Source: a candidate division LCP-89 bacterium B3_LCP (GTDB taxonomy: Bacteria > Electryoneota > B3-LCP). From it: 64,000 nucleotides of DNA. A program made the translations under genes and the position numbers. A model generated the notes under the pieces. It searched no databases. It was not told where the DNA came from and saw nothing but the letters and a program-made list of their open reading frames with translations. The stretch lies in assembly GCA_005223185.1 (NCBI GenBank), contig NJBN01000007.1, positions 64,001-128,000 of the forward strand, in the 5' to 3' direction. How positions within the stretch are numbered: position 1 is the stretch's first letter; each line of letters begins with the position of its first letter. Shown here piece after piece: positions 1 through 64,000 of this stretch.

Positions 1-959
1 ACGGTTTTATCCAGCGTAACATAGACGGTCACCTCCTACGGTTTCGTGTTTCGATAGTGCCCATCGTGGCTGCTGAATACAGGCGTAAATTAGAATCGAT
101 CGTAATCCGAGTGCTTGATGACCGCAAGGTAATTACTGATCTTGGTAAGTTAGGATTACAGAAGCAATCAAGAAAAGATTTTGAGAAGGCTATTTCCAAG
201 CCACAAGGGATGGTGATACTTACCGGACCAACTGGATCAGGGAAATCAACCACGCTAATAGCGGCATTGCACCAGGTCATCAGTCCTGAAGTGAATGTGT
301 TGACTGTTGAAGATCCGGTGGAATACATGATAAGAGGTGCCAGACAACTGAAGATTGGATATAATCTGGATTTTGAAGGAGCAATACGTGCCATTTTACG
401 CCATGATCCGGATATCGTCATGGTTGGTGAGATGCGTGATAAGCAGACTGCTGACATAGCAATCAAGCTTGCCAATACCGGGCATTTGACTTTTTCCACT
501 CTTCATACAAACGATGCTCCCGCAGCAATTTCACGCTTATTCAAGATGGGAGTGGAACCATTTCTTATTTCCTATGCAATCAACATTGTTGTCGCCCAAC
601 GACTGATCAGAACTCTCTGTACTGAATGTAGAACTATTGATACCGATCTGTCTATTGAAGTACCGTTAGGTTTGGGATTCACGGAGAAAGAGATTGAAGA
701 CACCATGTTCTATAAAGCGGTTGGATGCGACAAATGTAATTATGGCTACAAGGGTCGTGCGGCAATACACGAAACGCTTTTCTTCACCAAAAAGATCAGG
801 CGTCTAATATTGGAATCTGGGAGTGATATTGATGAAGATGCTGTCCGAAAAGAGTCAGTTAAGAATGGAAGTTTGACACTGCGCATGTCCGGACGTGAGA
901 GAATAAAATCCGGCGTAACTACTTGCGAAGAGATAGCTTTTGCAACAATTGAAGATTAG
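1..959 (+). CDS. PilB/GspE-type secretion ATPase (5' truncated by window edge)
   Basis: Hexameric AAA+ type ATPase that powers pseudopilus or type IV pilus extension at the inner membrane. The frame stays open to base 3 and already reads RNIDGHLLRFRVSIVP, matching the conserved GspE/PilB core before the P-loop, so the GTG at 57 is internal and the N-terminal part lies outside the window. Visible are Walker A GPTGSGKSTT, Asp box, Walker B-like IVMVGEMRD, the His box (FSTLHTND), and the C-terminal paired CxxC zinc element (CTEC ... CDKC) typical of GspE/PilB and absent from PilT. It opens a same-strand cluster with pseudopilin, PilM/N/O/P-like and secretin genes. The PilB versus GspE choice cannot be made from this fragment. 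Confidence 0.92.
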   Translation, partial: GFIQRNIDGHLLRFRVSIVPIVAAEYRRKLESIVIRVLDDRKVITDLGKLGLQKQSRKDFEKAISKPQGMVILTGPTGSGKSTTLIAALHQVISPEVNVLTVEDPVEYMIRGARQLKIGYNLDFEGAIRAILRHDPDIVMVGEMRDKQTADIAIKLANTGHLTFSTLHTNDAPAAISRLFKMGVEPFLISYAINIVVAQRLIRTLCTECRTIDTDLSIEVPLGLGFTEKEIEDTMFYKAVGCDKCNYGYKGRAAIHETLFFTKKIRRLILESGSDIDEDAVRKESVKNGSLTLRMSGRERIKSGVTTCEEIAFATIED

Positions 960-991
960 TACAGAGTAAAATTACAGATTAGGGGTTGATG

Positions 992-1504
992 ATGATAAAT
1001 ACAGGGCAAATGCTGTTGGTACTTGGCGCACTGACGATATTCAGTTTAACTCTGCCTTCGCTTAATCAGTCGCTGCTTTACAACGACAGAACTTTGATCG
1101 CCACCAATGCGGAAATGGCTGCGATGTCATTAGCAGAGAAGGTGTTAGCCGAGGCGGGCGCGATGGCGTTCGATGAGGTTTGTCTAACAACTAAACCGCA
1201 ACTTACGAGTCAACTGACAAATATAAACGCTTTAGGACCGGAATCGGGTGAAAGCTACCCTCAGTTCGACGATATGGATGACTTTCATGGCGCAACCATT
1301 CGGGATTCGATAACAATGCCATCAGTGCTTTTTAACATCAACAGCAGCGTTTCTTATATTGACCCCCTTAATCCCACTACTGAGGTTGGGTATAAGACTT
1401 TCGTGAAGAAATTAGTGGTAACGGTGACGGGGCCCTATCTGATTAATCCAGCTTCTGAACAAAATGTTCAGATAAAAATGGAGCAACTTTATTCATTTTA
1501 TTGA
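992..1504 (+). CDS. Pseudopilin-like membrane protein
   Basis: Short protein (about 170 residues) with one N-terminal hydrophobic helix (residues about 6-26) followed by an extracytoplasmic domain. This is the size and topology of a minor pilin or pseudopilin, but I see no canonical prepilin peptidase site (G/FTxxE), so assignment rests on topology and neighbours. In-frame TTG (986), ATG (989) and ATG (992) all precede the same protein; AGGGG at 981-985 best fits ATG 992. It sits 32 bp after the PilB-like ATPase and before a receiver protein. Family not recognised. Confidence 0.7.
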   Translation: MINTGQMLLVLGALTIFSLTLPSLNQSLLYNDRTLIATNAEMAAMSLAEKVLAEAGAMAFDEVCLTTKPQLTSQLTNINALGPESGESYPQFDDMDDFHGATIRDSITMPSVLFNINSSVSYIDPLNPTTEVGYKTFVKKLVVTVTGPYLINPASEQNVQIKMEQLYSFY

Positions 1505-1538
1505 TACGGATGCGGCTAAGACTAAAGCAGGTGATGAG

Positions 1539-2402
1539 ATGCAGGAAAAAATACTGATCGTTGATGATGACAAGGTTGTTCGGGATGTGTGTAGAGAAGC
1601 GCTAATCTCTGAAGAATATGAAATAACTACATCCGAAAACGGACAGGATGCTTATGAGGTAGCGCGCCAGCAATATTTCAACCTGGTGATTTCAGATATC
1701 CGTATGCCTAAGATGGGCGGACTGGAATTATTAGGTAATTTGAAGAAACTGAATCCCGATCTGACTGTAATTATGTTCTCTGGTTTAGGCGACGTCAATT
1801 CTGCGGTTGAGGCTATGAAGCATGGAGCCTATGACTATTTAGCAAAGCCATTGGTGCTGGAAGAGCTAAAGGCAACGGTGAGATTAGCGTTGCAGCAAAC
1901 CAAATTAAAGGAAGAGAATACCAGAATCAGAAAAGAGATGCAGGGAACGCTATCTACTTTAAACACTACTCCACCTGCCATTCCGCTGCTGAATAATCTA
2001 CCTCTTGACATGTTCAAAGAATTTCTGAACTTGGGGAAAATGCGTACCTATGATACCCAGGAGATAATCCTCCATAAAGGGACTCCGGACAAAAATCTCT
2101 ACATTGTTTTTGAAGGGGAAATCACCGTCTGGCAGGATGGATCGAAACTCTTCAAACTGGGTAAATTTGATTGCTACGGTGAGATGAACATATTCAAACC
2201 GCACATAGTAATCCATGATCTCATTGCTGAAGAGCCATCAAAAGTAATGGCCATACGAAGAGATGCTTTGATAGATTTCTTCAACAATAAAGATGAAAAG
2301 TATTTTAAGCACATAATATTAAACACGTTGAATTCTCAATTCGCTAAAACGCGCAAGATAAGTAACAGAGTCATCTTCTTAGAACGCAAAATGAGGAGTT
2401 AA
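1539..2402 (+). CDS. Response regulator: receiver plus cNMP-binding-like domain
   Basis: N-terminal receiver (residues about 4-120) with the acidic pair DDD near the start, phosphoacceptor Asp in VISDIRMPKMGG and the Lys of YLAKPL. A coiled linker (about 120-150) leads to a C-terminal cyclic-nucleotide-binding-like fold (about 155-265) with FLNLGKMRTYDTQEIILHKG and LYIVFEGEITVW. No DNA-binding helix-turn-helix is evident, so the output is probably protein interaction or ligand sensing rather than transcription. Lying inside the pilus/secretion gene run (AGGTGATG ahead of the ATG), it likely tunes assembly or motility, an inference from context. Confidence 0.88.
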   Translation: MQEKILIVDDDKVVRDVCREALISEEYEITTSENGQDAYEVARQQYFNLVISDIRMPKMGGLELLGNLKKLNPDLTVIMFSGLGDVNSAVEAMKHGAYDYLAKPLVLEELKATVRLALQQTKLKEENTRIRKEMQGTLSTLNTTPPAIPLLNNLPLDMFKEFLNLGKMRTYDTQEIILHKGTPDKNLYIVFEGEITVWQDGSKLFKLGKFDCYGEMNIFKPHIVIHDLIAEEPSKVMAIRRDALIDFFNNKDEKYFKHIILNTLNSQFAKTRKISNRVIFLERKMRS

Positions 2403-2405
2403 GCT

Positions 2406-2957
2406 ATGGCGGCAATGCTCGACTTGGTCGGATCGATTCTTATAGGCGGATTACTATTAATGATGATCATCAATGTTAATACTAATATGACTCAGATGTC
2501 TATGGAAGACCGCATGGAGCTGATGGTGCAGGAAAGCCTCGCCGTTCTTATCGATGAGATCGAATATGATTTTCGCAAGATTGGTTACGGTGTTGCCAAC
2601 CCATCCTTAGCAATTATCAGCGCCGACAGCAGTTCCATTTCATTCTGGGCTGATCTGGAGAACAACGGAAGCATAGAGAGAGTTGACTATAGTTTAGGTT
2701 CAGTATCCGAAGTGGCAGGTACAGTTAATCCCAGAGATCGAATTTTACATCGTTCCATAAACGGACAGTCGTATGGTGGATCGCTGGGTGTTGTTGATTT
2801 TCAGGTAACTTTGCACGATGTCAGCGGTGCGGTCACAACCGATACTAAAGTGGTAAAATGGCTTGAGTATTACCTCATGCTGGAAAGCGCTTTTCCGTTC
2901 GATACAGTTTATGCCAGATCGGTTTGGAACGGTTCTATAAGACCAAAAAATCTGTAA
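2406..2957 (+). CDS. Pseudopilin-like protein (PilW-like topology)
   Basis: 183-residue protein with an N-terminal hydrophobic stretch (VGSILIGGLLLMMIINVN, residues about 7-24) and a soluble domain. The helix continues into EDRMELMVQESLAVLIDEIEYDFRKIGYG, which resembles minor pilins of the PilW/PilX kind where the long helix precedes 'D..RIGYG'. A preceding GAGGAG (about 2391) supports ATG 2406, three bases after the receiver gene stop, so the two are co-transcribed. No clear prepilin peptidase motif. Specific role not known. Confidence 0.7.
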   Translation: MAAMLDLVGSILIGGLLLMMIINVNTNMTQMSMEDRMELMVQESLAVLIDEIEYDFRKIGYGVANPSLAIISADSSSISFWADLENNGSIERVDYSLGSVSEVAGTVNPRDRILHRSINGQSYGGSLGVVDFQVTLHDVSGAVTTDTKVVKWLEYYLMLESAFPFDTVYARSVWNGSIRPKNL

Positions 2958-3052
2958 AATACTGACAGTTAGTTTTCATATCAATTTGAGGCAGCCCGAT
3001 GAGAGAGTCAACTTTAGAAAATCTAAAAACAATCAAGTAGGAGGACTCTAAA

Positions 3053-4324
3053 ATGGGACGCTTTTACATAATATTGGTGGTCGGTTTCGCAATTATCGGT
3101 GGTTCCATGAAGATAAACCATGGACGGCTGTCACGCGAAGCTCAGAATATCACTTCTGACAAATACGTTGAAGCATCAGCAAGGAATGCGACGCGTAGTA
3201 TGGTTAATCTGTGCCTTTACCAGCTATCCCAGGATTTCGATTGGCGGGATGGATACGCTAATGTGCAGATACAGGATATAGCTAACACAAATTGTCAGAA
3301 ATTTCAAGGATTGAACACCAACTGTGCAGGTGCACTGATTCAGGATAACTCGGATAATTCTGATATCCCATTAGGGCAGATAAAGATCACAGCGAACGGT
3401 GCTTTTGGTGACACAGCCATGACATCTGTGGTCATGCTGAGGAAATCCGCCTATTCCGAATTCGCCTATTTCACCGAGATGGAACCTCCAATTTACTTTA
3501 TTACGGGTGATTCAATTCATGGTCCCATACATACAAACGGTAAATTCCATATATGGGGTGATCCTGTCTTTTATGGATTAGTATCATCCAAAGGCAATGG
3601 TTGGGTTGGAGTTGGAAGTCCGGAATTTAAGGGCGGTACCAACTTCAATTGTGAAAGAATTGATTTACCTGTGGACATGTCTATCATCGATGGAAAAGCT
3701 CAAAATGGCGGTACTTACTTTGAAGGAGACATTGAGATAGAGTTCATCAGCGATGGCACTTTCGACTACACCGCTACGCACCTGGAGAAAATTGGACCGA
3801 ATTGGGTGACGATCATAGATTCAACGGGAAATGTTACCATATCCAGCACTAATGGTGTTATAGGTACCGGCAACGGTGGTGACATTCGTGTCAAGGGCAC
3901 TCTGGACGGTCAGGCTACGATGCTGGCGGACGGCGATATCTGGATAGACGATGACGTTCTATACGCTCAAAATCCACTTACCGATCCCACGTCAGATGAC
4001 ATACTGGGATTGATCTCTCAACATGATATTTTCGTTACCAACAACGCCGCTAACCAGAACAACTGCACTATCCACGCCACCCTGATGGCACTGGATAGGA
4101 GTTTCATGGTCGAAGATTACAACCAGGGCAGTCCCAGGGGTACACTCGAAATTGTTGGTGGTATTGTGCAGGATAAGCGAGGTTCTGTAGGGACTATGGG
4201 TTGGGGTAGCGGAATCATATCAGGTTATCAGAAGAATTACATATACGATTATCGCTACATGTCCAGCGCACCACCTTTTTACCCTATTATGACAAAAAAT
4301 TCGCTGGTCTCATGGTACGAATAG
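3053..4324 (+). CDS. DUF4900-like pilus/secretion-associated exported protein
   Basis: 423-residue protein with an N-terminal membrane segment (about 4-20) and a long extracytoplasmic part. The stretch around residues 155-190 (GDSIHGPIHTNGKFHIWGDP then FYGLVSSKG) is the hallmark of DUF4900 proteins, which occur beside pilus genes in FCB and thermophilic bacteria and are predicted to form beta-solenoid-like folds. Later Gly-rich strands (GNGGDIRVKGTLDGQATMLA) agree with that. A strong RBS (TAGGAGGA) precedes the ATG. It follows the PilW-like gene by 95 bp. Exact function unknown; possibly a PilX/PilY-like minor component. Confidence 0.7.
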   Translation: MGRFYIILVVGFAIIGGSMKINHGRLSREAQNITSDKYVEASARNATRSMVNLCLYQLSQDFDWRDGYANVQIQDIANTNCQKFQGLNTNCAGALIQDNSDNSDIPLGQIKITANGAFGDTAMTSVVMLRKSAYSEFAYFTEMEPPIYFITGDSIHGPIHTNGKFHIWGDPVFYGLVSSKGNGWVGVGSPEFKGGTNFNCERIDLPVDMSIIDGKAQNGGTYFEGDIEIEFISDGTFDYTATHLEKIGPNWVTIIDSTGNVTISSTNGVIGTGNGGDIRVKGTLDGQATMLADGDIWIDDDVLYAQNPLTDPTSDDILGLISQHDIFVTNNAANQNNCTIHATLMALDRSFMVEDYNQGSPRGTLEIVGGIVQDKRGSVGTMGWGSGIISGYQKNYIYDYRYMSSAPPFYPIMTKNSLVSWYE

Positions 4325-4614
4325 ATACATTTCCATATAAAGAAAAAACCGATCTCTGCCGATATGAGAATAGGAGAATCCTGGCGGAGACGGATTTCTA
4401 AAGAGAATTAACGTCCGGAGGTCAATTTCGGTCTTAGAATCCGAAACGGATGATAAGAATACGATTCGTATGCTAAGAAGACCGTGAAGGCATCGTTCCG
4501 CCCCGACCCCCACGGTGCCACTGGCCTTCGGACAAAGAACTCTTTCTTGGGTAATTTTGGATTCGCCAAATAACACGCTTCCCACACTTCTTGAAACCGG
4601 CAAGAGGCTTCAAC
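4325..4614. other. 290-bp gap inside the pilus cluster
   Basis: No ORF of convincing length, no tRNA and no clear terminator. Several short purine-rich GGAG-like motifs (around 4370-4420) and a tiny 15-codon frame starting at ATG 4363 are present but not supported as a gene. It may be the leader of the lipoprotein gene. Confidence 0.4.
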
Positions 4615-6339
4615 ATGCTAAAATATGCTGCGCTGCCTGTACTGTTCCTCATCTTTATCTTTTTAGGATGTGACCAACAGGCAACCAACCTGGAAGCAGG
4701 TCAGGAATGGGCTCACCTTACCGGAACTGTCAAGTATGCCGAAAATTTGCTACCTGTGAATATGGCTTTTGTACGTACGCAGAACCACATGGAAACTACC
4801 GAAACTGATTCTACGGGCGAATATGATCTTTCCATAGCACTGCCTAAGGACCAACAGGAATCGGTGATTCTGGAGATCTATAAGGAAGGATATTTAACCC
4901 TCAACCTGCAAGCAATCATAGCGGCAGGACAGACCTCTCCTATACCAACGGTTACCCTGGAAAGATATTTAGATTCCACCATTACAGATACCACCTATAC
5001 AGGTTCAGGACCACCGGAAGGTATAGTTGTGTTTTCCATAGAACCGGATACCTTAAGCGTAACCGGCGTTGGTGGCTCCACAATAAGTCATATCGTCTGT
5101 GAAGTTCAAGATGCGTCCGGGCGTGCGGTTGATACTTTGCATACTGCGCAGGTCTTATTCGATTTTCAACTGGATCCGGGAGGCGGTGCGTATATCTACC
5201 CTACCTCAGACGTAACTGATGATTCCGGACGTGTCGCTACGGACTTCTACTCGGGAACGGATGCGGGGATGGCCATCATTAAAGTGCAATTCGCATCATC
5301 ATCGACGTTCATTATAGTCCCTGAGATCACCATATTCCAGACTGGTGAACCAGCATCGATAACTCTGGAGTCCATAGAATACGATTCTGTCGCTGTACAG
5401 GGTACGGGAGCAAACGAGGTTACCACTGCCACCTTCGTTGTGAGAGATGCCGGTGGATCTCCGCTTAGTGCCAGTCAACCTACAGAGGTCAATTTTGAGA
5501 TTCTAGGACCTACTGGCGGAGGTGAATACCTCTACCCTGAAATGGACACTACCGATGTTATAGGTCAGGTGAGCACGACTCTGAACAGCGGAACCGTCGC
5601 AGGAACCGTGCAGCTTCGTGCTTATATCGTGGGCACCGATACCATATCCTGCACGCCAGTTCCCATTACCATTCATTCAGGACTGCCTGATCCGGTGCAT
5701 TTCGGAGTGTATCCGAGATATGTTAATTTCCCCGGATACAACTACTTTGGACGCGAAGACAGCATCATTGCTATCGTGGGCGATCAGTATTCCAACCCGG
5801 TGCCTTCGGGAACTGCTGTATATTTCAGCACAGATGCGGGCATCATCGAAGGTTCGGCAGTAACCGACACAGCCGGTTTCGCCACAGTTCGACTTTTTTC
5901 AGGACCGCCCGTGCCATCGCCTTTATACCCATTCGGGCTAATTACTGCGCAAACCGTGGGTGAAGGCGGGACAATTCTGACTACTAATACGGAAGTGCTT
6001 TTTTCAGGTATGACTCAGATAGAACTAGACGATACGTTAGACTTTGTTATTGATGATGGTAATTCTAAAACGTATGACTTCCGAGTTTCCGATCAGCACG
6101 GATATCCCATTTCTTATGGATCTAAAATAGAAGTCTCAGCTACAGCCGGCGGTGTTTTAGGTGATGTGGACGTAACTTATCCGGATACTCAGGATACCAC
6201 AAGCTGGACGAATTTCAGCTTCGTCATCTATGACAATAATCCGGGAGATCCTGACCCGGCAGTTTTAGCGGCAGTAACCATTATGGTCACCAGCGCTAAT
6301 GGCGACGCCTCGATGATCATAAACGGTACTATTGACTAA
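4615..6339 (+). CDS. Lipoprotein with carboxypeptidase-like and bacterial Ig-like repeats
   Basis: The frame is open from TTG 4591, but ATG 4615, preceded by AAGAGG at a 7-base spacing, gives an ideal lipoprotein signal: hydrophobic LPVLFLIFIFLGC with Cys as the acylation site. After the Cys comes a CarboxypepD_reg-like module (LTGTVKYAENLLPVNMAFVR), then about four repeats of roughly 100 residues with the Big_1/invasin pattern (e.g. TSDVTDDSGRVATDFYSGT, MDTTDVIGQVSTTLNSGT, VTDTAGFATVRLFSG). It is likely anchored in the outer membrane and exposed outside or in the periplasm. Its place between pilus genes suggests an accessory pilot or surface role (inference). Confidence 0.8.
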   Translation: MLKYAALPVLFLIFIFLGCDQQATNLEAGQEWAHLTGTVKYAENLLPVNMAFVRTQNHMETTETDSTGEYDLSIALPKDQQESVILEIYKEGYLTLNLQAIIAAGQTSPIPTVTLERYLDSTITDTTYTGSGPPEGIVVFSIEPDTLSVTGVGGSTISHIVCEVQDASGRAVDTLHTAQVLFDFQLDPGGGAYIYPTSDVTDDSGRVATDFYSGTDAGMAIIKVQFASSSTFIIVPEITIFQTGEPASITLESIEYDSVAVQGTGANEVTTATFVVRDAGGSPLSASQPTEVNFEILGPTGGGEYLYPEMDTTDVIGQVSTTLNSGTVAGTVQLRAYIVGTDTISCTPVPITIHSGLPDPVHFGVYPRYVNFPGYNYFGREDSIIAIVGDQYSNPVPSGTAVYFSTDAGIIEGSAVTDTAGFATVRLFSGPPVPSPLYPFGLITAQTVGEGGTILTTNTEVLFSGMTQIELDDTLDFVIDDGNSKTYDFRVSDQHGYPISYGSKIEVSATAGGVLGDVDVTYPDTQDTTSWTNFSFVIYDNNPGDPDPAVLAAVTIMVTSANGDASMIINGTID

Positions 6340-6360
6340 CTCAGTACATTAACGTTTGAC

Positions 6361-7632
6361 ATGAATGATTCGGTGACGATACAGGAAGAATCCAACAGCG
6401 AAATTGCAGAACTGCCAGAAGCCTTGCTGATTCTGCATTCGCTGGAAACCAACATATCTAAGTATCTCACCGGAGTAGAAAGGATGGAGGCTATTGCAGA
6501 TGGCCTCACCAAACTGGGGAACCCGGAACGGGAACAATTAAAACAGCTCTTTGAAAATTTTCTGCTGCGCATGGTGGAAGAGGAAGCTTCCGATATTGAT
6601 TTGGGTGGACAGGGTTCCTTAGGCCAGATCTGGCTTCGCATTTACAACAACAAGAGGCCTGTATTTGACCTGGAGGCTTATTCGTTGGATCAAATTAACA
6701 TCTTAAACCTCAATATCTTAACACCTCAACAACAGAAATTCTTATTCGATAAACGGAATCTGGATTTTTCCTATGCGGTAAGCTATAAGAGTGAAAGCGC
6801 TCGTTTTCGCGGGGACATGTATTTCGATTTGGATCATTTGGCCCTAAACATGCGTCGTATTAACAATAGTATTCTTCCATTCAAGAATTTAGGCTTTCAT
6901 CCACATGTGGCCAAGGCACTTTCATTAAAACACGAAAAACAGGGTTTAATATTAGTTACCGGCATTACCGGTTCGGGTAAATCCGCGACGCTCGATAGTA
7001 TAATTGATGCGAACAATAATACAGTAGATGCTCACATAGTTATTATCTCAAGTCCTGTGGAATGCGTTCACATATCAAATCGCTGCATCATCCGCCATCG
7101 TGAGGTGGGGCGTGACGTCATGAGTTTTAAGGACGGCGCTATTCAGGCGTTGCGGCAGGATCCGGATATTATAATGATTGGTGAGATGAGAGACTCTGAT
7201 ACGATTATGACGGCGTTGGAGATCACAGATTCGGGACATAAGGTGTTTTCAACCTTGCACACAGGCTCAGCGGTCGAATCTATTGATAGAATAGTGGGTG
7301 AAATGCCAACTTCCGAACAGGAGAGAGTCAGAATTAGATTGGCGGACGTGCTTAAGGTGGTTATCTCACAAAAGTTGGTTCCTACTATAGATGGCAGGCG
7401 AATATTGGCTAAAGAGATCCTCATAGTCAACTCTTCAGTGAAGGCAGCGATTAAAAATGATAACGCTGGAGAGATATACCAGATGATCAGTGAGAACGGC
7501 AAGGAAGGGATGAACACCATGGAACAGGACCTTCGCCGCCTTGTTGTGGAGAAGAGAATCAGCTTAGAAGAAGCCATTGACCACGCAAATAATAAGAACC
7601 GCATGAGAGAGCTGTTGGAATATGCGGATTAG
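6361..7632 (+). CDS. PilT/GspE-family ATPase (PilT-like)
   Basis: 423 residues; ATPase core in the C-terminal two thirds. Walker A is GITGSGKSATLDS, Walker B-like IIMIGEMRDSDT, His box FSTLHTGSAVES. There is no CxxC zinc element, so it belongs with PilT-type retraction ATPases rather than PilB. The first about 100 residues are a family-atypical acidic extension. It begins 21 bp after the lipoprotein gene. Together with the PilB-like ATPase at the left edge it gives the cluster both an extension and a retraction-type motor, which favours a type IV pilus over a pure type II secretion system. Confidence 0.87.
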   Translation: MNDSVTIQEESNSEIAELPEALLILHSLETNISKYLTGVERMEAIADGLTKLGNPEREQLKQLFENFLLRMVEEEASDIDLGGQGSLGQIWLRIYNNKRPVFDLEAYSLDQINILNLNILTPQQQKFLFDKRNLDFSYAVSYKSESARFRGDMYFDLDHLALNMRRINNSILPFKNLGFHPHVAKALSLKHEKQGLILVTGITGSGKSATLDSIIDANNNTVDAHIVIISSPVECVHISNRCIIRHREVGRDVMSFKDGAIQALRQDPDIIMIGEMRDSDTIMTALEITDSGHKVFSTLHTGSAVESIDRIVGEMPTSEQERVRIRLADVLKVVISQKLVPTIDGRRILAKEILIVNSSVKAAIKNDNAGEIYQMISENGKEGMNTMEQDLRRLVVEKRISLEEAIDHANNKNRMRELLEYAD

Positions 7633-7670
7633 CATTCGGACGATTCAAGTATTTAAAGGTTAGGGACACC

Positions 7671-9902
7671 ATGAATATCAATCCCCTGGGAAATTCGGCG
7701 GGTAACCAAGTTCTGGGCGTTATGGTGGATGGTAAGGATCTTCGTATCGCTCATCTTGGTAGCGAGAACGGCCAGATAATAATACATTCCCTGGAATCGT
7801 ATGTACTACCCACCAGGCTTGGCAAGATACGAAAATCCGAGGTTACATTTCCTGCTGCAATTGAAGATGAGCGGGGTGATGTATTGGGGTTTGACGAATC
7901 CGATCAGGAGAGTGAAGGCTTCGATGATATCATCGAAGACCTTGATGAAGAGGGAGAAGACGTCTCCAGCAGCATTATCCACATCTTTGATAAGTATCCG
8001 TTGAAACAAGCCAGAATTGCCGCAAATATCCCTGAAGGACAGGCTACCTATTACAGTTTTGATAGTGATTTTGGTCTCAATGGTAAAAAGCTAAAGAGCA
8101 GACTCCAAGAAGAGATCGCCCCTCTCGCCGGTGGCTCATTAGAAACCGCCATTGTCGATCATTTCAAGACGGATAGTGATAATCTAATGGTGGTCGTCTC
8201 TGAAGGTAATATTCCTATAATGGAGGAGATCTTAGATGTAAAAAACTTTCTTTCTAGCGGCAACCCGTACTTCTGCCAGGTCAACGCCAATGAGATTTCT
8301 CTGGTAAATTTAGTTCGCTTGTCTATCGATCCGGCGGATGATATAATTACCGCAGTAATCTACATCGGTGCGGACTTCTCGCGCGTCATCCTCATGAAGG
8401 GAAAGGATCCCATATCCTTCATTCAAGCAATTCATGAAGGTTATCATTCACCCCAGGTATGTCAGACTCTGTTCAGCAAGATCCTTTTAGAGCAGGAAGA
8501 GGCTGGTATTCCAGAGATCGATAAGATAGTACTGGCAGGTGAAATCGGGATGACACGCGCCCATGATTTCTTCACTAAACAGTTTCCCAATATTGACGTG
8601 CAGCCGATTACCTCGGGTCCATTGGATACCGGTATGCTCAAGAATGAAGAAATCGCTATATTTCCGAATTTCGCCATTCCGGTGGCAATGGCATGGGAAG
8701 CCCTGGATAGGAAAAACCCGGACTTCATCAGGGCAGATCTACTTCCACCGTCCATCGTGGAAAACCAGAGGAGCTTCAAAATTGCCTGGCACGGTCTCCT
8801 GCTACTTGGAGTGATATTCGTCTGCATGCTCTTTCTTTCATATTTCGGCATTACGCGCTTCAAAGAGATACAGGCTCTCAAGAGTTCCATCAGCACAAAA
8901 CAGAGTTCCATTGAAAGCTTGCAACAGGATCTCCTATATATCAGCCAGCTCCAATCACAGATCAATCAGAACAATTCAAATTTGTCTTTCTTGGATTCCT
9001 TAGTTGTCGATGCCAACAAGTGGAGTCGTCTCTTTGCCAAACTATCAACAGATTTTAAAAATATAAATCGCATCTGGATAGAGCGTATTCAGTCCACTCC
9101 TGAAGGATTCACAATGCAGGGTAAATCGCTTTCCCGTGATAAAATTCCCGTGTTAGCAGCCGGTTTCAGCGGCGTGAATCTGCGCAGAGTCAGCAGGATT
9201 ATTTCAGAAGCGGGTCAAGTCGAATATCAATTCGAACTTGACGCCAATATACCGATACCACCTGAAAAGGAAATAGCAACAGTAAGCGATGTCAGCTCGG
9301 ATCGTAACCAGGACATTGCCGGAAGCATAAAAGATGGTTTGCAGCCATCGGATAAAACTATCTCCAGGGAAAAGTCAGAGAAAACAGCTTCAGTAACAAG
9401 AAGTAATGTAAACTCCGGCAAGAAAGGTGAATTCACGCCTCTATATAAAGGCACAACTGTGAGCAGTTCAAAATCTAAAGTGGCAGATAAACCGAAAACA
9501 AAATTAGCACAAAGGAAAACAACGTCAACGGCGATTACTCAATTGTACGCTAATGGGATGAATTTAATAAAAAACCGTGATATTGAAAACGCGGCGGTTG
9601 AATTTAAGAAATTGGTGCTCAAATATCCAACGTCCGATGAGGCGCCGTCGGCTTACTACTGGATAGGTGAATGTGCTTTTTCACAGAAGCATTATGAAGA
9701 GGCGATAGAAGCTTTCACGACGTCACTTCGATATAATGATAATCCCAAACGCCAGGCTGGAATGGTTATGCTGGGAATGAGTTACCTGAAACTGGGTAAC
9801 GAAGAGAAGGCTCAAAAACAGTTCGAGTCATTGCTGGATGCTTTCCCTGAAGGGGAATTCACGGAAACGGCACAGCGGAAACTCAAAGAACTGACAGGAT
9901 AG
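7671..9902 (+). CDS. Fused PilM/PilN-like protein with C-terminal TPR (YbgF-like) domain
   Basis: 743 residues. Residues about 10-360 look like a degenerate actin-like PilM/GspL cytoplasmic domain (GVMVDGKDLRIAHLG; FPNFAIPVAMAWEAL is the usual PilM end). A membrane helix follows (about 373-392), then a coiled coil (about 400-435) and a PilN-like region to about 530. A low-complexity Ser/Thr/Lys linker (about 540-615) leads to TPR repeats (617-743: YWIGECAFSQKHYEEAIEAF, LGMSYLKLGNEEKAQKQFE) like the YbgF/CpoB C-terminus. Usual pilus operons encode PilM and PilN separately, so this fusion and the TPR tail, presumably periplasmic, are unusual. Confidence 0.75.
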   Translation: MNINPLGNSAGNQVLGVMVDGKDLRIAHLGSENGQIIIHSLESYVLPTRLGKIRKSEVTFPAAIEDERGDVLGFDESDQESEGFDDIIEDLDEEGEDVSSSIIHIFDKYPLKQARIAANIPEGQATYYSFDSDFGLNGKKLKSRLQEEIAPLAGGSLETAIVDHFKTDSDNLMVVVSEGNIPIMEEILDVKNFLSSGNPYFCQVNANEISLVNLVRLSIDPADDIITAVIYIGADFSRVILMKGKDPISFIQAIHEGYHSPQVCQTLFSKILLEQEEAGIPEIDKIVLAGEIGMTRAHDFFTKQFPNIDVQPITSGPLDTGMLKNEEIAIFPNFAIPVAMAWEALDRKNPDFIRADLLPPSIVENQRSFKIAWHGLLLLGVIFVCMLFLSYFGITRFKEIQALKSSISTKQSSIESLQQDLLYISQLQSQINQNNSNLSFLDSLVVDANKWSRLFAKLSTDFKNINRIWIERIQSTPEGFTMQGKSLSRDKIPVLAAGFSGVNLRRVSRIISEAGQVEYQFELDANIPIPPEKEIATVSDVSSDRNQDIAGSIKDGLQPSDKTISREKSEKTASVTRSNVNSGKKGEFTPLYKGTTVSSSKSKVADKPKTKLAQRKTTSTAITQLYANGMNLIKNRDIENAAVEFKKLVLKYPTSDEAPSAYYWIGECAFSQKHYEEAIEAFTTSLRYNDNPKRQAGMVMLGMSYLKLGNEEKAQKQFESLLDAFPEGEFTETAQRKLKELTG

Positions 9903-9911
9903 GAGATTAAA

Positions 9912-10796
9912 ATGTCACACGCTTGGCGTACAACACTGTTCTTAGGCTTGTTTTGGGGATTAATTATCCTGGGCGCTATGTATCAATTGCATTTTCGTAT
10001 GAGCAAACAGGAAAAAGCGCTGATTGAACAGGAGAAACAGGTCTTAGAGGAATTGGAGTTAGATGAAACTCTGATAGCCGGCATAGCTACAATCTCCGAT
10101 GAACTGGAAGCAGTTACCCAGCTTTGGACGAACAGGCATAAAGCTATACCAAACCAGGAAACGCCGCACGAAACCTATCAATACCTTGACCAGATATTAA
10201 GGCGCAGGTGGACTACATTGAACTTTGATTTTACCACTGTTGCTGAGAGGGATTCGAGCGGCATTCATCTATCTGAATACAGAATGGATGGTGAAGCGCG
10301 CTTTCTGGATCTTTATCGTTTCATCTGGCATATCGAACATCTACCGCGCTATATTAGAATAAACAGCTTAGAAATGGAAGAAACCTTACAGGATCAGGAA
10401 AATACGACGCCGGAAAAACGCTGGGTGAAATTCGTATTGAGTCTCACGGCTTTTTCAGCGGATCGACCGGGGTTTGAAACGGTTGCTTTTGTAGCGGATC
10501 TAACACCGCCCGGTAGTACATACGATCCCTTTAAGCCGCCCTATCGGCCAAAGCAGAAGATACCGCCAAATACGCGTGGTTTACCTAACGTTTTCAAAGC
10601 CAACTTGCGTGCGTTGACACCTACTCAGGCATACATCACTGATCAGAACGGTGAACTGAAAATCCTGAATTTGGGTGATGAAGTGTACTTAGGATATCTG
10701 GTAGATATAAATCCGGATGAGAAAACGGTTTTATTCGATCTAAATAAACTCATTCCCCCCAGAAAAGTGCCATTGAAAATTGATGCGAATAACTAA
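9912..10796 (+). CDS. PilO/PilP-like inner-membrane alignment protein
   Basis: 294 residues with one N-terminal membrane helix (about 7-27), a long coiled coil (30-85), a ferredoxin-like PilO-type domain (about 90-190) and a proline-rich linker (PPYRPKQKIPPNTRGLP). A C-terminal PilP/GspC-like small beta domain follows (about 215-290: KANLRALTPTQAYI ... LGDEVYLGYLVDINPDEKTV). It therefore seems to merge PilO and PilP functions that couple the inner-membrane platform to the secretin. RBS AGGAG lies 7 bases before the ATG, 10 bp after the previous gene. Assignment is by architecture and order, not by strong motif. Confidence 0.7.
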   Translation: MSHAWRTTLFLGLFWGLIILGAMYQLHFRMSKQEKALIEQEKQVLEELELDETLIAGIATISDELEAVTQLWTNRHKAIPNQETPHETYQYLDQILRRRWTTLNFDFTTVAERDSSGIHLSEYRMDGEARFLDLYRFIWHIEHLPRYIRINSLEMEETLQDQENTTPEKRWVKFVLSLTAFSADRPGFETVAFVADLTPPGSTYDPFKPPYRPKQKIPPNTRGLPNVFKANLRALTPTQAYITDQNGELKILNLGDEVYLGYLVDINPDEKTVLFDLNKLIPPRKVPLKIDANN

Positions 10797-10828
10797 ATAG
10801 CAATACGGACGTCCGCACTGGTGTCAAA

Positions 10829-12031
10829 ATGAAACAATTCCTATTGTGTTCACTATTACTCTGGATTTTGACCCTCCCTCTTTCAGGTCAAAATCGGCTT
10901 CCGACTGGATACACTTCAGCGGATGAAATTATTACGCTCTCCCCTGATATGTCCTTTGCTGAGGCTTTCGAAATATTATCGAAAATATCCGGGGCGAAAG
11001 AAGATAAGATAATAATCGATCCGAATAAGCGTCAGGGACGAATTGACGTTCAGATTGTCAATCTGCCCTGGAAGAATGCTTTTGAGGTCATTTTGAAAGC
11101 ACACCGCCTGGAGTACAAAGAACATGAAAAGTTTTACGAGGTTATTGGGGGTAGTGAAATAACAGAACCGGACAAGGAGAACATCACACTTTCAAGCAGG
11201 GAAGTACGGATCGAAGCTATATTCTTTGAAGGTGATCGCAGTGCTTTAGCTGAATCGGGCATAGATTGGTCATTCCTGCAATCATCCAATACGTTTTCAA
11301 CCACAATTGGGATGAAGGGAGCTACCGGCGTTTCCGATGACATAGTTGAAGGTGACTTTTCTTTCACCAACAACAACGGCGGAAGTGAAATCGGTATATC
11401 TGGCATGTTCCGCGCTTTTGAAGCTGCAAATTTAGGTAGAATATTAGCTCAGCCACAAATAGTAGTTGTATCCGGACGCCAGGGAAGGATACAGGTCGGT
11501 CAGGATTTTTCCATCAAGACGCGCGATTTTGCAGGCAATATCATTGATAACTTCTTTTCCACGGGCACTATCCTGACGGTTACTCCGGTAGTGATAATCG
11601 AAGATAATATCCCCCTGATACATTTGAAGATTCAGGCGGAAAGATCCAGCGCAGTTCCCGATGAAGTTTCCACCACGATTAATAAGTCCGAAGCAAAGAC
11701 AGACGTTATTCTGGTTAATGGGGAGAGCACGACGGTTGGTGGTCTATTCAGTAGAGAATATACCACCCTTCGCAAGGGAATACCTTTTTTAAAGGATCTA
11801 CCCTGGTGGTTTTTAGGGCTTCGCTACGTGTTTGGTCAGAACTTGCGCAGTACTGTTGACAAAGAGCTTTTAGTAATCCTGCGCGCATCGTTGCTGCCGG
11901 ATTTGCGCACCCGCGCGCTTGAAGCAGGAGCCAGAGCCAATAGCGATTTGTTCAAAGAGCAGCGGAAAGAATCCGTTGAAGATTTGGATAAGTCCTGGGA
12001 GCGCGGCGTGAATTCTTTGGATGGGAAGTAG
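10829..12031 (+). CDS. Short PilQ/GspD-type secretin
   Basis: 400-residue exported protein: signal peptide (residues 1-20, ends at SGQ), one N-terminal secretin_TonB short-type domain (about 35-105: IDVQIVNLPWKNAFEVILKA), then the secretin domain (about 120-370) with VRIEAIFFEGDRSALAESG, LAQPQIVVVSGRQGRIQVG and the amphipathic lip TTVGGLFSREYTTLRKGIPF. PilQ proteins are usually 600 or more residues; here the AMIN and extra N domains are missing, but the outer-membrane channel core appears complete. It is the last gene of the cluster and is followed by a strong terminator. Confidence 0.88.
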   Translation: MKQFLLCSLLLWILTLPLSGQNRLPTGYTSADEIITLSPDMSFAEAFEILSKISGAKEDKIIIDPNKRQGRIDVQIVNLPWKNAFEVILKAHRLEYKEHEKFYEVIGGSEITEPDKENITLSSREVRIEAIFFEGDRSALAESGIDWSFLQSSNTFSTTIGMKGATGVSDDIVEGDFSFTNNNGGSEIGISGMFRAFEAANLGRILAQPQIVVVSGRQGRIQVGQDFSIKTRDFAGNIIDNFFSTGTILTVTPVVIIEDNIPLIHLKIQAERSSAVPDEVSTTINKSEAKTDVILVNGESTTVGGLFSREYTTLRKGIPFLKDLPWWFLGLRYVFGQNLRSTVDKELLVILRASLLPDLRTRALEAGARANSDLFKEQRKESVEDLDKSWERGVNSLDGK

Positions 12032-12082
12032 AAAGAATCCGCCGAACCCCCTTTTTTCAAGGGGGGATCAGTATTGAACGTT

Positions 12083-12123
12083 GCGTCAGGTCCTGAACGA
12101 AGTGGAGACCTGACGCTTTTTTT
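12083..12123 (+). terminator. Rho-independent terminator of the pilus/secretion cluster
   Basis: Perfect 10-bp stem GCGTCAGGTC (12083-12092) / GACCTGACGC (12107-12116), followed by seven T. Fragments of the same sequence recur near 23300, 23537 and 30983, so the stem seems to be part of a dispersed intergenic element used here as a terminator. Confidence 0.8.
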
Positions 12124-12228
12124 GTGCCGCAGAGTCCCTGCACTCTGCGATTAAAATAGCTGCTATTGTAATATGAAACCCGACCCTGAAGAGGTCGGGC
12201 CACTCTGTCGCTTGGTTTTTCTCCCGTC

Positions 12229-12284
12229 GTCCCGCCCGAGCGGGACACCCCCCTTTTTCTCAAGGGGGGATTAAGGGGGGATCA
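12229..12284 (+). repeat. Composite palindromic repeat, left copy
   Basis: An 18-bp palindrome GTCCCGCCCGAGCGGGAC (12229-12246) runs directly into a CCCCCCTT...AAGGGGGG hairpin and GATTAAGGGGGGAT. A related C-run/G-run hairpin lies at 12047-12068. The same composite occurs in opposite orientation at 15520-15571, on the other side of the TIR gene. Confidence 0.75.
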
Positions 12285-12323
12285 GAACAGCAGGGTGGCC
12301 CTACCTCTACAAAATTCCCAATT

Positions 12324-15095
12324 CTACATTCTAAATTCTAAATTCTTAACCTCCCCATCCCGCCGGTGGTAGCCCGTATCGTCTATCATCTTCTTGGCCT
12401 TACCCAAATGCTCCCGCGCCTTCTCTTTCTCACCCTTTTCTGAATACAACCGCACATACCCCAAATGGCAATCCGTCTCGTGCAAACGCATCTGCCCTAA
12501 GGTGGCGATCTCCATCGCCTCCTCTAAATCGTGTTCACAGTTCTCAAGTTCCTCCTTAACCCGATACAGCTCTGCCCGTGCCAGTAAACCTCTTGGAAGA
12601 TGATCCTGTGTCCCTGCCTTCCGCAATCCATCCACCGCCTCGTTCAGGTGAGTCTCAGCCTTGCTGAAATTGGTTCCCTTTTCCTTCACAATCTGTAAAA
12701 GATATGCGCGTCCGCTTGTGAGGTTTTCAAGAGCTATATCTAGGATAGGATCTTTAGGTTGACGCCATTTCAAAAGCTCTTTTGCTCTATTCAGGACGTC
12801 TGAATATTTTCCCTGCCCTAATAGCAGATCGCAGTATAGAAAGCCTCGTTGCGAATAAAGCAGTGGATATTCAGGCTGCAATTTCACCTGCATTTCTTCA
12901 GCCTTTACAAACCAATTCTCTGCTTCTTTCAATTCACCGGACTGATGCAGAGCATCAGCAAGATCTGCGCGCATAACTATCTTAAAAAATACATAATCGC
13001 TTTTATCCGCGTATTCAACGCTCTGCTCTGCATATTCCCGCGCTTTTCTGACTTCCCCTAAAGTTAAATTTAGTTCACTTAAGTTACCCGCCTGTATTGC
13101 AACATTTCCCCAATCTTTAAGTTTTTTCCGTATTTCTAATCCTTTTCTCATTGATTGAATAGCTTCTCCCAATCTCCCTAACGCCCTGAGGTCAAAACCT
13201 GCATAGTTTAAAATAAATCCCTGATCTGCCTCAGTGAGGTTTTTGACAGCCTGCCTCCAGGGTGGATCGAAGAAATTTGATAATACCGCCAACTCAGCAC
13301 CTATTGCACCGAGTATTTTGGTATTGTAGGCTTTATCTCTCCTCTGTATCCGCTTAAAGTAAACATCATCCAGCGCCTCCTGGTGCAGTCCCGCCTGGCA
13401 GCCGTGCGCTACCGCGGCATAAAGCGGCAGCATCTCTGTAAATGTTTCAGGTAATTCCTTGGCAGTAGCCTTGTAATATTCGTACAACCTACGGTGCGCC
13501 TCTTTCCAGGCAGCAGCATTATCACTTTTAAGCTTCTCACCAAAATGTTCGCGTATCAGTGGGTGGCAGTCTAATGTGTCCGACTCTCTTGCAATTTTTT
13601 CAGCTAAGAGCCGGGCTTTGCGCAAGTTTTCCAGCGTAAACTTCCAGTCCTCATAAGATAGGTTCGTTATCTCGGTTGTCAATCCCGCGATAGCGGGACC
13701 GGCTTTCAGAGTTTCTAAAGCGCTCCCTTCCGCCGGCCGGTCAAAAAGCCCCATCATATAGAGCACGTCCAGTTCTGGTTTTTTCTCAAACATCCGTTCA
13801 TAGGATTTCATTACCCGCCGGGCATGGCCGCCCTGCTTTGGGTCTTTGGTCAACTGTGCAATTTGATCTCTCTTGCGAATGTCTCCTTCATGTACTACAG
13901 ATAGGTAATTGCCCAACAGGTTCAGCGCCAGAGCGTGTCCCTCAAATTCTTCAGATGCTTCCTTCAGCTCCTTTTCCGAGCCTACGGCGCCGCGTTTCTC
14001 CAGTAGTTTTGCCCCTGCTTCCGGCGTCAGTTTTTCCAGGTCAATATGTTCTGCCAGCGAACCTTTAAAACGTTTCAAATCCTCCACTTCCAACCGCGTG
14101 GTCACCACGCACAATCCCGGGTTGTGGCTACTTAATCCTCGCAGAAGGCTCTGCATGCCAGGATCACGCAACTGTCCTCCCATTTCGCCGGGCGGGTACT
14201 GGATCGGTTCTAAACCGTCCAAAATCAGCAGCGTGCGTCCTTCCCGCACCAAATTCGCCAGCCGTTCGCCCTTCTGCCAGGGAGATCCTTCCGTGGGATC
14301 GGGATCACCGAACCATTCCAGCGCCGCCGCAATAAAGGGATCGGCGGAAGCCTGTTTGTCTTCGCTTGTTCCCTGACTGTAGAAGGAATAGCCGTACACC
14401 CGCTGCGCTCCCCGGTAGTGATCCTGAGCCATATTGTTCAACCACACGTTTACCAGAGCAGACTTACCCACACCCCCGAAAGCCACCAGACTGATGACGT
14501 TGGTCTTTTCGCTCTCCCAGGCTTTATCCAAAATCTCCAGTTCCCCCTCACGGCCCAAGAGGGTTGAGTCGGTGGTGGGCAGTCTGGCTATTTCAATATT
14601 TTCTGGATCGATGGGAACATAAGTATTTCTAGTAGGTGGATGTTTCCCAGGTCCGATTATATCAGCGATTTCCTCTGCTATGGCTGATAGCTTCTTCTCC
14701 TGATGATTTTCATCTCCTTCCAAAAGTGGCTCACTATCCTTTGGTCTAACCTGCATTCTTGACAACCAGTTGACTTTTTGCCAGGGACACGGTTTCACAA
14801 TCACTGGAAAAACACGCACACCATCTCTGGCTCTTCGCTCCATCAAGCGCGGTACTTCCTCGTTTTTTATAAATTTGGAGGTGAGAAAATTCGCCGAAAT
14901 CATAAATATAGCAACACTGGTAACATTCATGGCCTCTTTGATCTCTGGGAACCAGTCATCGCCCGTTTCAATCTGCGTATCAACCCAGATATCTAAAATA
15001 TCCTCCATCTGAAGTACTTCCAAATGAGTCTTCAGACGCTCCATCCAGTCTTTATCCTTATGACTATAACTAATAAAAATCGTTGGCTTATCCAT
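12324..15095 (-). CDS. TIR-STAND NTPase-TPR protein (candidate immune sensor)
   Basis: 923 residues, three parts. Residues 1-145 form a TIR domain (box FISYSHKD at 7-14; Glu79/Glu80 in the helix where NAD-cleaving TIRs carry the catalytic Glu). Residues about 175-540 form an NB-ARC/STAND NTPase with P-loop GGVGKS (207-212), Walker B LLILDG (289-294) and the NB-ARC-type VTTR motif (331-334). Residues about 550-915 are TPR repeats, the usual ligand-sensing arm. Known relatives bind a trigger through the repeats, oligomerise with ATP and activate TIR to deplete NAD or make a signal molecule. Role in phage defence is inferred. AAGGAG precedes the ATG. It is a single-gene unit between inverted repeats, facing the pilus cluster. 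Confidence 0.88.
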   Translation of the reverse strand: MDKPTIFISYSHKDKDWMERLKTHLEVLQMEDILDIWVDTQIETGDDWFPEIKEAMNVTSVAIFMISANFLTSKFIKNEEVPRLMERRARDGVRVFPVIVKPCPWQKVNWLSRMQVRPKDSEPLLEGDENHQEKKLSAIAEEIADIIGPGKHPPTRNTYVPIDPENIEIARLPTTDSTLLGREGELEILDKAWESEKTNVISLVAFGGVGKSALVNVWLNNMAQDHYRGAQRVYGYSFYSQGTSEDKQASADPFIAAALEWFGDPDPTEGSPWQKGERLANLVREGRTLLILDGLEPIQYPPGEMGGQLRDPGMQSLLRGLSSHNPGLCVVTTRLEVEDLKRFKGSLAEHIDLEKLTPEAGAKLLEKRGAVGSEKELKEASEEFEGHALALNLLGNYLSVVHEGDIRKRDQIAQLTKDPKQGGHARRVMKSYERMFEKKPELDVLYMMGLFDRPAEGSALETLKAGPAIAGLTTEITNLSYEDWKFTLENLRKARLLAEKIARESDTLDCHPLIREHFGEKLKSDNAAAWKEAHRRLYEYYKATAKELPETFTEMLPLYAAVAHGCQAGLHQEALDDVYFKRIQRRDKAYNTKILGAIGAELAVLSNFFDPPWRQAVKNLTEADQGFILNYAGFDLRALGRLGEAIQSMRKGLEIRKKLKDWGNVAIQAGNLSELNLTLGEVRKAREYAEQSVEYADKSDYVFFKIVMRADLADALHQSGELKEAENWFVKAEEMQVKLQPEYPLLYSQRGFLYCDLLLGQGKYSDVLNRAKELLKWRQPKDPILDIALENLTSGRAYLLQIVKEKGTNFSKAETHLNEAVDGLRKAGTQDHLPRGLLARAELYRVKEELENCEHDLEEAMEIATLGQMRLHETDCHLGYVRLYSEKGEKEKAREHLGKAKKMIDDTGYHRRDGEVKNLEFRM

Positions 15096-15947
15096 AGTAC
15101 AACTCCTTTACCCGGGTGCCCCACAGCTCTGCTGTGGGAAAGCGCTTTCTTGTCGAAACCACTGATGCGTACGGATCCCGCCAAAGCGGAACAAGTTTGG
15201 CGTATTGAACGGATAATTATCTGCGAAATCTGTGTAATCAGCGTAATCTGTGGTCCAGACATTTTCTTCTAAATCGCTGATTATCATCGTATAGGAGGCG
15301 GGATAGCCTCTATCCCGCTGACTGCGAGGAGTCAGCGGCACGAATAATTACTGATCCCCCCTTAATCCCCCTTGAAAAAGGGAGGCACGATGGATAGTAA
15401 ATTTAAGGCATCGTTCCAGAAATTACAAGTGGGGATTGGGGTTTTTGGTTATGGGAGGTGTGCGTTGTATTTCTGATCCCTTCTTAATCCTCTCTTGAAA
15501 AAAGGGAGGTTGGGTGGTTTCCCCCCTTCCCTCAAGGGGGGTGTCCCGCCCAGGCGGGACGGGGGGATTAATATTCTCCCAAATATCCCTTGCTTTCCCC
15601 CGTGATCTGTTGTATATTATATATATGACATCTAATATCCGCAACAATCATCCCTAAGAACACATCCCGACAATGCACTACCTCCATTTACTATTATCTT
15701 CCCACTGCGTCAATAATGTCGTTGCACGGTTCCAATCGTGCGTGATATCACCGCCATAATTGTCCGACACTGGATTTTGTCCGCCACATCTGTCACTTTC
15801 ACTGCTGCCGAGTTTCTATCACCTATGCAGCTGAGTATGACTCCAATTATTGAGTTAACAAAAAAAAGCAGCAACCCTGAAGTATCATTCAGGATTACCG
15901 CTGTAAAGTATAATGTTAAATCTTTAGTGCGCCGACGCGATTGATTC
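15096..15947. other. 852-bp gene-free region upstream of the TIR gene
   Basis: Filled with palindromic intergenic repeats: CCACAGCTCTGCTGTGG near 15121, an AATCTGTG...CAGCGTAATCTGTGG phrase near 15220-15255, G/C-run hairpins at 15352-15384 and 15474-15510, and the composite repeat at 15520-15571. An open frame at 15738-15944 has no recognisable features and is not called. No RNA gene or mobile-element gene is seen. Confidence 0.6.
15520..15571 (-). repeat. Composite palindromic repeat, right copy (inverted)
   Basis: Holds the palindrome GTCCCGCCCAGGCGGGAC (15543-15560) and a CCCCCCTT...AAGGGGGG hairpin. Read on the minus strand it matches the left copy at 12229-12268 in order and sequence, so the two copies are inverted around the TIR-STAND gene. 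Confidence 0.7.
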
Positions 15948-16715
15948 TTATTGATCAGCCGGTATTCGTACCCTGACCAGTGCGCCTCCTTCTTCGGGAT
16001 TATTCAATTCTATATCACCGCCGTATGGTTTCAACCACTGCTTACACATGAACAGTCCCATACCCAGATGTACCCTGCCTTCATCTATTTCCTTGATTTC
16101 AGGCCAGAATGGTTGGAAAGCATTTCTTAGAGCTTCGTCAGTAAATCCCGGACCCTTATCCGAAATTTCAACGAATATGGATGAATCTTGACGGTAGGTT
16201 CTCACTCCAACCCACCCCTCATTCTGTTCCCTCTGGGCATCGATAGCATTCAACAATATCTCCTCAAAGGTCAGGGCAAAGTCTGCATAACTACCGGATA
16301 AATTGGGTATGTCCTTCCCGAATTCAGGCGTACATTCCACAAAGTGTTTGAAGAAAAGATCAGCGCGAAGATGAGCAAGATTGTTCTTCAATGTGTAATT
16401 AATATTGATCGCTGTTCTCGTGTGGTTGGTTTCGATTTCATATTTATTCTGGAGAGCAGCTATGCTATCTCGCAGAGTTTTAGATAACTCCAGGATAACA
16501 TCGAGATCACTACTAAATTCCGGATATTTCATCGCCATCAGTTCAACACTTCCCATCAGCCCGGTCAAGGGGCTGTTCAGGTTATGTGTGATTCCATTAA
16601 TCTGCCTGCCAGTGCTGACATAAGGCGCCAACAACGAGTAAAGCTTTATTATCTCAGGCGTTATGGTATCTATTGAACTATCGATACTGTCATCAATGAT
16701 GGTTTTCATTTTCAA
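15948..16715 (-). CDS. Soluble sensor histidine kinase
   Basis: 255 residues without membrane segment. The H box is GITHNLNSPLTGLMGSVEL with His44; N box FEEILLNAIDA with Asn156; G1 box DKGPGF (186-191) and G2 GMGL (218-221). All catalytic elements of a HisKA/HATPase_c kinase are intact, but there is no sensory domain, so input probably comes through a partner. It lies 37 bp after the single-domain receiver gene 16753-17136 and shares its sigma54-type promoter. Confidence 0.88.
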   Translation of the reverse strand: MKMKTIIDDSIDSSIDTITPEIIKLYSLLAPYVSTGRQINGITHNLNSPLTGLMGSVELMAMKYPEFSSDLDVILELSKTLRDSIAALQNKYEIETNHTRTAININYTLKNNLAHLRADLFFKHFVECTPEFGKDIPNLSGSYADFALTFEEILLNAIDAQREQNEGWVGVRTYRQDSSIFVEISDKGPGFTDEALRNAFQPFWPEIKEIDEGRVHLGMGLFMCKQWLKPYGGDIELNNPEEGGALVRVRIPADQ

Positions 16716-16752
16716 CTCCGATATTATATCAGAAATGAAGGAATCTACGTTA

Positions 16753-17136
16753 TTATATGCTTACTGTGTGTGGTGATTTAATTTTCTCTATCAGGTGTAA
16801 AATCTTCTTAGCATCAAAAGGTTTTGCTAAGAAATCCATAGCACCCATCTTCAATGCATGAAGAGCGTCATCGAATTCATTGTATGCAGACATGACTGCA
16901 AAGGGAAGAGCATCATCAGTCTGATGCATACGTCTCACCATTTCAAGACCATTCATTCCGGGAAGCTTTAAATCAGTCAACACTAGATCATAGTGCAGAT
17001 CCCGGAACTTCGCCAAACCCTCTTCGCCTGATGAAGCGCAATCGACTTCCAGATCATTTTGCCGCAGGAAACGTTCTAACGAACTATTAACTAACAGGTC
17101 ATCTTCAACTATAAGGACATGTGGTTTTCCACCCAT
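16753..17136 (-). CDS. Single-domain response regulator
   Basis: 127-residue CheY-like receiver with no output domain: acidic pair in VEDDLL, phosphoacceptor Asp in LVLTDLKLPGMNG, Ser/Thr switch in FAVMSAYNE and Lys in FLAKPFD. It probably passes phosphate or acts by protein contact. First gene of a two-gene operon with the kinase 15948-16715. The start ATG lies about 29 bp downstream of the transcription start predicted from the sigma54 site. Confidence 0.9.
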   Translation of the reverse strand: MGGKPHVLIVEDDLLVNSSLERFLRQNDLEVDCASSGEEGLAKFRDLHYDLVLTDLKLPGMNGLEMVRRMHQTDDALPFAVMSAYNEFDDALHALKMGAMDFLAKPFDAKKILHLIEKIKSPHTVSI

Positions 17137-17405
17137 GAAGACTCCGAAAAGACGATATTGTTCGCAAAATGAAATCGCAAACAGCGTGCCTGTATTTCAG
17201 GATTCCTTAATAAGTTGAAGTTATGGTACTTACATCATATTGATATTATTATGCTTATATTAGATACTGGTGGGGTGAATGTAATTTGGGGATATTGGTT
17301 TTTACAGCAGTATATTTTATTTACATATCAATTTTAAACAATACGGCAGGGAAAGAGATTAATTGGCTAAATATGGCCGGAATTCAGGTAAAAAGTGATG
17401 GGAGA
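17137..17405. other. 269-bp regulatory gap
   Basis: Apart from the sigma54 site, the gap is A+T-rich and holds no ORF. It is the natural place for enhancer sites of the sigma54 activator; I could not define a convincing dyad. Confidence 0.4.
17177..17190 (-). promoter_or_regulatory. Sigma54 (-24/-12) promoter for receiver-kinase operon
   Basis: Minus strand reads AGGCACGCTGTTTGCG: GGCACG at -24 and TTGC at -12 with the obligatory 10 bases between GG and GC. It faces the operon 17136-15948. An NtrC-type activator gene (17406-18776) lies immediately upstream. Confidence 0.75.
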
Positions 17406-18776
17406 TCATGGTTGTTGATCGCGATCTAAATGATAGCGGAGCGTCCCCCTGGGAATACCCAGTAGTCGCGCAGCGCGGGTTTTGTTCCCTGCGGTGATTT
17501 CTAATACTTTCTGAATTAACTGACTGTCCACTTTGCGGATGGCGTTATTGCCATCTTTTAGATCGACAGTAAGGTTGATCAGCATACCATCATCTAAGTC
17601 GGTGGTGAGATTGGCGTAAGCTAAGTCAGATGTATCAATTATCGGGTTGTTGCATAGTAACGCCACACGTTCCACGAGGTTTCTAAGTTCTCTAACGTTG
17701 CCGGGCCAGGCATACGACAACAGAACTTCTTCCGCCGCTTTGGTAAATCCACCTAATTTGCGACCCAATTTCCGGCTGAATCGATCCATGAAGAACTTGG
17801 CTAACTGTACAATGTCAGTCTTCCGGTCACGCAGCGGGGGTAGTTCAATATGAGCAACATTAATCCTGTAGTATAAATCACGCCTGAAACGCCCCTCTTC
17901 AACCGCTTCTGCTAAGGAAGTATTGGAAGCAGCGATGACGCGCAAGTCCACCTGATTCAGTTTGGTTCCGCCTACAGGATAGAATTCGCCTTTTTCAAGA
18001 ACCCGCAGAAATTTCACCTGAGCTTCTTCAGATAGTTCGGCAACTTCATCTAAGAAAAGCGTCCCGCCATCCGAACGTTCCAAAAAGCCGATATGACCGC
18101 CCCTGTCGGCGCCCGTAAAAGCTCCCTTTTCGTACCCAAAGAGTTCGCTCTCGATTAAATTCCTGGCAACAGCACCGCAGTTAAGAGCGATAAATGGTTT
18201 GGCGTACCTGGGTGAATAATAATGCAGGTATTCAGCCACCAGTTCCTTACCGGTACCGCTTTCGCCTTCGATAAGGACGGTGATATTGGTCTGAGCGAAA
18301 GTGCGAACCAGCGAGAGGACTTTATTAATTTCCCGGCTGCTGCCGATTATTTTGTCAAATTTATTCTTCTCCATCTGTCGTTTACGCAGCTCCTCGACTT
18401 CCTTGCGCAAAGCCACAGTTTGCATAGCCTTCTGTACCGCCAGTTTCAACTCATCTGTGCTATATGGCTTCTGAATGTAATCGTAAGCGCCTATCTTCAT
18501 GGCTTCCACAGCGCTGGCGATGTTGGCAAATCCGGTTATCATGATGACTAATTGATCCGGATTGTTGTCCTTCACCTGACGGAGTACTTCCAGCCCGTCC
18601 ATGGAACCTAGACGAAGATCCAGAAGAAGCAGATCGTACCGGGCAGCGCTCAACATTTCTAACCCTCTTTCACCACTGTCGGCGGTTTCTACATGGTATT
18701 CGCCGACTTCTAAAATCCGCTTTATGGATCTGCAAATGGTGCTGTCGTCATCGACGACCAGGACTTTCCATTTCAT
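17406..18776 (-). CDS. NtrC-family sigma54-dependent response regulator
   Basis: 456 residues in classical order. Receiver 1-120 (Asp53 in LLLLDLRLGSMDG). AAA+ domain about 143-375 with Walker A GESGTGKE (171-178), the sigma54-contacting GAFTGA loop (218-223), Walker B GGTLFLDEVAEL, and arginine-finger region FRRDLYYRINV. C-terminal Fis-type helix-turn-helix (about 425-452: GNKTRAARLLGIPRGTLRYH). All elements for activating sigma54 RNA polymerase are present. It follows the kinase 18780-19895 by 3 bp, so they form an NtrB/NtrC-like pair. Likely targets include the three sigma54-type promoters in this window (inference). Confidence 0.95.
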   Translation of the reverse strand: MKWKVLVVDDDSTICRSIKRILEVGEYHVETADSGERGLEMLSAARYDLLLLDLRLGSMDGLEVLRQVKDNNPDQLVIMITGFANIASAVEAMKIGAYDYIQKPYSTDELKLAVQKAMQTVALRKEVEELRKRQMEKNKFDKIIGSSREINKVLSLVRTFAQTNITVLIEGESGTGKELVAEYLHYYSPRYAKPFIALNCGAVARNLIESELFGYEKGAFTGADRGGHIGFLERSDGGTLFLDEVAELSEEAQVKFLRVLEKGEFYPVGGTKLNQVDLRVIAASNTSLAEAVEEGRFRRDLYYRINVAHIELPPLRDRKTDIVQLAKFFMDRFSRKLGRKLGGFTKAAEEVLLSYAWPGNVRELRNLVERVALLCNNPIIDTSDLAYANLTTDLDDGMLINLTVDLKDGNNAIRKVDSQLIQKVLEITAGNKTRAARLLGIPRGTLRYHLDRDQQP

Positions 18777-18779
18777 AAT

Positions 18780-19895
18780 TTATCTTTCAGGAGATGATGT
18801 TTGTGTCAGTGGAGTATCTATTTCAAACATAGTGAATCCTTCTGGATCGCTGGAGACATGAATCTGACTGCCGTGTTCCTGCATAACTTTCTTAACGAAA
18901 GCCATGCCGAAACCGGATTCGTAAGATTGAAGAGAAGCAACAGGTTCAAACATGTTCTTTAGTCGCACCGCGTCCAGACCACGACCATGATAGGATAAAA
19001 TCAGAACCACGTTATCGGCGTTCAGCTTTGTGGATGCAGAAATATTTCCATCGTCCAGGACTTCATTTTTACAGTGTTCCACTATTATCTGTAAAGCACG
19101 CAGGAATCTGGATGAATCGATCCTAACTTTGGGCAGGGATTGGTCGAATGAACGGACGATATGGTATTTTCTGCTGCGATGAATTTGTTTGGTAGTTACT
19201 GACAGTGCATCATTTAAAAGCTGATTCAGATCAGCAAGTTCGAAGCGCAGTCCCATGGGTCTAGTATAATCAGCAATTTCACGGAATAGAAGGTCCAGTC
19301 GATTCACCGCTAACAGTATATCATCATAGACGTTCTTTTGTGTTTCTGTTTCCGAAGCGGTCATCTGCAGGTATTGAACGTTAGTGCTGATACCGGTTAA
19401 AGGATTGCGCACTTCGTGCCCTAATGCTGATATGAAATCACAGATATTTCCGAGAGAGTATTCTGGTAATGGATCAACCGGTTTTTCAGCTCCGGAATTT
19501 CGATCTAACGCAACTTTGATTGTGGAATTTAAGGTGAGTCCTCTAATCCATGCAGCCAAACAGTCACCTCCCGATGAGAGGGAATACGTTTCACCTGGAC
19601 TCAATGAGATAGCTTTCGCCACCGGATTAGATTCCGATTTCGAATCAGCGATGTGCAGAATAGGTATATCGGTAGTTTTCAACTGTGAATATAGATGTTC
19701 GCTAATGTTCGCTACTTCAGGGTATTCAACAGCCAAATTTGCTATGATTAAATCAAAGTCCCCGTTGTTGACTAAATGAGCTGCTTGTTGAAGATCTTCC
19801 ACCTGAATAATTTCAGAATCAGCAATATGTTCGTTGATCCACGATATGTGAAGGGGTTGTTCCTGGGAAAAATTAATCAGCAGGATAGATTTCAT
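18780..19895 (-). CDS. Histidine kinase-like partner with degenerate receiver and ATP-binding sites
   Basis: 371 residues. The N-terminal region (1-115) is receiver-like, but the expected phosphoacceptor position reads LIIANLAV (Asn instead of Asp). The H box ISALGHEVRNPLTGIS with His160 is good. In the ATP-binding part the N box (IIVEHCKNEV) lacks the usual Asn arrangement and the G1 box reads SYHGRGL, without the Asp of DxGxG; the G2-like GFGMAFV is retained. It could be a poor kinase, a phosphatase or a phosphotransfer scaffold for the adjacent NtrC-type regulator. No membrane segment is seen. Confidence 0.8.
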   Translation of the reverse strand: MKSILLINFSQEQPLHISWINEHIADSEIIQVEDLQQAAHLVNNGDFDLIIANLAVEYPEVANISEHLYSQLKTTDIPILHIADSKSESNPVAKAISLSPGETYSLSSGGDCLAAWIRGLTLNSTIKVALDRNSGAEKPVDPLPEYSLGNICDFISALGHEVRNPLTGISTNVQYLQMTASETETQKNVYDDILLAVNRLDLLFREIADYTRPMGLRFELADLNQLLNDALSVTTKQIHRSRKYHIVRSFDQSLPKVRIDSSRFLRALQIIVEHCKNEVLDDGNISASTKLNADNVVLILSYHGRGLDAVRLKNMFEPVASLQSYESGFGMAFVKKVMQEHGSQIHVSSDPEGFTMFEIDTPLTQTSSPER

Positions 19896-20125
19896 CGGTT
19901 TGCTTAAGGAAATGACTGGTTTGCAGTGACGATTATGAATTGATCAATATATACTAAAATCGGCTAAATTTCGCCAGTTGCGATAAAGATAAGGAAAAAG
20001 GTGCGCATTGTCAAGTGAAATGTCGGCATGCGTCTTAAAAATATTCTCAAAAACAGATGGAAATTCTACACTGATTCTGCGTACATTTCAAATACTGATT
20101 CACAATAAAATATCCTAAAGAACAG

Positions 20126-21067
20126 ATGACTAATAAAGAAAAAAGACAGAAGAAGGTTGCCTTAGGCATTGACTTGGGGGGAACCTTCATCAAATCGGCG
20201 ATTGTCGATGAAACTGGTGAAATCCTAAGCGAGATGCAGGTGAGAACTCCCCCAGGCAGGGACGTACATGATATCGTCGGAGAGATAGTCAAGTTAATAG
20301 GACACCACCAGGACAGGCATCCTGAAATCGAAGGAATAGGCGTGGGATCACCCGGATTAGTGGATGAAACTCAAGCGATAATCCGCCTATCGCCAAACTT
20401 CCCTGACTGGAATGACGTTCATCTTAGAAGTTTGATTGCCAAGGGGACGTCTCTTCCGGTCTTCCTGGAGAATGACGTCAACTGTTTCGTTTTAGCTGAA
20501 CAACGCTGGGGAGCGGGGCGGAAGTTCCAAAATGTCTTAGGGTTGGCGTTAGGCACAGGAATTGGAGGGGGCATAGTAATTGACAACAAATTATACCGGG
20601 GATGCAGCGGTGCAGCGGGTGAACTCGGACACATAAGCGTCGATCTCTGGGGGCCGAAGTGCAATTGCGGCAATCGAGGCTGTGTGGAGCGATACTTAGG
20701 GAGACAGTGGTTCATCCAAGCAGCACGGGACATACTGGATAATGAAGAGATAAAGACGCCCAAACAGGTCAGCGAACTGGCAGATAGTGGCGACCAAACC
20801 GCAATCAAATTCTTAGAAGACCGGGGATTTATACTGGGCGTTGCCTGTACTTCTCTGATTCATATTTTCGATCCTCAATCGATAGTGATAGGGGGAGGTA
20901 TCGCCCAGTGCGGTGAACCGCTCTTTCGAGGGATACGGAAGTGCATCGAAAAAAGAGCATACGCTATACTGGCTGAAAAGGTGAAGATCCTGCCAGCAGA
21001 ACTGGGTACCAATGCGGGCGCTATGGGTGCGGCTGCAGTTGCTTTTGAGATGGGTAATATTTCATGA
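20126..21067 (+). CDS. ROK-family sugar kinase (glucokinase-like)
   Basis: 313 residues. Phosphate-1 motif LGIDLGGTFIKSAIVDETG at the N-terminus, sugar-binding and catalytic region with ENDVNCFVLAEQRWGAG, phosphate-2 GTGIGGGIV, ELGHISV, and the ROK zinc signature CNCGNRGCVERYLG. The retained catalytic Asp (ENDVN) indicates an active kinase rather than a ROK repressor, and there is no helix-turn-helix. Its stop overlaps the GH57 start by 4 bp, so glucose released from glucan could be phosphorylated directly. Substrate specificity is inferred. Confidence 0.92.
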   Translation: MTNKEKRQKKVALGIDLGGTFIKSAIVDETGEILSEMQVRTPPGRDVHDIVGEIVKLIGHHQDRHPEIEGIGVGSPGLVDETQAIIRLSPNFPDWNDVHLRSLIAKGTSLPVFLENDVNCFVLAEQRWGAGRKFQNVLGLALGTGIGGGIVIDNKLYRGCSGAAGELGHISVDLWGPKCNCGNRGCVERYLGRQWFIQAARDILDNEEIKTPKQVSELADSGDQTAIKFLEDRGFILGVACTSLIHIFDPQSIVIGGGIAQCGEPLFRGIRKCIEKRAYAILAEKVKILPAELGTNAGAMGAAAVAFEMGNIS

Positions 21068-23208
21068 AATCAATTAACTTTATCTTAGGTGTGCACAACC
21101 ACCAGCCGGTGGGTAATTTCGACTTCGTTTTCGAGGAGGCTTATCTTAAGTCATATCTACCCTTCTTAGATGTGTTGGAAGAACACCCTTCCCTTAAACT
21201 GATGTATCACACAACCGGTCCTTTATGGGACTGGCTGGAATCAACTCACCCGGATTTCATCGACAGGATCAAGAAGTTAGCTAAAGATGGACAGATCGAA
21301 CTGATGACTGGTGGATACTACGAACCTATCCTGGCAGTTCTACCCGACCTGGACAAAGCGGGCCAGATTGACATGATGAGCCAGTACATCGAAAAACGTT
21401 TGGATGTGAATCCGAAAGGTCTCTGGTTAGCTGAGAGGATATGGGAGCCGCATTTAGCCAAATCGCTGGCGGAATGCGGGGTTGAATTTATAACACTGGA
21501 TGACTACCATTTTCTGTCCGCAGGAAAAAGAAGCGAAGACCTGACCGGTTACTACTTAACCGAAGAACAGGGAAATTCTCTGGCTATTTTTCCCATCGAC
21601 ATGCAATTGCGCTACCTGCTTCCATTTTCAAAGGCTGAAGAAGCTATCGCACATCTGAAGAACGAAACAGATGAATCGGGCAATAAACTACTGGTCATGT
21701 GCGATGATGGCGAGAAGTTCGGTATGTGGCCGGGCACCTACGATTGGGTGTATGAAAAGGGTTGGTTATCTAAATTCTTCACCCTGCTTGAAGATGCCAT
21801 CAGCGCTGGATGGCTGAAGATGACGACCTGCAGCGATTTCAAAGCAGACAATCCTCCTCAAGGGCGCATTTACCTGCCCTGCGCCAGTTATTTTGAGATG
21901 AGCGAATGGTCGCTTCCTGCACAGAGTAGCGCTCAATTCACGCGAATCGTTCATCAATTCAAGGATGAAGGGCGAATGGATGAAATGAGCCCCTATTTAA
22001 AGGGAGGTTTTTGGCGCAATTTCTTAGGCAAATACGAAGAATCCAACCGGATGCACAGAAAAGCGTTGTGGATTTCGACCAAAATAGCTGAATTATCAGC
22101 AAAGCGAGGTAAACAGAAAGCTGGCAGAAAGAAAAAGCTCGAAGAAGCGAAGAGGCATCTATATCGCGCTCAGTGCAACTGTGCCTACTGGCACGGCGTC
22201 TTCGGAGGTTTATACCTGCCTCATCTCAGGCATGCAGTTTACGCCAACTTAATCGGTGCTGAAACCATCTGCGATCAGTTAACATACGGCAATGATGAGT
22301 TCGTGGAAATTAACGGTTCTGATTTCGATGGAGATGGCACTCTTGAGATAATGCTAAAGAACAAGCGTATCGGGATGTTGATTTCACCTGCTAAAGGTGG
22401 CGCTATATACAGCCTTGATTACTTCCCCGCGAGATATAACTTACTGAATACGCTTCACAGGCAACCGGAAGGATACCACGAACAAGTGGTCGATGCTGGA
22501 AATGAAATAGAAGAGGGAGCCTCAATTCACGACCAGGTTCGCAGTAAGGAAGATGGATTGGAGCGATTTCTGATTTACGACAAGCACCTGCGGGATAGTC
22601 TGATAGACCATTTTCTATCGGAAAATGAATCACCGGATTCTCTTAAAGAGGGTACTTATCATGAACTGGGCAGTTTTGTGAACAGCCAATACAATGCTCA
22701 AACAGAGCCGGTTGGTGAGGCGCAGCGTATTATACTCACACGGGAAGATAGAGTGGTGGATAACTTAGTGGAAGTTCAGAAAACAATCAGCTTTACCGAT
22801 GATGGCAGTGGGCTTCTCTTAGGTTACCGCATAAGTAACAACAGTGATTTCCCCTTAAATATCATATTTACACCTGAATTTAACTTTGCGATGTTAGCAG
22901 GGGACTCTCCTGACCGCTACTATCTTGGGGGTATTAAAGATAAGAAACTGCCACTAAAAACCACTGGCATTACATCAAAGACATCCCGTTTCTCGCTTTT
23001 TAATGAAGCTGATAAATTTTCCATCAATTTCAACTTCAACAGCCCCACTGAAGTGTGGCGCTATCCGGTGGAGACGGTTTCTCAGTCGGAAGGAGGTTTT
23101 GAGAGGGTTTACCAGTCTTCGTGTGTGCTTCCCGTATTCAGGTTGGATGTTCCCAAAAGAGGTAAATTCGAGACTGAGTTCAAGTTAATTATAGAGGCGC
23201 TGGATTAA
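21064..23208 (+). CDS. GH57 alpha-amylase / 4-alpha-glucanotransferase
   Basis: 714 residues, matching family GH57 4-alpha-glucanotransferases of Thermococcus type. Conserved motifs: GVHNHQPVGNFD (start), GGYYEP, WLAERIWEP with nucleophile Glu124, and CDDGEKFGMWPGTYDW with acid/base Asp214. The C-terminal half matches the DUF1925/DUF1926 beta domains. No signal peptide, so cytoplasmic; it would rearrange or trim glycogen/maltodextrin. Translationally coupled to the ROK kinase (ATGA overlap). Confidence 0.92.
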   Translation: MKSINFILGVHNHQPVGNFDFVFEEAYLKSYLPFLDVLEEHPSLKLMYHTTGPLWDWLESTHPDFIDRIKKLAKDGQIELMTGGYYEPILAVLPDLDKAGQIDMMSQYIEKRLDVNPKGLWLAERIWEPHLAKSLAECGVEFITLDDYHFLSAGKRSEDLTGYYLTEEQGNSLAIFPIDMQLRYLLPFSKAEEAIAHLKNETDESGNKLLVMCDDGEKFGMWPGTYDWVYEKGWLSKFFTLLEDAISAGWLKMTTCSDFKADNPPQGRIYLPCASYFEMSEWSLPAQSSAQFTRIVHQFKDEGRMDEMSPYLKGGFWRNFLGKYEESNRMHRKALWISTKIAELSAKRGKQKAGRKKKLEEAKRHLYRAQCNCAYWHGVFGGLYLPHLRHAVYANLIGAETICDQLTYGNDEFVEINGSDFDGDGTLEIMLKNKRIGMLISPAKGGAIYSLDYFPARYNLLNTLHRQPEGYHEQVVDAGNEIEEGASIHDQVRSKEDGLERFLIYDKHLRDSLIDHFLSENESPDSLKEGTYHELGSFVNSQYNAQTEPVGEAQRIILTREDRVVDNLVEVQKTISFTDDGSGLLLGYRISNNSDFPLNIIFTPEFNFAMLAGDSPDRYYLGGIKDKKLPLKTTGITSKTSRFSLFNEADKFSINFNFNSPTEVWRYPVETVSQSEGGFERVYQSSCVLPVFRLDVPKRGKFETEFKLIIEALD

Positions 23209-23274
23209 CGGCTTTTAGCAGAATAAGCTAACAATGTCTTCCCAGACCCCAAGGGAATCAGCCAGAGGCGGGGA

Positions 23275-23313
23275 GCTTGTCAGTCGATTGACTGATGACC
23301 TGACGCTTTTTTA
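23275..23313 (+). terminator. Probable terminator after the GH57 gene
   Basis: TCAGTC/GACTGA stem nested in a GTCAG...CTGAC pair, followed by GCTTTTTT. It shares CCTGACGCTTTTTT with the pilus-cluster terminator. The stem is less regular, hence moderate confidence. Confidence 0.45.
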
Positions 23314-23515
23314 ATCCCCGAAGGGGATAAATCATAGTAGCCGCAGGTGAAACCTGCGGGAATATACAATCACAATAATCTTCGCAACCCGGAAAGGGTT
23401 GAATATCTTACCGTATTTTGTTTGACCCTTTCAGGGTCATATGAATGCTCAATAAACACTTGTGCCGCAGGCTGTGCCTGCGGTTACTATTGTTACGCCC
23501 CTACGGGGCTGAAAA
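23313..23515. repeat. Array of short palindromes between GH57 and PLD genes
   Basis: At least six different small stem-loops in 200 bp: AATCCCCGAAGGGGATAAAT (about 23313), CCGCAGGTGAAACCTGCGG (about 23342), CAACCCGGAAAGGGTTGAA (about 23386), TGACCCTTTCAGGGTCA (about 23422), GCCGCAGGCTGTGCCTGCGG (about 23464) and CCCCTACGGGGCTGAAA (about 23499). The loops and flanks differ, so this is not a CRISPR array. Confidence 0.7.
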
Positions 23516-23563
23516 TCGACTGCCAGGATATCACCGCTTCGCTAAGGACCTGACTCTATCCCC

Positions 23564-24781
23564 TTATTGCATAGAAACATTGCATCCCAAAAACCTAAGA
23601 CCAGCATTGGAATTGCTATTCCTTATTGGGTATTCTTCTGGATAATAAAATCCAATAAGTTCCTGAATACTTGAAGTTCCAAAGTATCTCAGGGAAAGGT
23701 CGCATTCAATCATCCGATCAATTAAGCCCTCGTTTCCATGAAGTAAAAACTCCCAAGCAGCTTTTATGTTGCTGAGATCATTATTTCTGGGATTTAAAAA
23801 CCTAGCCTTATTTAAGTTAAAAGATTTCATACAGTTTAGTTGATTTATAACTTCTCTAACGCTCGATCGCGTCAAATGTTTGATATTCTTAGGATTTAAA
23901 ATTTTACGGATACGTTTTGATGCTAACATACGAAATGATATGTCGTTTCCCCTACCTACACTGTCTGAAAATTTTGGCACGTATTTCTTGATCTCCCTAT
24001 TTTTATCTTCTTCACCTAGCACTCTAGGTTTTAACAGAGGAACGCCTTTATTTTTTCCATACTTTCTTGATGGTTTAGTATCATAATGATACAAATAATC
24101 AAGAAACGCATCGAATTCAAGGTACAAAGGCATATTAGGGTCTAACCTCTGTTCTTTTAAATAGGTCTTTGCCAGATGTTGATATTTATGAAGAAATATT
24201 TTATAATCCCTAAATTTGTATGATGAAACCTGTCTACTTGAAAATCTGCTTGGTACAGGAGGTAATTCCCACAACTTCGGAAGTCCCTTTCCTTCTCTAT
24301 CTTCATGGCTCTCTCTATTGTCTTTTTGTTTCGATAGTCTTTCCATCCGATCTTGAGGAATCAGGGCTGCCTTCGTTGTCCACCACCTATTGTATAGATC
24401 AATTATTTCATTAACTTCATTCGAACTTAGTAAAACTGCCGTTTCATATCGTCTTGAAAATGCTGTGCCTGTCAAATTTGCTGAAGTTATAATAGATTTA
24501 TTATCAATAATATAAATCTTTGCATGGAGTCCTCTGAGACTTTTTATTGTTCCTCTTACATTAAACCTCTCAATTGTGTCATAGCAAAAACTAGTAAGTA
24601 CCTCAATGTCGGTTATCAACCGTACATCTACTTTTGATCTGACTAGAAGAACATCCCCAAGAATGCAACATATATTTCTCAAAGTTCCAATATAAGGGGA
24701 TGCGACCCAAATTCTTTGCTTTGCATTATCAGACAGTTCACGTAGAGTGTCAACAAGCTTTTTTCCTGTTATGACCTTCAT
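23564..24781 (-). CDS. Phospholipase D-like domain protein of unknown role
   Basis: 405 residues. The N-terminal PLD-like domain (about 1-135) has one HKD signature, LHAKIYIIDNKSIITSANLT with His86, Lys88 and Asp93 followed by Ser100/Asn102, and a downstream Glu113. With one HKD per chain the enzyme would dimerise, as nuclease-type members (Nuc, BfiI) do. The C-terminal 270 residues are Lys/Arg-rich and not recognised. No signal peptide, so a cytoplasmic nuclease is more likely than a lipase. The gene is visibly more A+T-rich than its neighbours, suggesting transfer. Isolated between repeat-rich gaps. Confidence 0.7.
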   Translation of the reverse strand: MKVITGKKLVDTLRELSDNAKQRIWVASPYIGTLRNICCILGDVLLVRSKVDVRLITDIEVLTSFCYDTIERFNVRGTIKSLRGLHAKIYIIDNKSIITSANLTGTAFSRRYETAVLLSSNEVNEIIDLYNRWWTTKAALIPQDRMERLSKQKDNRESHEDREGKGLPKLWELPPVPSRFSSRQVSSYKFRDYKIFLHKYQHLAKTYLKEQRLDPNMPLYLEFDAFLDYLYHYDTKPSRKYGKNKGVPLLKPRVLGEEDKNREIKKYVPKFSDSVGRGNDISFRMLASKRIRKILNPKNIKHLTRSSVREVINQLNCMKSFNLNKARFLNPRNNDLSNIKAAWEFLLHGNEGLIDRMIECDLSLRYFGTSSIQELIGFYYPEEYPIRNSNSNAGLRFLGCNVSMQ

Positions 24782-25060
24782 TGTATACTCCTATAGTTTA
24801 ATGGGTGTTTATCAGAATCGCTGATTGCCGCTGATTATTGGATGACACAGATTTTATCAACGAAATCCCATAATCTGTGAGAATCTGTGATTCGGATGAT
24901 TTAACTAGATTATACACCTATATTTGACGGGGGCACCCTGGGCATGGCTTCGCCACAAGCCCCCGTGCTACCTATTGTCGGTCGTTTGCTGTCAAGATAA
25001 GCAGGAATGTCTGTCCTCCTCGTGTAAATTCATTCATAATTAATAATTTATAATTCATAC
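24782..25060. other. 279-bp gap with inverted repeat
   Basis: Holds a dispersed AATCTGTG-type phrase (near 24865-24895) and a G/C-rich inverted repeat ACGGGGGC (about 24928) / GCCCCCGT (about 24960). No gene seen. Confidence 0.5.
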
Positions 25061-26452
25061 TTACACCTCCCCCCACGCTTGCCGCTTGACAAACTTGCCA
25101 TACCCGGGATTCCCCACAAACTGTCCATCCTTAACGACAACCTTCCCTCTACTTAAGGTGGTTTCAGGAAAACCTGCCATTTCCATTCCCTGGAAGGGAG
25201 ACCAGTCGCAGTTGGTAGCAAGTTCCTGCCAGTCAATCTTTTTCTTCTCTTTAGGATCTATGATAATGATATCAGCGTCGCTGCCGATTGCCAGGGTGCC
25301 CTTTTGGGGATACATGCCCATCAGCTTTGCAGGATTAGTGCTGATGAGGGACACAAAATGGTTGACACTGAAGCGGTTCTCAAGCACACCCTCCGTGTAA
25401 ACCGAAGGCAGCAGTGTTTCCACTCCAGGAAGCCCGAAGGGAATTTTGGTGAAATCGCCTTCCCACATTGCCTTCTGTTTGGTATCGAAGGTGCAGGTGT
25501 CAGTAGCAACGATTGATAATTCACCATCTTCAAGCGCGCGCCAGAGTCTCTGGCTGTCCTGAGGTTTCTTGATCTGTGGACAGGTGGCGTAGAGATGCCC
25601 TTTTTCAGGGTCTTTGAATACTTCGTCATCCAAGAGCAGGTACTGCGGGCAGGTTTCCGCATAAACGTCGATTCCTTTGATGCGGGCTTCCCAGATTAAA
25701 TCCGCTGCTTCACCGGTGGACATGTGCACGATATAGAGCCGTCCCTGGGTAACTTCTGCCCATTTTATGGCGCGCTGCACGGCTTCCTCTTCGACGAAGT
25801 TGGGACGCGATAGCACGTGCGCATAGGCGCCGTATTTTTCCTTTTCAGGGAAGTATTTGTCAATCAGCAGAGACATCACCTTTTGGCTCTCAGCGTGAAC
25901 GCAGATTCTGGCGCCGTTTTCCGCAGTAGCGGATAGAGCGCTGAAGAGAGCCGCGTCATCTGACTGCCAACCTTCCTTCTCATAGATCATGAACATCTTG
26001 AAGGTGGGGATGCCGAATTCGATGACCTGGTCCATTTCAGAATGAATCTTTTCATTCCAATTGGTGATGATGGAATGTAGGGCGTAATCCACGCAAACTT
26101 TCGATTCAGCTTCCTGCATGCGAGCTTCAATTCCCGCCATCAATCCTCTTTCGGCGTCCTGTATGGCAAAATCGATCAGAGTGGTGACTCCACCCCGGGC
26201 AGCAGCTTTGGTACCGGTCAGGAAGTCGTCGGAACTGACGGTGCCGCAAAAGGGCAGTTGCAAATGAACGTGGACGTCTATACCTCCCGGTATGACGTAT
26301 TTTCCTGATGCGTCTATCTCCAGACAGGGTGAATCGCTCTTCAGGTCAGTACCGATACAGGTGATAGTTTCGCCGGTAATTCCCACATCGGCTGGGAAGG
26401 TATCAGAAGCGGTTGCTACCGTTCCGTTTTTTATGATGGTATCGAAGGTCAT
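25061..26452 (-). CDS. hydA: Dihydropyrimidinase / D-hydantoinase
   Basis: 463-residue cyclic amidohydrolase that opens 5,6-dihydrouracil or dihydrothymine to the N-carbamoyl amino acid. Metal-binding HxH in GGIDVHVHLQLPF, the Lys of TFKMFMIYEK that becomes carboxylated, His in ICVHAES and YIVHMST, and Asp in VATDTCTFD are all present, as is the C-terminal GKVVVKDGQFVG strand. Cytoplasmic. Last gene of the run 30862-25061, after the aminotransferase and beta-ureidopropionase, which supports the pyrimidine pathway over general hydantoin use. Confidence 0.92.
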   Translation of the reverse strand: MTFDTIIKNGTVATASDTFPADVGITGETITCIGTDLKSDSPCLEIDASGKYVIPGGIDVHVHLQLPFCGTVSSDDFLTGTKAAARGGVTTLIDFAIQDAERGLMAGIEARMQEAESKVCVDYALHSIITNWNEKIHSEMDQVIEFGIPTFKMFMIYEKEGWQSDDAALFSALSATAENGARICVHAESQKVMSLLIDKYFPEKEKYGAYAHVLSRPNFVEEEAVQRAIKWAEVTQGRLYIVHMSTGEAADLIWEARIKGIDVYAETCPQYLLLDDEVFKDPEKGHLYATCPQIKKPQDSQRLWRALEDGELSIVATDTCTFDTKQKAMWEGDFTKIPFGLPGVETLLPSVYTEGVLENRFSVNHFVSLISTNPAKLMGMYPQKGTLAIGSDADIIIIDPKEKKKIDWQELATNCDWSPFQGMEMAGFPETTLSRGKVVVKDGQFVGNPGYGKFVKRQAWGEV

Positions 26453-26530
26453 TTATAGTACTCCTGGCATTTATTATTGACAATCTTCATAAGAATTCAG
26501 TCAGATTCTGGACAAGCCAGAATGACTGAA

Positions 26531-27877
26531 TTAGATATGTTTAAAACAATCCCCCAGCACTTCCAGAATGAAGTCCGCATCGCTTGCGGTAACGCATAGA
26601 GGAGGTTTTATGCGCAGCACGTTACCGTAAAGCCCGCCTTTGCCAATCAAAAGACCGCGATCTTTGGCGAGTTCCAGCACTTCGGAGGCTGCATCTGCTG
26701 CAGGTTCACGGTTCTGGCGCGACTTTACTAATTCGATTCCCAGCATCAAACCCAGACCGCGCACATCACCGATTAGCTGATGTTTTTTCTGTAGCTTCTG
26801 CAATCCATCTCTAAGGTGTGCGCCTATCTGGAGGCTGTTTTCCTGCAGCCCCTGCTCATCTATTTCCTCCAACGTGGCAATTCCCTGCGCCATGGATACC
26901 GGATTACCGCCAAATGTATTGAAGAAGAATCTATCCTTTAATGGAGCGGCAATTTCTGCGTTGGAAGTTACCGCGCCTAACGGAATGCCGTTGCCGATAC
27001 CCTTCGCCATTGTTATGACGTCGGGCACTACGTTCCAGTTTTCTATTCCCCAATAGTTCGATCCTGTGCGACCGAAACCGGTCTGCACCTCATCAGAGAT
27101 GAACAGGCCACCGTATTTCTTGACGATATCATAGATAATCCCAAAATATTCCGGAGGTGGAACCACCGTCCCCCCCACTCCCTGGATCGGTTCAGCGATG
27201 AAGGCTGCTATCTGACCAGAAGTGGTGCTTAAGATGACGTCTTCAACATCGTAGGCACACGCCATTTTACAGGATGGATAGGTGAGTTTTAACGGGCAGC
27301 GGTAACAATAACCGGGCAGCACATGATGAATATTTGGTTGAGCTGGCACCGGGTAACGCCAGGTGGAATGACCGCACAAACTCATGGTGATGCGGGAACC
27401 GCCGTGATAAGCATTGCGCAGCACGAGAATATCCTGGTTGCCAGTCGAGAGGATTGCCGCTAACAACGCCAGGTCATTAGCTTCACTGCCGGAATTGGTG
27501 AAGAAGGTCTGCTTCAATTCGGAGGAAGGCATCTTCTCTGCCAGCATTTTGGCGTAATTTACGATCAGCGGATGCAGATAAATGGTGGTAGTGTGCTGTA
27601 GGAGCTTTGTCTGTTCGATGGTCTTTTCCAGCACTCGAGGGTTGCAATGTCCCACGCTGATGGTAACAATACCAGCGATGGCATCCAAATACTGCTTGCC
27701 CTGATCATCCCAAACGTACTGCATGCGCCCCTGTACTATAGCAATGGGCTTCTTGTAGTACAGCATGTGGTTGGGCATGAGGTATTCCTGACGCATTGCC
27801 AGAATCTCATCTGCAGAAGGACCGGAGTACGGTTCCGGTGGGGGGATGTTGGGGTTGGGGGGTGTGTGTTTGGTCAT
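26531..27877 (-). CDS. Class III aminotransferase (AGXT2-like, beta-alanine/beta-aminoisobutyrate)
   Basis: 448 residues, fold type I PLP enzyme. Visible: FFTNSGSEANDLAL, FIAEPIQGVGGTVVPP, FISDEVQTGFGRTG with the PLP-contacting Asp, and the Schiff-base Lys in ITMAKGIGNGIPLGAV. A Cys-rich insert around 190-210 (CYRCPLKLTYPSCKMAC) is typical of the AGXT2-like subgroup. In this operon it would convert beta-alanine and 3-aminoisobutyrate to malonate semialdehyde and methylmalonate semialdehyde. Amino acceptor (pyruvate or glyoxylate) not determined. Confidence 0.9.
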   Translation of the reverse strand: MTKHTPPNPNIPPPEPYSGPSADEILAMRQEYLMPNHMLYYKKPIAIVQGRMQYVWDDQGKQYLDAIAGIVTISVGHCNPRVLEKTIEQTKLLQHTTTIYLHPLIVNYAKMLAEKMPSSELKQTFFTNSGSEANDLALLAAILSTGNQDILVLRNAYHGGSRITMSLCGHSTWRYPVPAQPNIHHVLPGYCYRCPLKLTYPSCKMACAYDVEDVILSTTSGQIAAFIAEPIQGVGGTVVPPPEYFGIIYDIVKKYGGLFISDEVQTGFGRTGSNYWGIENWNVVPDVITMAKGIGNGIPLGAVTSNAEIAAPLKDRFFFNTFGGNPVSMAQGIATLEEIDEQGLQENSLQIGAHLRDGLQKLQKKHQLIGDVRGLGLMLGIELVKSRQNREPAADAASEVLELAKDRGLLIGKGGLYGNVLRIKPPLCVTASDADFILEVLGDCFKHI

Positions 27878-28051
27878 TGTGAAGCCTGAATGTTAGTGAA
27901 CATTCGGGTCAACACAAGGTTGACCCCTACGCGCTTTCGCTGATATTCATTTGTGAAACTTGTCCGTCCACCGACGGATCAGCGTAATCTGCGTCCCGAG
28001 GGATGGCTACGCCATAATCAGTGGTTCAGGAGCTTTACTGCTGCTTTGCAT

Positions 28052-28921
28052 TCACAAATCAATAATCTCATCGTACGATTCTGGGCGGCGGTCGCGGAAG
28101 AACTGCCAGGTGTTGCGGACTTCTTTGATCATATCCAGATCCATTTCCGCAGTGATGATCTCCTCCTTATCGCGAGCGCCCACCGCCAGCATCTTTCCAC
28201 GCGGATCGCAGAAGTAACTCTGCCCGTAGAATTCCCCCGTGCGCCAGGGTTCTTCCCAGCCGACCCGGTTGATGGCGCCCACGAAATACTGGTTTGCCAC
28301 CGCATGAGCGACCTGTTCGATTTTCCACAAATACTCTGACAGCCCCGCCACCGTTGCTGATGGATTGAATACAATTTCAGCGCCGTTTATGCCCAAAATG
28401 CGCGCGCCTTCGGGGAAATGACGGTCGTAGCAGATGTAAACACCGATCTTCCCCACCTTCGTTTCAAAGACCGGGTAGCCGGTATTGCCGGGGCGGAAAT
28501 AGAATTTCTCCCAGAATCCTGGGTGGCAATGCGGCAAATGAGCTTTGCGGTAGAATCCTAAAAACTCGCCGCCTGCATCAATGACGGAGGCAGTATTGTA
28601 GTAAACACCAGCCATTGCCTCTTCGTAAATGGGAACGACGATGACCATTTTATGTTTAGCAGCCAGCTCCTGCATCAAGACCGTTGTGGGGCCGTCAGGG
28701 ACGGGTTCGGCGAAATCATACCATTTCTTCTCCTGCTCGGCAGGGAAGTAGTGACCGTAGAAAAGTTCCTGCAGACAGAGCACTTCAACCCCCTGCGATG
28801 CCGCCTGTTCGATTAAGGCTACATGCTTGTCAATCATGGCTTTTTTGATTTTCTTAACCGGCGCGGAAGCATCTTCTGCGCAGTTAACTTGAATGAGTCC
28901 ACCTTTGATTACTCTCGACAT
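28052..28921 (-). CDS. Beta-ureidopropionase-like carbon-nitrogen hydrolase
   Basis: 289-residue nitrilase-superfamily enzyme. Catalytic triad visible: Glu in LCLQELFYG, Lys in YRKAHLPH and Cys in GVYICYDRHFPEG; a second Glu lies in LWKIEQVAHA. The final region (WQFFRDRRPESYDEI) matches beta-ureidopropionase / N-carbamoyl-beta-alanine amidase, which releases ammonia and CO2 to give beta-alanine. N-carbamoylputrescine amidases are close relatives, but the neighbours favour the pyrimidine role. RBS GAGAGGAG precedes the ATG. Confidence 0.9.
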   Translation of the reverse strand: MSRVIKGGLIQVNCAEDASAPVKKIKKAMIDKHVALIEQAASQGVEVLCLQELFYGHYFPAEQEKKWYDFAEPVPDGPTTVLMQELAAKHKMVIVVPIYEEAMAGVYYNTASVIDAGGEFLGFYRKAHLPHCHPGFWEKFYFRPGNTGYPVFETKVGKIGVYICYDRHFPEGARILGINGAEIVFNPSATVAGLSEYLWKIEQVAHAVANQYFVGAINRVGWEEPWRTGEFYGQSYFCDPRGKMLAVGARDKEEIITAEMDLDMIKEVRNTWQFFRDRRPESYDEIIDL

Positions 28922-28944
28922 GTTCTCCTCTCTAAAGGATAAAT

Positions 28945-28961
28945 GATGAAGGATAAAGGAT
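28945..28961 (+). repeat. Left inverted repeat of four-helix-bundle unit
   Basis: GATGAAGGATAAAGGAT. Its complement with one change lies at 29339-29355; together they bracket the gene 28965-29324. Confidence 0.7.
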
Positions 28962-28964
28962 AAT

Positions 28965-29324
28965 TTATTTTTGTTTCTTCTTAACTGTTTTCACACCTGT
29001 TGTTAAGATAGCATTCAATTCATAAGCTTCATTTAACAACTCACTAACGCGATCTTCACTGAATATTTCTGAATCGACTATTAATTCTATCCAATAGATT
29101 GTCTCCTCCAATTCTTGAAGTGCAACCTCTAGTTTACTTATTAATTCAGCATCTGAACGGCTACGCGATCCCTCGCGGTAATGTGCACCTACTGAAGTTC
29201 CTGATCTTAACAGTTGTTTACCTATAACTTGTGCAACTGTAGATTTCGGAAGCGCGGAATATAAACGGATAATTCTTAATGCAAACTTCTTGGTTCGATC
29301 TTTAAGATCAATCTGTTTTTCCAT
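28965..29324 (-). CDS. Four-helix-bundle protein (S23/IVS type)
   Basis: 119 residues. LKDRTKKFALRIIRLYSALP at the start, then AQVIGKQLLRSGTSVGAHYREGSRSRS (abridged here by reading only its first and last parts) and LEELEETIYWIELI mark the 'four helix bundle protein' family (TIGR02436), first known from 23S rRNA intervening sequences and related in fold to the Avd protein of diversity-generating retroelements. The biochemical role is unknown. It interrupts an otherwise coherent pyrimidine operon and is flanked by inverted repeats, the right one starting at the mmsA stop codon, so it looks inserted. Confidence 0.88.
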   Translation of the reverse strand: MEKQIDLKDRTKKFALRIIRLYSALPKSTVAQVIGKQLLRSGTSVGAHYREGSRSRSDAELISKLEVALQELEETIYWIELIVDSEIFSEDRVSELLNEAYELNAILTTGVKTVKKKQK

Positions 29325-29338
29325 CCCCTTGTTATTTC

Positions 29339-29355
29339 ATCCTTTATACTTCATC
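29339..29355 (-). repeat. Right inverted repeat of four-helix-bundle unit
   Basis: Minus strand GATGAAGTATAAAGGAT, 16 of 17 matches to the left copy. It overlaps the TGA stop of mmsA (29351-29353). Confidence 0.7.
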
Positions 29356-30862
29356 TTTTCCGCCCATCGTCCCACGTGCCCATGTCTTTAAAATGGGCTT
29401 GTGGATATTCGTGCCAGCGGTAGGTGATTGATTTCTTCTCAGTGTAGAAGAGGACGCCGTCCTTGCCGTGGCTGTGCAGGTCGCCGAAGAAAGATTGCTT
29501 CCAGCCGGTGAAGGAGAAGAATCCCAGCGGCACCGGAATTCCGACGTTGATCCCCACCATCCCCGCCTGCACGCGGCGAGCGAACTCCCGGGCGTAATAA
29601 CCGCTGGTCGTATAAATGGCAGCGCCGTTGCCGTAAGGGCTGGCATTGATAAGCTCGATGCCTTCATCGAAGCTGTTTATGCGCTTGATAGACAGAACCG
29701 GCCCGAATATCTCTTCACTGCCGATAACCATCTCGTTGGTAACATGATCGAAAATGGTGGGTCCCAAGTAGAAACCATCAGGGTGACCTTCCACCTGGCA
29801 ATCTCGTCCATCAAGAAGTAGTTTTGCTCCCTCTGAGATGCCCTTTTCTATGTACCCCGTTACCTGCTGTAAATGTTCAGGTGTTACCAATGGTCCCATC
29901 CCACAGCCATCAGCTTCAGCCGAAGCAACCTTAACATTTGCAGCATTCTCCACCAAGGCATCGACCAGTTTATCAGCTATTGCTTCATGAGCTACAACAA
30001 CAGGCAACGCCATGCAGCGTTCACCGGCGCAGCCGAAAGCGGCGTTAACAATGCCCATAACCGTCGGCTCAAAGGCACAATCGGGCATCACCAAAGCGTG
30101 ATTTTTCGCCTGGCAGAGGGTTTGTACTCGTTTGCCCGTTCGTGCAGCTGTCTCGTAAACTATCCGACCCACCGGCGTAGAGCCCACGAAAGACACGGCC
30201 TTTACATCAGGATGCTCTATAAGGGTTGTCGAACCATCCTTTTCGCATAAAACCATATTGACCACACCCTTAGGCAGTTCCGCCTCCTGCAGCAGTTCCA
30301 TCAGATATTTGGCAGAATTGGGACATTTGCAGTTGGCTTTTAGGACGAAAGTGTTGCCTGTCGCAATGGCAATGGGAAACATCCACATGGGAATCATGGC
30401 TGGGAAATTAAAAGGGCAGATACCAGCACATACTCCTAATGGCTGACGCCAGGTTACCACATCCACCTCAGGCGTAACATTACCCAACGACTCCCCCATC
30501 ATCAAAGTAGGGATACCGCAGGCGAACTCTATGATTTCAATCCCTCGTGCGACAGAACCGACAGCCTCAGCATGGGTCTTACCGTTCTCGGTCGCTATAA
30601 TAGTAGCCAATTCGTGGAGATTTTCATCAAGTAGCTGCTTCAGCTTGAAGAGGTACTGGACACGCTGCACTGCAGGGATTTCAGACCAGCCATCAAAGGC
30701 GCGTTTGGCTGCCGCTACCGCTTGATCAACTTCAGTGGGCAGACAATCAGGCGCCCGGGCGATCACTTCTCCTGTGCTGGGATTGTAAACCGGCATCCAG
30801 GTTTTAGATTTTGATTGAATCCAGGATCCATCTATAAAAAGAGGCACACGGGGGACGTTCAT
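29351..30862 (-). CDS. mmsA: CoA-acylating methylmalonate-semialdehyde dehydrogenase
   Basis: 503-residue aldehyde dehydrogenase. The Rossmann part has GICPFNFPAMIPMWMFP and VSFVGSTPVGR; the catalytic Cys lies in AFGCAGERCMALPVVV, diagnostic for MMSDH (IolA/MmsA), which makes acetyl- or propionyl-CoA from (methyl)malonate semialdehyde with NAD and CoA. LEEIFGPVLSI-type Glu motif (GSEEIFGPVLSI) is present. First gene of the operon with a clear sigma70 promoter upstream, it completes the route from carbamoyl-beta-amino acid to acyl-CoA. Confidence 0.94.
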   Translation of the reverse strand: MNVPRVPLFIDGSWIQSKSKTWMPVYNPSTGEVIARAPDCLPTEVDQAVAAAKRAFDGWSEIPAVQRVQYLFKLKQLLDENLHELATIIATENGKTHAEAVGSVARGIEIIEFACGIPTLMMGESLGNVTPEVDVVTWRQPLGVCAGICPFNFPAMIPMWMFPIAIATGNTFVLKANCKCPNSAKYLMELLQEAELPKGVVNMVLCEKDGSTTLIEHPDVKAVSFVGSTPVGRIVYETAARTGKRVQTLCQAKNHALVMPDCAFEPTVMGIVNAAFGCAGERCMALPVVVAHEAIADKLVDALVENAANVKVASAEADGCGMGPLVTPEHLQQVTGYIEKGISEGAKLLLDGRDCQVEGHPDGFYLGPTIFDHVTNEMVIGSEEIFGPVLSIKRINSFDEGIELINASPYGNGAAIYTTSGYYAREFARRVQAGMVGINVGIPVPLGFFSFTGWKQSFFGDLHSHGKDGVLFYTEKKSITYRWHEYPQAHFKDMGTWDDGRKR

Positions 30863-30931
30863 GAGATCGAAATCCTTTCTACTAAAATATCTTGGTCGAG
30901 CACACTAAAGCGAGAAACGGCATATTTTAAG

Positions 30932-30960
30932 AATTTAAAGAATAATGGTAGAATAGTCAA
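30932..30960 (-). promoter_or_regulatory. Sigma70-type promoter of the pyrimidine operon
   Basis: Minus strand TTGACT (30955-30960), 17-bp spacer, TAAATT (30932-30937), about 60 bp before the predicted mmsA start. Confidence 0.65.
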
Positions 30961-31107
30961 GTAAATAACGGCAGGAACGTGTTAAGAAAGCGTCAGGCCT
31001 CCGCTTCGCTAAGGACCCCGAAGGCAATACCTGATGCAACGATAAGATTAGCCATGTTACACCAGAGAAATAGAACTTACTATATTTAGTTGTTTTTCAA
31101 AAAAAGC

Positions 31108-31136
31108 TTGACTCAGCCGCAATATTTTATTATATT
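31108..31136 (+). promoter_or_regulatory. Sigma70-type promoter facing a structured non-coding segment
   Basis: TTGACT (31108-31113), 17-bp spacer, TATATT (31131-31136). No plus-strand gene follows; transcription would run into two hairpins and a terminator-like stem. Confidence 0.6.
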
Positions 31137-31142
31137 ATTTCT

Positions 31143-31272
31143 GGGGCATGGAGGGTACCTCCACCTCTTCATGCCTGTCTTTTACGTTACTACAAAACCC
31201 TCCTCCCATATTGGGTTGAGGGTTTGTAGCTCTTGTTAGACGAAAAAAGCGACCCACTAAAGGTCGCTTTTA
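31143..31272 (+). ncRNA. Candidate structured small RNA (about 130 nt)
   Basis: From the predicted start near 31143 the plus strand can fold into hairpin 1 (GGCATG 31145-31150 / CATGCC 31170-31175 with inner GAGG/CCTC), hairpin 2 (CTACAAAACCCTC 31190-31202 / GAGGGTTTGTAG 31218-31229 around CCCATATTGGG), and a final stem GCGACC/GGTCGC with TTTT. No coding frame. It matches none of the RNA families I know well. The final stem also serves the minus-strand operon, so hairpins could instead belong to a 3' region. Confidence 0.4.
31244..31272 (-). terminator. Terminator of the phosphorelay operon (bidirectional stem)
   Basis: Minus strand: AAAAGCGACC, loop, GGTCGCTTTTTT directly after the stop of the receiver gene 31280-31711. 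T-run of six on the minus strand, four on the plus strand. Confidence 0.8.
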
Positions 31273-31279
31273 TGCAAAT

Positions 31280-31711
31280 CTACCAGCCTCTCTTCTTCAT
31301 TATCTCTTCGATAGATTCCTTCATGCGTTTTTCGGTGAGTTCTGATTTCTTGACTTTGGCTCTGCTTACAATCTCGATGAGTTTGTCAATGTCAGCCGGT
31401 TTTTCCAGAAATTCCACAGCGCCGTGCTTGATGGCTTCAACGCTTTTGGGGACGGTGGCGTGTCCGGTTAAGAGAACCACCTGCTGATCAGGATTGTCTT
31501 GCAACAACTGCTTCAAGGTTTCAATCCCATCCATGCCGGGCATGGCTAAATCCATTATGATGGCATCGTAGCGCTTCTGTTGCGCCAGTTCGGCGGCTTT
31601 TTCACCGGAATCAGCGGTATCGACGTCCATGTCTCTATTACGCATTCGTTCGGCGAGCAGTTCGGTAAACTCTACCTCATCATCGACGAGAAGCACTTTT
31701 TTATTAGTCAT
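31280..31711 (-). CDS. Single-domain response regulator
   Basis: Receiver with VLLVDDEVEF, phosphoacceptor Asp in AIIMDLAMPGMDG, Thr in VVLLTGHATV and Lys in FLEKPAD, then a short C-terminal extension of charged helix (KVKKSELTEKRMKESIEEI). The frame is open from a TTG at 31726, but that codon lies within the ribosome site GGAGAGGAG; ATG 31711 is the likely start. Last gene of a five-gene signalling operon. No DNA-binding domain. Confidence 0.9.
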   Translation of the reverse strand: MTNKKVLLVDDEVEFTELLAERMRNRDMDVDTADSGEKAAELAQQKRYDAIIMDLAMPGMDGIETLKQLLQDNPDQQVVLLTGHATVPKSVEAIKHGAVEFLEKPADIDKLIEIVSRAKVKKSELTEKRMKESIEEIMKKRGW

Positions 31712-31772
31712 ATCTCCTCTCCCCAATTTTGAAAGTCATCATGGGATTAAGTTAAAAAAAGAACGCCTGATA

Positions 31773-32450
31773 TTATATTCCCGCTTTGCGACTGAATTTA
31801 ATGTGAATTAACTCTTCAGGATCTCTTGCTTCCACTTCCACAGATCCAAAAATAATCTGCATGAGTTGTTGAATATATTGTTCATTCCAGCCGTTATCAA
31901 CTTGATCCACCCTGCCTGTAAGAGTAATATCGACTTGCGTATCAGAACCATGAACGTCAATTTTGATCACATCGCCAGGCTGCGCCCTATTCAGCGCCCT
32001 CTGGATACAGTAGAAAAGCACCTGTTGGATGATAAACGGGCTGCTGGTTACCATCAGTTCCTGTGCTTCTGAATCGGATTCCAGGTTCACCTTGCGCAGG
32101 CTAGCCAAGCGTTGGGCTATGCTGGTAAAGTTATTAATCAGTTGGTTCAAGTCAAATTCCCGTATGGGATCATCAACGCTGTGAGCGAAAGTATTCAATC
32201 CTTTTATTATACGAACACCTCGATCGGTTTGTGCCTGGACGCTATCGGAGATCCTCTGAAGTCGTTCATTGGGTATGGGACGTTCGGCTGAAGCAGTAAT
32301 CAACAGATCAGCCAATAGACCGATGTTCTGATCAATAATTGCTATGACGTTATTAAGCTCATGCGATATAGAAGCAGTAACGGCGCCGAAAAAAGCCAGA
32401 CTGTTCTCCAGCATGATCCGGTCTGGCTGCATGTCTTCTCTATAATCCAT
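31773..32450 (-). CDS. DHp-domain protein lacking a catalytic ATP site (phosphotransfer-like)
   Basis: 225 residues. A good H box, TASISHELNNVIAIIDQNIG with His30, lies in a two-helix DHp-like region (10-105). The C-terminal part has the length of an HATPase_c fold but lacks an Asn N box (FYCIQRALNRA) and any DxGxG or GxGxG motif. Architecture recalls Spo0B, chemotaxis-independent phosphotransferases and ChpT, which relay phosphate between receivers. It is surrounded by two receiver genes and overlaps the upstream one by 11 bp, fitting that role (inference). Confidence 0.75.
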   Translation of the reverse strand: MDYREDMQPDRIMLENSLAFFGAVTASISHELNNVIAIIDQNIGLLADLLITASAERPIPNERLQRISDSVQAQTDRGVRIIKGLNTFAHSVDDPIREFDLNQLINNFTSIAQRLASLRKVNLESDSEAQELMVTSSPFIIQQVLFYCIQRALNRAQPGDVIKIDVHGSDTQVDITLTGRVDQVDNGWNEQYIQQLMQIIFGSVEVEARDPEELIHIKFSRKAGI

Positions 32451-32811
32451 TGGTTCTGATCACTTTCTGCATTTTCTCTATCAGCTCTTCAATGTTCACA
32501 GGTTTAGGAAGAAATTCGACCACTCCTTCGGGAACGTCTTCACCGTCCAAAGAAAATCCGTGTCCGGTCATCAATATAACAGGAACCTGGGGATGATCTC
32601 GCTTTATTATCCCTATCAACTCAGTGCCGCTCATGCCGGGCATTTTCAGGTCTATCACGATGACGTCGAAATCGCTATTGCGCATTTTCTCAATTGCCTC
32701 AGCTCCAGAAAGAGCGTAATCCGCTTCCACGTCTCGATACCCCAGCCTTTCGACCATGGCCGTCATCAACTCTTTTTCATCATCAACCAAAAGCGCTCTA
32801 AATTTGCTCAT
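32440..32811 (-). CDS. Single-domain response regulator
   Basis: 123-residue CheY-like receiver: LLVDDEKELM, Asp in VIVIDLKMPGMSG, Thr in VILMTGHGFS, Lys in FLPKPVN. No output domain. It lies 3 bp after the Cache kinase gene and overlaps the DHp gene by 11 bp, so translation is coupled. Likely an intermediate in the relay. Confidence 0.92.
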   Translation of the reverse strand: MSKFRALLVDDEKELMTAMVERLGYRDVEADYALSGAEAIEKMRNSDFDVIVIDLKMPGMSGTELIGIIKRDHPQVPVILMTGHGFSLDGEDVPEGVVEFLPKPVNIEELIEKMQKVIRTNGL

Positions 32812-32814
32812 TGT

Positions 32815-34539
32815 TCACTCCAAGGTGCCTTTAGATACCGGAGGCAGTGTTATGGTAAAACTGGTGCCTTTCCTCAGTTTGCTATCAACTGCAATATAAC
32901 CACCAAGTTTCTCTACAATATCGTTGGTAATGGAAAGTCCCAAGCCCGTTCCAAATTCCCCTTTAGTCGAATAGAAGGGCTCGAAAATGTGCTTCAGATT
33001 TTCTTCAGATATGCCAGTGCCGTTATCCTTTACCGTTACAGCCACGTAGCCGTTTTCCGCTCTGCTGACAGCTATGTCTATGGTACCACCATCTGCCACA
33101 GCGGCGATGCCGTTATTGACGATATTCAAGAAAACCTGTTGAAGCTGCCCGCGATCACTCTCTATGGCGGACACATTTGCTTCAATATCATAATTAATAG
33201 TGATATTACGGTGTTCAGCTTCTTTGCCGACAAATCCGACCACCTCTTTCATCAGGTGTTCCATGTCTATCAGTTCTTTGCGGATATCCATCCTGCGGGA
33301 AAACCCTAACAGGCGATGGGTAACTTTACTGCATCTTTCCACGGAATCTTCGACCGCGGTCAGCAATCCCAATGATTTATCCTTGTTGGGAAATTCATCA
33401 GTGAAAGATACAATATCCTTAAGCAGCCCCGCCTTTTCGTTGATAATCGCCAGGGGATTGTTTATCTCATGAGCGACACTCGCGGACATTCTGCCAATAG
33501 TCGCCATCTTACTGGTATATTCCATATTGTGAAATGCTTTAGCCTGCCGTTCATCAGAAGAACGCAGCCTGTTTACCATATAAGTTGTGCGGGATACAAT
33601 TACTATGACTATAATAACCATCATGATAAAAAGAAGCCAGATTAACTCAGATCGCCGGGATATCCAATGGCGCAGGGGGTTCTCTAACCTGGTACTCGCC
33701 ATGAGTATAAAAGGCGTTCCCTTGATATATATATAGCCCTGGGTTATCTTTTTACCACCTTCCGCCTGCTCATTTATTACTATCTTATTTCGTGAATGAA
33801 AAGGAACGATTATTCCCGGTTCATCCAGCACATTCCCGTAAAACTTTGATGCTGTCTGTAATACACCCAGTTGATTGATGATAAATGCATCGGTTCTGGC
33901 ATCCAGATCAATCGAGTATATCTGCTGGCTAATTAGATCCATATCCAGGGTAGCTCGAAGCACGAAGAAATCTCCACCATCCATGTCGCTCTTCACGGTT
34001 ATGACGAAATGCGGGAAGTTGCGATATCCCATAAAAACGTCACTCACGTAAACGTCACGCAGGCTTACTTCTTGAAACCACTGCTGTTCTTTATAATTTT
34101 TGCCTTCCAGATTATAAGGACCGCTATAACGCTTCTGAGTGCCATCAGAGTCTATCAAACCCAGATCGACAAAACCTCCATAGGAACGTTTCAGATTAAT
34201 CAAGGTCTGATTGAGGCAATCCCCACAGCTTAGTTCATCGTACCCTTTTTCATTGATCACCATAGTGAGGGCCGAACGACGCCCTTCTATAATCATTTCC
34301 AGCGTTCGCTGTGTATTTGAAAGAATCTGAGATATCCTGTGTTCCATTTCCGCCCGGTATGCTCTCTGATCGTCATAATAATTCACTACCGTCATGATAA
34401 CCAGCGGAATTATGGAGATTATAGACGTTATCATTATGGCGAACCGCCAGAGCTTTCTGTAGCGATCTGCTGGAGCTATATTTAAAGCCCTGGAAGCTTT
34501 TGGCTTGAAATATGGTGTAACCTTATCGTACAACGCCAT
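32815..34539 (-). CDS. Membrane sensor histidine kinase with Cache domain
   Basis: Counting from GTG 34554 (579 residues): membrane helix 39-59, extracytoplasmic dCache-like domain about 62-300 (FVDLGLIDSDGTQKRYSGPY, WFQEVSLRDVYVSDVF), membrane helix 305-322, H box GRMSASVAHEINNPLAIINE with His362, N box LQQVFLNIVNNGIAA, G1 VKDNGTGI, G2 GTGLGLSI. A complete kinase for small-molecule sensing. ATG 34539, with AGGTG 5 bases upstream, fits better than GTG 34554. It feeds the receivers of the same operon. Confidence 0.93.
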   Translation of the reverse strand: MALYDKVTPYFKPKASRALNIAPADRYRKLWRFAIMITSIISIIPLVIMTVVNYYDDQRAYRAEMEHRISQILSNTQRTLEMIIEGRRSALTMVINEKGYDELSCGDCLNQTLINLKRSYGGFVDLGLIDSDGTQKRYSGPYNLEGKNYKEQQWFQEVSLRDVYVSDVFMGYRNFPHFVITVKSDMDGGDFFVLRATLDMDLISQQIYSIDLDARTDAFIINQLGVLQTASKFYGNVLDEPGIIVPFHSRNKIVINEQAEGGKKITQGYIYIKGTPFILMASTRLENPLRHWISRRSELIWLLFIMMVIIVIVIVSRTTYMVNRLRSSDERQAKAFHNMEYTSKMATIGRMSASVAHEINNPLAIINEKAGLLKDIVSFTDEFPNKDKSLGLLTAVEDSVERCSKVTHRLLGFSRRMDIRKELIDMEHLMKEVVGFVGKEAEHRNITINYDIEANVSAIESDRGQLQQVFLNIVNNGIAAVADGGTIDIAVSRAENGYVAVTVKDNGTGISEENLKHIFEPFYSTKGEFGTGLGLSITNDIVEKLGGYIAVDSKLRKGTSFTITLPPVSKGTLE

Positions 34540-34557
34540 ATTAGCACCTGTCACTTA

Positions 34558-35772
34558 TTACGACTTTGCTGAATCGTTAATCTTCTTGTAGGCAGCCTTC
34601 ATCACCTGCGCCAACCTGTCAACGTTGATCGGCTTTTGAAGGTAAGCGAAAGCTCCCAATTCGTTGGCAATTGTCTCTTCTTTTTCGGATCCATGTCCGG
34701 TTAAAATAATCACCTCCACGTTGGGATGCTCCGTTTTAACCCGCTTCAACACTTCAATTCCATCAATTCCCGGCATTCTTATGTCCAATACCATCACATC
34801 AGGTTCGTCCTGTTTAATATGTTCCAACGCCTGTTCACCATCATAAACCACTGACGATTCCAGGTTGCGGGTGAGCAGCCGTTCGGATAGGGTTTGAACG
34901 AACTCTTTCTCGTCATCGACTAAAAGGATCTTTGATGGCATTTCCAGTTCTCCCAGAGGCATAATAGAAGGTGGACTATAATCACGGCCGGTTCTCGCAT
35001 TTATCTCTTTTATACCTTCCACCTTTTCAGCGATCTTCTTCAATTCCCTCTCATACTTTTCCAGCCGCACGATGTATTTATTGATAATAATGGTTACTCG
35101 TCCGTCCTCTGCGTAGGTTTCCTCATCATGTCCCGCCTGCGCCAGAGTATGTCTCACTTTTGCCGCTAAGATGAAATCATCGGCAGCCTTCTTGGATCGT
35201 TCGGTGGCCTTGACCGCATCACTCTGAGCGTGTTGGAATATTAATCCCACAGCACCATCAATGGTGGTTCTGTTCATGGGGATGGTGATATCGTAGAGCC
35301 GGTCGCTGTACGGTGCAGAATTATTGGTGAATTGAGTCCATTTCGATTTATCCTGATCGTCCTTGTGAATGGCTTTTTGTGCCTGCTTTTCCGAGAGCCC
35401 TTCAGCCTTGATAGTCTGTCCTACCCGATAGTCAAAATTAGCTATCAGACAGACCTTCAGCAAGTGCGCTATAGTTCTGGGAATCAGGTGTCCATAGAAG
35501 CCGGGAACGATTAGGTTATCCATCTGAATGAGTTCTGCCAACATCAAGCGAAGCATGGCGATATTCTTCTCCCTCTCGTGGCTGAACTTCTTCAAGAATT
35601 GTGATGTTCCTGTCAAGGAAGCAACCAAGTCACTCGCAGACACTTTAAAACGGTCGGCAGTCGCATCCAGAAGCTCCTTATCCAGGATTTTATATTGCAA
35701 TTTTTCAGCGACTTGTTCCACAACATCTTCGCCGTGGCAATAAGAGCCGCTAAAGATGGAGAGTATTGCCAT
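34558..35772 (-). CDS. Cytidylate-kinase-like domain fused to a receiver
   Basis: 404 residues. Residues 1-190 resemble the Cytidylate_kin2 family (SIFSGSYCHGEDVVEQVAEK ... DKELL ... VPGFYGHLIP ... NFDYRVGQTIKAEGLSEKQA ... YSDRLYDITI), but the P-loop is degraded (no GKST). A middle part (205-265) may be BON-like (VTIIINKYIVRLE ... VEGIKEI). Residues 280-400 form a normal receiver with ILLVDDEKEF, Asp in VMVLDIRMPGIDG and Lys in YLQKPIN. Probably a nucleotide-sensing or pseudo-kinase module under phospho-control. First gene of the operon, 79 bp after SulP. Confidence 0.8.
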   Translation of the reverse strand: MAILSIFSGSYCHGEDVVEQVAEKLQYKILDKELLDATADRFKVSASDLVASLTGTSQFLKKFSHEREKNIAMLRLMLAELIQMDNLIVPGFYGHLIPRTIAHLLKVCLIANFDYRVGQTIKAEGLSEKQAQKAIHKDDQDKSKWTQFTNNSAPYSDRLYDITIPMNRTTIDGAVGLIFQHAQSDAVKATERSKKAADDFILAAKVRHTLAQAGHDEETYAEDGRVTIIINKYIVRLEKYERELKKIAEKVEGIKEINARTGRDYSPPSIMPLGELEMPSKILLVDDEKEFVQTLSERLLTRNLESSVVYDGEQALEHIKQDEPDVMVLDIRMPGIDGIEVLKRVKTEHPNVEVIILTGHGSEKEETIANELGAFAYLQKPINVDRLAQVMKAAYKKINDSAKS

Positions 35773-35850
35773 AATTTATCCTCAAAATTTAATTACAAAA
35801 GTTCAGTGCTGTTGAAACCAACTGCTCCAGAACAGAATTTAATGTCAATC

Positions 35851-38082
35851 CTAAGGTTTCGGCGGAAGCACTAACTCTTTACCCTCTGAATTAGGAAGTG
35901 TTTTATCTTCCTTGGGTATTGCGTCCAACAAGGGACATTTATCTTCAGTGGAATTTCTATGCGTTATATCGTGCAAGTGATAGACTGCTAAAGATACGTT
36001 ACCGAATATGCTGTCATAGCCGATTTTGTCGATTAAGTGCGTGCGTTTCATTACTTCCAGGACGTTCTCATTGACGCCACTAAGTGAAATACCTATCTCC
36101 TTTTCGCGCAAACGCGTAGTCAACAGAGAGAGTGTTGCCTCACCAGATGCGTCCAGTTCATTTATAGCGTTACAAACGATATGGACGTGCCGTAGATCTT
36201 CCTTGGTGGACAGCAATTCCAGTATTTTCTCTTCTAAATAACTGACGTTTGCAAAAAATAGCGAGTTATTGAACCTGACCACCGCCAGGTATTTACATTC
36301 TTGCAGGTGGCGGCGATCTGAATCACGGAAGGTTCCATCTACGTATTTGGAAAGCATAGCCATGTCAGGCTTGATCCTGCGGAACAGGTAATGCCCCAAG
36401 GATAAAAGCACACCGATCATGATGCCTTTGTCCAGATGCGGTGCGAATGCCAATGTGCCCACAAATGATACTATGGCGATGACGCCGTCGTATTTTTGAG
36501 CCTGGTAAGCATGGATAAAGCCCTTCACGTTGATTAGACCTATTACAGCCATCATTATTATTGCAGCTAACACTGACTGGGGAAGATGATAGAGCAACGG
36601 CGTGAAGAACAGCAGAGTAATCATCACCACCACGCTGCTGAAAACGCTGGATAATCCTGTCAAGGCGCCTGCCTGTATATTCACTGCTGATCGCGAGAAC
36701 GAACCGGAAACCGGGTAACACTGCGATACGGAACCCAAAATGTTCGCCAATCCCTGACCGATCAGTTCCTGGTTGGGATCTAAACGCTGACCAGTTTTAG
36801 CAGCCATAGCTCTGGCGATGGAAATCGCTTCCATAAATCCTAATAATGATATAATAACCGCCATAGCTAAAAGATCCAGGGCTGTCCCCAGTTCAACTTT
36901 CGGTATCGATATTCGGGGTAAACCGCTCGGAATTACCCCCACTACCGCACCACCCCCCATGAGGAAAATTAGATCCGGGTCAACTGGTTTGTTGCTGATG
37001 CTTATTCTCCAGGTGCGTCCATCGTTATCTAAGTTTGCCGGCTGGTGACTGGCGAGGTAGAAAGTCGTATCGGTATCTCCATGGTTGGTGAGCGAAAGGT
37101 GAAAACCTCTAAGTTCAGAGCGATATTTTCTCACCTCATCTTCGTACATGTTGATCTGCCAGGTGAGTAGTGAAGATTGATGTTCCAGGTGTAATATATC
37201 CGCCGGGTTAGCGTCGCCGTTATTTTCTGCACTTTTCAGAGCGCCATTTACCGCCAGCCTCCTCTCGACCAGTGAATCTATATGGCTATAATTATTATTA
37301 TATTCTTCGATAACCGTTTGGATCTCAGGGGAATGGATATCACCTAAGGAAACCTGAAGGTTCTTCTCAAATCCAATGAAGTAAGATATCAGCGTGGTAA
37401 CCATAACTGCAACCAGCACGTTCGGTATGCGGGGATTTAAGCGCTTCAGCGAATACATTAATAAGAAAGCGAGCAGGGCTAAGAACAAAGTGGGCCAGTG
37501 AGTGAAAGCAATTGCTTCCTCTATCACATGGTAGATCGTTTCGTAGTGATGTTCGTAACGATCGACCTTGACTCCGAAGAGCTTGGAAAGCTGGGAAGTG
37601 GCGATTATTATCGCTGCTGCATTGGTGAATCCGTTGACCACCGGATGTGATAGAAAATTGACCACCAAACCCAGTCTGAATACGCCCAGTAAAAACTGAA
37701 ACAGTCCCACCATCAATGCCAACATTATGGCGTAAGCAATAAAACCTTCACTTCCTAAGGAAGCCAGAGGCGCCAGCGCCGTGGCCGTCATCAGGGATAC
37801 TACTGCGACAGGTCCGGTAGCAAGCTGATGACTCGAACCGAACATGGCTGCGATAGTGGGCGGAATGAAAGCAGCGTAGAGACCGTAGTAGGCTGGAAGA
37901 CCGGCTAATTGCGCATAAGCCATTGACTGCGGGATGAGAACCAGAGCTACAGTGATACCCGATATCAGGTCATTGCGAAAGCTGTTGAAGCTGATTTCGT
38001 CAAACCATTTGAGAAAGGGGAAGATTACCTTAATAAACGGGGTCGATTTATTCTTTGATTTGGCCTGGTGCTTATCTGACAT
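35851..38082 (-). CDS. SulP-family anion transporter with STAS domain and large insertion
   Basis: 743 residues; usual SulP proteins have 550-600. Core motifs: LISGITVALVLIPQSMAYA, GLPAYYGLY, SHQLATGPVAVVSLM, SHPVVNGFTNAAAIII, and NILGSVSQCYPVSGSFSRSA. An insertion of about 130 residues (about 243-378, charged and coiled-coil-like) splits SYFIGFEK from VGVIPSGLPRISIP, which are adjacent in ordinary members. The C-terminal STAS domain (about 610-715) includes INELDASGEATLSLL. Inner-membrane sulfate, bicarbonate or other anion symporter/exchanger; substrate not deduced. Upstream of, and possibly co-transcribed with, the phosphorelay operon. Confidence 0.9.
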   Translation of the reverse strand: MSDKHQAKSKNKSTPFIKVIFPFLKWFDEISFNSFRNDLISGITVALVLIPQSMAYAQLAGLPAYYGLYAAFIPPTIAAMFGSSHQLATGPVAVVSLMTATALAPLASLGSEGFIAYAIMLALMVGLFQFLLGVFRLGLVVNFLSHPVVNGFTNAAAIIIATSQLSKLFGVKVDRYEHHYETIYHVIEEAIAFTHWPTLFLALLAFLLMYSLKRLNPRIPNVLVAVMVTTLISYFIGFEKNLQVSLGDIHSPEIQTVIEEYNNNYSHIDSLVERRLAVNGALKSAENNGDANPADILHLEHQSSLLTWQINMYEDEVRKYRSELRGFHLSLTNHGDTDTTFYLASHQPANLDNDGRTWRISISNKPVDPDLIFLMGGGAVVGVIPSGLPRISIPKVELGTALDLLAMAVIISLLGFMEAISIARAMAAKTGQRLDPNQELIGQGLANILGSVSQCYPVSGSFSRSAVNIQAGALTGLSSVFSSVVVMITLLFFTPLLYHLPQSVLAAIIMMAVIGLINVKGFIHAYQAQKYDGVIAIVSFVGTLAFAPHLDKGIMIGVLLSLGHYLFRRIKPDMAMLSKYVDGTFRDSDRRHLQECKYLAVVRFNNSLFFANVSYLEEKILELLSTKEDLRHVHIVCNAINELDASGEATLSLLTTRLREKEIGISLSGVNENVLEVMKRTHLIDKIGYDSIFGNVSLAVYHLHDITHRNSTEDKCPLLDAIPKEDKTLPNSEGKELVLPPKP

Positions 38083-38239
38083 TTTACCTTTTTTAAGCCA
38101 GAGCGTTTTTCTGTGTTTGTATATCCCGATAAATTAAAAGAATTTTTTAGCAAATGCAAACGAAACCATAGAAAAACCAGTTGCCCTGATAACAGGATGA
38201 ACAGGTACCCATGAAATAAGAATTTCAGTATTTGATCAC

Positions 38240-38272
38240 AAAAAAAGCTGTCCCGAATAACAGGGGACAGCC
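38240..38272 (-). terminator. Terminator after the propeller gene 38295-39506
   Basis: Minus strand GCTGTCCC (38264-38271) / GGGACAGC (38247-38254) followed by seven T. Confidence 0.85.
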
Positions 38273-38294
38273 TTTTCGTCGTGATTAATTCCTG

Positions 38295-39506
38295 TCAGAA
38301 ATTCCTTGCCTGTGTAAAGCGTGCCGAAAATGCAGTTATGTGCACCAACTTGATATCGTCCTTACTCCCAGTCATAGATTCAGAATAACCCGCAATAACA
38401 TATTCATTCTCATCAATCTGCTGAACTGAATAAGCGTAATCATTTTCACTGCCACCCATAGTCTTCTGCCACTCCAATTCACCATTATGGTCTGTTTTAG
38501 CTATGAAGAAATCATAATCGCCTGCTCCGAAAGAATCGGAATATCCAGCCACCACATAACCGTTATCAACCGTTTGGAAAACGGAATGGCAGTCATCCCA
38601 GCCCGTACCACCAATCGAATTTTCCCACTGCAGTTGACCATCGGCATCCGTCTTGACCAGATAGATGTCTAGGGAGTTCGTATCGGCGGATTCGGTGTCA
38701 CCTGCTAAAATATAGCCGCCATCAGCAGTTTGTTCAACATCGTAGCAGCCATCACAACTAGCTCCACCGTATGTCTTCTGCCATGCTAAATTACCACGGG
38801 CGTCAGTTTTCACCAGATACATGTCGTAGTCATGCTGATCATCACTGAAGGAACGGGTATCACCTGCCAAGATATAACCTCCATCAGAAGTCTGGCGCAC
38901 GGAATAACAACCGTCGTTTTCGCCGCCGCCATAGGTCTTCTCCCATTCCAGGTTGCCGCGCTCATCGGTTTTCACCAGATACATGTAAGCTGGTTCGGTA
39001 TTTGACCCGTTAGTTGCCCCTCCAAGAATATATCCACCATCAGTCGTTTGCTGGACGGAATAACAATAATCACCGAATTTGTCGCCAAAAGTTTTCTGCC
39101 ATTCCAGGCTACCTTCGGAATCGGTTTTAAGTAGATACATGTCGTATCCATCCGATCCGAAAGAGTTACTCCAACCGGCAGCAATGAATCCGCCATCGAA
39201 GGTTTGTGATACAGATTCGCAGAAATCAGAACCGGATCCTCCGAAGGTGCGCTGCCAGCCGATTTCACCTTCCGAATTGACTTTGACTATAAACACGTCT
39301 TCCTGACCCTCGCCGGAAGAATCAGTCCTACCACCAAGAATGTAGCCCCCGCAGGAAGTCTTCTCAAAGGAATAACACCCTTCGAAACCGGTACCCCAAA
39401 TACTCCAGATATCAACTTCATCCTGTGACCAGGCAAATCCTGCGATCAGATGAAGGGCGACCACTGCTGTGGTGATCAGTTGAATTTTGTTGAATTTCGT
39501 CTTCAT
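38295..39506 (-). CDS. Exported seven-repeat propeller-like protein
   Basis: 403 residues with a signal peptide (residues 1-27, hydrophobic TAVVALHLIAGFAWS). The rest is seven tandem repeats of about 50 residues following the pattern S-V-QQT-DGGYILAG-T ... D-YLVKTD--G-L-WQKT-GG----D. Seven WD-like or Kelch-like repeats would close a seven-bladed beta propeller. Unlike its paralogue at 42097-43542, it lacks the YPNPFNP sorting domain. Function unknown; likely cell-surface or periplasmic binding. Confidence 0.8.
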   Translation of the reverse strand: MKTKFNKIQLITTAVVALHLIAGFAWSQDEVDIWSIWGTGFEGCYSFEKTSCGGYILGGRTDSSGEGQEDVFIVKVNSEGEIGWQRTFGGSGSDFCESVSQTFDGGFIAAGWSNSFGSDGYDMYLLKTDSEGSLEWQKTFGDKFGDYCYSVQQTTDGGYILGGATNGSNTEPAYMYLVKTDERGNLEWEKTYGGGENDGCYSVRQTSDGGYILAGDTRSFSDDQHDYDMYLVKTDARGNLAWQKTYGGASCDGCYDVEQTADGGYILAGDTESADTNSLDIYLVKTDADGQLQWENSIGGTGWDDCHSVFQTVDNGYVVAGYSDSFGAGDYDFFIAKTDHNGELEWQKTMGGSENDYAYSVQQIDENEYVIAGYSESMTGSKDDIKLVHITAFSARFTQARNF

Positions 39507-39827
39507 TGTTAACCTCTTATGTTATAGATTTTCACTTTATTTTCGCCATCTGCTTAGTACATTGGAGCAATAGCGAAAATATTACCTGGAAATATGATTT
39601 TTTTTCACATCCAAGAATTCAGGAGAAAGTGAGTGGTTGCGAAAGGTGGGAAATCGACAGATAGGAATATCTATCCTCCCCCCTCGCTTCTGGGGAGGTT
39701 AGGCATTCCTGCCTGACACTGTAATAAAAAGTCTTAAATATCGAAATATAGCAAACCCCCGGCATAAATCGCCAAGAGCTTATATATGTAAGATGTCAGC
39801 TTTTGGATTTTGGGAGGGCAGGAATTA
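39507..39827. other. 321-bp gap
   Basis: Contains the short palindromic GCATTCCTGCC-type element near 39700 and A+T-rich leader of the propeller gene. No gene or clear promoter recognised; GGT-N10-GC near 39577 is too weak to be called a sigma54 site. Confidence 0.4.
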
Positions 39828-40112
39828 TTACGGTGATTCGGGGATTGTCTCCTTCACCATTGTGAGGAGTTCATCTGCTTTCTTGAGGTATTCGCTATCG
39901 CTGTTTTTAAGTTCTTCCAGAAGCGGTATGGCATTGTGCGGATCCTCGGACAGCAGGTAGGCTTGGGCTAAATACCATTTGGCTCTGTCATTTAATGTAT
40001 TAACTGTAAGCTTTTCGGCTTCGGATAGAGATTTCACTGCGGAATGTGCTTGACGATCCACATAGTAACTCACGCCTAAGTAGAGCCACCATTTTCCCTC
40101 TTGTGGATTCAT
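39828..40112 (-). CDS. Small TPR protein or remnant
   Basis: 94 residues with two TPR-like helices pairs (KWWLYLGVSYYVDRQAHSAV, RAKWYLAQAYLLSEDPHNAI). A stop lies only four codons upstream of the ATG, and no good ribosome site precedes it. TPR units of this kind normally form the C-terminus of a longer protein, so this may be the surviving tail of a decayed gene. It lies 38 bp after the saccharopine dehydrogenase. Confidence 0.45.
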   Translation of the reverse strand: MNPQEGKWWLYLGVSYYVDRQAHSAVKSLSEAEKLTVNTLNDRAKWYLAQAYLLSEDPHNAIPLLEELKNSDSEYLKKADELLTMVKETIPESP

Positions 40113-40150
40113 CCCCGGTAGTCAGGAGTGCGTCCACCCTACGACCTGTT

Positions 40151-41479
40151 TCAAAGTTTGATAGTCCTGCGTTTAAATTCGAAACCGTAATTGGTCAGTT
40201 CTTCCAGCAAAGGTTTGTACAGCTCCGGCAGCGTAGGAGGCATCTGGACGCCGCTTGCCTTGATGCGGCCTTCAAAGATGAACCTGGTGGCAATGGCTGG
40301 CGGGAGACCAACGGCAAGCGACATGGCTGAATCGCCGTTGGGAATGCCGTCCATTACCATCGTAGCCAGGCGCTTCTCACGATGATGATCAGGGAACTCG
40401 GCAATTATTTCGATATGTATGATGGTCATATCGGTTTCGCCAGGCGCATAGGTCATTTTTTTCAGCATCAGATCCACTAGAACATCTAACTTTGAACCTC
40501 TATCAATGGATATCGGGCGATCTTTAAAAATTCCAATCCACCTCAACCGATTGATAATATCAGCATTTTTGTCTACTTTGAGGAAACTGGCGAAGGCATG
40601 TTCCACGTTCTCGCCTTCGTCACAATTGATCAGAGAAGCCGCAAACTGGCGATAAGTCTGGCTTTTAAAATCGTAAATGTCCCTATCATTCAGCAAATCG
40701 AGGGCGATGAAACTTCGCATGTTGTTACAGTAACCCGAAAAGCGCAACAGCCCTCTGTAAAATGTAACGTCTTCTCCTAAACCGAAATGTTCCAAGTAGC
40801 GGGTGCAATCTTTGTTGGGATATGTTTCAAAAGTACCCAACCCCTCGATATCCACCAACCAGTGATTATCGAACAATTGATCACCAGGAACCACAATGGT
40901 CTTTCCTTCATGCAAATGGACTGCGGGTACCCTGGCGGCTAAAAAGACACCTTTTGGTTCCCAGGAGAATTTGTATCCCAAGGGATTGTTGTTGTATTTG
41001 AATGAGGGAAGTCCGGAACCATATGAATTTAGACTAACCACCCTACCGCCTTCGGCACGGATCTCCTCAAGAAGTATCTGTGTGCCCATATGATCCATCC
41101 CAGGGTCTTCTCCCAATTCGTTGAGAATCAAAACCTGTTTATCCTTTGCCTCCTTGTCAAAGGCTTTTACAGGTGCGATCTCGTATGAGGTGGAAACCAT
41201 ATGTTTCCCATGCTTCAAGCACAAGCAAACTACCATAACATGATGTGCTTTGGGGATCATGTTGACCACAATATCATGCTCACCAACAAGACGGTCGAGT
41301 AACTCTTCCTGGTCTGCAGCCCAGCTCACCGCCTTCCCTAAAGAGCGATTGGCAATTATTTTATCGGCTTTGGATACCGTTCGGGCAGCCATCGTTACCT
41401 GGTAGCCGCAGGTGTCGATCAAGTAATCTACCAGAGGTTTAGTAACATGACCTGCTCCTAGAATTAGTACTTTTTTCAT
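40151..41479 (-). CDS. Saccharopine dehydrogenase-like oxidoreductase
   Basis: 442 residues. N-terminal Rossmann fold KKVLILGAGHVTKPLVDYL, then IVVNMIPKAHHVMVVCLCL, LNELGEDPGMDHMGTQ and the Sacchrp_dh_C region GLPSFKYNNNPLGYKFSW. This matches saccharopine dehydrogenase (glutamate-forming, LYS9/AASS type), acting in lysine metabolism via 2-aminoadipate 6-semialdehyde; some relatives make other carboxy-amines. Strong RBS AAGGAGGTG. Stands alone, so no pathway confirmation from neighbours. Confidence 0.85.
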   Translation of the reverse strand: MKKVLILGAGHVTKPLVDYLIDTCGYQVTMAARTVSKADKIIANRSLGKAVSWAADQEELLDRLVGEHDIVVNMIPKAHHVMVVCLCLKHGKHMVSTSYEIAPVKAFDKEAKDKQVLILNELGEDPGMDHMGTQILLEEIRAEGGRVVSLNSYGSGLPSFKYNNNPLGYKFSWEPKGVFLAARVPAVHLHEGKTIVVPGDQLFDNHWLVDIEGLGTFETYPNKDCTRYLEHFGLGEDVTFYRGLLRFSGYCNNMRSFIALDLLNDRDIYDFKSQTYRQFAASLINCDEGENVEHAFASFLKVDKNADIINRLRWIGIFKDRPISIDRGSKLDVLVDLMLKKMTYAPGETDMTIIHIEIIAEFPDHHREKRLATMVMDGIPNGDSAMSLAVGLPPAIATRFIFEGRIKASGVQMPPTLPELYKPLLEELTNYGFEFKRRTIKL

Positions 41480-41926
41480 CGCACCTCCTTGACTGGATAA
41501 GCAAGAACCAAACTATACATGAAATAGCTATAGCAGAATTGTATATTTCCACAGTCTTTCGGTAAGTTTTATGGTAAAGTTAAGGGAGAGCTTTAGCATT
41601 TGCAAGAGTTTAGAATGCCAACTCTTCATTGTTATATAATTTTTATTGTTTTCTTTGCTTTAGATTCCCGCGGTCGATTAGTTCCCTCTGATTTTTGTTT
41701 TTTTCGCCCGTTCAAAACATACGTCGATGAGAGTCAGATTATTCATGGAACGCGCGATCGTAGCTAAAAGGTGGGAAGAAAGACCTGGTTGGCGCTGAAT
41801 CTGTCTGGATTATAGAGGTGCTACATAGGTTGCTGCATACAAACACCAAAAATCCCCGTATCATACTAATACAGAACAATGCGCGCGATACGGGGAATTG
41901 ATTGTTATTCAGGCGTTTTTACTTTA
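41480..41926. other. 447-bp gap, with hairpin near the tRNA half
   Basis: No ORF or RNA gene. TCCCCGTATC (41853-41862) / GATACGGGGA (41887-41896) forms a stem that, read on the minus strand, is followed by TTTTT, a terminator-like structure downstream of the partial tRNA copy at 41927. Confidence 0.55.
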
Positions 41927-41976
41927 GTGGGCCCAGTAGGACTCGAACCTACGACCGACGGATTATGAGTCCGTTG
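41927..41976 (-). pseudogene. Partial tRNA(CAT): 3' half only (att-like repeat)
   Basis: Fifty bases identical to 43941-43990, i.e. the tRNA from the base of the anticodon stem to the 3' end plus two bases. The D arm and 5' acceptor strand are missing, so it cannot be a functional tRNA. Break at the anticodon stem is the usual edge of a tyrosine-recombinase attachment site. Confidence 0.85.
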
Positions 41977-42034
41977 TCTTTGTGCGGGAAATTGCCCTAA
42001 AATGTACCTCGTGCAAGGTTTTTGCAAGGTAGCT

Positions 42035-42075
42035 AAAAAAAAGCCAGATTAATAAACAGTCTGGCTTTCTTTTTT
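42035..42075 (-). terminator. Terminator after exoprotein gene 42097-43542
   Basis: Stem AAAGCCAGA (42040-42048) / TCTGGCTTT (42060-42068), with a T-run of eight on the minus strand and a T-rich tract on the plus strand. Confidence 0.85.
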
Positions 42076-42096
42076 CATTTGCCATAATTTTCATGG

Positions 42097-43542
42097 TTAC
42101 TTCATCAACACCATCTTCCCCGAAGCCACAAACTCTTCTTCTTTCAGTCTGTAAATATAAACACCTGAGGCCAGATTTGATCCATTGAAGGTGACCTCAT
42201 GCATTCCGGCATCCCGCCAGCCGTTAACCACAGAGGTAATTTTACTGCCGGAAATGTCATAAATTGTTAGTTCCACAAAACTCGCAACTTGCAACTCGAA
42301 ACTAATAACTGTTGATGGATTGAAGGGATTGGGATATGCTGGCAGTAGGTAATAGGTTAGTGGTTGTGGCTCATCCAGTTGGTTAACGCCGGTTTCGGAA
42401 TCGAGGTGGATGAGCCAGACATCAGTGCCTCCCGCACCATAAGATTCAGTACGGCCAGCGATGATATACCCACCGTTGCTGGTCTGCTGTACGCATTCAC
42501 CATAATCATTAAATTGCCCCCCTAAAGCTTGACTCCATTGCTGGTTACCAGAATAGTCGGTTTTAATTAAGTAGATGTTCATGTAGGCAGCACCAAAAGA
42601 ATAAGTTGATCCGGCAATGATATATCCACCATCACTCGTCTGCCGGACGCTATGGCCCATATCACTATCTAAACCGCCGAAGGTCTGACTCCATTGTTCT
42701 ATACCGAATTCGTCGGTCTTGACTAAATAGACGTCAGAACCACCAGCACCATAAGAAGAGGTATATCCAGCGATGATATACCCACCATCACTGGCCTGTT
42801 GAACGCTTTTACCATAATCATCATCACTTCCGCCAAAGACTTGACTCCATTGCTGACTCCCAGAAGCATCGGTCTTGACCAAATAGACATCTTTTTCGCC
42901 AGCGCCATAAGACATGGTGTATCCAGCGATGATATATCCACTGTCACTGGTCTGTTGAACACTGTAGCCACGATCATCATCGCTTCCGCCGATTGGTCGA
43001 TTCCATTGTTCTACACCTGAGGCATCAATCTTTATTAAATAGACGTCGTAATCCCCAACATCGGTAAATCCCACGACGATATACCCGCCGTCACTAGTCT
43101 CCTGAACACTGTAGCCACGATCATCAAAGGCTCCCCCGAAGGTCTGGTTCCATTCCTCATAACCTGAGCTGTCGGTCTTGATAAGATAGACATCAGGATC
43201 CCAAGCGCCAGTATATCCGTTATATCCAACGATGATATACCCATCGTCGCTGGTTTGCTGAACACTGTAGCCACAATCATCACGATCTCCACCAAAGGTT
43301 TGGTTCCACAGCTCATTGCCGGATTCGTCAGTTTTAATTAAATAGACATCATAGTGAAACCAACCAGAGGAATAAGAATCGCTCTCTCCCGCGATGATAA
43401 ATCCGCCATCATTAGTTTGTTGAACACTGTAGCCACGATCGTCTTCGTATTCGCCGTAGGTTTGTGTCCAGAGGGTGGGTGGTTGGGCGTTGACGGTTGT
43501 CAGAATTATGAAAAGGATAAGAAGAAGAGATAGAGTTCTCAT
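42097..43542 (-). CDS. Secreted seven-repeat propeller protein with type IX-type sorting domain
   Basis: The frame is open to 43632, but ATG 43542, preceded by AGGAGG, gives a clean signal peptide MRTLSLLLILFIILTTVNAQ. Seven repeats of about 50 residues (pattern YSVQQTSDGGYIIAGYT ... DVYLVKTDASG ... WSQTFGG) suggest a seven-bladed propeller. The C-terminus (about 90 residues: LPAYPNPFNPSTVISFEL ... GVYIYRLKEEEFVASGKMVL) is a FlgD/T9SS type A sorting-like domain. It is the only gene between the two tRNA-half repeats and is a paralogue of 38295-39506. Confidence 0.85.
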   Translation of the reverse strand: MRTLSLLLILFIILTTVNAQPPTLWTQTYGEYEDDRGYSVQQTNDGGFIIAGESDSYSSGWFHYDVYLIKTDESGNELWNQTFGGDRDDCGYSVQQTSDDGYIIVGYNGYTGAWDPDVYLIKTDSSGYEEWNQTFGGAFDDRGYSVQETSDGGYIVVGFTDVGDYDVYLIKIDASGVEQWNRPIGGSDDDRGYSVQQTSDSGYIIAGYTMSYGAGEKDVYLVKTDASGSQQWSQVFGGSDDDYGKSVQQASDGGYIIAGYTSSYGAGGSDVYLVKTDEFGIEQWSQTFGGLDSDMGHSVRQTSDGGYIIAGSTYSFGAAYMNIYLIKTDYSGNQQWSQALGGQFNDYGECVQQTSNGGYIIAGRTESYGAGGTDVWLIHLDSETGVNQLDEPQPLTYYLLPAYPNPFNPSTVISFELQVASFVELTIYDISGSKITSVVNGWRDAGMHEVTFNGSNLASGVYIYRLKEEEFVASGKMVLMK

Positions 43543-43582
43543 GGAAACCTCCTGATAGGTGGTAAAATACAGGCTTTTCAGA

Positions 43583-43611
43583 AATATACCCAAACGCTTC
43601 CACTTTGTCAA
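43583..43611 (-). promoter_or_regulatory. Sigma70-type promoter of the propeller exoprotein gene
   Basis: Minus strand TTGACA (43606-43611), 17-bp spacer, TATATT (43583-43588); about 35 bp before the ribosome site of ATG 43542. Confidence 0.75.
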
Positions 43612-43866
43612 GTAGTTTGTTTTAAAATGCAAGAATTTTCAACTGATAAATAGAAGTCAATCATCGGATTCATTTCTTGATCCGAGTACAGAAGTGGATA
43701 TTACTTAACTATTTGTATTCGCTTGGTTACATGCTTTGACTTTCCATAATCGTTCCGGTTTTTTGTTTTCGAGTTTTGCTTGTATCAGAATGCTCGTCCT
43801 TCATTTTTTATTTACGGGGTGTACAGGTTTAAGGACTGTTAATAATTTGCTACGTACCAGAGACGA

Positions 43867-43914
43867 AATCCCCACATTCTCCCACATAGATCAACATTGG
43901 GAGAACAGGGGATT
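43867..43914 (-). terminator. Hairpin downstream of the tRNA gene
   Basis: AATCCCC..ATTCTCCCA and TGGGAGAAC.GGGGATT form a long stem 28 bp past the tRNA 3' end. The partial tRNA copy has an equivalent hairpin at 41853-41896. Confidence 0.6.
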
Positions 43915-43941
43915 CCACGATTATTTCGGCCTTTTACCTTG

Positions 43942-44015
43942 TGGGCCCAGTAGGACTCGAACCTACGACCGACGGATTATGAGTCCGTTGCTCTAACCAA
44001 CTGAGCTATAGGCCC
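43942..44015 (-). tRNA. tRNA with CAT anticodon (elongator Met or Ile2)
   Basis: Full cloverleaf: acceptor GGGCCTA/TGGGCCC, D arm GCTC...GAGC with AGTTGGTTA loop, anticodon stem ACGGA/TCCGT around CTCATAA (CAT), T arm GTAGG/CCTAC with TTCGAGT. CCA is not encoded. The 1-72 pair is G-C, so it is not initiator tRNA. Met versus lysidine-modified Ile2 cannot be decided by sequence reading. Confidence 0.93.
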
Positions 44016-44116
44016 TTGGACTTGTAAAGATAGACAATTTAACTCCCCAGATCAAGAATATTTTGCAGCAAATGTTTTAATTGAAATCTATCAGCATTTC
44101 ACCACACAAAAGAAAC

Positions 44117-44143
44117 TAAAAAGAGGAGCCAAACGGCTCCTCT
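44117..44143 (-). terminator. Terminator of LamG exoprotein gene
   Basis: GAGGAGCC (44123-44130) / GGCTCCTC (44135-44142) with TTTTT on the minus strand, 24 bp after the stop. Confidence 0.85.
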
Positions 44144-44166
44144 TCTACGTGGAAAGCTTGTTTTAT

Positions 44167-45540
44167 TTACTTGAGGAAGAGCATTTTCTTGACATTATCG
44201 TATCCGTATTCACCCTGAAGGCGCACGAAGTAGAGACCCGCGGGAAGCTGTGATCCGTCAAATTCGTGGAAATATTCCCCGGTATCCTGGGATTCATCCA
44301 CCAATTTTGCGACCACTTCACCTTGCAGATTGTAGACGGAAAGTGAAACCTCACCTCCGTGCCGCACATAATACCTGATGGTAGTTATGGCGTTAAACGG
44401 GTTAGGATAATTCTGCGACAGTTGGTAGGGAGCAAGACTGATGGTTTCACCAGGCAGGACCACCGGCGCCATTGGGGTGGCGGACGCAATCATCTGGTGC
44501 ATCCTTTCCCGACCGATGATATCTACATCCGAAATCTTATAATAGTACGTCACGCTGTTGATGACGTCACGTTCATCGAAGTACTCATAGGTCTGCGTTG
44601 CCATAGTGAATCCCTGTGAAGGAATCAGCTCTGAGGTGATCCTTTCATACCCGGATTCCTGATTGGTGGAACGGTAAATATAGAACCCTAAGTTGTCAAT
44701 TTCACTTTCCGTCACCCAGGATACCGTTACACTGGCATCACCACCGACTGCCATCAACGCTACTAAAGTAACCGGCAGCGGCAGATCGTTGCCGGGTCCT
44801 AAACCACTCCATGATCTCCTGCCGGCATCTCCCTGAAGAACGCCTGGATTGTTGGGATTACCACCTACAGTACCATAATCTAAGGCGTTGCCGCTCTCTT
44901 CATTGAAATGATAGAGAATTTCCGTGTCGCTGTTCGCTTGCAATGGCTGCGTGGTTACGGCATCCGGGAATGAAGTTATTACATCATCAGTGATGCGCAC
45001 TTCGTCCATGTATCCCCACAGGTAGGCATTTTCATACCTCCCCACCCATAGGTCTGACGTGTTATTATATAAAGAACTCGGAGGATCCGTACCTGAATTG
45101 GAATGAGCATATTCTACATCGTCAACGTAGAACTCAATCTTATCAGATCCACCCGGGTTTACCACAACAGCGATATGATGCCAGGTATCGGACATTAATA
45201 CTGTTGCAGGGGTTTGCCAGGTATAGGTAGTCGATCCATCATCACTAAGATAAAGGCGAAGTTGACCGGTACTGGTAACCATGAGTGAATAGGACCTCTG
45301 GTTTCCAGTCTGTTCCCATTTGCTGATTATCCCGTAGTTATAACCAAGCTGTTGCAGAAAAATCCAGGCCTGGAGTGTAAAGGATCCATCAGTGAAGTTG
45401 GTTAAGTTATCAGCATCGGTTGAAGAGACGTAGTCTCCGTTTCCATCCAAATCCAGAACATAGGTATTCATCGCCCCCCAGGCGGCGGGCGTCGCCAGCA
45501 ATACTAGACTTATAACAATGCTGCTCAATCCGATTTTCAT
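44167..45540 (-). CDS. Secreted LamG-domain protein with type IX-type sorting domain
   Basis: 457 residues. Signal peptide 1-22 (ends AAWGA). Residues about 28-215 form a concanavalin/LamG fold (FTDGSFTLQAWIFLQ, DTWHHIAVVVNPGG, DLWVGRYENAYLWGYMDEVR). A fibronectin-like part follows (about 255-350: VSWVTESEIDNLGFYIYRS), then the sorting domain LSQNYPNPFNAITTIRYYV ... GLYFVRLQG. Likely surface-attached, perhaps carbohydrate- or protein-binding. Own promoter and terminator. Confidence 0.87.
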   Translation of the reverse strand: MKIGLSSIVISLVLLATPAAWGAMNTYVLDLDGNGDYVSSTDADNLTNFTDGSFTLQAWIFLQQLGYNYGIISKWEQTGNQRSYSLMVTSTGQLRLYLSDDGSTTYTWQTPATVLMSDTWHHIAVVVNPGGSDKIEFYVDDVEYAHSNSGTDPPSSLYNNTSDLWVGRYENAYLWGYMDEVRITDDVITSFPDAVTTQPLQANSDTEILYHFNEESGNALDYGTVGGNPNNPGVLQGDAGRRSWSGLGPGNDLPLPVTLVALMAVGGDASVTVSWVTESEIDNLGFYIYRSTNQESGYERITSELIPSQGFTMATQTYEYFDERDVINSVTYYYKISDVDIIGRERMHQMIASATPMAPVVLPGETISLAPYQLSQNYPNPFNAITTIRYYVRHGGEVSLSVYNLQGEVVAKLVDESQDTGEYFHEFDGSQLPAGLYFVRLQGEYGYDNVKKMLFLK

Positions 45541-45570
45541 TTCTCATCCTCCTCTTGACATGCTTTCCAT

Positions 45571-45593
45571 CGCTTTCGCTGCTGACGAAAGCG
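45571..45593 (-). promoter_or_regulatory. Hairpin in the 120-nt leader of the LamG gene
   Basis: CGCTTTCG / CGAAAGCG, perfect 8-bp stem with 7-base loop, 30 bp before the start. No T-run, so not a terminator; may stabilise the mRNA or regulate translation. Confidence 0.5.
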
Positions 45594-45666
45594 TTCTGAA
45601 GTATATCTATCCACGTTCCCGCTGTAGCAAAAATTCGGGAATCGTTCGTATTTACTTATCTTGAAG

Positions 45667-45695
45667 AAGATACAATGAGAATGACGGTTAGTCAA
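45667..45695 (-). promoter_or_regulatory. Sigma70-type promoter of the LamG gene
   Basis: Minus strand TTGACT (45690-45695), 17-bp spacer, TATCTT (45667-45672). Confidence 0.7.
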
Positions 45696-45851
45696 GAAAC
45701 TTGAGTTTTTTTTAGGGGGGTAGCGTAGCATCGGGGTCAGAGGATACGCCGTCATCATCTGAATAAATTCAGACGCCCGATTTTGGAGCGGCAACGAGTG
45801 GCCTGGTTTCTTCAGATCCAGGTTTCTTCTGTTGTTATCTAGTTTTATAAG

Positions 45852-45888
45852 AAACCCGACCCTCCCACTAAGGGGAAAGGGTCGGGCG
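45852..45888 (-). terminator. Terminator after the radical SAM gene
   Basis: CCCGACCCT (45855-45863) / AGGGTCGGG (45878-45886) followed on the minus strand by TTTCTT. A related CCCGACCCTGAAGAGGTCGGG stem occurs at 12179-12199. The remainder of 45541-45919 holds no gene. Confidence 0.7.
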
Positions 45889-45919
45889 CTACTCAGTCGA
45901 GGATTTACTGGATTATAAA

Positions 45920-47377
45920 TTACACCGAAGGTCTATAAAGATGCTTCATGAACACCTTAAACGCTTTTCTGGTACGTTTCCGTTCATCGACATCGAACAG
46001 ACCTTGTACAAACTTATACCAGATAAAGCTGAATCTCAAGTAAAACTTTCGGCGGGCATAGTCACACCATCGTACCAACTCTTCGGGAGCCAGATCTTCA
46101 GTTCTGATAATGCAATTGTGAAGTCCATCAGCAGTGAGGTAATCCTTGTAGTCTTCAGTTACGAGCATTCCGTTTTCTTTCATGCGCTCATATTCCACCG
46201 TTCCAGGGTACACCATAAGCGGATAAAATTGAGCCGTATCCGGCTTAATTTTGTAAGCCAGCCTGAGAGTATTTTCCATTTTTTCCCGGTTTTCACCAGG
46301 TCCGCCCACAATGAAAGCTCCATGGAAGTGAATCCCCACTTTGTGGGCATTTTCGGAGAACGTGTAGAAATCCTCAACCTTGATTCTCTTTCCGTAGGCA
46401 TCCAGCACGTCCTGGTTCCCGGTTTCAAAACCGATGCAAAGGGCGCGGCAGCCAGCCTTTTTCATCACCTTCATCGTTTCCAGAGAGATGTCCGCGCGGC
46501 TGTTAGCGTTCCACTTCATCTTGAACCCACGCTTGATCATACCTTCGCAGAGTTCCTGGCAGCGTTTTTCATTGATCGTGAATATGTCATCTTCAAAGAA
46601 TACCGCCCGCGCGTCGGGGAATTCCTTCTGAATATACATCAGCTCATCCAGAACCGAATCAACGGCACGAAAACGCGTCTTGTAACCTGAAAGCGTTGCC
46701 GTCCACAAGCAGAACGTGCAGCGATAAGGGCATCCTCTACCTGTTAAGATAGTAACGTTGGGATACAGACAGTCGGGATTAAAATAATCCCAGATGTTCA
46801 GATGGCGCTTATAAACTTCCGAAACGAAGGGTATCTCATCCAGGTTTTCAATAAGCTCTCTCGGTTGATTATGTTTTATCTCACCATTATCCCGGTACGA
46901 AACACCCTGAATATTACTGACATCTTCTCCATTTTCCAGTGCAAGAGCTAATTCTCTTAAGGTGTAATCATATTCACCGCGTACTATGAAATCTATATTT
47001 TCTGAAAATCCAAAGGTCTCATCTGTCATGGCTGTGGCATGGGTTCCCAGCATGAGAGTTTTCGCATCGGGTAATTTTCCCTTCAGGGCATTCAGGACGT
47101 CAACATCATTGTAGATACTGGGAGTAGAAGTATCCAGCACCAGTAAATCCGGTTTAAAATCCAGCGCTTTCCGTTCTATTTCCGGGTAATCCCAGCCTGC
47201 GGCAGGCGCATCAAAGAAGCGCGCACTTAAGCCAGCTTGTTCCAGAGCACCGGTTGCATACGCCATCCAATAGGGGTAATACATGGTATCAGAACGAGTC
47301 ACACCCGGGTTGCGCTGAGGACGTGAATAACGCTTCAGGAACGGTGGGTTCAGCATCAGTACTTTCAGACGATCCAT
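45920..47377 (-). CDS. B12-binding-type radical SAM enzyme
   Basis: 485 residues. Residues about 5-165 form a cobalamin-binding-type Rossmann domain (LLVLDTSTPSIYNDVDVLNA, MLGTHATAM; no DxHxxG is obvious, so B12 binding is uncertain). The radical SAM core starts at GRGCPYRCTFCLW (CxxxCxxC for the 4Fe-4S cluster), followed by VFFEDDIFTINEKRCQELC and FHGAFIVGGPGENREKMENT. Such enzymes methylate or rearrange unactivated carbons in lipids and secondary metabolites. Neighbouring glycosyltransferase suggests a cell-envelope product. Substrate unknown. Confidence 0.88.
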   Translation of the reverse strand: MDRLKVLMLNPPFLKRYSRPQRNPGVTRSDTMYYPYWMAYATGALEQAGLSARFFDAPAAGWDYPEIERKALDFKPDLLVLDTSTPSIYNDVDVLNALKGKLPDAKTLMLGTHATAMTDETFGFSENIDFIVRGEYDYTLRELALALENGEDVSNIQGVSYRDNGEIKHNQPRELIENLDEIPFVSEVYKRHLNIWDYFNPDCLYPNVTILTGRGCPYRCTFCLWTATLSGYKTRFRAVDSVLDELMYIQKEFPDARAVFFEDDIFTINEKRCQELCEGMIKRGFKMKWNANSRADISLETMKVMKKAGCRALCIGFETGNQDVLDAYGKRIKVEDFYTFSENAHKVGIHFHGAFIVGGPGENREKMENTLRLAYKIKPDTAQFYPLMVYPGTVEYERMKENGMLVTEDYKDYLTADGLHNCIIRTEDLAPEELVRWCDYARRKFYLRFSFIWYKFVQGLFDVDERKRTRKAFKVFMKHLYRPSV

Positions 47378-47514
47378 TTATTTTCTCCAGTAGTGTTATC
47401 AGCAGAAGGAGTAGATGAATATAAATTCTTAAATTCAAAAACTCCGGAATATCTTATTATTATAACCAAATCCTTGACATTCTATTTGTGATGTAGATCA
47501 AGTTCATTTGAAGT

Positions 47515-48590
47515 TTAGACCAAATCCTTCATACGGCTTAAGGTCTGTTTTATCTTATCCAGAACGGTGACCGGTTGTAATTCAGTCATACAGCGTAAGT
47601 GATCACAACCCTGGAAGATGTTGTTGCAATAACAGGGGCTGCAATCAACTTCTTCAGTTACCCATTGATTAATCTTTGATACGGGTAATAAAGAGCGAGG
47701 GTTTGAAGGTCCAAATATTGATAAGCTATGAATGCCCATAGCAACAGCCACATGCATGATGCTGGAATCGTTACTTATCAGCATACGGCATCGTCCGACC
47801 ATGGCAGCCGCAGTTCTAAATGAAATTCGCCCGATTAAGTCAACCACCTTCCCTTTCGAATTTGCAGCAATCTGCTTGCCGATGGGAATTTCATCGCGGC
47901 TTCCGGTTAGAATAACGGGTAATTTGAATTCATCATGTAAAAGATCACAGAGCGCGGTGAACTTGTCAGTTCCCCAGCGTTTTTCAAACACATTCTGCCG
48001 GGGGTTTACGCCGCCACCCGGGGCTACGATGAAGAATTCGTCATGCTTCAAGCCGACTTTCTTCAAGATGCCTTCAACTTCCTTAAGCTCACGATCAGCA
48101 GGTTGATAGTCGAGCCTAAGTTCATCTCCTTCCCACCCTGCAAGTCTGGGAATATCCAGATAGTTATCGGCGATATACCTGTCAGTATTGGGCTGCCATT
48201 CCGTTCGCGCGGTTAGAAATCTACCACCCTTTCCTAATTCCGGATCGTAGAAGCCATAGCGCTTGGGGATACCAGCTAAAAAGGTCATCAGTTGAATCAG
48301 CGGGTGCGAATGAAAAATATAAGCAACGTCGTATCTTCCCTTCCGCAGTGCCCAAATCAATCGCAGATAGCCAAAGAGCTGTTTATCCTGGATCCAAGGA
48401 TCAGGATAAGAATAAATGTGATCAATGTGCGGATTTCCTTCAATACTGGTTCGAGACCAATCCCCCACAAAAAGAGTTATTTCAGCTTCAGGATGAAGCT
48501 GACGAATAGCTCTGATTGCTGGTGTTATCAGGATCAGATCACCGATACCCTGGTTGCGTAGAATCAGAACGCGCTGCAGTTTTCCACCAT
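47515..48590 (-). CDS. Glycosyltransferase family 9 (heptosyltransferase-like), apparent 5' frameshift
   Basis: The continuous frame with a legal start begins at 48468, but coding similarity continues upstream: RVLILRNQGIGDLILITPAI is the conserved GT9 N-terminus. That frame has no ATG/GTG/TTG. An ATG at 48590 is one base out of frame, and adding one base to the T-run at 48580-48583 would give MVEKLQRVLILRNQGIGD. Downstream are FIVAPGGGVNPRQ and LISNDSSIMHVAVAMGIHSLSIFGPSNP (nucleotide-sugar site; read in parts). Product would add sugars to lipopolysaccharide core. Either a homopolymer error or real inactivation. Confidence 0.8.
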
Positions 48591-48660
48591 AAAATACGTA
48601 TTGAGGCGATTAGATTATGATTAAAATATCTAAGTTTTATGATAATTAATACTTTACTTG

Positions 48661-49914
48661 TCAGCCGCCATTTTTCATGACGTCGAAGAATTTCTGATTA
48701 GTTTTTGTCCCCCTGATTTTTTCTAAGATAAAACGCATCGCTTCAACAGGATTTGATTCTGCCAATAAGTTACGCAGAATCCAGACTCTGTTTAGTACGT
48801 CTTTAGACAGGAGAAGTTCCTCCTTGCGAGTGGCAGAGCGATTTAAGTCCATTGCAGGAAAGACTCTTATGTCTGAGAGCTTTCTATCCAGGACAAGCTC
48901 CATATTGCCTGTACCTTTGAATTCTTCAAAGATCACTTCGTCCATACGACTGCCGGTCTCTATAAGTGCAGTAGCGATAATGGTCAGTGAACCGCCTTCT
49001 TCGATGTTTCTCGCTGCTCCGAAGAAGCGTTTGGGTTCGTAGAGAGCAGTGGCATCCATACCACCGGACAGGATGCGTCCGGAGTGAGGACTCACGGCAT
49101 TGTGGGCGCGAGCTAAGCGGGTTATACTATCCAGCAATATTACCACATCGTGTTTATATTCAATAAGGCGCTTGGCTTTCTCCAGAACCATACTGGCAAC
49201 CTGGATGTGGCGTTCCGGTTTTTCATCAAACGTCGAACTGATTACCTCACCGATCACAGTACGTTCCATGTCGGTGACTTCTTCGGGACGTTCATCGATC
49301 AGCAATACTATGAGAATAACCTTGGGATGATTTTTAGCGATGGAGCTGGCTATTTTCTGTAAAAGGATGGTTTTGCCAGTGCGGGGGGGCGCCACAATGA
49401 GTCCTCTCTGCCCCATCCCAATGGGTGTGAAGACGTCCATTACGCGCGTTGATAATTCCTTGGGATCAGATTCCAGCACGAACTTTTCCAGTGGGAAGAG
49501 AGGAGTCAGATTATCGAAGAGGATTTTTTCCCTCGTCTCTTCTGGACTTTCGTAATTCACCGCTTCAACTTTCAGGAGTGCAAAAAAACGTTCATTGTCT
49601 TTTGGTGGGCGAATCTGTCCTGAGACATTCATTCCTTTGCGCAGACCAAAACGCTTTATCTGAGATGGGGAAACGTAGATATCATCCGGTCCGGGTAAGT
49701 AATTGGAAGCAACTGATCGTAGGAAACCATATCCATCGGGGAGAATTTCCAGGATACCCTTAGCGAAGATGAGTCCATCTTTTTCTGTCTGTTTTTCCAG
49801 TACTTTAAAGATTAAATCCTGGCGCGGCATGCCTGAATAATCTTCGATATCCAGGTCCTTTGCTACCTTATTGAGATCAGCGATTTTCATCGCCTTAAGT
49901 TCGACGAGATCCAT
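48661..49914 (-). CDS. rho: Transcription termination factor Rho
   Basis: 417 residues, complete. N-terminal Rho_N helix part ([20 protein letters not shown]), cold-shock-like RNA-binding domain ([15 protein letters not shown] ... [15 protein letters not shown]), then RecA-like ATPase with Walker [13 protein letters not shown], Walker [17 protein letters not shown], the Q-loop LSGGMD and R-loop region [13 protein letters not shown]. Hexameric RNA helicase ending transcription. RBS AGGGG precedes the ATG. A promoter about 200 bp upstream gives a long leader, as is common for autoregulated rho. Confidence 0.97.
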
Positions 49915-50111
49915 ATATACCCCTGGTTACCTTTAGATTCCTTGAGAAGAGGTTCTAGTGTACAAAAATGAGAAGAGAGTTATTAAGCGCAAATATTAGA
50001 CAACCGGATTCAATTTTAGGAAAGAAGCTTTATCGTAGGTCTATAGACTGGGTGGAAATTATTTCATTACTTTGAGGTTTGCTTCTGGAAAGCGTCATCA
50101 GACGTCTTTGA

Positions 50112-50140
50112 AATATAGAAACTTTTACGTGCAAAGTCAA
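50112..50140 (-). promoter_or_regulatory. Sigma70-type promoter of rho
   Basis: Minus strand TTGACT (50135-50140), 17-bp spacer, TATATT (50112-50117). Predicted leader of about 190 nt before the rho ATG; no other gene in 49915-50148. Confidence 0.75.
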
Positions 50141-50148
50141 GCATAATT

Positions 50149-51423
50149 TTATTTTTTTAGAACTTCTTCAGCAAGGTAATGTGATCCAATTATGAGTATC
50201 AGATCATCTTGTGAAGTTGACGATTCTGCCAACTTCAATGCTGTGGAGTAATCCTCTTTGACGACTGCGTCCCACCCCGCATCAGAAGCGATTTCTGCCA
50301 GTTGGGAATCAGGCAGACCGCGTGGCAGCGGAAGTGGCACCAGGATACCTAAATCAGTTTCTCTCTTTAATAGGGACGTCATGGCAGCGATATCTTTTCC
50401 TTGCACAGCGCTGAATATGGTTATCACTTTCTTCGGTTTCCAGATGGATTTAACCGCTTCGGTCACCGCTCGAACTGCACCGGGATTATGTCCTACATCC
50501 AGTATCACCGTGGGATCGGTACTCAGCTGCTGCAATCGACCGGGCCAATCGACCCTGATCAAACCGTCTGATATGGCAGTATTGGTAATCTGATGGTAAC
50601 TATCAGTTAGAACTCCCGCCGCGGCTAAAGCCGTTTTCAGGTTTTCTATCTGAAAGTTTCCCGTTAAAGGAAACTGGAATTGATCCAGTTCAAATTCGTG
50701 TGATAAAAAGGAAATTCTGGCGCTGCCGGATATTCCCTCAGGTCTCAGGCTGACGTCACCAAGCTCAACGATGTCATCGGACGTCAACAGTTTCGTTCCC
50801 TTTTCAAGAGCAGCCTCTCTAAAGACGTCTTCTACATGGCGTTCCTGCCTTGAAATAACCGAATAACCACCTGCGATAAAGATACCAGCTTTATCTTTAG
50901 CTATATCTTCAAGGTTGTTTCCAAGTCTGTCCTGGTGATCATAATCGACTCGAGTTATTATGGAAAGCAGCGGTCGTAGTATGCTGGTTGAATCAAAAGT
51001 ACCGCCCAGACCTACTTCCACAACTGCTAAATCAACTGCCTGTTTCTTAAAGGTATCAAACGCCAGCGCAGTGGCTGTTTCAAAAAATGTTATATGATTG
51101 TCCTGGATGAAATTCCAGTGATCATTTAAAAACGAGAAAACCTCATCATCGGATATAGGCTCGCCATTTACCTGTATTCTCTCACCAAATCGTAGGATAT
51201 GCGGGGAGGTGTACATTCCAACAGTCAATCCAGCCTGCCGGAGTATGGAACTTAAAGTAGCTGCAACCGTGCCTTTGCCGTTGGTCCCGCCAATCTGAAC
51301 ACTGGGGAAACTGTTTTGCGGATTTCTTAATCTCTGACAGAAGAGTCTAATGTTATCCAACCCCACAGTCATGCCAAAGCGCTGCAGGGAATAGAAATCG
51401 TTCCAGGTTATGATCTTCTTCAC
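50149..51423 (-). CDS. folC: Folylpolyglutamate / dihydrofolate synthase
   Basis: 424 residues of the Mur ligase family. ATP site GGTNGKGTVAATLSSILR, then MYTSPHILRFGERIQVNG, VEVGLGGTFDSTS (FolC-type), the second substrate Asp/His region TRVDYDHQDRLGNNLEDIAKDKAGI, and ILDVGHNPGAV in the C-terminal domain. Adds glutamate to dihydropteroate/folates. Start overlaps the murI stop by 4 bp (ATGA), so both are translated together. Confidence 0.95.
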   Translation of the reverse strand: MKKIITWNDFYSLQRFGMTVGLDNIRLFCQRLRNPQNSFPSVQIGGTNGKGTVAATLSSILRQAGLTVGMYTSPHILRFGERIQVNGEPISDDEVFSFLNDHWNFIQDNHITFFETATALAFDTFKKQAVDLAVVEVGLGGTFDSTSILRPLLSIITRVDYDHQDRLGNNLEDIAKDKAGIFIAGGYSVISRQERHVEDVFREAALEKGTKLLTSDDIVELGDVSLRPEGISGSARISFLSHEFELDQFQFPLTGNFQIENLKTALAAAGVLTDSYHQITNTAISDGLIRVDWPGRLQQLSTDPTVILDVGHNPGAVRAVTEAVKSIWKPKKVITIFSAVQGKDIAAMTSLLKRETDLGILVPLPLPRGLPDSQLAEIASDAGWDAVVKEDYSTALKLAESSTSQDDLILIIGSHYLAEEVLKK

Positions 51424-52271
51424 TTGGTTTCGTCGAATTGTGAGGGAGGCGAACCCTTCCAGGGTTCGGCGATAGAAACGGTACCGATTTGTTCTCCCAA
51501 AAATCGCTGTCCTAAATCTTCGAAGCGACGGGGCAAATCGCTCACGTAGAAATTTCGTTGGGGATCGGGATCGGAACTCAGCATATCTTGCGCCGTCATC
51601 AGAGCGGCAACGTCCTTAGCTGTTTCCAGAGCGGAATCGACCATAGTCACCTCATCACCCAAGATATCCTGAAGCAGCGGTTTTAATAGAGGGTAGTGCG
51701 TGCATCCTAATATGAGTGTATCGATGTTCTCCAAAAGGAGCGGTTGCAGGTATTTTTCTGCAATTAATTTCGGTATTTCACCCTCAGTCCATCCTTCTTC
51801 TGCCAAAGGCACAAACAGTGGACAAGAAGTAACATGGACTTGTATGTCAGGGTCGATGCGATGGATTTCCTTTTGGTAGCTTTTAGAATCCACAGTTGCC
51901 TGCGTGCCGATAACACCGACAATGCCCCTTTGGGTCGATTCAGCAGCGGCTCTTGCGCCGGGTTTTATCACGCCAACAACAGGTATTTGTAAATATCTAT
52001 CAAGCTCATCTAAAGCTATCGCAGAAGCGGTATTGCAGGCAGCGACAATCAGCTTTACACCGTGCCATAACAGGAATAAGCAATCTTCCCAGGTGAATTC
52101 ACGCACGATTCGATCTGATTTGGTACCGTAGGGAACTCGGGCAGTATCACCAAAATAGACGATGGATTCCTCAGGGAGTAGTTTGATTATCTGACGCGCT
52201 ACGGTGAGACCACCTACTCCGGAATCGAAAATGCCGATGGGTTGGGGTTTGTGTTCTGAGGATGTATTCAT
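51420..52271 (-). CDS. murI: Glutamate racemase
   Basis: 283 residues. Motifs IGIFDSGVGGLTVARQI, YFGDTARVPYG, first catalytic Cys in VAACNTASA and the second in LILGCTHYPLL. Cofactor-independent enzyme making D-glutamate for peptidoglycan. Lies 60 bp after an N-acetylmuramoyl-alanine amidase and overlaps folC. Confidence 0.96.
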   Translation of the reverse strand: MNTSSEHKPQPIGIFDSGVGGLTVARQIIKLLPEESIVYFGDTARVPYGTKSDRIVREFTWEDCLFLLWHGVKLIVAACNTASAIALDELDRYLQIPVVGVIKPGARAAAESTQRGIVGVIGTQATVDSKSYQKEIHRIDPDIQVHVTSCPLFVPLAEEGWTEGEIPKLIAEKYLQPLLLENIDTLILGCTHYPLLKPLLQDILGDEVTMVDSALETAKDVAALMTAQDMLSSDPDPQRNFYVSDLPRRFEDLGQRFLGEQIGTVSIAEPWKGSPPSQFDETK

Positions 52272-52331
52272 GGTTTAAGTCGAGATATATCAAAGTACTA
52301 ACTTGATTCCCGATCGGGGTCGGGAATGACA

Positions 52332-53876
52332 TTAGGGTAATCGTTCTTGCTGCTTTTTAAATTCTATAACACTGTCGAATATGGCTTGGGCTATTTTCTG
52401 GCGGAACTTCTTGGATTTTAAGAGCTTTTCCTCTCTCTTGTTGGATATGAATGAGGTTTCAAACAGGATTGCCGGCATGGAAGCTCCGATCAGAACGTAA
52501 AAGCCCGCCTGATCGACACCGCGGTCGCGCAGTTTGGTTTGGAGTCTGGTATTTTTCTGAACTATCGACGCCAAAGCTTCACTTTCACGAGCGAATTCAG
52601 CTTGCGCCATGGCTAACAATATGTAATTTTCCTCAGTCAAATCCTGATACATATTCCGGGATTCTTCATACCTGATTACGGAATTCTCCCGCAATGCCAC
52701 ATCCATGGCTCGCTCGCTTTTTGCCGGTTTTAATATGTAGGTTTCACATCCTGAAGCGCTTTTATATGAGGAAGCATTGCAGTGGAGTGATATGAACAGC
52801 TTTCCTCCTGACTGGTTAGCGAACTTGGTTCTGTCTTTCAGGGCGATAAAACGGTCATCATCGCGCGTCAGCAGGACTTTAAGATCGGTTTTCTTCTCGA
52901 TAAGTTTTTTCAACCGCAGAGCTATATCTAATACGACTGTCTTCTCTTTCAGACCTGAGGGACCGATAGCTCCGGGGTCTTTCCCACCGTGCCCCGGGTC
53001 AATTACCACACAGTCAATCTTCCATTGTTCGGCTTCCTGCTGAAGTTTCCGCTGTATTTCAGCATCAGTCATGGAAATAGCGGCACCTCCTTCAGGTGGT
53101 ATAATCTTCGTTACCAGCTTGATTACGAACTGATAGGGTTCTTCTTCCCACCAAACTGAATGCTCTAAGATGCTTTCAGAGAATTTGAAGGTGAGCTGCA
53201 CCGATTCAGGTAATTCATCCACTATAAGTTCTTCGACGACGCCACCTACATCGGCAGCTTCCAGAGCTTTGAGGTTCACCTTTGCATTTAGCAGAGTGAT
53301 ACTCATGCGATCATCGCGCAGAGAAGTGCCGGAAGTTTCAAATTTCTCCGAACAGAATATTCTAACTAAAGTGCCGTTCTCCTTCAGATCATAGGTTATG
53401 CCGTACACGTCGTAATCGGAGGGCCATACTATAATAGTCCATATATAGCGGTCGTATTCGATCCGGGCGGGATAGATATCATTTAATATGTCAAGCAGGG
53501 CATCTAAAGGAGCCCAATAGGCTTCATCCTGTAGAACGACTTCGCCAGGGAGTTGTACAGCTTCGTCACCAACCACAGCGAAGGCGTTGTCGGCGGTCCA
53601 TTTCAGTTTAATAGACCCTATCGAGTACTGCAGCTTGTTTTTCTCGGTATTGACAAATGTCCCTATGTTGAGGGTCCGGGCTAAGTCATTCAGATTAACG
53701 TAAAGCAAGTCTCCTGACTGTTTTACGTTAATCTCACTATCTGATGAACCGCCGGTTGGAAACCTGACGGTAATCTTGTCAGCAGCAGAGGTAATTCCAG
53801 TGCAGGAGGCAAGCAGGCAGGTGAGGAGAAATAAAATAATTGTGTAGCGAATAGCAACTCTCATAGGGTAAGGCAT
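52332..53876 (-). CDS. N-acetylmuramoyl-L-alanine amidase (AmiABC type), lipoprotein-like
   Basis: 514 residues. N-terminal signal ends in LLTCLLASC, a lipobox. Residues about 35-150 form a copper amine oxidase-N-like/AMIN-type module (LYVNLNDLARTLNIG), 150-255 an AMIN-like domain. The Amidase_3 domain (about 285-510) shows zinc ligands in VVIDPGHGGKDPGA and LFISLHCNAS, Glu in LKEKTVVLDIALRL, and catalytic Glu in PAILFETSFISN. Cleaves the stem peptide from MurNAc in the periplasm, often for cell separation. ATG 53864 is an alternative start. Confidence 0.92.
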   Translation of the reverse strand: MPYPMRVAIRYTIILFLLTCLLASCTGITSAADKITVRFPTGGSSDSEINVKQSGDLLYVNLNDLARTLNIGTFVNTEKNKLQYSIGSIKLKWTADNAFAVVGDEAVQLPGEVVLQDEAYWAPLDALLDILNDIYPARIEYDRYIWTIIVWPSDYDVYGITYDLKENGTLVRIFCSEKFETSGTSLRDDRMSITLLNAKVNLKALEAADVGGVVEELIVDELPESVQLTFKFSESILEHSVWWEEEPYQFVIKLVTKIIPPEGGAAISMTDAEIQRKLQQEAEQWKIDCVVIDPGHGGKDPGAIGPSGLKEKTVVLDIALRLKKLIEKKTDLKVLLTRDDDRFIALKDRTKFANQSGGKLFISLHCNASSYKSASGCETYILKPAKSERAMDVALRENSVIRYEESRNMYQDLTEENYILLAMAQAEFARESEALASIVQKNTRLQTKLRDRGVDQAGFYVLIGASMPAILFETSFISNKREEKLLKSKKFRQKIAQAIFDSVIEFKKQQERLP

Positions 53877-53973
53877 TTCGATACAGAACTCATTCGGTGC
53901 TGTAAGTATATTAACTCTTTTATAAATTGGTGTATCATCATTATTATTAAGACATTACACAGATTTTATCAGT

Positions 53974-53989
53974 TGGCATATTCTTTGCT
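53974..53989 (+). promoter_or_regulatory. Sigma54 promoter of the TonB-C gene
   Basis: TGGCATATTCTTTGCT: GG (53975-53976) and GC (53987-53988) separated by exactly 10 bases, with TGGCA and TTGCT elements. Predicted start near 54000, about 28 bp before the ATG at 54029. Confidence 0.72.
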
Positions 53990-54028
53990 TTTCGTTTTAA
54001 TCAGCACGAAATAATAGGAGTCATAATC

Positions 54029-54481
54029 ATGAAGAAGACGATATTCTGGATCACCATATTTATCCTGAGCACTGCGGTGATGGTGGTGATTACAGAAGCA
54101 GGCAATACAGATGCGACCTTCGAACCAGCATCTGCAACATACATACCACCAACATTAGAAACCAGCGTTAAGCCGGAACCGGTTTCCTACGCGCCCGGTC
54201 GTTATATTGAAGGATACGTAACCGTAGAAATCAAGGTAGGCGCCAGCGGAGACGTAGAAGGCGTCAAGGTGCTCTACAGGACATCGAAACTGGCAGTGAA
54301 ATCGGCTATCCGGGCAATAGAACAGTGGCATTTCAAACCGGCTATACTAAATGATGAACCCATTGGGGTATATGTTGCCTATTCCGTACCGTTCGGCAAT
54401 AACCTACAGATCTTTGCCAATGATAACTACGCTGATCGCATTTTAGATCCCGCTACTAATGAACAAATTACCATGAGATAA
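54029..54481 (+). CDS. TonB C-terminal domain protein
   Basis: 150 residues: N-terminal membrane/signal helix (4-24), short Pro-rich part (PPTLETSVKPEPV), then a TonB_C domain (about 60-135: GYVTVEIKVGASGDVEGVKV ... AIRAIEQWHFKPAILNDEPI). Too short for full TonB spanning the periplasm, so it may be a TonB-like adaptor or a secreted TonB-C protein. AGGAG precedes the ATG. Expression is probably sigma54-dependent given its promoter, unusual for this family. Monocistronic with its own terminator. Confidence 0.8.
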   Translation: MKKTIFWITIFILSTAVMVVITEAGNTDATFEPASATYIPPTLETSVKPEPVSYAPGRYIEGYVTVEIKVGASGDVEGVKVLYRTSKLAVKSAIRAIEQWHFKPAILNDEPIGVYVAYSVPFGNNLQIFANDNYADRILDPATNEQITMR

Positions 54482-54514
54482 TTTCGCACCAAGCCTCAAA
54501 GGAGCGAGATACAA

Positions 54515-54544
54515 GGGTCCGTCCACATTGGGCGGGCTCTTTCC
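54515..54544 (+). terminator. Terminator of the TonB-C gene
   Basis: GTCCGTCC (54517-54524) / GGGCGGGC (54530-54537) stem with two G-U pairs in RNA, followed by TCTTTCC. Confidence 0.65.
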
Positions 54545-54815
54545 ATTATGATCTGAGATTGCTTCTTCATCCGTCAGCTGACTAATTCCTCGTCCCGAAG
54601 GGACCCCTACGGGGCAATGACCTGTAAAGATTCTTTTGGGACAGCCCCTATAGAATTATTCAAGGATAGATGTATTTCCTGCTGTATCATTTGGAAGCTC
54701 AGACGAATGGCAGTACAGCGAAACGGGACATGCGGGGGCAATAGGGGGTGTTCAAAACGTTATTATCTTACTGCAATATATTGTAATATAAAGTGTTATC
54801 ACTTATCGATGAACA
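54545..54815. other. 271-bp gap upstream of small RNA promoter
   Basis: Holds the palindromic TCCCGAAGGGA and CCCCTACGGGG elements (54592-54617) and an A+T-rich dyad CAATATATTG (54774-54783) about 60 bases before the predicted sRNA start, a possible activator site. No gene. Confidence 0.4.
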
Positions 54816-54831
54816 TGGCACGGAGCTTGCT
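54816..54831 (+). promoter_or_regulatory. Sigma54 promoter with no downstream gene
   Basis: TGGCACGGAGCTTGCT, a near-consensus -24/-12 site (TGGCACG-N4-TTGCT) with GG at 54817-54818 and GC at 54829-54830. Predicted transcription start about 54842. Confidence 0.8.
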
Positions 54832-54841
54832 TTATATCTCT

Positions 54842-54953
54842 ACAGAGTAGATATTTAGTAGATTTGAAATATACCAGATAGATTTACCCTCGCGTCAAGC
54901 CCTCCTCAACGAGCGAGCGAATGAGTCCGCCAAACGGCGGACTTGTTCTTTTT
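54842..54953 (+). ncRNA. Candidate sigma54-dependent small RNA (about 110 nt)
   Basis: A free-standing unit: sigma54 promoter at 54816-54831, no ORF, and a strong terminator at 54924-54953. The body holds TCTACAGAGTAGA (small hairpin), an unstructured A+T-rich stretch and CCCTCCTCAACGAGCGAGCG, whose CCTCC could pair with Shine-Dalgarno sequences. The neighbouring MltB gene converges from the right. Unknown family; anti-RBS function is inference. Confidence 0.6.
54924..54953 (+). terminator. Terminator of the candidate small RNA
   Basis: AGTCCGCC (54924-54931) / GGCGGACT (54936-54943), loop AAAC, then TGTTCTTTTT. On the minus strand the stem is not followed by T, so it serves the plus strand. 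Confidence 0.85.
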
Positions 54954-55836
54954 AGCCGGATTTTGCACCGGGCATATCTTCTTTTCCTGAAGTTGGTATT
55001 TCTTTCAGTCTGTGAGCGTACTCTATAATGCAGTCAACGTAGGCACTGCTGGGATTGTACCTGTGGATAGCTCTTCGCATCGAATTTTCACTGATTCCCC
55101 ACCCCGATTTCTTCAGATAACAGGCGATACTCGCAACAGCATCCTGCAGGTTATATGGGTCTATCACAGCGTCGCCGTTACCATCCCGAGCGTAAGACAG
55201 GTAACTGGAAGGGAGGAACTGTGCCCATCCGAAAGCACCAGCCCAGGATCCGTTAATTTCCAGGGGATTCCAGTTGTTAACTTCGCATGCCTCGAAAAAA
55301 CTGGTCAACTCGCGATAAGCCCATTTGGATCTCCTGTAAGCCCTCTTCTTCAATTTAGCAGTTGTGATTGTGCGCGAAGTATCTGCAATAGGCTGCCAGA
55401 AGCGTGGATTGTTTAAAGAACTTATGGTGGCGAAGACAGCCAGAACCGGTATCTTTCCTGCTCTTCTGCCTAAGTTCGATTCAACCTTTAAGATAGCAAC
55501 GATGATTTCTGCAGGGATTTTGCTGTCTTTTAGTGTTGCATCAAGTTCTGTTTTCTTAGTCTGCAAGAAGCGACGGCCTTCTTCGATCTGTATATCCACA
55601 AGAAACCCCTGGTAATCTGCGGGATTGTTCCGGGGAATCATGTTCTTGGAGACTATTCTATCGACGAAGTGGATGCGGCTGTCCTGAAAGAGAGTTACAA
55701 CTTGAAGTGAATCTCCTCCATCACTGATAATCTTTGTCACTAATGACTCAAAGGCGGGGTCGACACCGTGAGGTTTTGCGGATAGTGAAACATAACAAAA
55801 AACATGGATCAGGAAAGCTAAGAGGAATGTTTTCAT
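54952..55836 (-). CDS. Lytic murein transglycosylase, MltB type
   Basis: 294 residues with a signal peptide (1-20). Catalytic Glu in AILKVESNLGRRAG, then PVLAVFATISSLN, WAYRELTSFFEACEVNNW, SWAGAFGWAQFLPSSYLSYA and DAVIDPYNLQDAVASIACYL, all MltB/SLT_2 hallmarks. It cleaves the glycan strand to 1,6-anhydroMurNAc in the periplasm. The start overlaps the stop of the HEPN-like gene by one base, so they form an operon with the receiver 56759-57148. Confidence 0.92.
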   Translation of the reverse strand: MKTFLLAFLIHVFCYVSLSAKPHGVDPAFESLVTKIISDGGDSLQVVTLFQDSRIHFVDRIVSKNMIPRNNPADYQGFLVDIQIEEGRRFLQTKKTELDATLKDSKIPAEIIVAILKVESNLGRRAGKIPVLAVFATISSLNNPRFWQPIADTSRTITTAKLKKRAYRRSKWAYRELTSFFEACEVNNWNPLEINGSWAGAFGWAQFLPSSYLSYARDGNGDAVIDPYNLQDAVASIACYLKKSGWGISENSMRRAIHRYNPSSAYVDCIIEYAHRLKEIPTSGKEDMPGAKSG

Positions 55837-56762
55837 CAGATAGCTTCTTCCACAAGTACCTTATCTCGCTGGGCGGCATACTTCAAATCATTATAGGAGG
55901 TGATGGTTTCGATTATCACCTGAAAAGCTTCAGCGCTGGTTAGATCAGGCGAATCCGTCTTAGATTTCTTTCCATGAACGATGCGGTTGCGCTGTTCGGC
56001 TAAATCAACCAGTTTTAAAGTCAGGTCTTCCGGGAGTTTGCCGATCTGCCCTTCGATCATCCTTATCTTGGCACGCCGATCACTGATCTTCCAACTCCTG
56101 GTAGCGGCTTTTACATTATTTTCAGTTAAACCCAGTTGTCCCAGTAAGGAATCAAGAAAGAAATCGAAGGCAATCTGCAGCATAACCAGACCGGCGCGGT
56201 CTTCAGATTTCAGAATCAGATCGGCTGCATTCTGGAGGATGTTGATCCAGATCGGTTTTTCCTGTTCACCAATTTCCCCGACTGACATCCAGCGAATGCG
56301 CTGGCGCGGAGTAGCTTTGACGGGATCGAAAGTGCGCGACAACAGAATAAAATTATCTGTACTTATAGAGAGGGCGGCTACATATATATTTTCCAGGACG
56401 AGATCTCGGACAGGTTGAATCTTGCGATTGAAGAAGAACAGTTCGGGAGGACGGTTGTAGGTAATACCGTAGGAAATGAGCTGTACATCATCAGGTATGA
56501 CCTGTATTTCCCCTCCGACTGTGTATCCCGGCGCTATGGGGATGGCATGAATGGGATCGATGAAGATACCCGCATTATTCTTAAAATGATGCAGAAAAGC
56601 GTCAACGTAGATAAATTCATATTCGCAGATCGGACAAGGCACGCGTGTTTCCAAGTTTTCACACGCCTGACTCGAAATTTCGCCACAATGCGGACAACAT
56701 ATAGCCGAAATCGAGAAGAAGAGGTTGGATGCTATAGGGGGGGAATTGCTATTTATATTCAC
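55836..56762 (-). CDS. Zinc-ribbon protein with HEPN-like C-terminal domain
   Basis: 308 residues. N-terminal zinc ribbon CPHC (23-26) ... CPIC (43-46). The C-terminal part (about 185-300) is helical and holds RNRIVHGKK at 258-266, i.e. Arg258-Asn259-x3-His263, the Rx4-6H motif of HEPN ribonuclease or nucleotide-binding domains, after helix LVMLQIAFDFFLDSLLGQL. The middle region (65-180) is unrecognised. HEPN domains of this type appear in RNA-targeting defence proteins but also in general factors. Coupled to a receiver gene (ATGA overlap) and MltB, an odd combination. Confidence 0.65.
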   Translation of the reverse strand: MNINSNSPPIASNLFFSISAICCPHCGEISSQACENLETRVPCPICEYEFIYVDAFLHHFKNNAGIFIDPIHAIPIAPGYTVGGEIQVIPDDVQLISYGITYNRPPELFFFNRKIQPVRDLVLENIYVAALSISTDNFILLSRTFDPVKATPRQRIRWMSVGEIGEQEKPIWINILQNAADLILKSEDRAGLVMLQIAFDFFLDSLLGQLGLTENNVKAATRSWKISDRRAKIRMIEGQIGKLPEDLTLKLVDLAEQRNRIVHGKKSKTDSPDLTSAEAFQVIIETITSYNDLKYAAQRDKVLVEEAI

Positions 56763-57148
56763 TGGGCTAAGAATTTAGTTATTTCGTTCTGGAGATCTTT
56801 TACCAAATACGGTTTCTGCAGGAGACCAACAACATGACCGCTTTTTTGAATCTCTTCCATTTCCTGCGGTGGTCCCCAACCGGTTGATATAATAGTCTTT
56901 ACGTCCGGGTTGACTGCCCAGAGTTTCTCCAATATTTCCATTCCGCTAATACCGGGCATGTGCCAATCCAGTATGACCAGCGCTACCTCATTCTTATTAT
57001 CCTGATAGAGCTGTACTGCTTCCTGCCCATCGGCAGCTAAGATGGTTTCATAGCCCAATACGCGTAAAATATCCTGCCCCATTAAGCGAATAACGTCTTC
57101 ATCATCTACCAGCAAAATGGTGGCTTTAGTTTGATCATCCGTTGTCAT
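56759..57148 (-). CDS. Single-domain response regulator
   Basis: 129-residue receiver: ILLVDDEDVIRLMGQDILR, phosphoacceptor Asp in LVILDWHMPGISG, Thr in TIISTGWGPP, Lys in LLQKPYL. This form, with 'LDWHMPG', is common for receivers attached to hybrid kinases in FCB and delta groups. First gene of the operon with the HEPN-like and MltB genes. Its partner kinase is not adjacent. Confidence 0.92.
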   Translation of the reverse strand: MTTDDQTKATILLVDDEDVIRLMGQDILRVLGYETILAADGQEAVQLYQDNKNEVALVILDWHMPGISGMEILEKLWAVNPDVKTIISTGWGPPQEMEEIQKSGHVVGLLQKPYLVKDLQNEITKFLAQ

Positions 57149-57235
57149 GGTATCCTGTCAGTCTTGTATTGCGACATATTAACATAAAGAAATAAATCAT
57201 TCAAAGCAATGCAAAATGGAATAATTATGACGCCT

Positions 57236-59098
57236 TTAGCGGGAAAGGCTATAGACGGCTGAAAAAGTCCTGTAAGCTTGCCGACCGGACGCTCTGCCGG
57301 ATTGATCCCATAAGGCGTAAAACCCAAGTCCTCCCCACTCCCTGTGAGAAGTATTCAGGGACAGCTCCAGGACAACACCCTCTCCCCAGAGTGGTCTGAA
57401 GCGGATAGTGCGCGATTGATCGTATTGTGCCCAGTAGAGTCGTAAGGCATAATCACCGGCATTGTAGTAGCCTGCCTGGCAGCGGGTTTTAAGATGAAAT
57501 AATGCATGATTATTTAATACTACTGTCCCGTCAATTCCCAATAGCGCTCCCACGCCTTCAGCTTGTTTTGACGTACAAGCTTGAGAAAATGCTCTCAGAT
57601 ATCCCTTCCCCTTCAGTTTTGTTTTCACCGATCCGTACATACGCCAGTGACTGGTCTTCATCGATGATTCTATATCCTCTTCCTGAGTCCAGCGTGATCT
57701 TACCATCATTTGCAGTATGTGTGGGAATTTCTGCCCATAGCGCAGAGAAAAATCGCTTCCACCCCAGCTCTCATCTGAAGTTCTCCGGGGAAATCTATAA
57801 AGATGGACGAAGCCGGTTAGTTCGCTTAAATGTGATACGGCAATAATGTGGGAATATAAGCCCTGACGGTTATTTAATTTTCCTTGATCGAAATCCAGCC
57901 CGGATGCCAGCGGAGCGAAATAATCGGAATCAATATGATAGATCGCCAGAGCGCTGCGCAGCCACTTACTTCGCGACTGCACGTCAGCGATACCAGCAAG
58001 GTTGCCTCTGTTATCCGATGCAGTTTCAAGCATGGAAGTCAGATCGGTATCCCTGTATTTAATATGAAAGCTACCAGCAGAAACGGACGAAAGATCTTCA
58101 TTACCAAGGGCGAAAGGATGATCCCAGAGTAATCCGGCTACAGTAGCGCCCGCTTCGAGATTAGCATGAGGTATCGACCAATTCAGGTGAGCGCCCCAGG
58201 CATCTTCTTGACAAGCATCCTGATGTGAAATTTCGGTGGCAGTTCTGTGTAAACCTGATAGGTAGAAGGAAGTGATTTTATCATCCGAATTCAGATAGGC
58301 GTCCCGCATGCGGGATGAAAACCAGGCATCAACTTCCAGAGGTTTCAGTATCTTATATGACAGCCCAACTCCTCGCAGAGCGATATTTTCATCCCACGAC
58401 GAGTATCTCCTCAATCCATTGGGCCAGGATTTTAGATTCCCTTCTGCTATACTTGTCAAGCCCATATTACGGCGAGTCCTGATGACCAATCCATGATTAA
58501 ATCCTAATACGTAATCCCCGATAAAGATGTCTCCACCTGTATTTCGCAAGGGAATTTTCATGCTGAATGAAGAATGATCCCAGAACTGTTCTTCACCTGG
58601 GTCCTTTTCCATCCCCATTCCGATCTCGATGCCACGGTCACTTTTTACCGTTAGCTTCTGTCCCAACCGGCAGGGGCTCTTATCAACGTTGTCGCTTAAG
58701 GGATCGTCCTGTTGATATTTGATCAGATATTTTATATCGGTCTTCTCTTCAGGGGCTTGCACATAGCAGTATTCTCCCAGAACTCTGAAGGTTCCTTCGT
58801 CTATTCCGGGTATATTTCGGATATCGTCTATACTTATGAAAGAACCGATGAGTTGTCTATAGGCTATGATAGCCAGTGCCGCAGTTTTGTTTAACAATGG
58901 TACGGTTAAGAGTTCTTCTAAGTCCGCAGTATTAAGATCAATTTTATCACGGTGTGGAATATCCACTTGTTCCCCGGATTCAAGGCGCCAAGGGACGGCG
59001 TCAATTTCCGTCTGGGCGTTCAATACCGGAACGTTGGCTGACAAAATTGATATACTGAATACTGTAGTTATCAGAAGATTACGGTGATTCCATAGCAT
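57236..59098 (-). CDS. Outer-membrane beta-barrel protein with N-terminal helix-hairpin-helix
   Basis: 620 residues with a signal peptide (1-28, ends LNAQ). Residues about 50-115 carry two ComEA-like helix-hairpin-helix units (KIDLNTADLEELLTVPLLNK, SIDDIRNIPGIDEGTFRVL), usually double-stranded DNA binding. The rest (150-620) is made of alternating beta strands with aromatic girdles (e.g. YVLGFNHGLVIRTRRN, LSYKILKPLEVDAWFSSRM), typical of a 20-plus-strand barrel. A DNA uptake or docking role is possible but unproven. Overlaps the upstream gene 59071-59880 by 28 bp. Confidence 0.78.
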   Translation of the reverse strand: MLWNHRNLLITTVFSISILSANVPVLNAQTEIDAVPWRLESGEQVDIPHRDKIDLNTADLEELLTVPLLNKTAALAIIAYRQLIGSFISIDDIRNIPGIDEGTFRVLGEYCYVQAPEEKTDIKYLIKYQQDDPLSDNVDKSPCRLGQKLTVKSDRGIEIGMGMEKDPGEEQFWDHSSFSMKIPLRNTGGDIFIGDYVLGFNHGLVIRTRRNMGLTSIAEGNLKSWPNGLRRYSSWDENIALRGVGLSYKILKPLEVDAWFSSRMRDAYLNSDDKITSFYLSGLHRTATEISHQDACQEDAWGAHLNWSIPHANLEAGATVAGLLWDHPFALGNEDLSSVSAGSFHIKYRDTDLTSMLETASDNRGNLAGIADVQSRSKWLRSALAIYHIDSDYFAPLASGLDFDQGKLNNRQGLYSHIIAVSHLSELTGFVHLYRFPRRTSDESWGGSDFSLRYGQKFPHILQMMVRSRWTQEEDIESSMKTSHWRMYGSVKTKLKGKGYLRAFSQACTSKQAEGVGALLGIDGTVVLNNHALFHLKTRCQAGYYNAGDYALRLYWAQYDQSRTIRFRPLWGEGVVLELSLNTSHREWGGLGFYALWDQSGRASGRQAYRTFSAVYSLSR

Positions 59099-59880
59099 TG
59101 CGAGAATCCCAGATCAGGGTGGTATTGGTAAGATGCAGCAGCGCGATAATGACTGACGGAGAATGACAGACCGGTGGAAATTATATCGGGGTTTGATTGA
59201 AAGCCAAATAGGATGGTCACAGGTTCCAATATTCGCCAGGCAGCGCCAGCACGGGGTGTAAAGGTATGTATCGTTTCCTTTTCCAGCTCCAGGAACAGAC
59301 GAAAATCGTCCGTTATTTCATAGCCACCCCCGATAGCTGCTGAGGAAGGAAGACGGTATCCTCCTCTACCGATGGTGGTTTGGGTTATATTACGCCAGGC
59401 GAAGCCCAACTCTACGCCAGATTGAACGATCCAATGCAGCCGTCCATTCAGTTGGTATGACCAGGTGCTGCCGTAATCGTCAATAGCCAGATTAAGCAGA
59501 TATATGTCTATATCAGCACGTAGCGAACTGTTTATATTCCGACCATAGCCAAAACCAGCACTGATTTCGCGGTAGGATTCAAGGGAAATACCGTTGCTCA
59601 AAAACCGCCAGCGTCCTCCCAAGCCAGCGCCTTCTAACCGCAGATTATAAGGCTGCAGTTCCGGCATTCCGAAGAGGCGGCAGACGGCGGTTTTGACGTA
59701 CCATTCCTCCTCCTTCACAGTTCCATTAAGCAGTGGATCCCGAAAAGAGCTAAGGTTTGCCAATCCGAAAACCACCGGTTCAATTTCAGGAGCGTCGAAA
59801 GCTGCTGAAGATGGGGTGGGAACTATAAAGACTGCACCCAGAGTTAATAACAGAAGAAGGGATAATTTGTACTTGCGCAT
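59071..59880 (-). CDS. Outer-membrane beta-barrel protein of unknown function
   Basis: 269 residues. Signal peptide 1-27 (ends SSAA). Beta strands with Gly/aromatic pattern continue to the C-terminal ITVIF, whose final Phe is typical of BAM-assembled barrels. The opening PEIEPVVFGLANLSSF and GGGYEITDDFRLFLELEKE resemble the PorV/OMP_b-brl type but not closely. First gene of a pair with the helix-hairpin-helix barrel; divergent from the PorD-like gene only about 50 bp away. Confidence 0.7.
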   Translation of the reverse strand: MRKYKLSLLLLLTLGAVFIVPTPSSAAFDAPEIEPVVFGLANLSSFRDPLLNGTVKEEEWYVKTAVCRLFGMPELQPYNLRLEGAGLGGRWRFLSNGISLESYREISAGFGYGRNINSSLRADIDIYLLNLAIDDYGSTWSYQLNGRLHWIVQSGVELGFAWRNITQTTIGRGGYRLPSSAAIGGGYEITDDFRLFLELEKETIHTFTPRAGAAWRILEPVTILFGFQSNPDIISTGLSFSVSHYRAAASYQYHPDLGFSQCYGITVIF

Positions 59881-59928
59881 CTTGAAATGGAAGGTTATCT
59901 TGGCATTATCATTAATACTGGAATTGAA

Positions 59929-60804
59929 ATGAATAGAAACAGATTCTCCTGCGTTCTGTTGGTGTTGGCTACGGTGGCGATGTTATCCTGTATCGCGCAC
60001 GCTCAACGACCGATTGCGACTGTGAAGATAAACACAGAGAAGTTGATCCAGGAATCCAAGGAGAAATTGAACAATCTGAAATTGGAACTGGAAACTTACG
60101 TCAAGGAATTTGATTGGTCCGATAATAGCAAACGTTATGATATACCGGTGCAGATCGATATTTTCTTCGAACGGGCTCAGACCGTGAGCTTTGAAGACCG
60201 CTATGATGCTCGGATGGTACTGTCGAACGGAACTGACTTTCAGGCATCGGATAAGCGCTGGAGTTTCCGCTACATCCAGGGCACGACTACCAAACAATCC
60301 GGACAGTTCGAACCGCTTACGGCTATGCTGGATTTTTATATTTACGTCATGTTAGCGCATGAATATGACAAGGCCACAAAGCTGGGCGGTGATGATTATT
60401 TTCAAAAAGCATACGATATTATGCAGCAGTCAAAGTTCAGCGAATTTTACAGTGGCGGCTGGAAAGAGAGATCTCTATATTTGGAAAATCTCATGTCCGA
60501 AGGTAATATACCTTTACGGGAACTGGAATATTTCTTCATTCAAGCCAAACAATGGCTGAGACTTGATAACCGCAAGACAGGTTCGCAGTATCTGCGTGTC
60601 ATCTTAATGCGTCTTCTCGAGATGGACCCTGAAAAAGATGGTTTAGACCGCTTTTATCAGCTTCATCACCTGGATTTGGCAAGGATGTTATCAAGTCTGC
60701 AGATGCGTCAGGAATTGCTTGATATGATAAGATTAAATCCGGATAATGAAGTTATTTATAAACAATTCATGGATCAGATCATTAAAGAACCGGGAACAAA
60801 TTAA
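59929..60804 (+). CDS. PorD/DUF4835-like protein
   Basis: Frame opens at 59887, but ATG 59929 gives a clear signal peptide ending AHAQ. 291 residues follow the DUF4835 pattern: VKINTEKLIQESKEKLNNLK, IQIDIFF-type strand (VQIDIFFERAQTVSFEDRYD), a GTDFQASDKRWSFRY block, EPLTAMLDFYIYVMLAHEYD, LGGDDYFQKAYDI and SGGWKERSLYLENL. DUF4835 includes PorD of type IX secretion organisms. It connects to the sorting-domain proteins at 42097 and 44167, supporting a type IX-like route. Confidence 0.78.
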   Translation: MNRNRFSCVLLVLATVAMLSCIAHAQRPIATVKINTEKLIQESKEKLNNLKLELETYVKEFDWSDNSKRYDIPVQIDIFFERAQTVSFEDRYDARMVLSNGTDFQASDKRWSFRYIQGTTTKQSGQFEPLTAMLDFYIYVMLAHEYDKATKLGGDDYFQKAYDIMQQSKFSEFYSGGWKERSLYLENLMSEGNIPLRELEYFFIQAKQWLRLDNRKTGSQYLRVILMRLLEMDPEKDGLDRFYQLHHLDLARMLSSLQMRQELLDMIRLNPDNEVIYKQFMDQIIKEPGTN

Positions 60805-60962
60805 GCTTGAAGTTGTATGAATATTAACATCAATCGGGCACCAAGCAACCTGTCTGACTCTGGACAAGCCCGCCTGAGGAGGACAAGCCAGAGTGACTGG
60901 TATTTGAATAAGAAGCTATTTCTACAAAGCAGAATAAACGTACAATAAAGCCTATTTTTTAC

Positions 60963-60991
60963 TTGACTTATACCAGTATTTTACCTAATTT
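60963..60991 (+). promoter_or_regulatory. Sigma70-type promoter of the gene 61017-61427
   Basis: TTGACT (60963-60968), 17-bp spacer, TAATTT (60986-60991); start about 61000 gives a very short leader. Confidence 0.6.
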
Positions 60992-61016
60992 AGTGCAGTT
61001 TATGTGGAGAATAACC

Positions 61017-61427
61017 ATGAAGACGTTGCCGAGTAACAGTTTTATCGCCTTCACAATCTCATTGCTTGTAGCAACTGCTGCCCTTTCATCAGGTATAATC
61101 ACCAGCTTCGATGCTGCGGTTGAGGGCGAACTGGTCATCCTGGAGTGGACATCCGGGCTGGAAGATGGTTTAGATCACTACCAGGTAGAACGCAGTTTGG
61201 ACGGCCTAGCATTCTTCAGCATTGCCGATGTGGCGGCACTGGGCAACAACACCACCTACTTCTACGAAGATCACGACATTTACAAGGGCAGTACCAGAAC
61301 CTACTACTACCGGATAAAAGCTGCGATGCTGGACGGAACGGCGAACTACAGTTCGGTGCAATCGGTCACTCTCACTATATCCGGCATTCAACAAACCTGG
61401 GGCTCGATAAAAGCACTCTTTCGATGA
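61017..61427 (+). CDS. Small exported fibronectin III-like protein
   Basis: 136 residues from ATG 61017 (GGAG about 8 bases upstream). Signal peptide about 1-25 (ISLLVATAALSSG). The remaining part is one FnIII-like domain: VILEWTSGLEDGLDHYQVER, FEDHDI-type turn (FYEDHDIYKGSTRTYYYRIK), SSVQSVTLTISG. The module resembles those placed before sorting domains in larger FCB exoproteins (compare the region 255-350 of 44167-45540) but stands alone. The frame reaches upstream to 60963, where the TTG is the -35 box. Confidence 0.7.
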   Translation: MKTLPSNSFIAFTISLLVATAALSSGIITSFDAAVEGELVILEWTSGLEDGLDHYQVERSLDGLAFFSIADVAALGNNTTYFYEDHDIYKGSTRTYYYRIKAAMLDGTANYSSVQSVTLTISGIQQTWGSIKALFR

Positions 61428-61453
61428 GTAGTTGAACTTATACAAGAAACAAT

Positions 61454-61476
61454 AGCGGCTCGCCAGCCGCTTTTTT
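61454..61476 (+). terminator. Terminator of the FnIII-like gene
   Basis: AGCGGCT (61454-61460) / AGCCGCT (61465-61471) followed by six T; also usable by the convergent gene 61489-62307 only weakly. Confidence 0.85.
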
Positions 61477-61488
61477 ATTGAGAAGTCA

Positions 61489-62307
61489 TCATGGAAATAT
61501 CTGCATCGATTCAATTTCGGAAATGCCGATTACGTCAATATCAGCACGAAACTGTTTCTGCCCGAAGGCGCGCGTGCAATTCTCATCTTCTGCCAATGGT
61601 CTTAAGACCGTATCTACACCTTCTCGGACGCCTGCATCGCTGTTAAGCGCCGATTCTCGGTATAATAGCGGCACGAATATTTTAGTGACCGTGTCGTCCT
61701 GATAAACCACTTCGGCACCTATCCACCTTCCCAATTTCCCGAAAACTATAGATTTGATCTGTGCAAAAGGAATCAATGAATATTGGGAATCCTGCACACC
61801 TTCTAAGTGAGCGCCGATACTCATATCGGAATCTACACAATCCTTTAATATCTTAACGTCGCCGTTGCGGGTGGTTATTTCCGCTGTTACTCTCCCTTTA
61901 CCACGCGAATGTCTATCGATCCAATCGGACGCCTTGCCGTTGTGGAAATAGAGGTGAAACGCCTGTAGAGAAGATGGGTCCCAACCACGCTCCTTTATTG
62001 CTGTCTCGATTACCTCAGAAGATTGCAGTTCAAACTGCTGCCAATAATCCATCCTCAGACATTCAAAGTAGGCGTATACGGAAAGTTCACGGATATTATC
62101 GGCCTGCTTATTACTTTTCAATGATTCATTCTGGAGCAACTGGTTGAACAGGGTGAAAGCTTCTGGAAATGAACCATTAAAATACAGTGCTAAAGACAGC
62201 ATGTAGGCAACACCGACATTTTGAGGTTCCCGTTCAAGCGCCTGGTACAGAGTACGCTGGGCTTCACTGAAGCGCTTGGTTTGCAGTAACTGCGTCCCCA
62301 AATCCAC
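61489..62307 (-). CDS. TPR protein with ImpE-like C-terminal half
   Basis: 272 residues from GTG 62307 (no other legal start before an upstream stop). Residues 1-80 are TPR-like (FSEAQRTLYQALEREPQNV, ALYFNGSFPEAFTLFNQLL). The C-terminal half follows the ImpE pattern seen in type VI accessory proteins: DCVDSDMSIGAHLEGV, YSLIPFAQIKSIVFG, a TKIFVPLLYRES turn and final GISEIESMQI. ImpE-type proteins also occur outside type VI loci, and no other type VI gene is here. No signal peptide. Function unknown. Confidence 0.65.
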   Translation of the reverse strand: MDLGTQLLQTKRFSEAQRTLYQALEREPQNVGVAYMLSLALYFNGSFPEAFTLFNQLLQNESLKSNKQADNIRELSVYAYFECLRMDYWQQFELQSSEVIETAIKERGWDPSSLQAFHLYFHNGKASDWIDRHSRGKGRVTAEITTRNGDVKILKDCVDSDMSIGAHLEGVQDSQYSLIPFAQIKSIVFGKLGRWIGAEVVYQDDTVTKIFVPLLYRESALNSDAGVREGVDTVLRPLAEDENCTRAFGQKQFRADIDVIGISEIESMQIFP

Positions 62308-62386
62308 AAGATGAGAAACTGATGATGAATCTTCCAGAGTGGAATCCCTGTGGTTATGCTACAAGATGCGATGAATACTGAATCAT

Positions 62387-62415
62387 AATATATCTCAACC
62401 AGCGGGTATTGTCAA
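62387..62415 (-). promoter_or_regulatory. Sigma70-type promoter of the ImpE-like gene
   Basis: Minus strand TTGACA (62410-62415), 17-bp spacer, TATATT (62387-62392). Confidence 0.75.
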
Positions 62416-62458
62416 CAGCATAAACGTATTTCATACATCGGACAGGGGTCATAATCTT

Positions 62459-64000
62459 TCAGTAAGTTTCAACTCCAATGGTAAACCATAATTCGCGCAA
62501 TGGCGTAGGAGCTGTATCAACTATTCGGTAGGCTTCATTAAAGACGTTTCTGACTTCTACTTGCAGTCTCAGAGTAGTTTTTGCTTTGAACATCAGGAAA
62601 CGCTTTGATACGAAAATATCCCAGACCTTGTAAGGGCTTAGCGACTTAGTATTAGCTTCATTGGTAAAACGTCTGCTGACCCAGCGCGAAGTCGTATTAA
62701 TTACCCATGATGCGATTTCTTTGCGGATGGATAGTGTGAAAGTATTTACGGGTCTGTAGGGCAGGTAATTGCCATCAGTGTTGGATTCACCTGAACGATT
62801 GATCGCCTGCAGCCACCTGTAGGCAAAATGTACTTCAGGGATAATAGACTTAGCTACAGCACTTTTTCTCAACGTAATTTCTGCACCATATATGTAAGCG
62901 CTGGACATGTTTAAGGGTTTCCACCTGTTGTCGAAATCGAGTCGCCAGTAGATCAGATCCCACACGTCACGGTCGAAATAGGTGACGCCAAATTCCGTAC
63001 CCGCTATTCCCATCTTAGCAGATATTTCGCGGTTGTAGCTTCTCTCCGGTTTCAGGTCGGGATTGCCAGTGGATTGAAGGTCTTCCTGCCAGAACAGCGA
63101 GTTGAAGGAAGGCAGTCTGTAAGCTCCGGCTATTTCAGCTCGAAGGGACCAGTACAGGTTGGCGCTCTTTCCAATTTCAATTCCCAACCGGGGCGTTATG
63201 AAAACTTCATCGTCATCATACCCATCTGCGCGCAAACCGGTGAATATGCCGATTTTTACCGGTAGAGTTTTTTCATGCCAGGGATAACCCTGCACCTGAA
63301 GGTAGCCAAATTGGTGAAAGCGTTGGGCATAATCCTCCTGGATCTGATCTGACCACAAACGTTCCAAATCCAAGCCTCCGCCGAAACCGATATCATGCCA
63401 GCCTGAACCTGAGAAGCGCCAATCTAAATAAGACCGGTACGCTTCACCGCGCAACTGGGTTGAACTGCCCAAAAGAGGAAACTGCGCACCGTAATCGGTC
63501 TTAGTTTTCTGATTATAACCTTCTACCTTCACACTCGCTGCAGGTAGAAACCTGATGGTATCAGGGGAAAAAGTCAAAGTCAAATCCTGCCTATCGTCTT
63601 CGGTGAAGGATTCGTGTTCAAACAGTGACAATGGTAAGTAATCGGGATTATTCCTGTGCAGGATGGTGCGACGGTAACTTAGATCAAACCAGGATGGCGG
63701 CGCTATTTTTACCGAAAAGTAATCTCTACGGTAGTCTGCAGTAAGGCGCGTAAAGGTTTCGCCCACGTTGCGTGTATATAAATCAATACCATCATCAGAG
63801 ACGATTTCATAGCGATATTCACCGGTCGATTCCTTATGTTCGATATTTCCTAAGATTGACCAGGAATGCACGTTTTCTCCGACGGTAACAGCGGCCCGCT
63901 TCTCTCCATAACTGGATAAGCCCGCCTGCAACTGATACTGCCTGGCTCCGGGTTTTAAGGTAACCAAGTTGATAACGCCTCCGATAGCCTGAGCACCCAG
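62459..64000 (-). CDS. TonB-dependent receptor (5' end outside window)
   Basis: The frame is open to the right edge and reads LGAQAIGGVINLVTLKPGA there, the last strand of a TonB plug domain, so the signal peptide, TonB box and most of the plug lie beyond the window. The remaining 500 or so residues are a 22-strand barrel: GAYRLPSFNSLFWQEDLQ, NPDLKPERSYNREI, YIYGAEITLRK, LRLQVEVRNVFNEAYRIVD and a terminal IGVETY. It resembles BtuB-like and vitamin/metal chelate receptors (motif FNEAYR). Substrate not deducible. Confidence 0.93.
   Translation of the reverse strand: MGAQAIGGVINLVTLKPGARQYQLQAGLSSYGEKRAAVTVGENVHSWSILGNIEHKESTGEYRYEIVSDDGIDLYTRNVGETFTRLTADYRRDYFSVKIAPPSWFDLSYRRTILHRNNPDYLPLSLFEHESFTEDDRQDLTLTFSPDTIRFLPAASVKVEGYNQKTKTDYGAQFPLLGSSTQLRGEAYRSYLDWRFSGSGWHDIGFGGGLDLERLWSDQIQEDYAQRFHQFGYLQVQGYPWHEKTLPVKIGIFTGLRADGYDDDEVFITPRLGIEIGKSANLYWSLRAEIAGAYRLPSFNSLFWQEDLQSTGNPDLKPERSYNREISAKMGIAGTEFGVTYFDRDVWDLIYWRLDFDNRWKPLNMSSAYIYGAEITLRKSAVAKSIIPEVHFAYRWLQAINRSGESNTDGNYLPYRPVNTFTLSIRKEIASWVINTTSRWVSRRFTNEANTKSLSPYKVWDIFVSKRFLMFKAKTTLRLQVEVRNVFNEAYRIVDTAPTPLRELWFTIGVETY

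Follow-up and report, generated by a model that had tools for sequence, protein, structure and literature searches.

Proteins that join an N-terminal TIR domain to a central STAND NTPase and C-terminal TPRs are known from bacteria. Rousset et al. (2022) described and tested this architecture as 'TIR-NLR'; it is encoded by a single gene of P4-like satellites, protects E. coli against phages and has relatives with a SIR2 or nuclease domain in place of the TIR (PMC9122126). Kaur et al. reported AP-ATPase-TPR genes with an N-terminal TIR (PMC7159879), and bacterial TIR-NB-TPR proteins are on record (PMC9806590). The AP-ATPase-TPR proteins of VMAP/EAD conflict systems share the TIR-AP-ATPase-TPR architecture and carry exchangeable heads, including trypsin, EAD, nuclease and TIR (PMC7159879, PMC8195603). 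The STAND-TPR proteins PH0952 and MalT rest with their nucleotide-binding domain clamped by arm and sensor (PMC6468293); these proteins are regulators, and their heads are DNA-binding domains rather than TIR effectors.

The window analysed here, a 64,000-nt stretch of DNA from a candidate division LCP-89 bacterium, encodes a protein of 923 aa in which N-terminal TIR, central STAND NTPase and C-terminal TPR array are all present. The initial annotation held that its arrangement matches no named system. This was too strong, as the same domain order has been published as TIR-NLR (PMC9122126) and in two further reports (PMC7159879, PMC9806590). The TIR-NLR proteins are phage-satellite-borne and phage-tested, whereas our gene sits on the chromosome of an uncultured lineage; the two are likened by domain architecture. 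While the architecture is already known in bacteria, the subfamily defined by the STAND-TPR chassis is apparently unnamed: no chassis-specific model was found in Pfam, NCBIfam or PADLOC. The chassis starts with LPxTxxxLFGRE and carries the motif YGWSFYSQG.

Domain architecture and predicted structure

The annotated ORF lies at exactly the given coordinates (12324-15095), with an ATG start and a ribosome-binding site, and its order of TIR, NTPase and TPR was confirmed by Pfam domains and a predicted STAND fold (Table 1). In Pfam searches, TIR_2 matched aa 6-107 (E 7.5e-15) and TPR_12 matched from aa 628 on (E 1e-12). AAA_16, NACHT and NB-ARC matched aa 179-399 weakly (E 7e-6 to 1e-4) and under their curated cut-offs; the assignment as STAND NTPase therefore stands on motifs and fold. 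The GGVGKS, LLILDG and VTTR (aa 331-334) motifs were correctly read from the sequence. An alignment of 30 relatives from many phyla showed that G207-G208-x-G210-K211, D293-G294, R334, H387 and H511-P512 are invariant. The HPL motif (aa 511-513) probably occupies the position of the NB-ARC MHD motif. No DNA-binding domain was found in the protein.

Table 1. Coordinates of the TIR-STAND-TPR gene, its domains and motifs, and flanking sequence elements in the window
Feature	Position	Strand	Basis or remark
TIR-STAND-TPR CDS	12327..15095	(-)	923 aa; stop codon 12324-12326; ATG start
Ribosome-binding site AAAGGAG	15103..15109	(-)	sequence; 7 nt 5' of ATG
TIR domain, aa 1-147	14655..15095	(-)	TIR_2 and structural match to RPPT-TIR 7xoz
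Glu80 codon, predicted NADase catalytic residue	14856..14858	(-)	alignment; in model helix 74-91
Linker aa 148-166, low-confidence hinge before head/chassis boundary	14598..14654	(-)	pLDDT < 50 at aa 149-159
Nucleotide-binding domain, aa 167-352	14040..14597	(-)	profiles, alignment, model, fold match
Walker A GGVGKS, aa 207-212	14460..14477	(-)	G207, G208, G210, K211 invariant, n=30
Walker B LLILDG, aa 289-294	14214..14231	(-)	D293, G294 invariant, n=30
Helical and winged-helix domains, aa 353-526	13518..14039	(-)	H511, P512 invariant; Apaf-1, NRC1/NRC2, MalT NOD folds
Arm domain, ~aa 527-620	13236..13517	(-)	model helical hairpins; PH0952 analogy (PMC6468293); boundaries approximate
TPR sensor arm, aa 621-923	12327..13235	(-)	TPR_12; regular helix pairs, pLDDT mostly > 90
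Mosaic segment, aa 600-760	12816..13298	(-)	silent sites saturated versus L002, both flanks similar
41-nt hairpin element	12080..12120		identical copy 3' of L002, order and orientation kept
32-nt hairpin element	12176..12207		97% identical copy 3' of L002
Inverted repeat arm, 21 nt	12265..12285		perfectly complementary to 15351-15371
Inverted repeat arm, 21 nt	15351..15371		partner of 12265-12285

An AlphaFold2 model built with 30 sequences reached a pLDDT of 88.7 and a pTM of 0.75. The top Foldseek match, and the closest solved fold over the NTPase and TPR parts, was PH0952 (6mfv; E 1.3e-14), an archaeal STAND with a TPR sensor; the model has the NBD-HD-WHD-arm-TPR fold of the PH0952/MalT type. 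PH0952 was followed by the plant RPP1 resistosome, Apaf-1, NRC resistosomes and MalT, with Avs3 at E 2.8e-7. With a second structure aligner the TIR (aa 3-148) superimposed on the plant RPPT-TIR (7xoz) with Z 16.5 and an rmsd of 2.0 A over 134 aa. PH0952 aligned over 611 residues with Z 25.6 and an rmsd of 10.9, which means that the domains match but their arrangement differs. The comparison with TIR NADases and Avs/NLR-like STANDs suggested at the outset gave matches to RPPT-TIR, PH0952, RPP1 and Apaf-1, and a weak one to Avs3.

The initial annotation had placed Glu79/80 for NAD cleavage. Among 18 relatives with the same FISYSHKDE-type TIR subtype, residue 80 is a Glu in every one, whereas residue 79 is a Glu in only ten and otherwise K, Q, V or T; the predicted catalytic Glu is retained and narrows to E80. 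E80 would align with the NADase Glu of plant TIRs if a one-residue insertion is allowed.

Other described families share parts of this design. Avs (AVAST) proteins likewise combine a STAND switch with a C-terminal repeat sensor and an N-terminal effector; ours is shorter, and membership in Avs was rejected, with no Avs model among the eight PADLOC families matched at E up to 1. The domain order is that of plant TNPs (TIR-NBARC-TPR) and the TIR fold that of RPP1-type TNLs, but our protein is bacterial, apparently has HPL for MHD and GHAL for GLPL, and shows a TIR identity of ~18%. DUF7779-type bacterial TIR-NB-ARC-TPR proteins have the same order plus DUF7779 and NPHP3-like TPRs, both of which ours lacks. 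One of them (L017, G023:C7) represents a separate clade within the same phylum. No MoxR, vWA or VMAP partner of a VMAP ternary system was found among the window neighbours scanned. With PH0952/MalT, the protein has the NOD, arm and TPR sensor fold in common, which is the basis for the autoinhibition model given below.

Exchangeable heads and distribution of the relatives

Scanning the genomes of 84,980 species yielded at least 44 relatives, a lower bound because it used two peptide patterns only. They come from Aminicenantes, KSB1, Planctomycetota, Nitrospinota, Chloroflexota, Acidobacteriota, Magnetococcales, Myxococcota and others. The chassis starts at the sharp LPxTxxxLFGRE boundary in all relatives with their N-terminal part in reach. 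Most heads are TIRs of several subtypes or SEFIR domains; DUF4062 (L059), Mrr endonuclease (L058), EAD7 (L060) and alpha/beta hydrolase (L075) heads are rarer, and further heads are a ParA-TIR-TIR (L062) and a helical domain of no assigned family (L002, L054, L081). In L062 the ParA-TIR-TIR-STAND-TPR protein has 1429 aa (4531-8814), and another TIR gene (3247-4524) precedes it at a distance of 7 bp. A recent paper reports that DUF4062 is a TIR-like NADase with a role in defence against phages (PMC13174449). Mapped on the chassis tree, the head types together need 16 changes, and TIR needs at least seven on branches with good support. Head exchange has thus recurred, a pattern known for bacterial STANDs (Rousset et al., PMC9122126; Kaur et al., PMC7159879, PMC8195603).

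The distribution is patchy. Some match was found in 9 of 41 related genomes, but full-length TIR-STAND-TPR proteins were confined to the window's genome and a single further one, and the family's five sister genera gave no match to the gene. Carriage by phages or proviruses was rejected, as no relative was present in the phage collection or IMG/VR; the same applies to plasmids, where the matches were TIR parts or distant NB-ARC sequences (27%) and never the whole protein.

In the alignment of relatives from different phyla, the TPR arm has hardly any gaps and shows good conservation. Such conservation is unusual for an arms-race sensor and suggests that the arm may recognise a conserved trigger, although it would also fit a cellular ligand. 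The VIA-align match lists were dominated by TPR matches, and the absence of other families from them is uninformative.

Genomic surroundings and the paralogue pair

The lone-gene context was confirmed: the gene lies between a PilQ-like secretin and T2SSE-type ATPase operon and a cluster of histidine kinase, response regulator and sigma-54 activator genes. In two sister genera (G004, G001) a convergent block of radical-SAM, glycosyltransferase and Rho genes comes after the secretin gene at a distance of no more than 200 bp, and in a third (G002) the same radical-SAM and glycosyltransferase genes come after a short gap. In the window this radical-SAM/glycosyltransferase block is found at 45923-49914, and the ~34 kb between it and the secretin mark a synteny break. 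At the corresponding junction in G002 an ORF that looks HicA-like by eye (L039, 9109-9468) sits between secretin and radical-SAM genes. Of the 'non-core island' originally proposed, the break relative to three sister genera stands, but the genes scanned in the 34 kb are metabolic or regulatory, with two-component, sugar, transport and pyrimidine-catabolism functions, and each of the related genomes searched returned a homologue of the nearby histidine kinase. The data show a break in synteny here but do not demonstrate a mobile or defence island.

Two further observations concern this region. A PLDc_2 protein with weak DrmC and NgoFVII matches is encoded at 23567-24781 (-) and is possibly a lone nuclease. 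A pyrimidine-catabolism-like cluster at 25064-30862 (-) comprises an amidohydrolase, a class III aminotransferase, a carbon-nitrogen hydrolase and an aldehyde dehydrogenase; a KSB1 homologue of our gene (L041) is flanked by similar-looking aminotransferase and amidohydrolase ORFs.

The flanking repeats noted at the outset are real, as a perfect 21-nt inverted pair brackets the gene. Its 15-nt core has six copies in the 3.79-Mb genome, and there is no transposase within the bracket. The G/C-rich repeats were rejected as boundaries of a mobile element: since other copies lie beside unrelated genes and no transposase was found, we treat them as dispersed repeats. Another copy of the bracketing repeat, CCCCCTTAATCCCCC, lies ~150 bp from the start of an LRR-Roc-COR gene (988 aa; L032, G000:C9:140000-148000, 4272-7235).

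The nearest neighbours of about 40 homologues revealed mostly lone genes and no recurring partner. PADLOC searches with 96 neighbours gave few, scattered matches, mostly resembling cross-hits to radical-SAM, kinase and sigma-54 families. Single loci have an NsnB/AriA-like (L049) or a HerA (L053) neighbour, and several contain ORFs that look toxin-antitoxin-like by eye. Among the 96 neighbours no concentration of the homologues in defence islands is visible; enrichment, judged qualitatively, was rejected. As the neighbour matches are scattered, the argument from defence islands is neutral to weak. Homologues confined to housekeeping operons with loss of the NADase residues, a pattern named in the initial annotation as contrary to its reading, were not found.

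The window's genome contains three further STAND-TPR genes. One (L003; G000:C14, 261-3747) has a trypsin head and an adjacent Trypco1 gene, a pair of trypsin-STAND-TPR and Trypco1 as in Kaur et al. (PMC7159879, PMC8195603), and another (L004) has a helical head. The third, L002 (G000:C9, 940-3786), is 70% identical to the TIR-STAND-TPR protein from aa 162 on. It has no TIR; its first ~165 residues form a helical domain that had no Pfam match, was poorly modelled (pLDDT 58) and shares 33% identity with the head of a relative from Calditrichota. L002 is preceded at 78 bp by an HNH-nuclease ORF (131 aa; G000:C9, 466-861), and this nuclease is possibly an effector recruited by the helical head.

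Identity between the two proteins is 88-90% in aa 172-420 and 81% in aa 840-923, but only 44-47% in aa 600-760, no more than either shows with relatives from other phyla. At four-fold third positions the pair agrees at 75% of 128 sites in the NTPase and 72% of 18 sites in aa 840-923, as against 16% of 25 sites in aa 600-760 (Fisher p 4e-8 versus the NTPase and 4e-4 versus aa 840-923). The drop from 75% to 16% at silent sites identifies the pair as mosaic. Selection at the protein level alone would not saturate the silent sites of the middle segment only, and recombination would be the simplest reading, either as replacement of this segment or as gene conversion of its flanks. A tree of aa 600-760 did not group the pair, yet did not reject the grouping either (p-AU 0.37; little signal). 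Because this test of sisterhood lacked signal, the claim of mosaicism is based on the silent sites.

Of all copies of the two hairpin elements (Table 1) that were located in the genome, only those just downstream of the TIR gene and L002 occur in this combination, and upstream of the head boundary the two genes have nothing in common. With the 3' hairpins shared and nothing shared 5' of the boundary, the copied unit therefore looks like the chassis with its 3' flank, to which a new head was joined. Tentatively, TIR gene and L002 may form a natural chimera pair, in which recombination has exchanged both the head (TIR versus helical domain with an HNH neighbour) and the front half of the TPR sensor, giving combinatorial bacterial NLRs; we regard this as possible rather than probable.

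Proposed function and its alternatives

With domain order, intact motifs, predicted fold, E80 conservation, lone gene, patchy distribution across phyla and exchangeable heads established, we consider it likely that the protein is a single-gene, NLR-like immune sensor of bacteria, in which a triggered STAND switch clusters TIR heads that cleave NAD+. It would most likely act as an oligomerising, NAD+-depleting abortive-infection sensor. By analogy with PH0952 and MalT, the arm and the TPR sensor would keep the resting NBD-HD-WHD switch in a closed, ADP-bound state. Once the TPR arm binds its trigger, for which a conserved phage component is the likeliest candidate, ADP would be exchanged for ATP and the proteins would form an oligomer. 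In the oligomer the TIR heads would be clustered and may cleave NAD+ via Glu80, and cell metabolism and phage production would stop. The SEFIR, DUF4062, Mrr nuclease and EAD7 heads at the same boundary are known toxic or defence effectors and favour the immune reading. The lack of the protein from phages, IMG/VR and whole-protein plasmid matches, where many defence genes travel, counts against it.

Part of the evidence would also suit a cellular signalling or regulatory STAND of the MalT/PH0952 type, with the TIR as an interaction or second-messenger module for a physiological cue: the nearest NTPase-TPR folds include the transcription regulators MalT and PH0952, relatives from different phyla have a conserved TPR arm, and a two-component cluster lies next door. 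However, such a role appears unlikely for a protein that has no detected DNA-binding domain and no conserved operon partner, whose relatives bear nuclease, DUF4062 and EAD7 domains in place of its head, and which, unlike a housekeeping regulator, is missing from all five sister genera. The mosaic paralogue pair, in turn, resembles recombining allorecognition genes, and fungal heteroincompatibility proteins have the same tripartite order (PMC10907252). The protein could hence be a programmed cell-death or self/non-self switch, like fungal NLRs with TPR arms, instead of an antiphage sensor; yet nothing specific favours such a switch over phage sensing, and we hold it to be quite improbable.

The TIR itself points to a further alternative, as its best PADLOC match is ThsB (E 9.5e-20, aa 4-124): it may produce an NAD-derived signal that diffuses to a separate effector, as in Thoeris, and not deplete NAD+ by itself. 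This match spans only the TIR part of the model, no ThsA-like neighbour was identified and the homologues are mostly lone genes; membership in Thoeris was rejected, and we give signalling of this kind very little weight.

An immune sensor of the proposed type would add a coherent, apparently unnamed subfamily to the bacterial NLR-like proteins of little-studied phyla. The feature most worth following is the mosaic pair within one genome, a clean test case with near-identical switches, different heads and different sensor halves. If the chimera reading is true, bacterial NLRs would be built from swappable head and sensor cassettes inside a single genome.

Follow-up and report, generated by a model that had tools for sequence, protein, structure and literature searches.

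Between a gene for a small exported protein with a TonB-C domain and a convergent gene for an MltB-type lytic transglycosylase lies a spacer with signals of its own, and this raises the question of whether it harbours a small RNA gene. A preliminary description had proposed a free-standing, sigma54-driven small RNA at this place. The locus belongs to a stretch of 64,000 nucleotides, analysed as a whole and called the window here, in contig C6 of genome G000 (3.79 Mb, 96% complete). Five further genomes of the same family, every one from a different genus, were used for comparison. Relatives of the MltB protein are found on contigs of candidate division LCP-89, a member of the FCB group, and of Candidatus Zixiibacteriota metagenome-assembled genomes. 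Judged from the sequences, positions 54842-54953 probably encode a small RNA, about 112 nt long and controlled by sigma54, whose 3' half corresponds in free-standing form to a module found in the 3'UTR of TonB-C mRNAs in other genera. The features of the locus are the following.

53974..53989, + strand: sigma54 site TGGCATATTCTTTGCT, about 40 nt upstream of the TonB-C start codon
54029..54481, + strand: gene for a small exported protein with TonB-C domain, 150 aa (PF03544, E=7.6e-10); in relatives its mRNA carries the 3' module
54481..54541, + strand: TonB-C 3'UTR of the window; its homologous hairpin has a shortened loop, AAGCCTCAA, and the terminator-like stem lacks a good T-run
54816..54831, + strand: sigma54 (-24/-12) promoter TGGCACGGAGCTTGCT, zero mismatches to TGGCACGNNNNTTGCW, predicted +1 at 54842
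54842..54888, + strand: 5' part of the predicted small RNA, without open reading frame and without similarity to the TonB-C unit or the locus of relatives
54889..54917, + strand: hairpin 1, stem CTCGC/GCGAG, exposed loop with CCCTCCTCAA (54900-54909), candidate anti-Shine-Dalgarno seed
54919..54953, + strand: intrinsic terminator, 13-pair stem (54919-54948) followed by TTTTT, best-scoring nearby
54952..55836, - strand: convergent MltB-type lytic transglycosylase (PF13406, E=6.1e-45), synteny anchor with orthologs in 5/5 family relatives

The sigma54 promoter

The site at 54816-54831 had been described as near-consensus and as of a quality rarely reached by chance. It is in fact exact, and the second statement holds as well: G000 has three matches to the strict consensus TGGCACGNNNNTTGCW and none to the reversed pattern, and in six genomes of the family 20 perfect sites stand against two in this control. 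A looser pattern gives 16 matches in G000 (control: 4). At two mismatches the matches in the window are not above chance (9 versus 7.7 expected), so that it is the perfect match at 54816 that carries the weight. Some perfect sites of the family are located within open reading frames and may be chance; others are found just 5' of genes for HSP20, flagellar rod and exported proteins, and this means that the motif is probably in use in these organisms. G000 contains one gene for RpoN and 16 full-length enhancer-binding proteins with sigma54 activator domains. A convincing upstream activator site shared with the small RNA promoter was not found (best p~0.03 among many comparisons).

One of the 16 activators is encoded in the window itself, where its full-length AAA+ domain occupies positions 17844-18350 of the minus strand (G000:C6:81844-82350), and can be considered a candidate activator. 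Among relatives from several genera, at the loci L026, L027, L037 and L040, an HSP20-like gene follows a perfect sigma54 site at a distance of about 40-60 nt, which suggests a sigma54-dependent heat-shock or stress regulon in the phylum.

Body, fold and terminator of the predicted RNA

About 110 nt free of any reading frame had been claimed downstream of the promoter, and indeed no open reading frame of at least 30 aa starts in 54842-54920 on the plus strand. The terminator is as strong as supposed: it is the best of the six terminator-like sites in 52000-58000, a number that is itself not above chance (6 versus 5.6). The predicted fold of the 112-nt RNA (54842-54953) reaches z = -4.2 with none of 200 shuffles equally stable, a stability that stems mostly from the terminator and hairpin 1. 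The loop of hairpin 1 is unpaired in the predicted folds, and this supports the earlier proposal of a motif able to mask ribosome sites, here the exposed anti-Shine-Dalgarno loop CCCTCCTC. Hence -24/-12 promoter, non-coding body and intrinsic terminator, the features of the class of sigma54-dependent small RNAs, are all present. The spacer between the TonB-C gene and the small RNA also contains two small palindromes, GTCCCGAAGGGAC and CCCTACGGGG (54590-54614), which occur as a single copy in the window.

The surroundings are less simple than first described. The terminator ascribed to the TonB-C gene, a stem at about 54513-54541, is followed by TCCATT instead of a proper T-run and is not listed by the terminator scanner, so read-through into the small RNA region is possible. 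The MltB gene does converge from the right but is not clear of the RNA, since its stop codon is located at 54952-54954 and the T-run of the small RNA thus overlaps the end of the convergent gene. To hold that neither signal has any other explanation went too far, as the 3' half of the RNA is homologous to the TonB-C 3'UTR of relatives.

The 3' module in related genera

A DNA search with the 221-bp region gave one convincing foreign match, in G003 (E=1.1e-4 in a whole-genome search), that covers the 3' end only. In G003 and G001, two other genera of the same family, the TonB-C gene is followed by MltB on the opposite strand, and the TonB-C orthologs (60% identity) have the same neighbours. Sigma54 sites, TGGCATAGCCTTTGCA and TGGCACGCCCTTTGCT, are located upstream of TonB-C in these two relatives. 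Right behind the TonB-C stop codon both show CTCGC..AAGCCTCCTCAA..GCGAGCGA and then a terminator, i.e., a conserved module between the stop codon of the mRNA and its terminator. Window positions 54889-54954 align with this 3'UTR from end to end, and the local alignment of the module with the G003 locus scores 50 (shuffle maximum 33). Nothing at the G001 and G003 locus aligns with 54832-54888 or 54546-54815, and thus the 5' half of the RNA (54842-54888) has no detectable conservation in the relatives compared. Concerning the synteny of the unit of promoter, body and terminator, hairpin and terminator are kept in G001 and G003 but the free-standing arrangement is not; it is found in one genome, G000, and both foreign copies used for comparison are 3'UTRs. 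Orthologs of TonB-C in G009 and G021, from another family, have the upstream sigma54 site but no hairpin.

Identity to window positions 54889-54955 amounts to 51/66 (77%) in G003 and 46/67 (69%) in G001. Between G000 and the same two genomes the coding DNA of MltB is 56% identical (third positions 33%) and that of TonB-C 61% (third positions 36%), so the non-coding module is more conserved than the neighbouring coding DNA. Unchanged are the hairpin stem, AAG, the CCTCCTCAA loop and GCGAGCGA, while the flanks of the loop core vary. As hairpin 1 is nearly invariant, covariation is unable to support it; in the terminator stem seven pairs are changed on both sides with pairing kept (four copies), which shows only that a terminator is maintained. 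A covariance model built from these four copies was run on 39 genomes of the phylum. It finds the module in G001 and G003 but no further copy: only the four build copies exceed 76 bits, and the next best match reaches 36 bits. Nine of the lesser matches were read and rejected as further copies; they are other sequences, mostly terminators, in which the loop is absent.

The fourth copy is the tail of the TonB-C gene of the window, in which the hairpin is kept with a U-G pair and the loop is reduced (CCTCAA); this was read from the bases and from a fold of the sequence by itself, since the automatic alignment misplaces that stem. The full-loop version CCCTCCTCAA lies downstream of TonB-C, behind a separate sigma54 promoter.

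Proposed function and alternative explanations

We consider it likely that sigma54 polymerase makes a small RNA here and that the 3' module of this RNA is under constraint. An enhancer-binding protein would activate this polymerase at 54816 and an RNA of about 112 nt ending near 54953 would result. Its 3' half would consist of the terminator and the hairpin presenting the anti-Shine-Dalgarno loop CCUCCUCAA; the open loop CCCUCCUCAA could pair with ribosome binding sites of the UUGAGGAGG type and so repress translation of target mRNAs. Such an action in trans is somewhat more doubtful than the RNA itself, with chances a little short of even, and with no Hfq found the pairing would need another chaperone or none. 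In sister genera the module would form the end of the TonB-C mRNA, whereas in G000 the full loop would come from a second, perfect sigma54 promoter, either after duplication of the 3'UTR or after insertion of new promoter-bearing sequence ahead of the module. The promoter type shared with TonB-C may point to an envelope-related response.

Since both foreign copies are 3'UTRs, the conservation may reflect mRNA stability or termination and not regulation in trans. In its strict form the element would act only in cis, as true terminator and stabiliser of a TonB-C mRNA whose transcription runs past the stem at about 54513-54541, with the sigma54 site at 54816 being incidental. The missing T-run of that stem, its absence from the scanner list and the position of the module at the 3' end of TonB-C in G001 and G003 fit such a role. 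Yet a perfect and correctly placed upstream sigma54 site is improbable by chance (three per genome, none in the control), and about 407 nt of unconserved spacer separate the TonB-C stop codon from the module, so we regard this reading as quite improbable. Even less can be said for pure coincidence, i.e., a spurious sigma54 match beside an ordinary terminator that mainly ends MltB or TonB-C transcription: the number of nearby terminator-like sites equals that of shuffles and the reversed-pattern control predicts about 1 in 10 perfect family sites to be spurious, but the module is conserved in three genera and perfect sites are rare in the genome as a whole, which makes coincidence very improbable.

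The strongest competitor, still unlikely, is that the unit is what was left of a second TonB-C unit after tandem duplication and deletion of the coding part, with promoter and 3'UTR producing a functionless transcript. Promoter type and 3' module do match the TonB-C unit, and another perfect sigma54 site in G000 drives a 48-aa open reading frame with a weakly TonB-C-like N-terminus. Against this, traces of TonB-C coding sequence in 54546-54888 are not above shuffles in DNA and six-frame comparisons, both promoter and module are undamaged, and the full loop seen in the other genera is still there in the module but not in the TonB-C tail of the window. With neutral positions saturated, a dead copy should have decayed unless the loss was recent. 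If it is transcribed, the locus is a traceable case of a single element that occurs both as a small RNA gene and as an mRNA 3'UTR, served by the same sigma factor in either form and with no detectable Hfq, and it offers a concrete test of how stand-alone small RNAs split from mRNA tails.

Relation to known small RNAs

Qrr RNAs, with which the candidate had been compared, need Hfq. No match to Hfq (PF17209) was found in G000 with control profiles detected, although the assembly is 96% complete and the absent 4% might contain the gene; with Hfq not found, a strict Qrr-like model is inapplicable. The Qrr covariance model of Rfam has no match in 54740-54990 (only two unrelated sub-threshold matches appear at E<=10), and Rfam searches at gathering and permissive thresholds returned nothing relevant. 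What remains of the comparison is sigma54 control: like the Qrr RNAs of Vibrio, which are free-standing and transcribed by sigma54 with enhancer-binding proteins (PMC10162802), the candidate would be free-standing and under the same kind of control. Elsewhere in the window a tRNA model matches positions 41928-41987 of the minus strand with a score of 30.1 bits along 60 nt, which hardly exceeds the threshold; this may be a degenerate or unusual tRNA.

Loops of the CcsR RNAs carry an anti-Shine-Dalgarno-like motif. CcsR1-4 of Rhodobacter are four RNAs that processing with RNase E frees from the 3'UTR of ccaF1 (PMC8625941), and they resemble the module in being 3'UTR-derived and located downstream of a small protein gene. 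GlnZ and SroC are enterobacterial small RNAs from 3'UTRs of sigma54-driven mRNAs (PMC9731577), and the module of G001 and G003 resembles GlnZ in its position in a 3'UTR that would be transcribed from the sigma54 promoter of the parent gene. GlnZ, however, needs RNase E processing and Hfq (PMC9731577), whereas the module of G000 carries a second sigma54 promoter of its own, and Hfq was not found in this genome. For MalH/MicX one genomic place yields a 3'UTR-derived small RNA in one organism and a small RNA with its own promoter in another (PMC9438474), in parallel with a module that is mRNA-derived in relatives and has its own promoter in G000; parent gene and promoter type are different, and for the G000 module the sequence relation is directly visible.

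In rhizobia the hairpin loops of alpha-r14/NfeR1 RNAs expose a CCUCCUC anti-Shine-Dalgarno motif, occlude ribosome binding sites and repress targets; NfeR1 has three hairpins with CCUCCUCCC, with LsrB as its activator and NtrC as its repressor (PMC10746234). The predicted RNA of G000 has one hairpin with CCCUCCUCAA instead of three with CCUCCUCCC, a sigma54 promoter and no Rfam match, and membership in this family was rejected. It fits known kinds of small RNAs (GlnZ, MicX/MalH, CcsR) yet stands outside any named family. We know of no characterised small RNAs in the uncultured lineage of G000.

Possible pairing partners

Auto-regulation, in which the loop would bind the start region of TonB-C, was rejected: for the window and for G003 shuffled sequences pair equally well, and in G001 the signal is weak (9/300 shuffles as good). 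The pattern TGAGGAGG(N)ATG, with 14 occurrences in G000 versus 11 in the control, is barely above control and of no use as a target list. The loop finds a perfect 9-nt complement in the UTR of locus L030, where the energy of the whole duplex is matched by 23/300 shuffles, so that a kissing loop between the two is no more than a lead. Tentatively, and with chances clearly below even, one may think of a new RNA family in a lineage close to LCP-89/Zixibacteria that has two forms served by one sigma factor: a TonB-C mRNA tail in sister genera and a separate sigma54-dependent small RNA in G000, where the tail of the parent gene would have lost part of the seed. Such an RNA would work without Hfq through an anti-Shine-Dalgarno loop, which might also pair with the GAGGAGG loop of the L030 3'UTR.

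The motif TGAGGAGGATTGACA of L030 recurs in G003, where the one locus read (L103) is without such a unit. L030 itself is located outside the window (G000:C4:58784-58799, minus strand) and represents a second orphan perfect sigma54 site, followed by the 48-aa open reading frame (MKDLTLLTITILMISSLVLG...). Behind this frame comes a hairpin, TTGTCA-TGTTTGAGGAGGAT-TGACAA, whose loop is the perfect 9-nt complement of CCTCCTCAA, and then a terminator. The weak resemblance of the N-terminus of the 48-aa peptide is to the TonB-C protein of G003.
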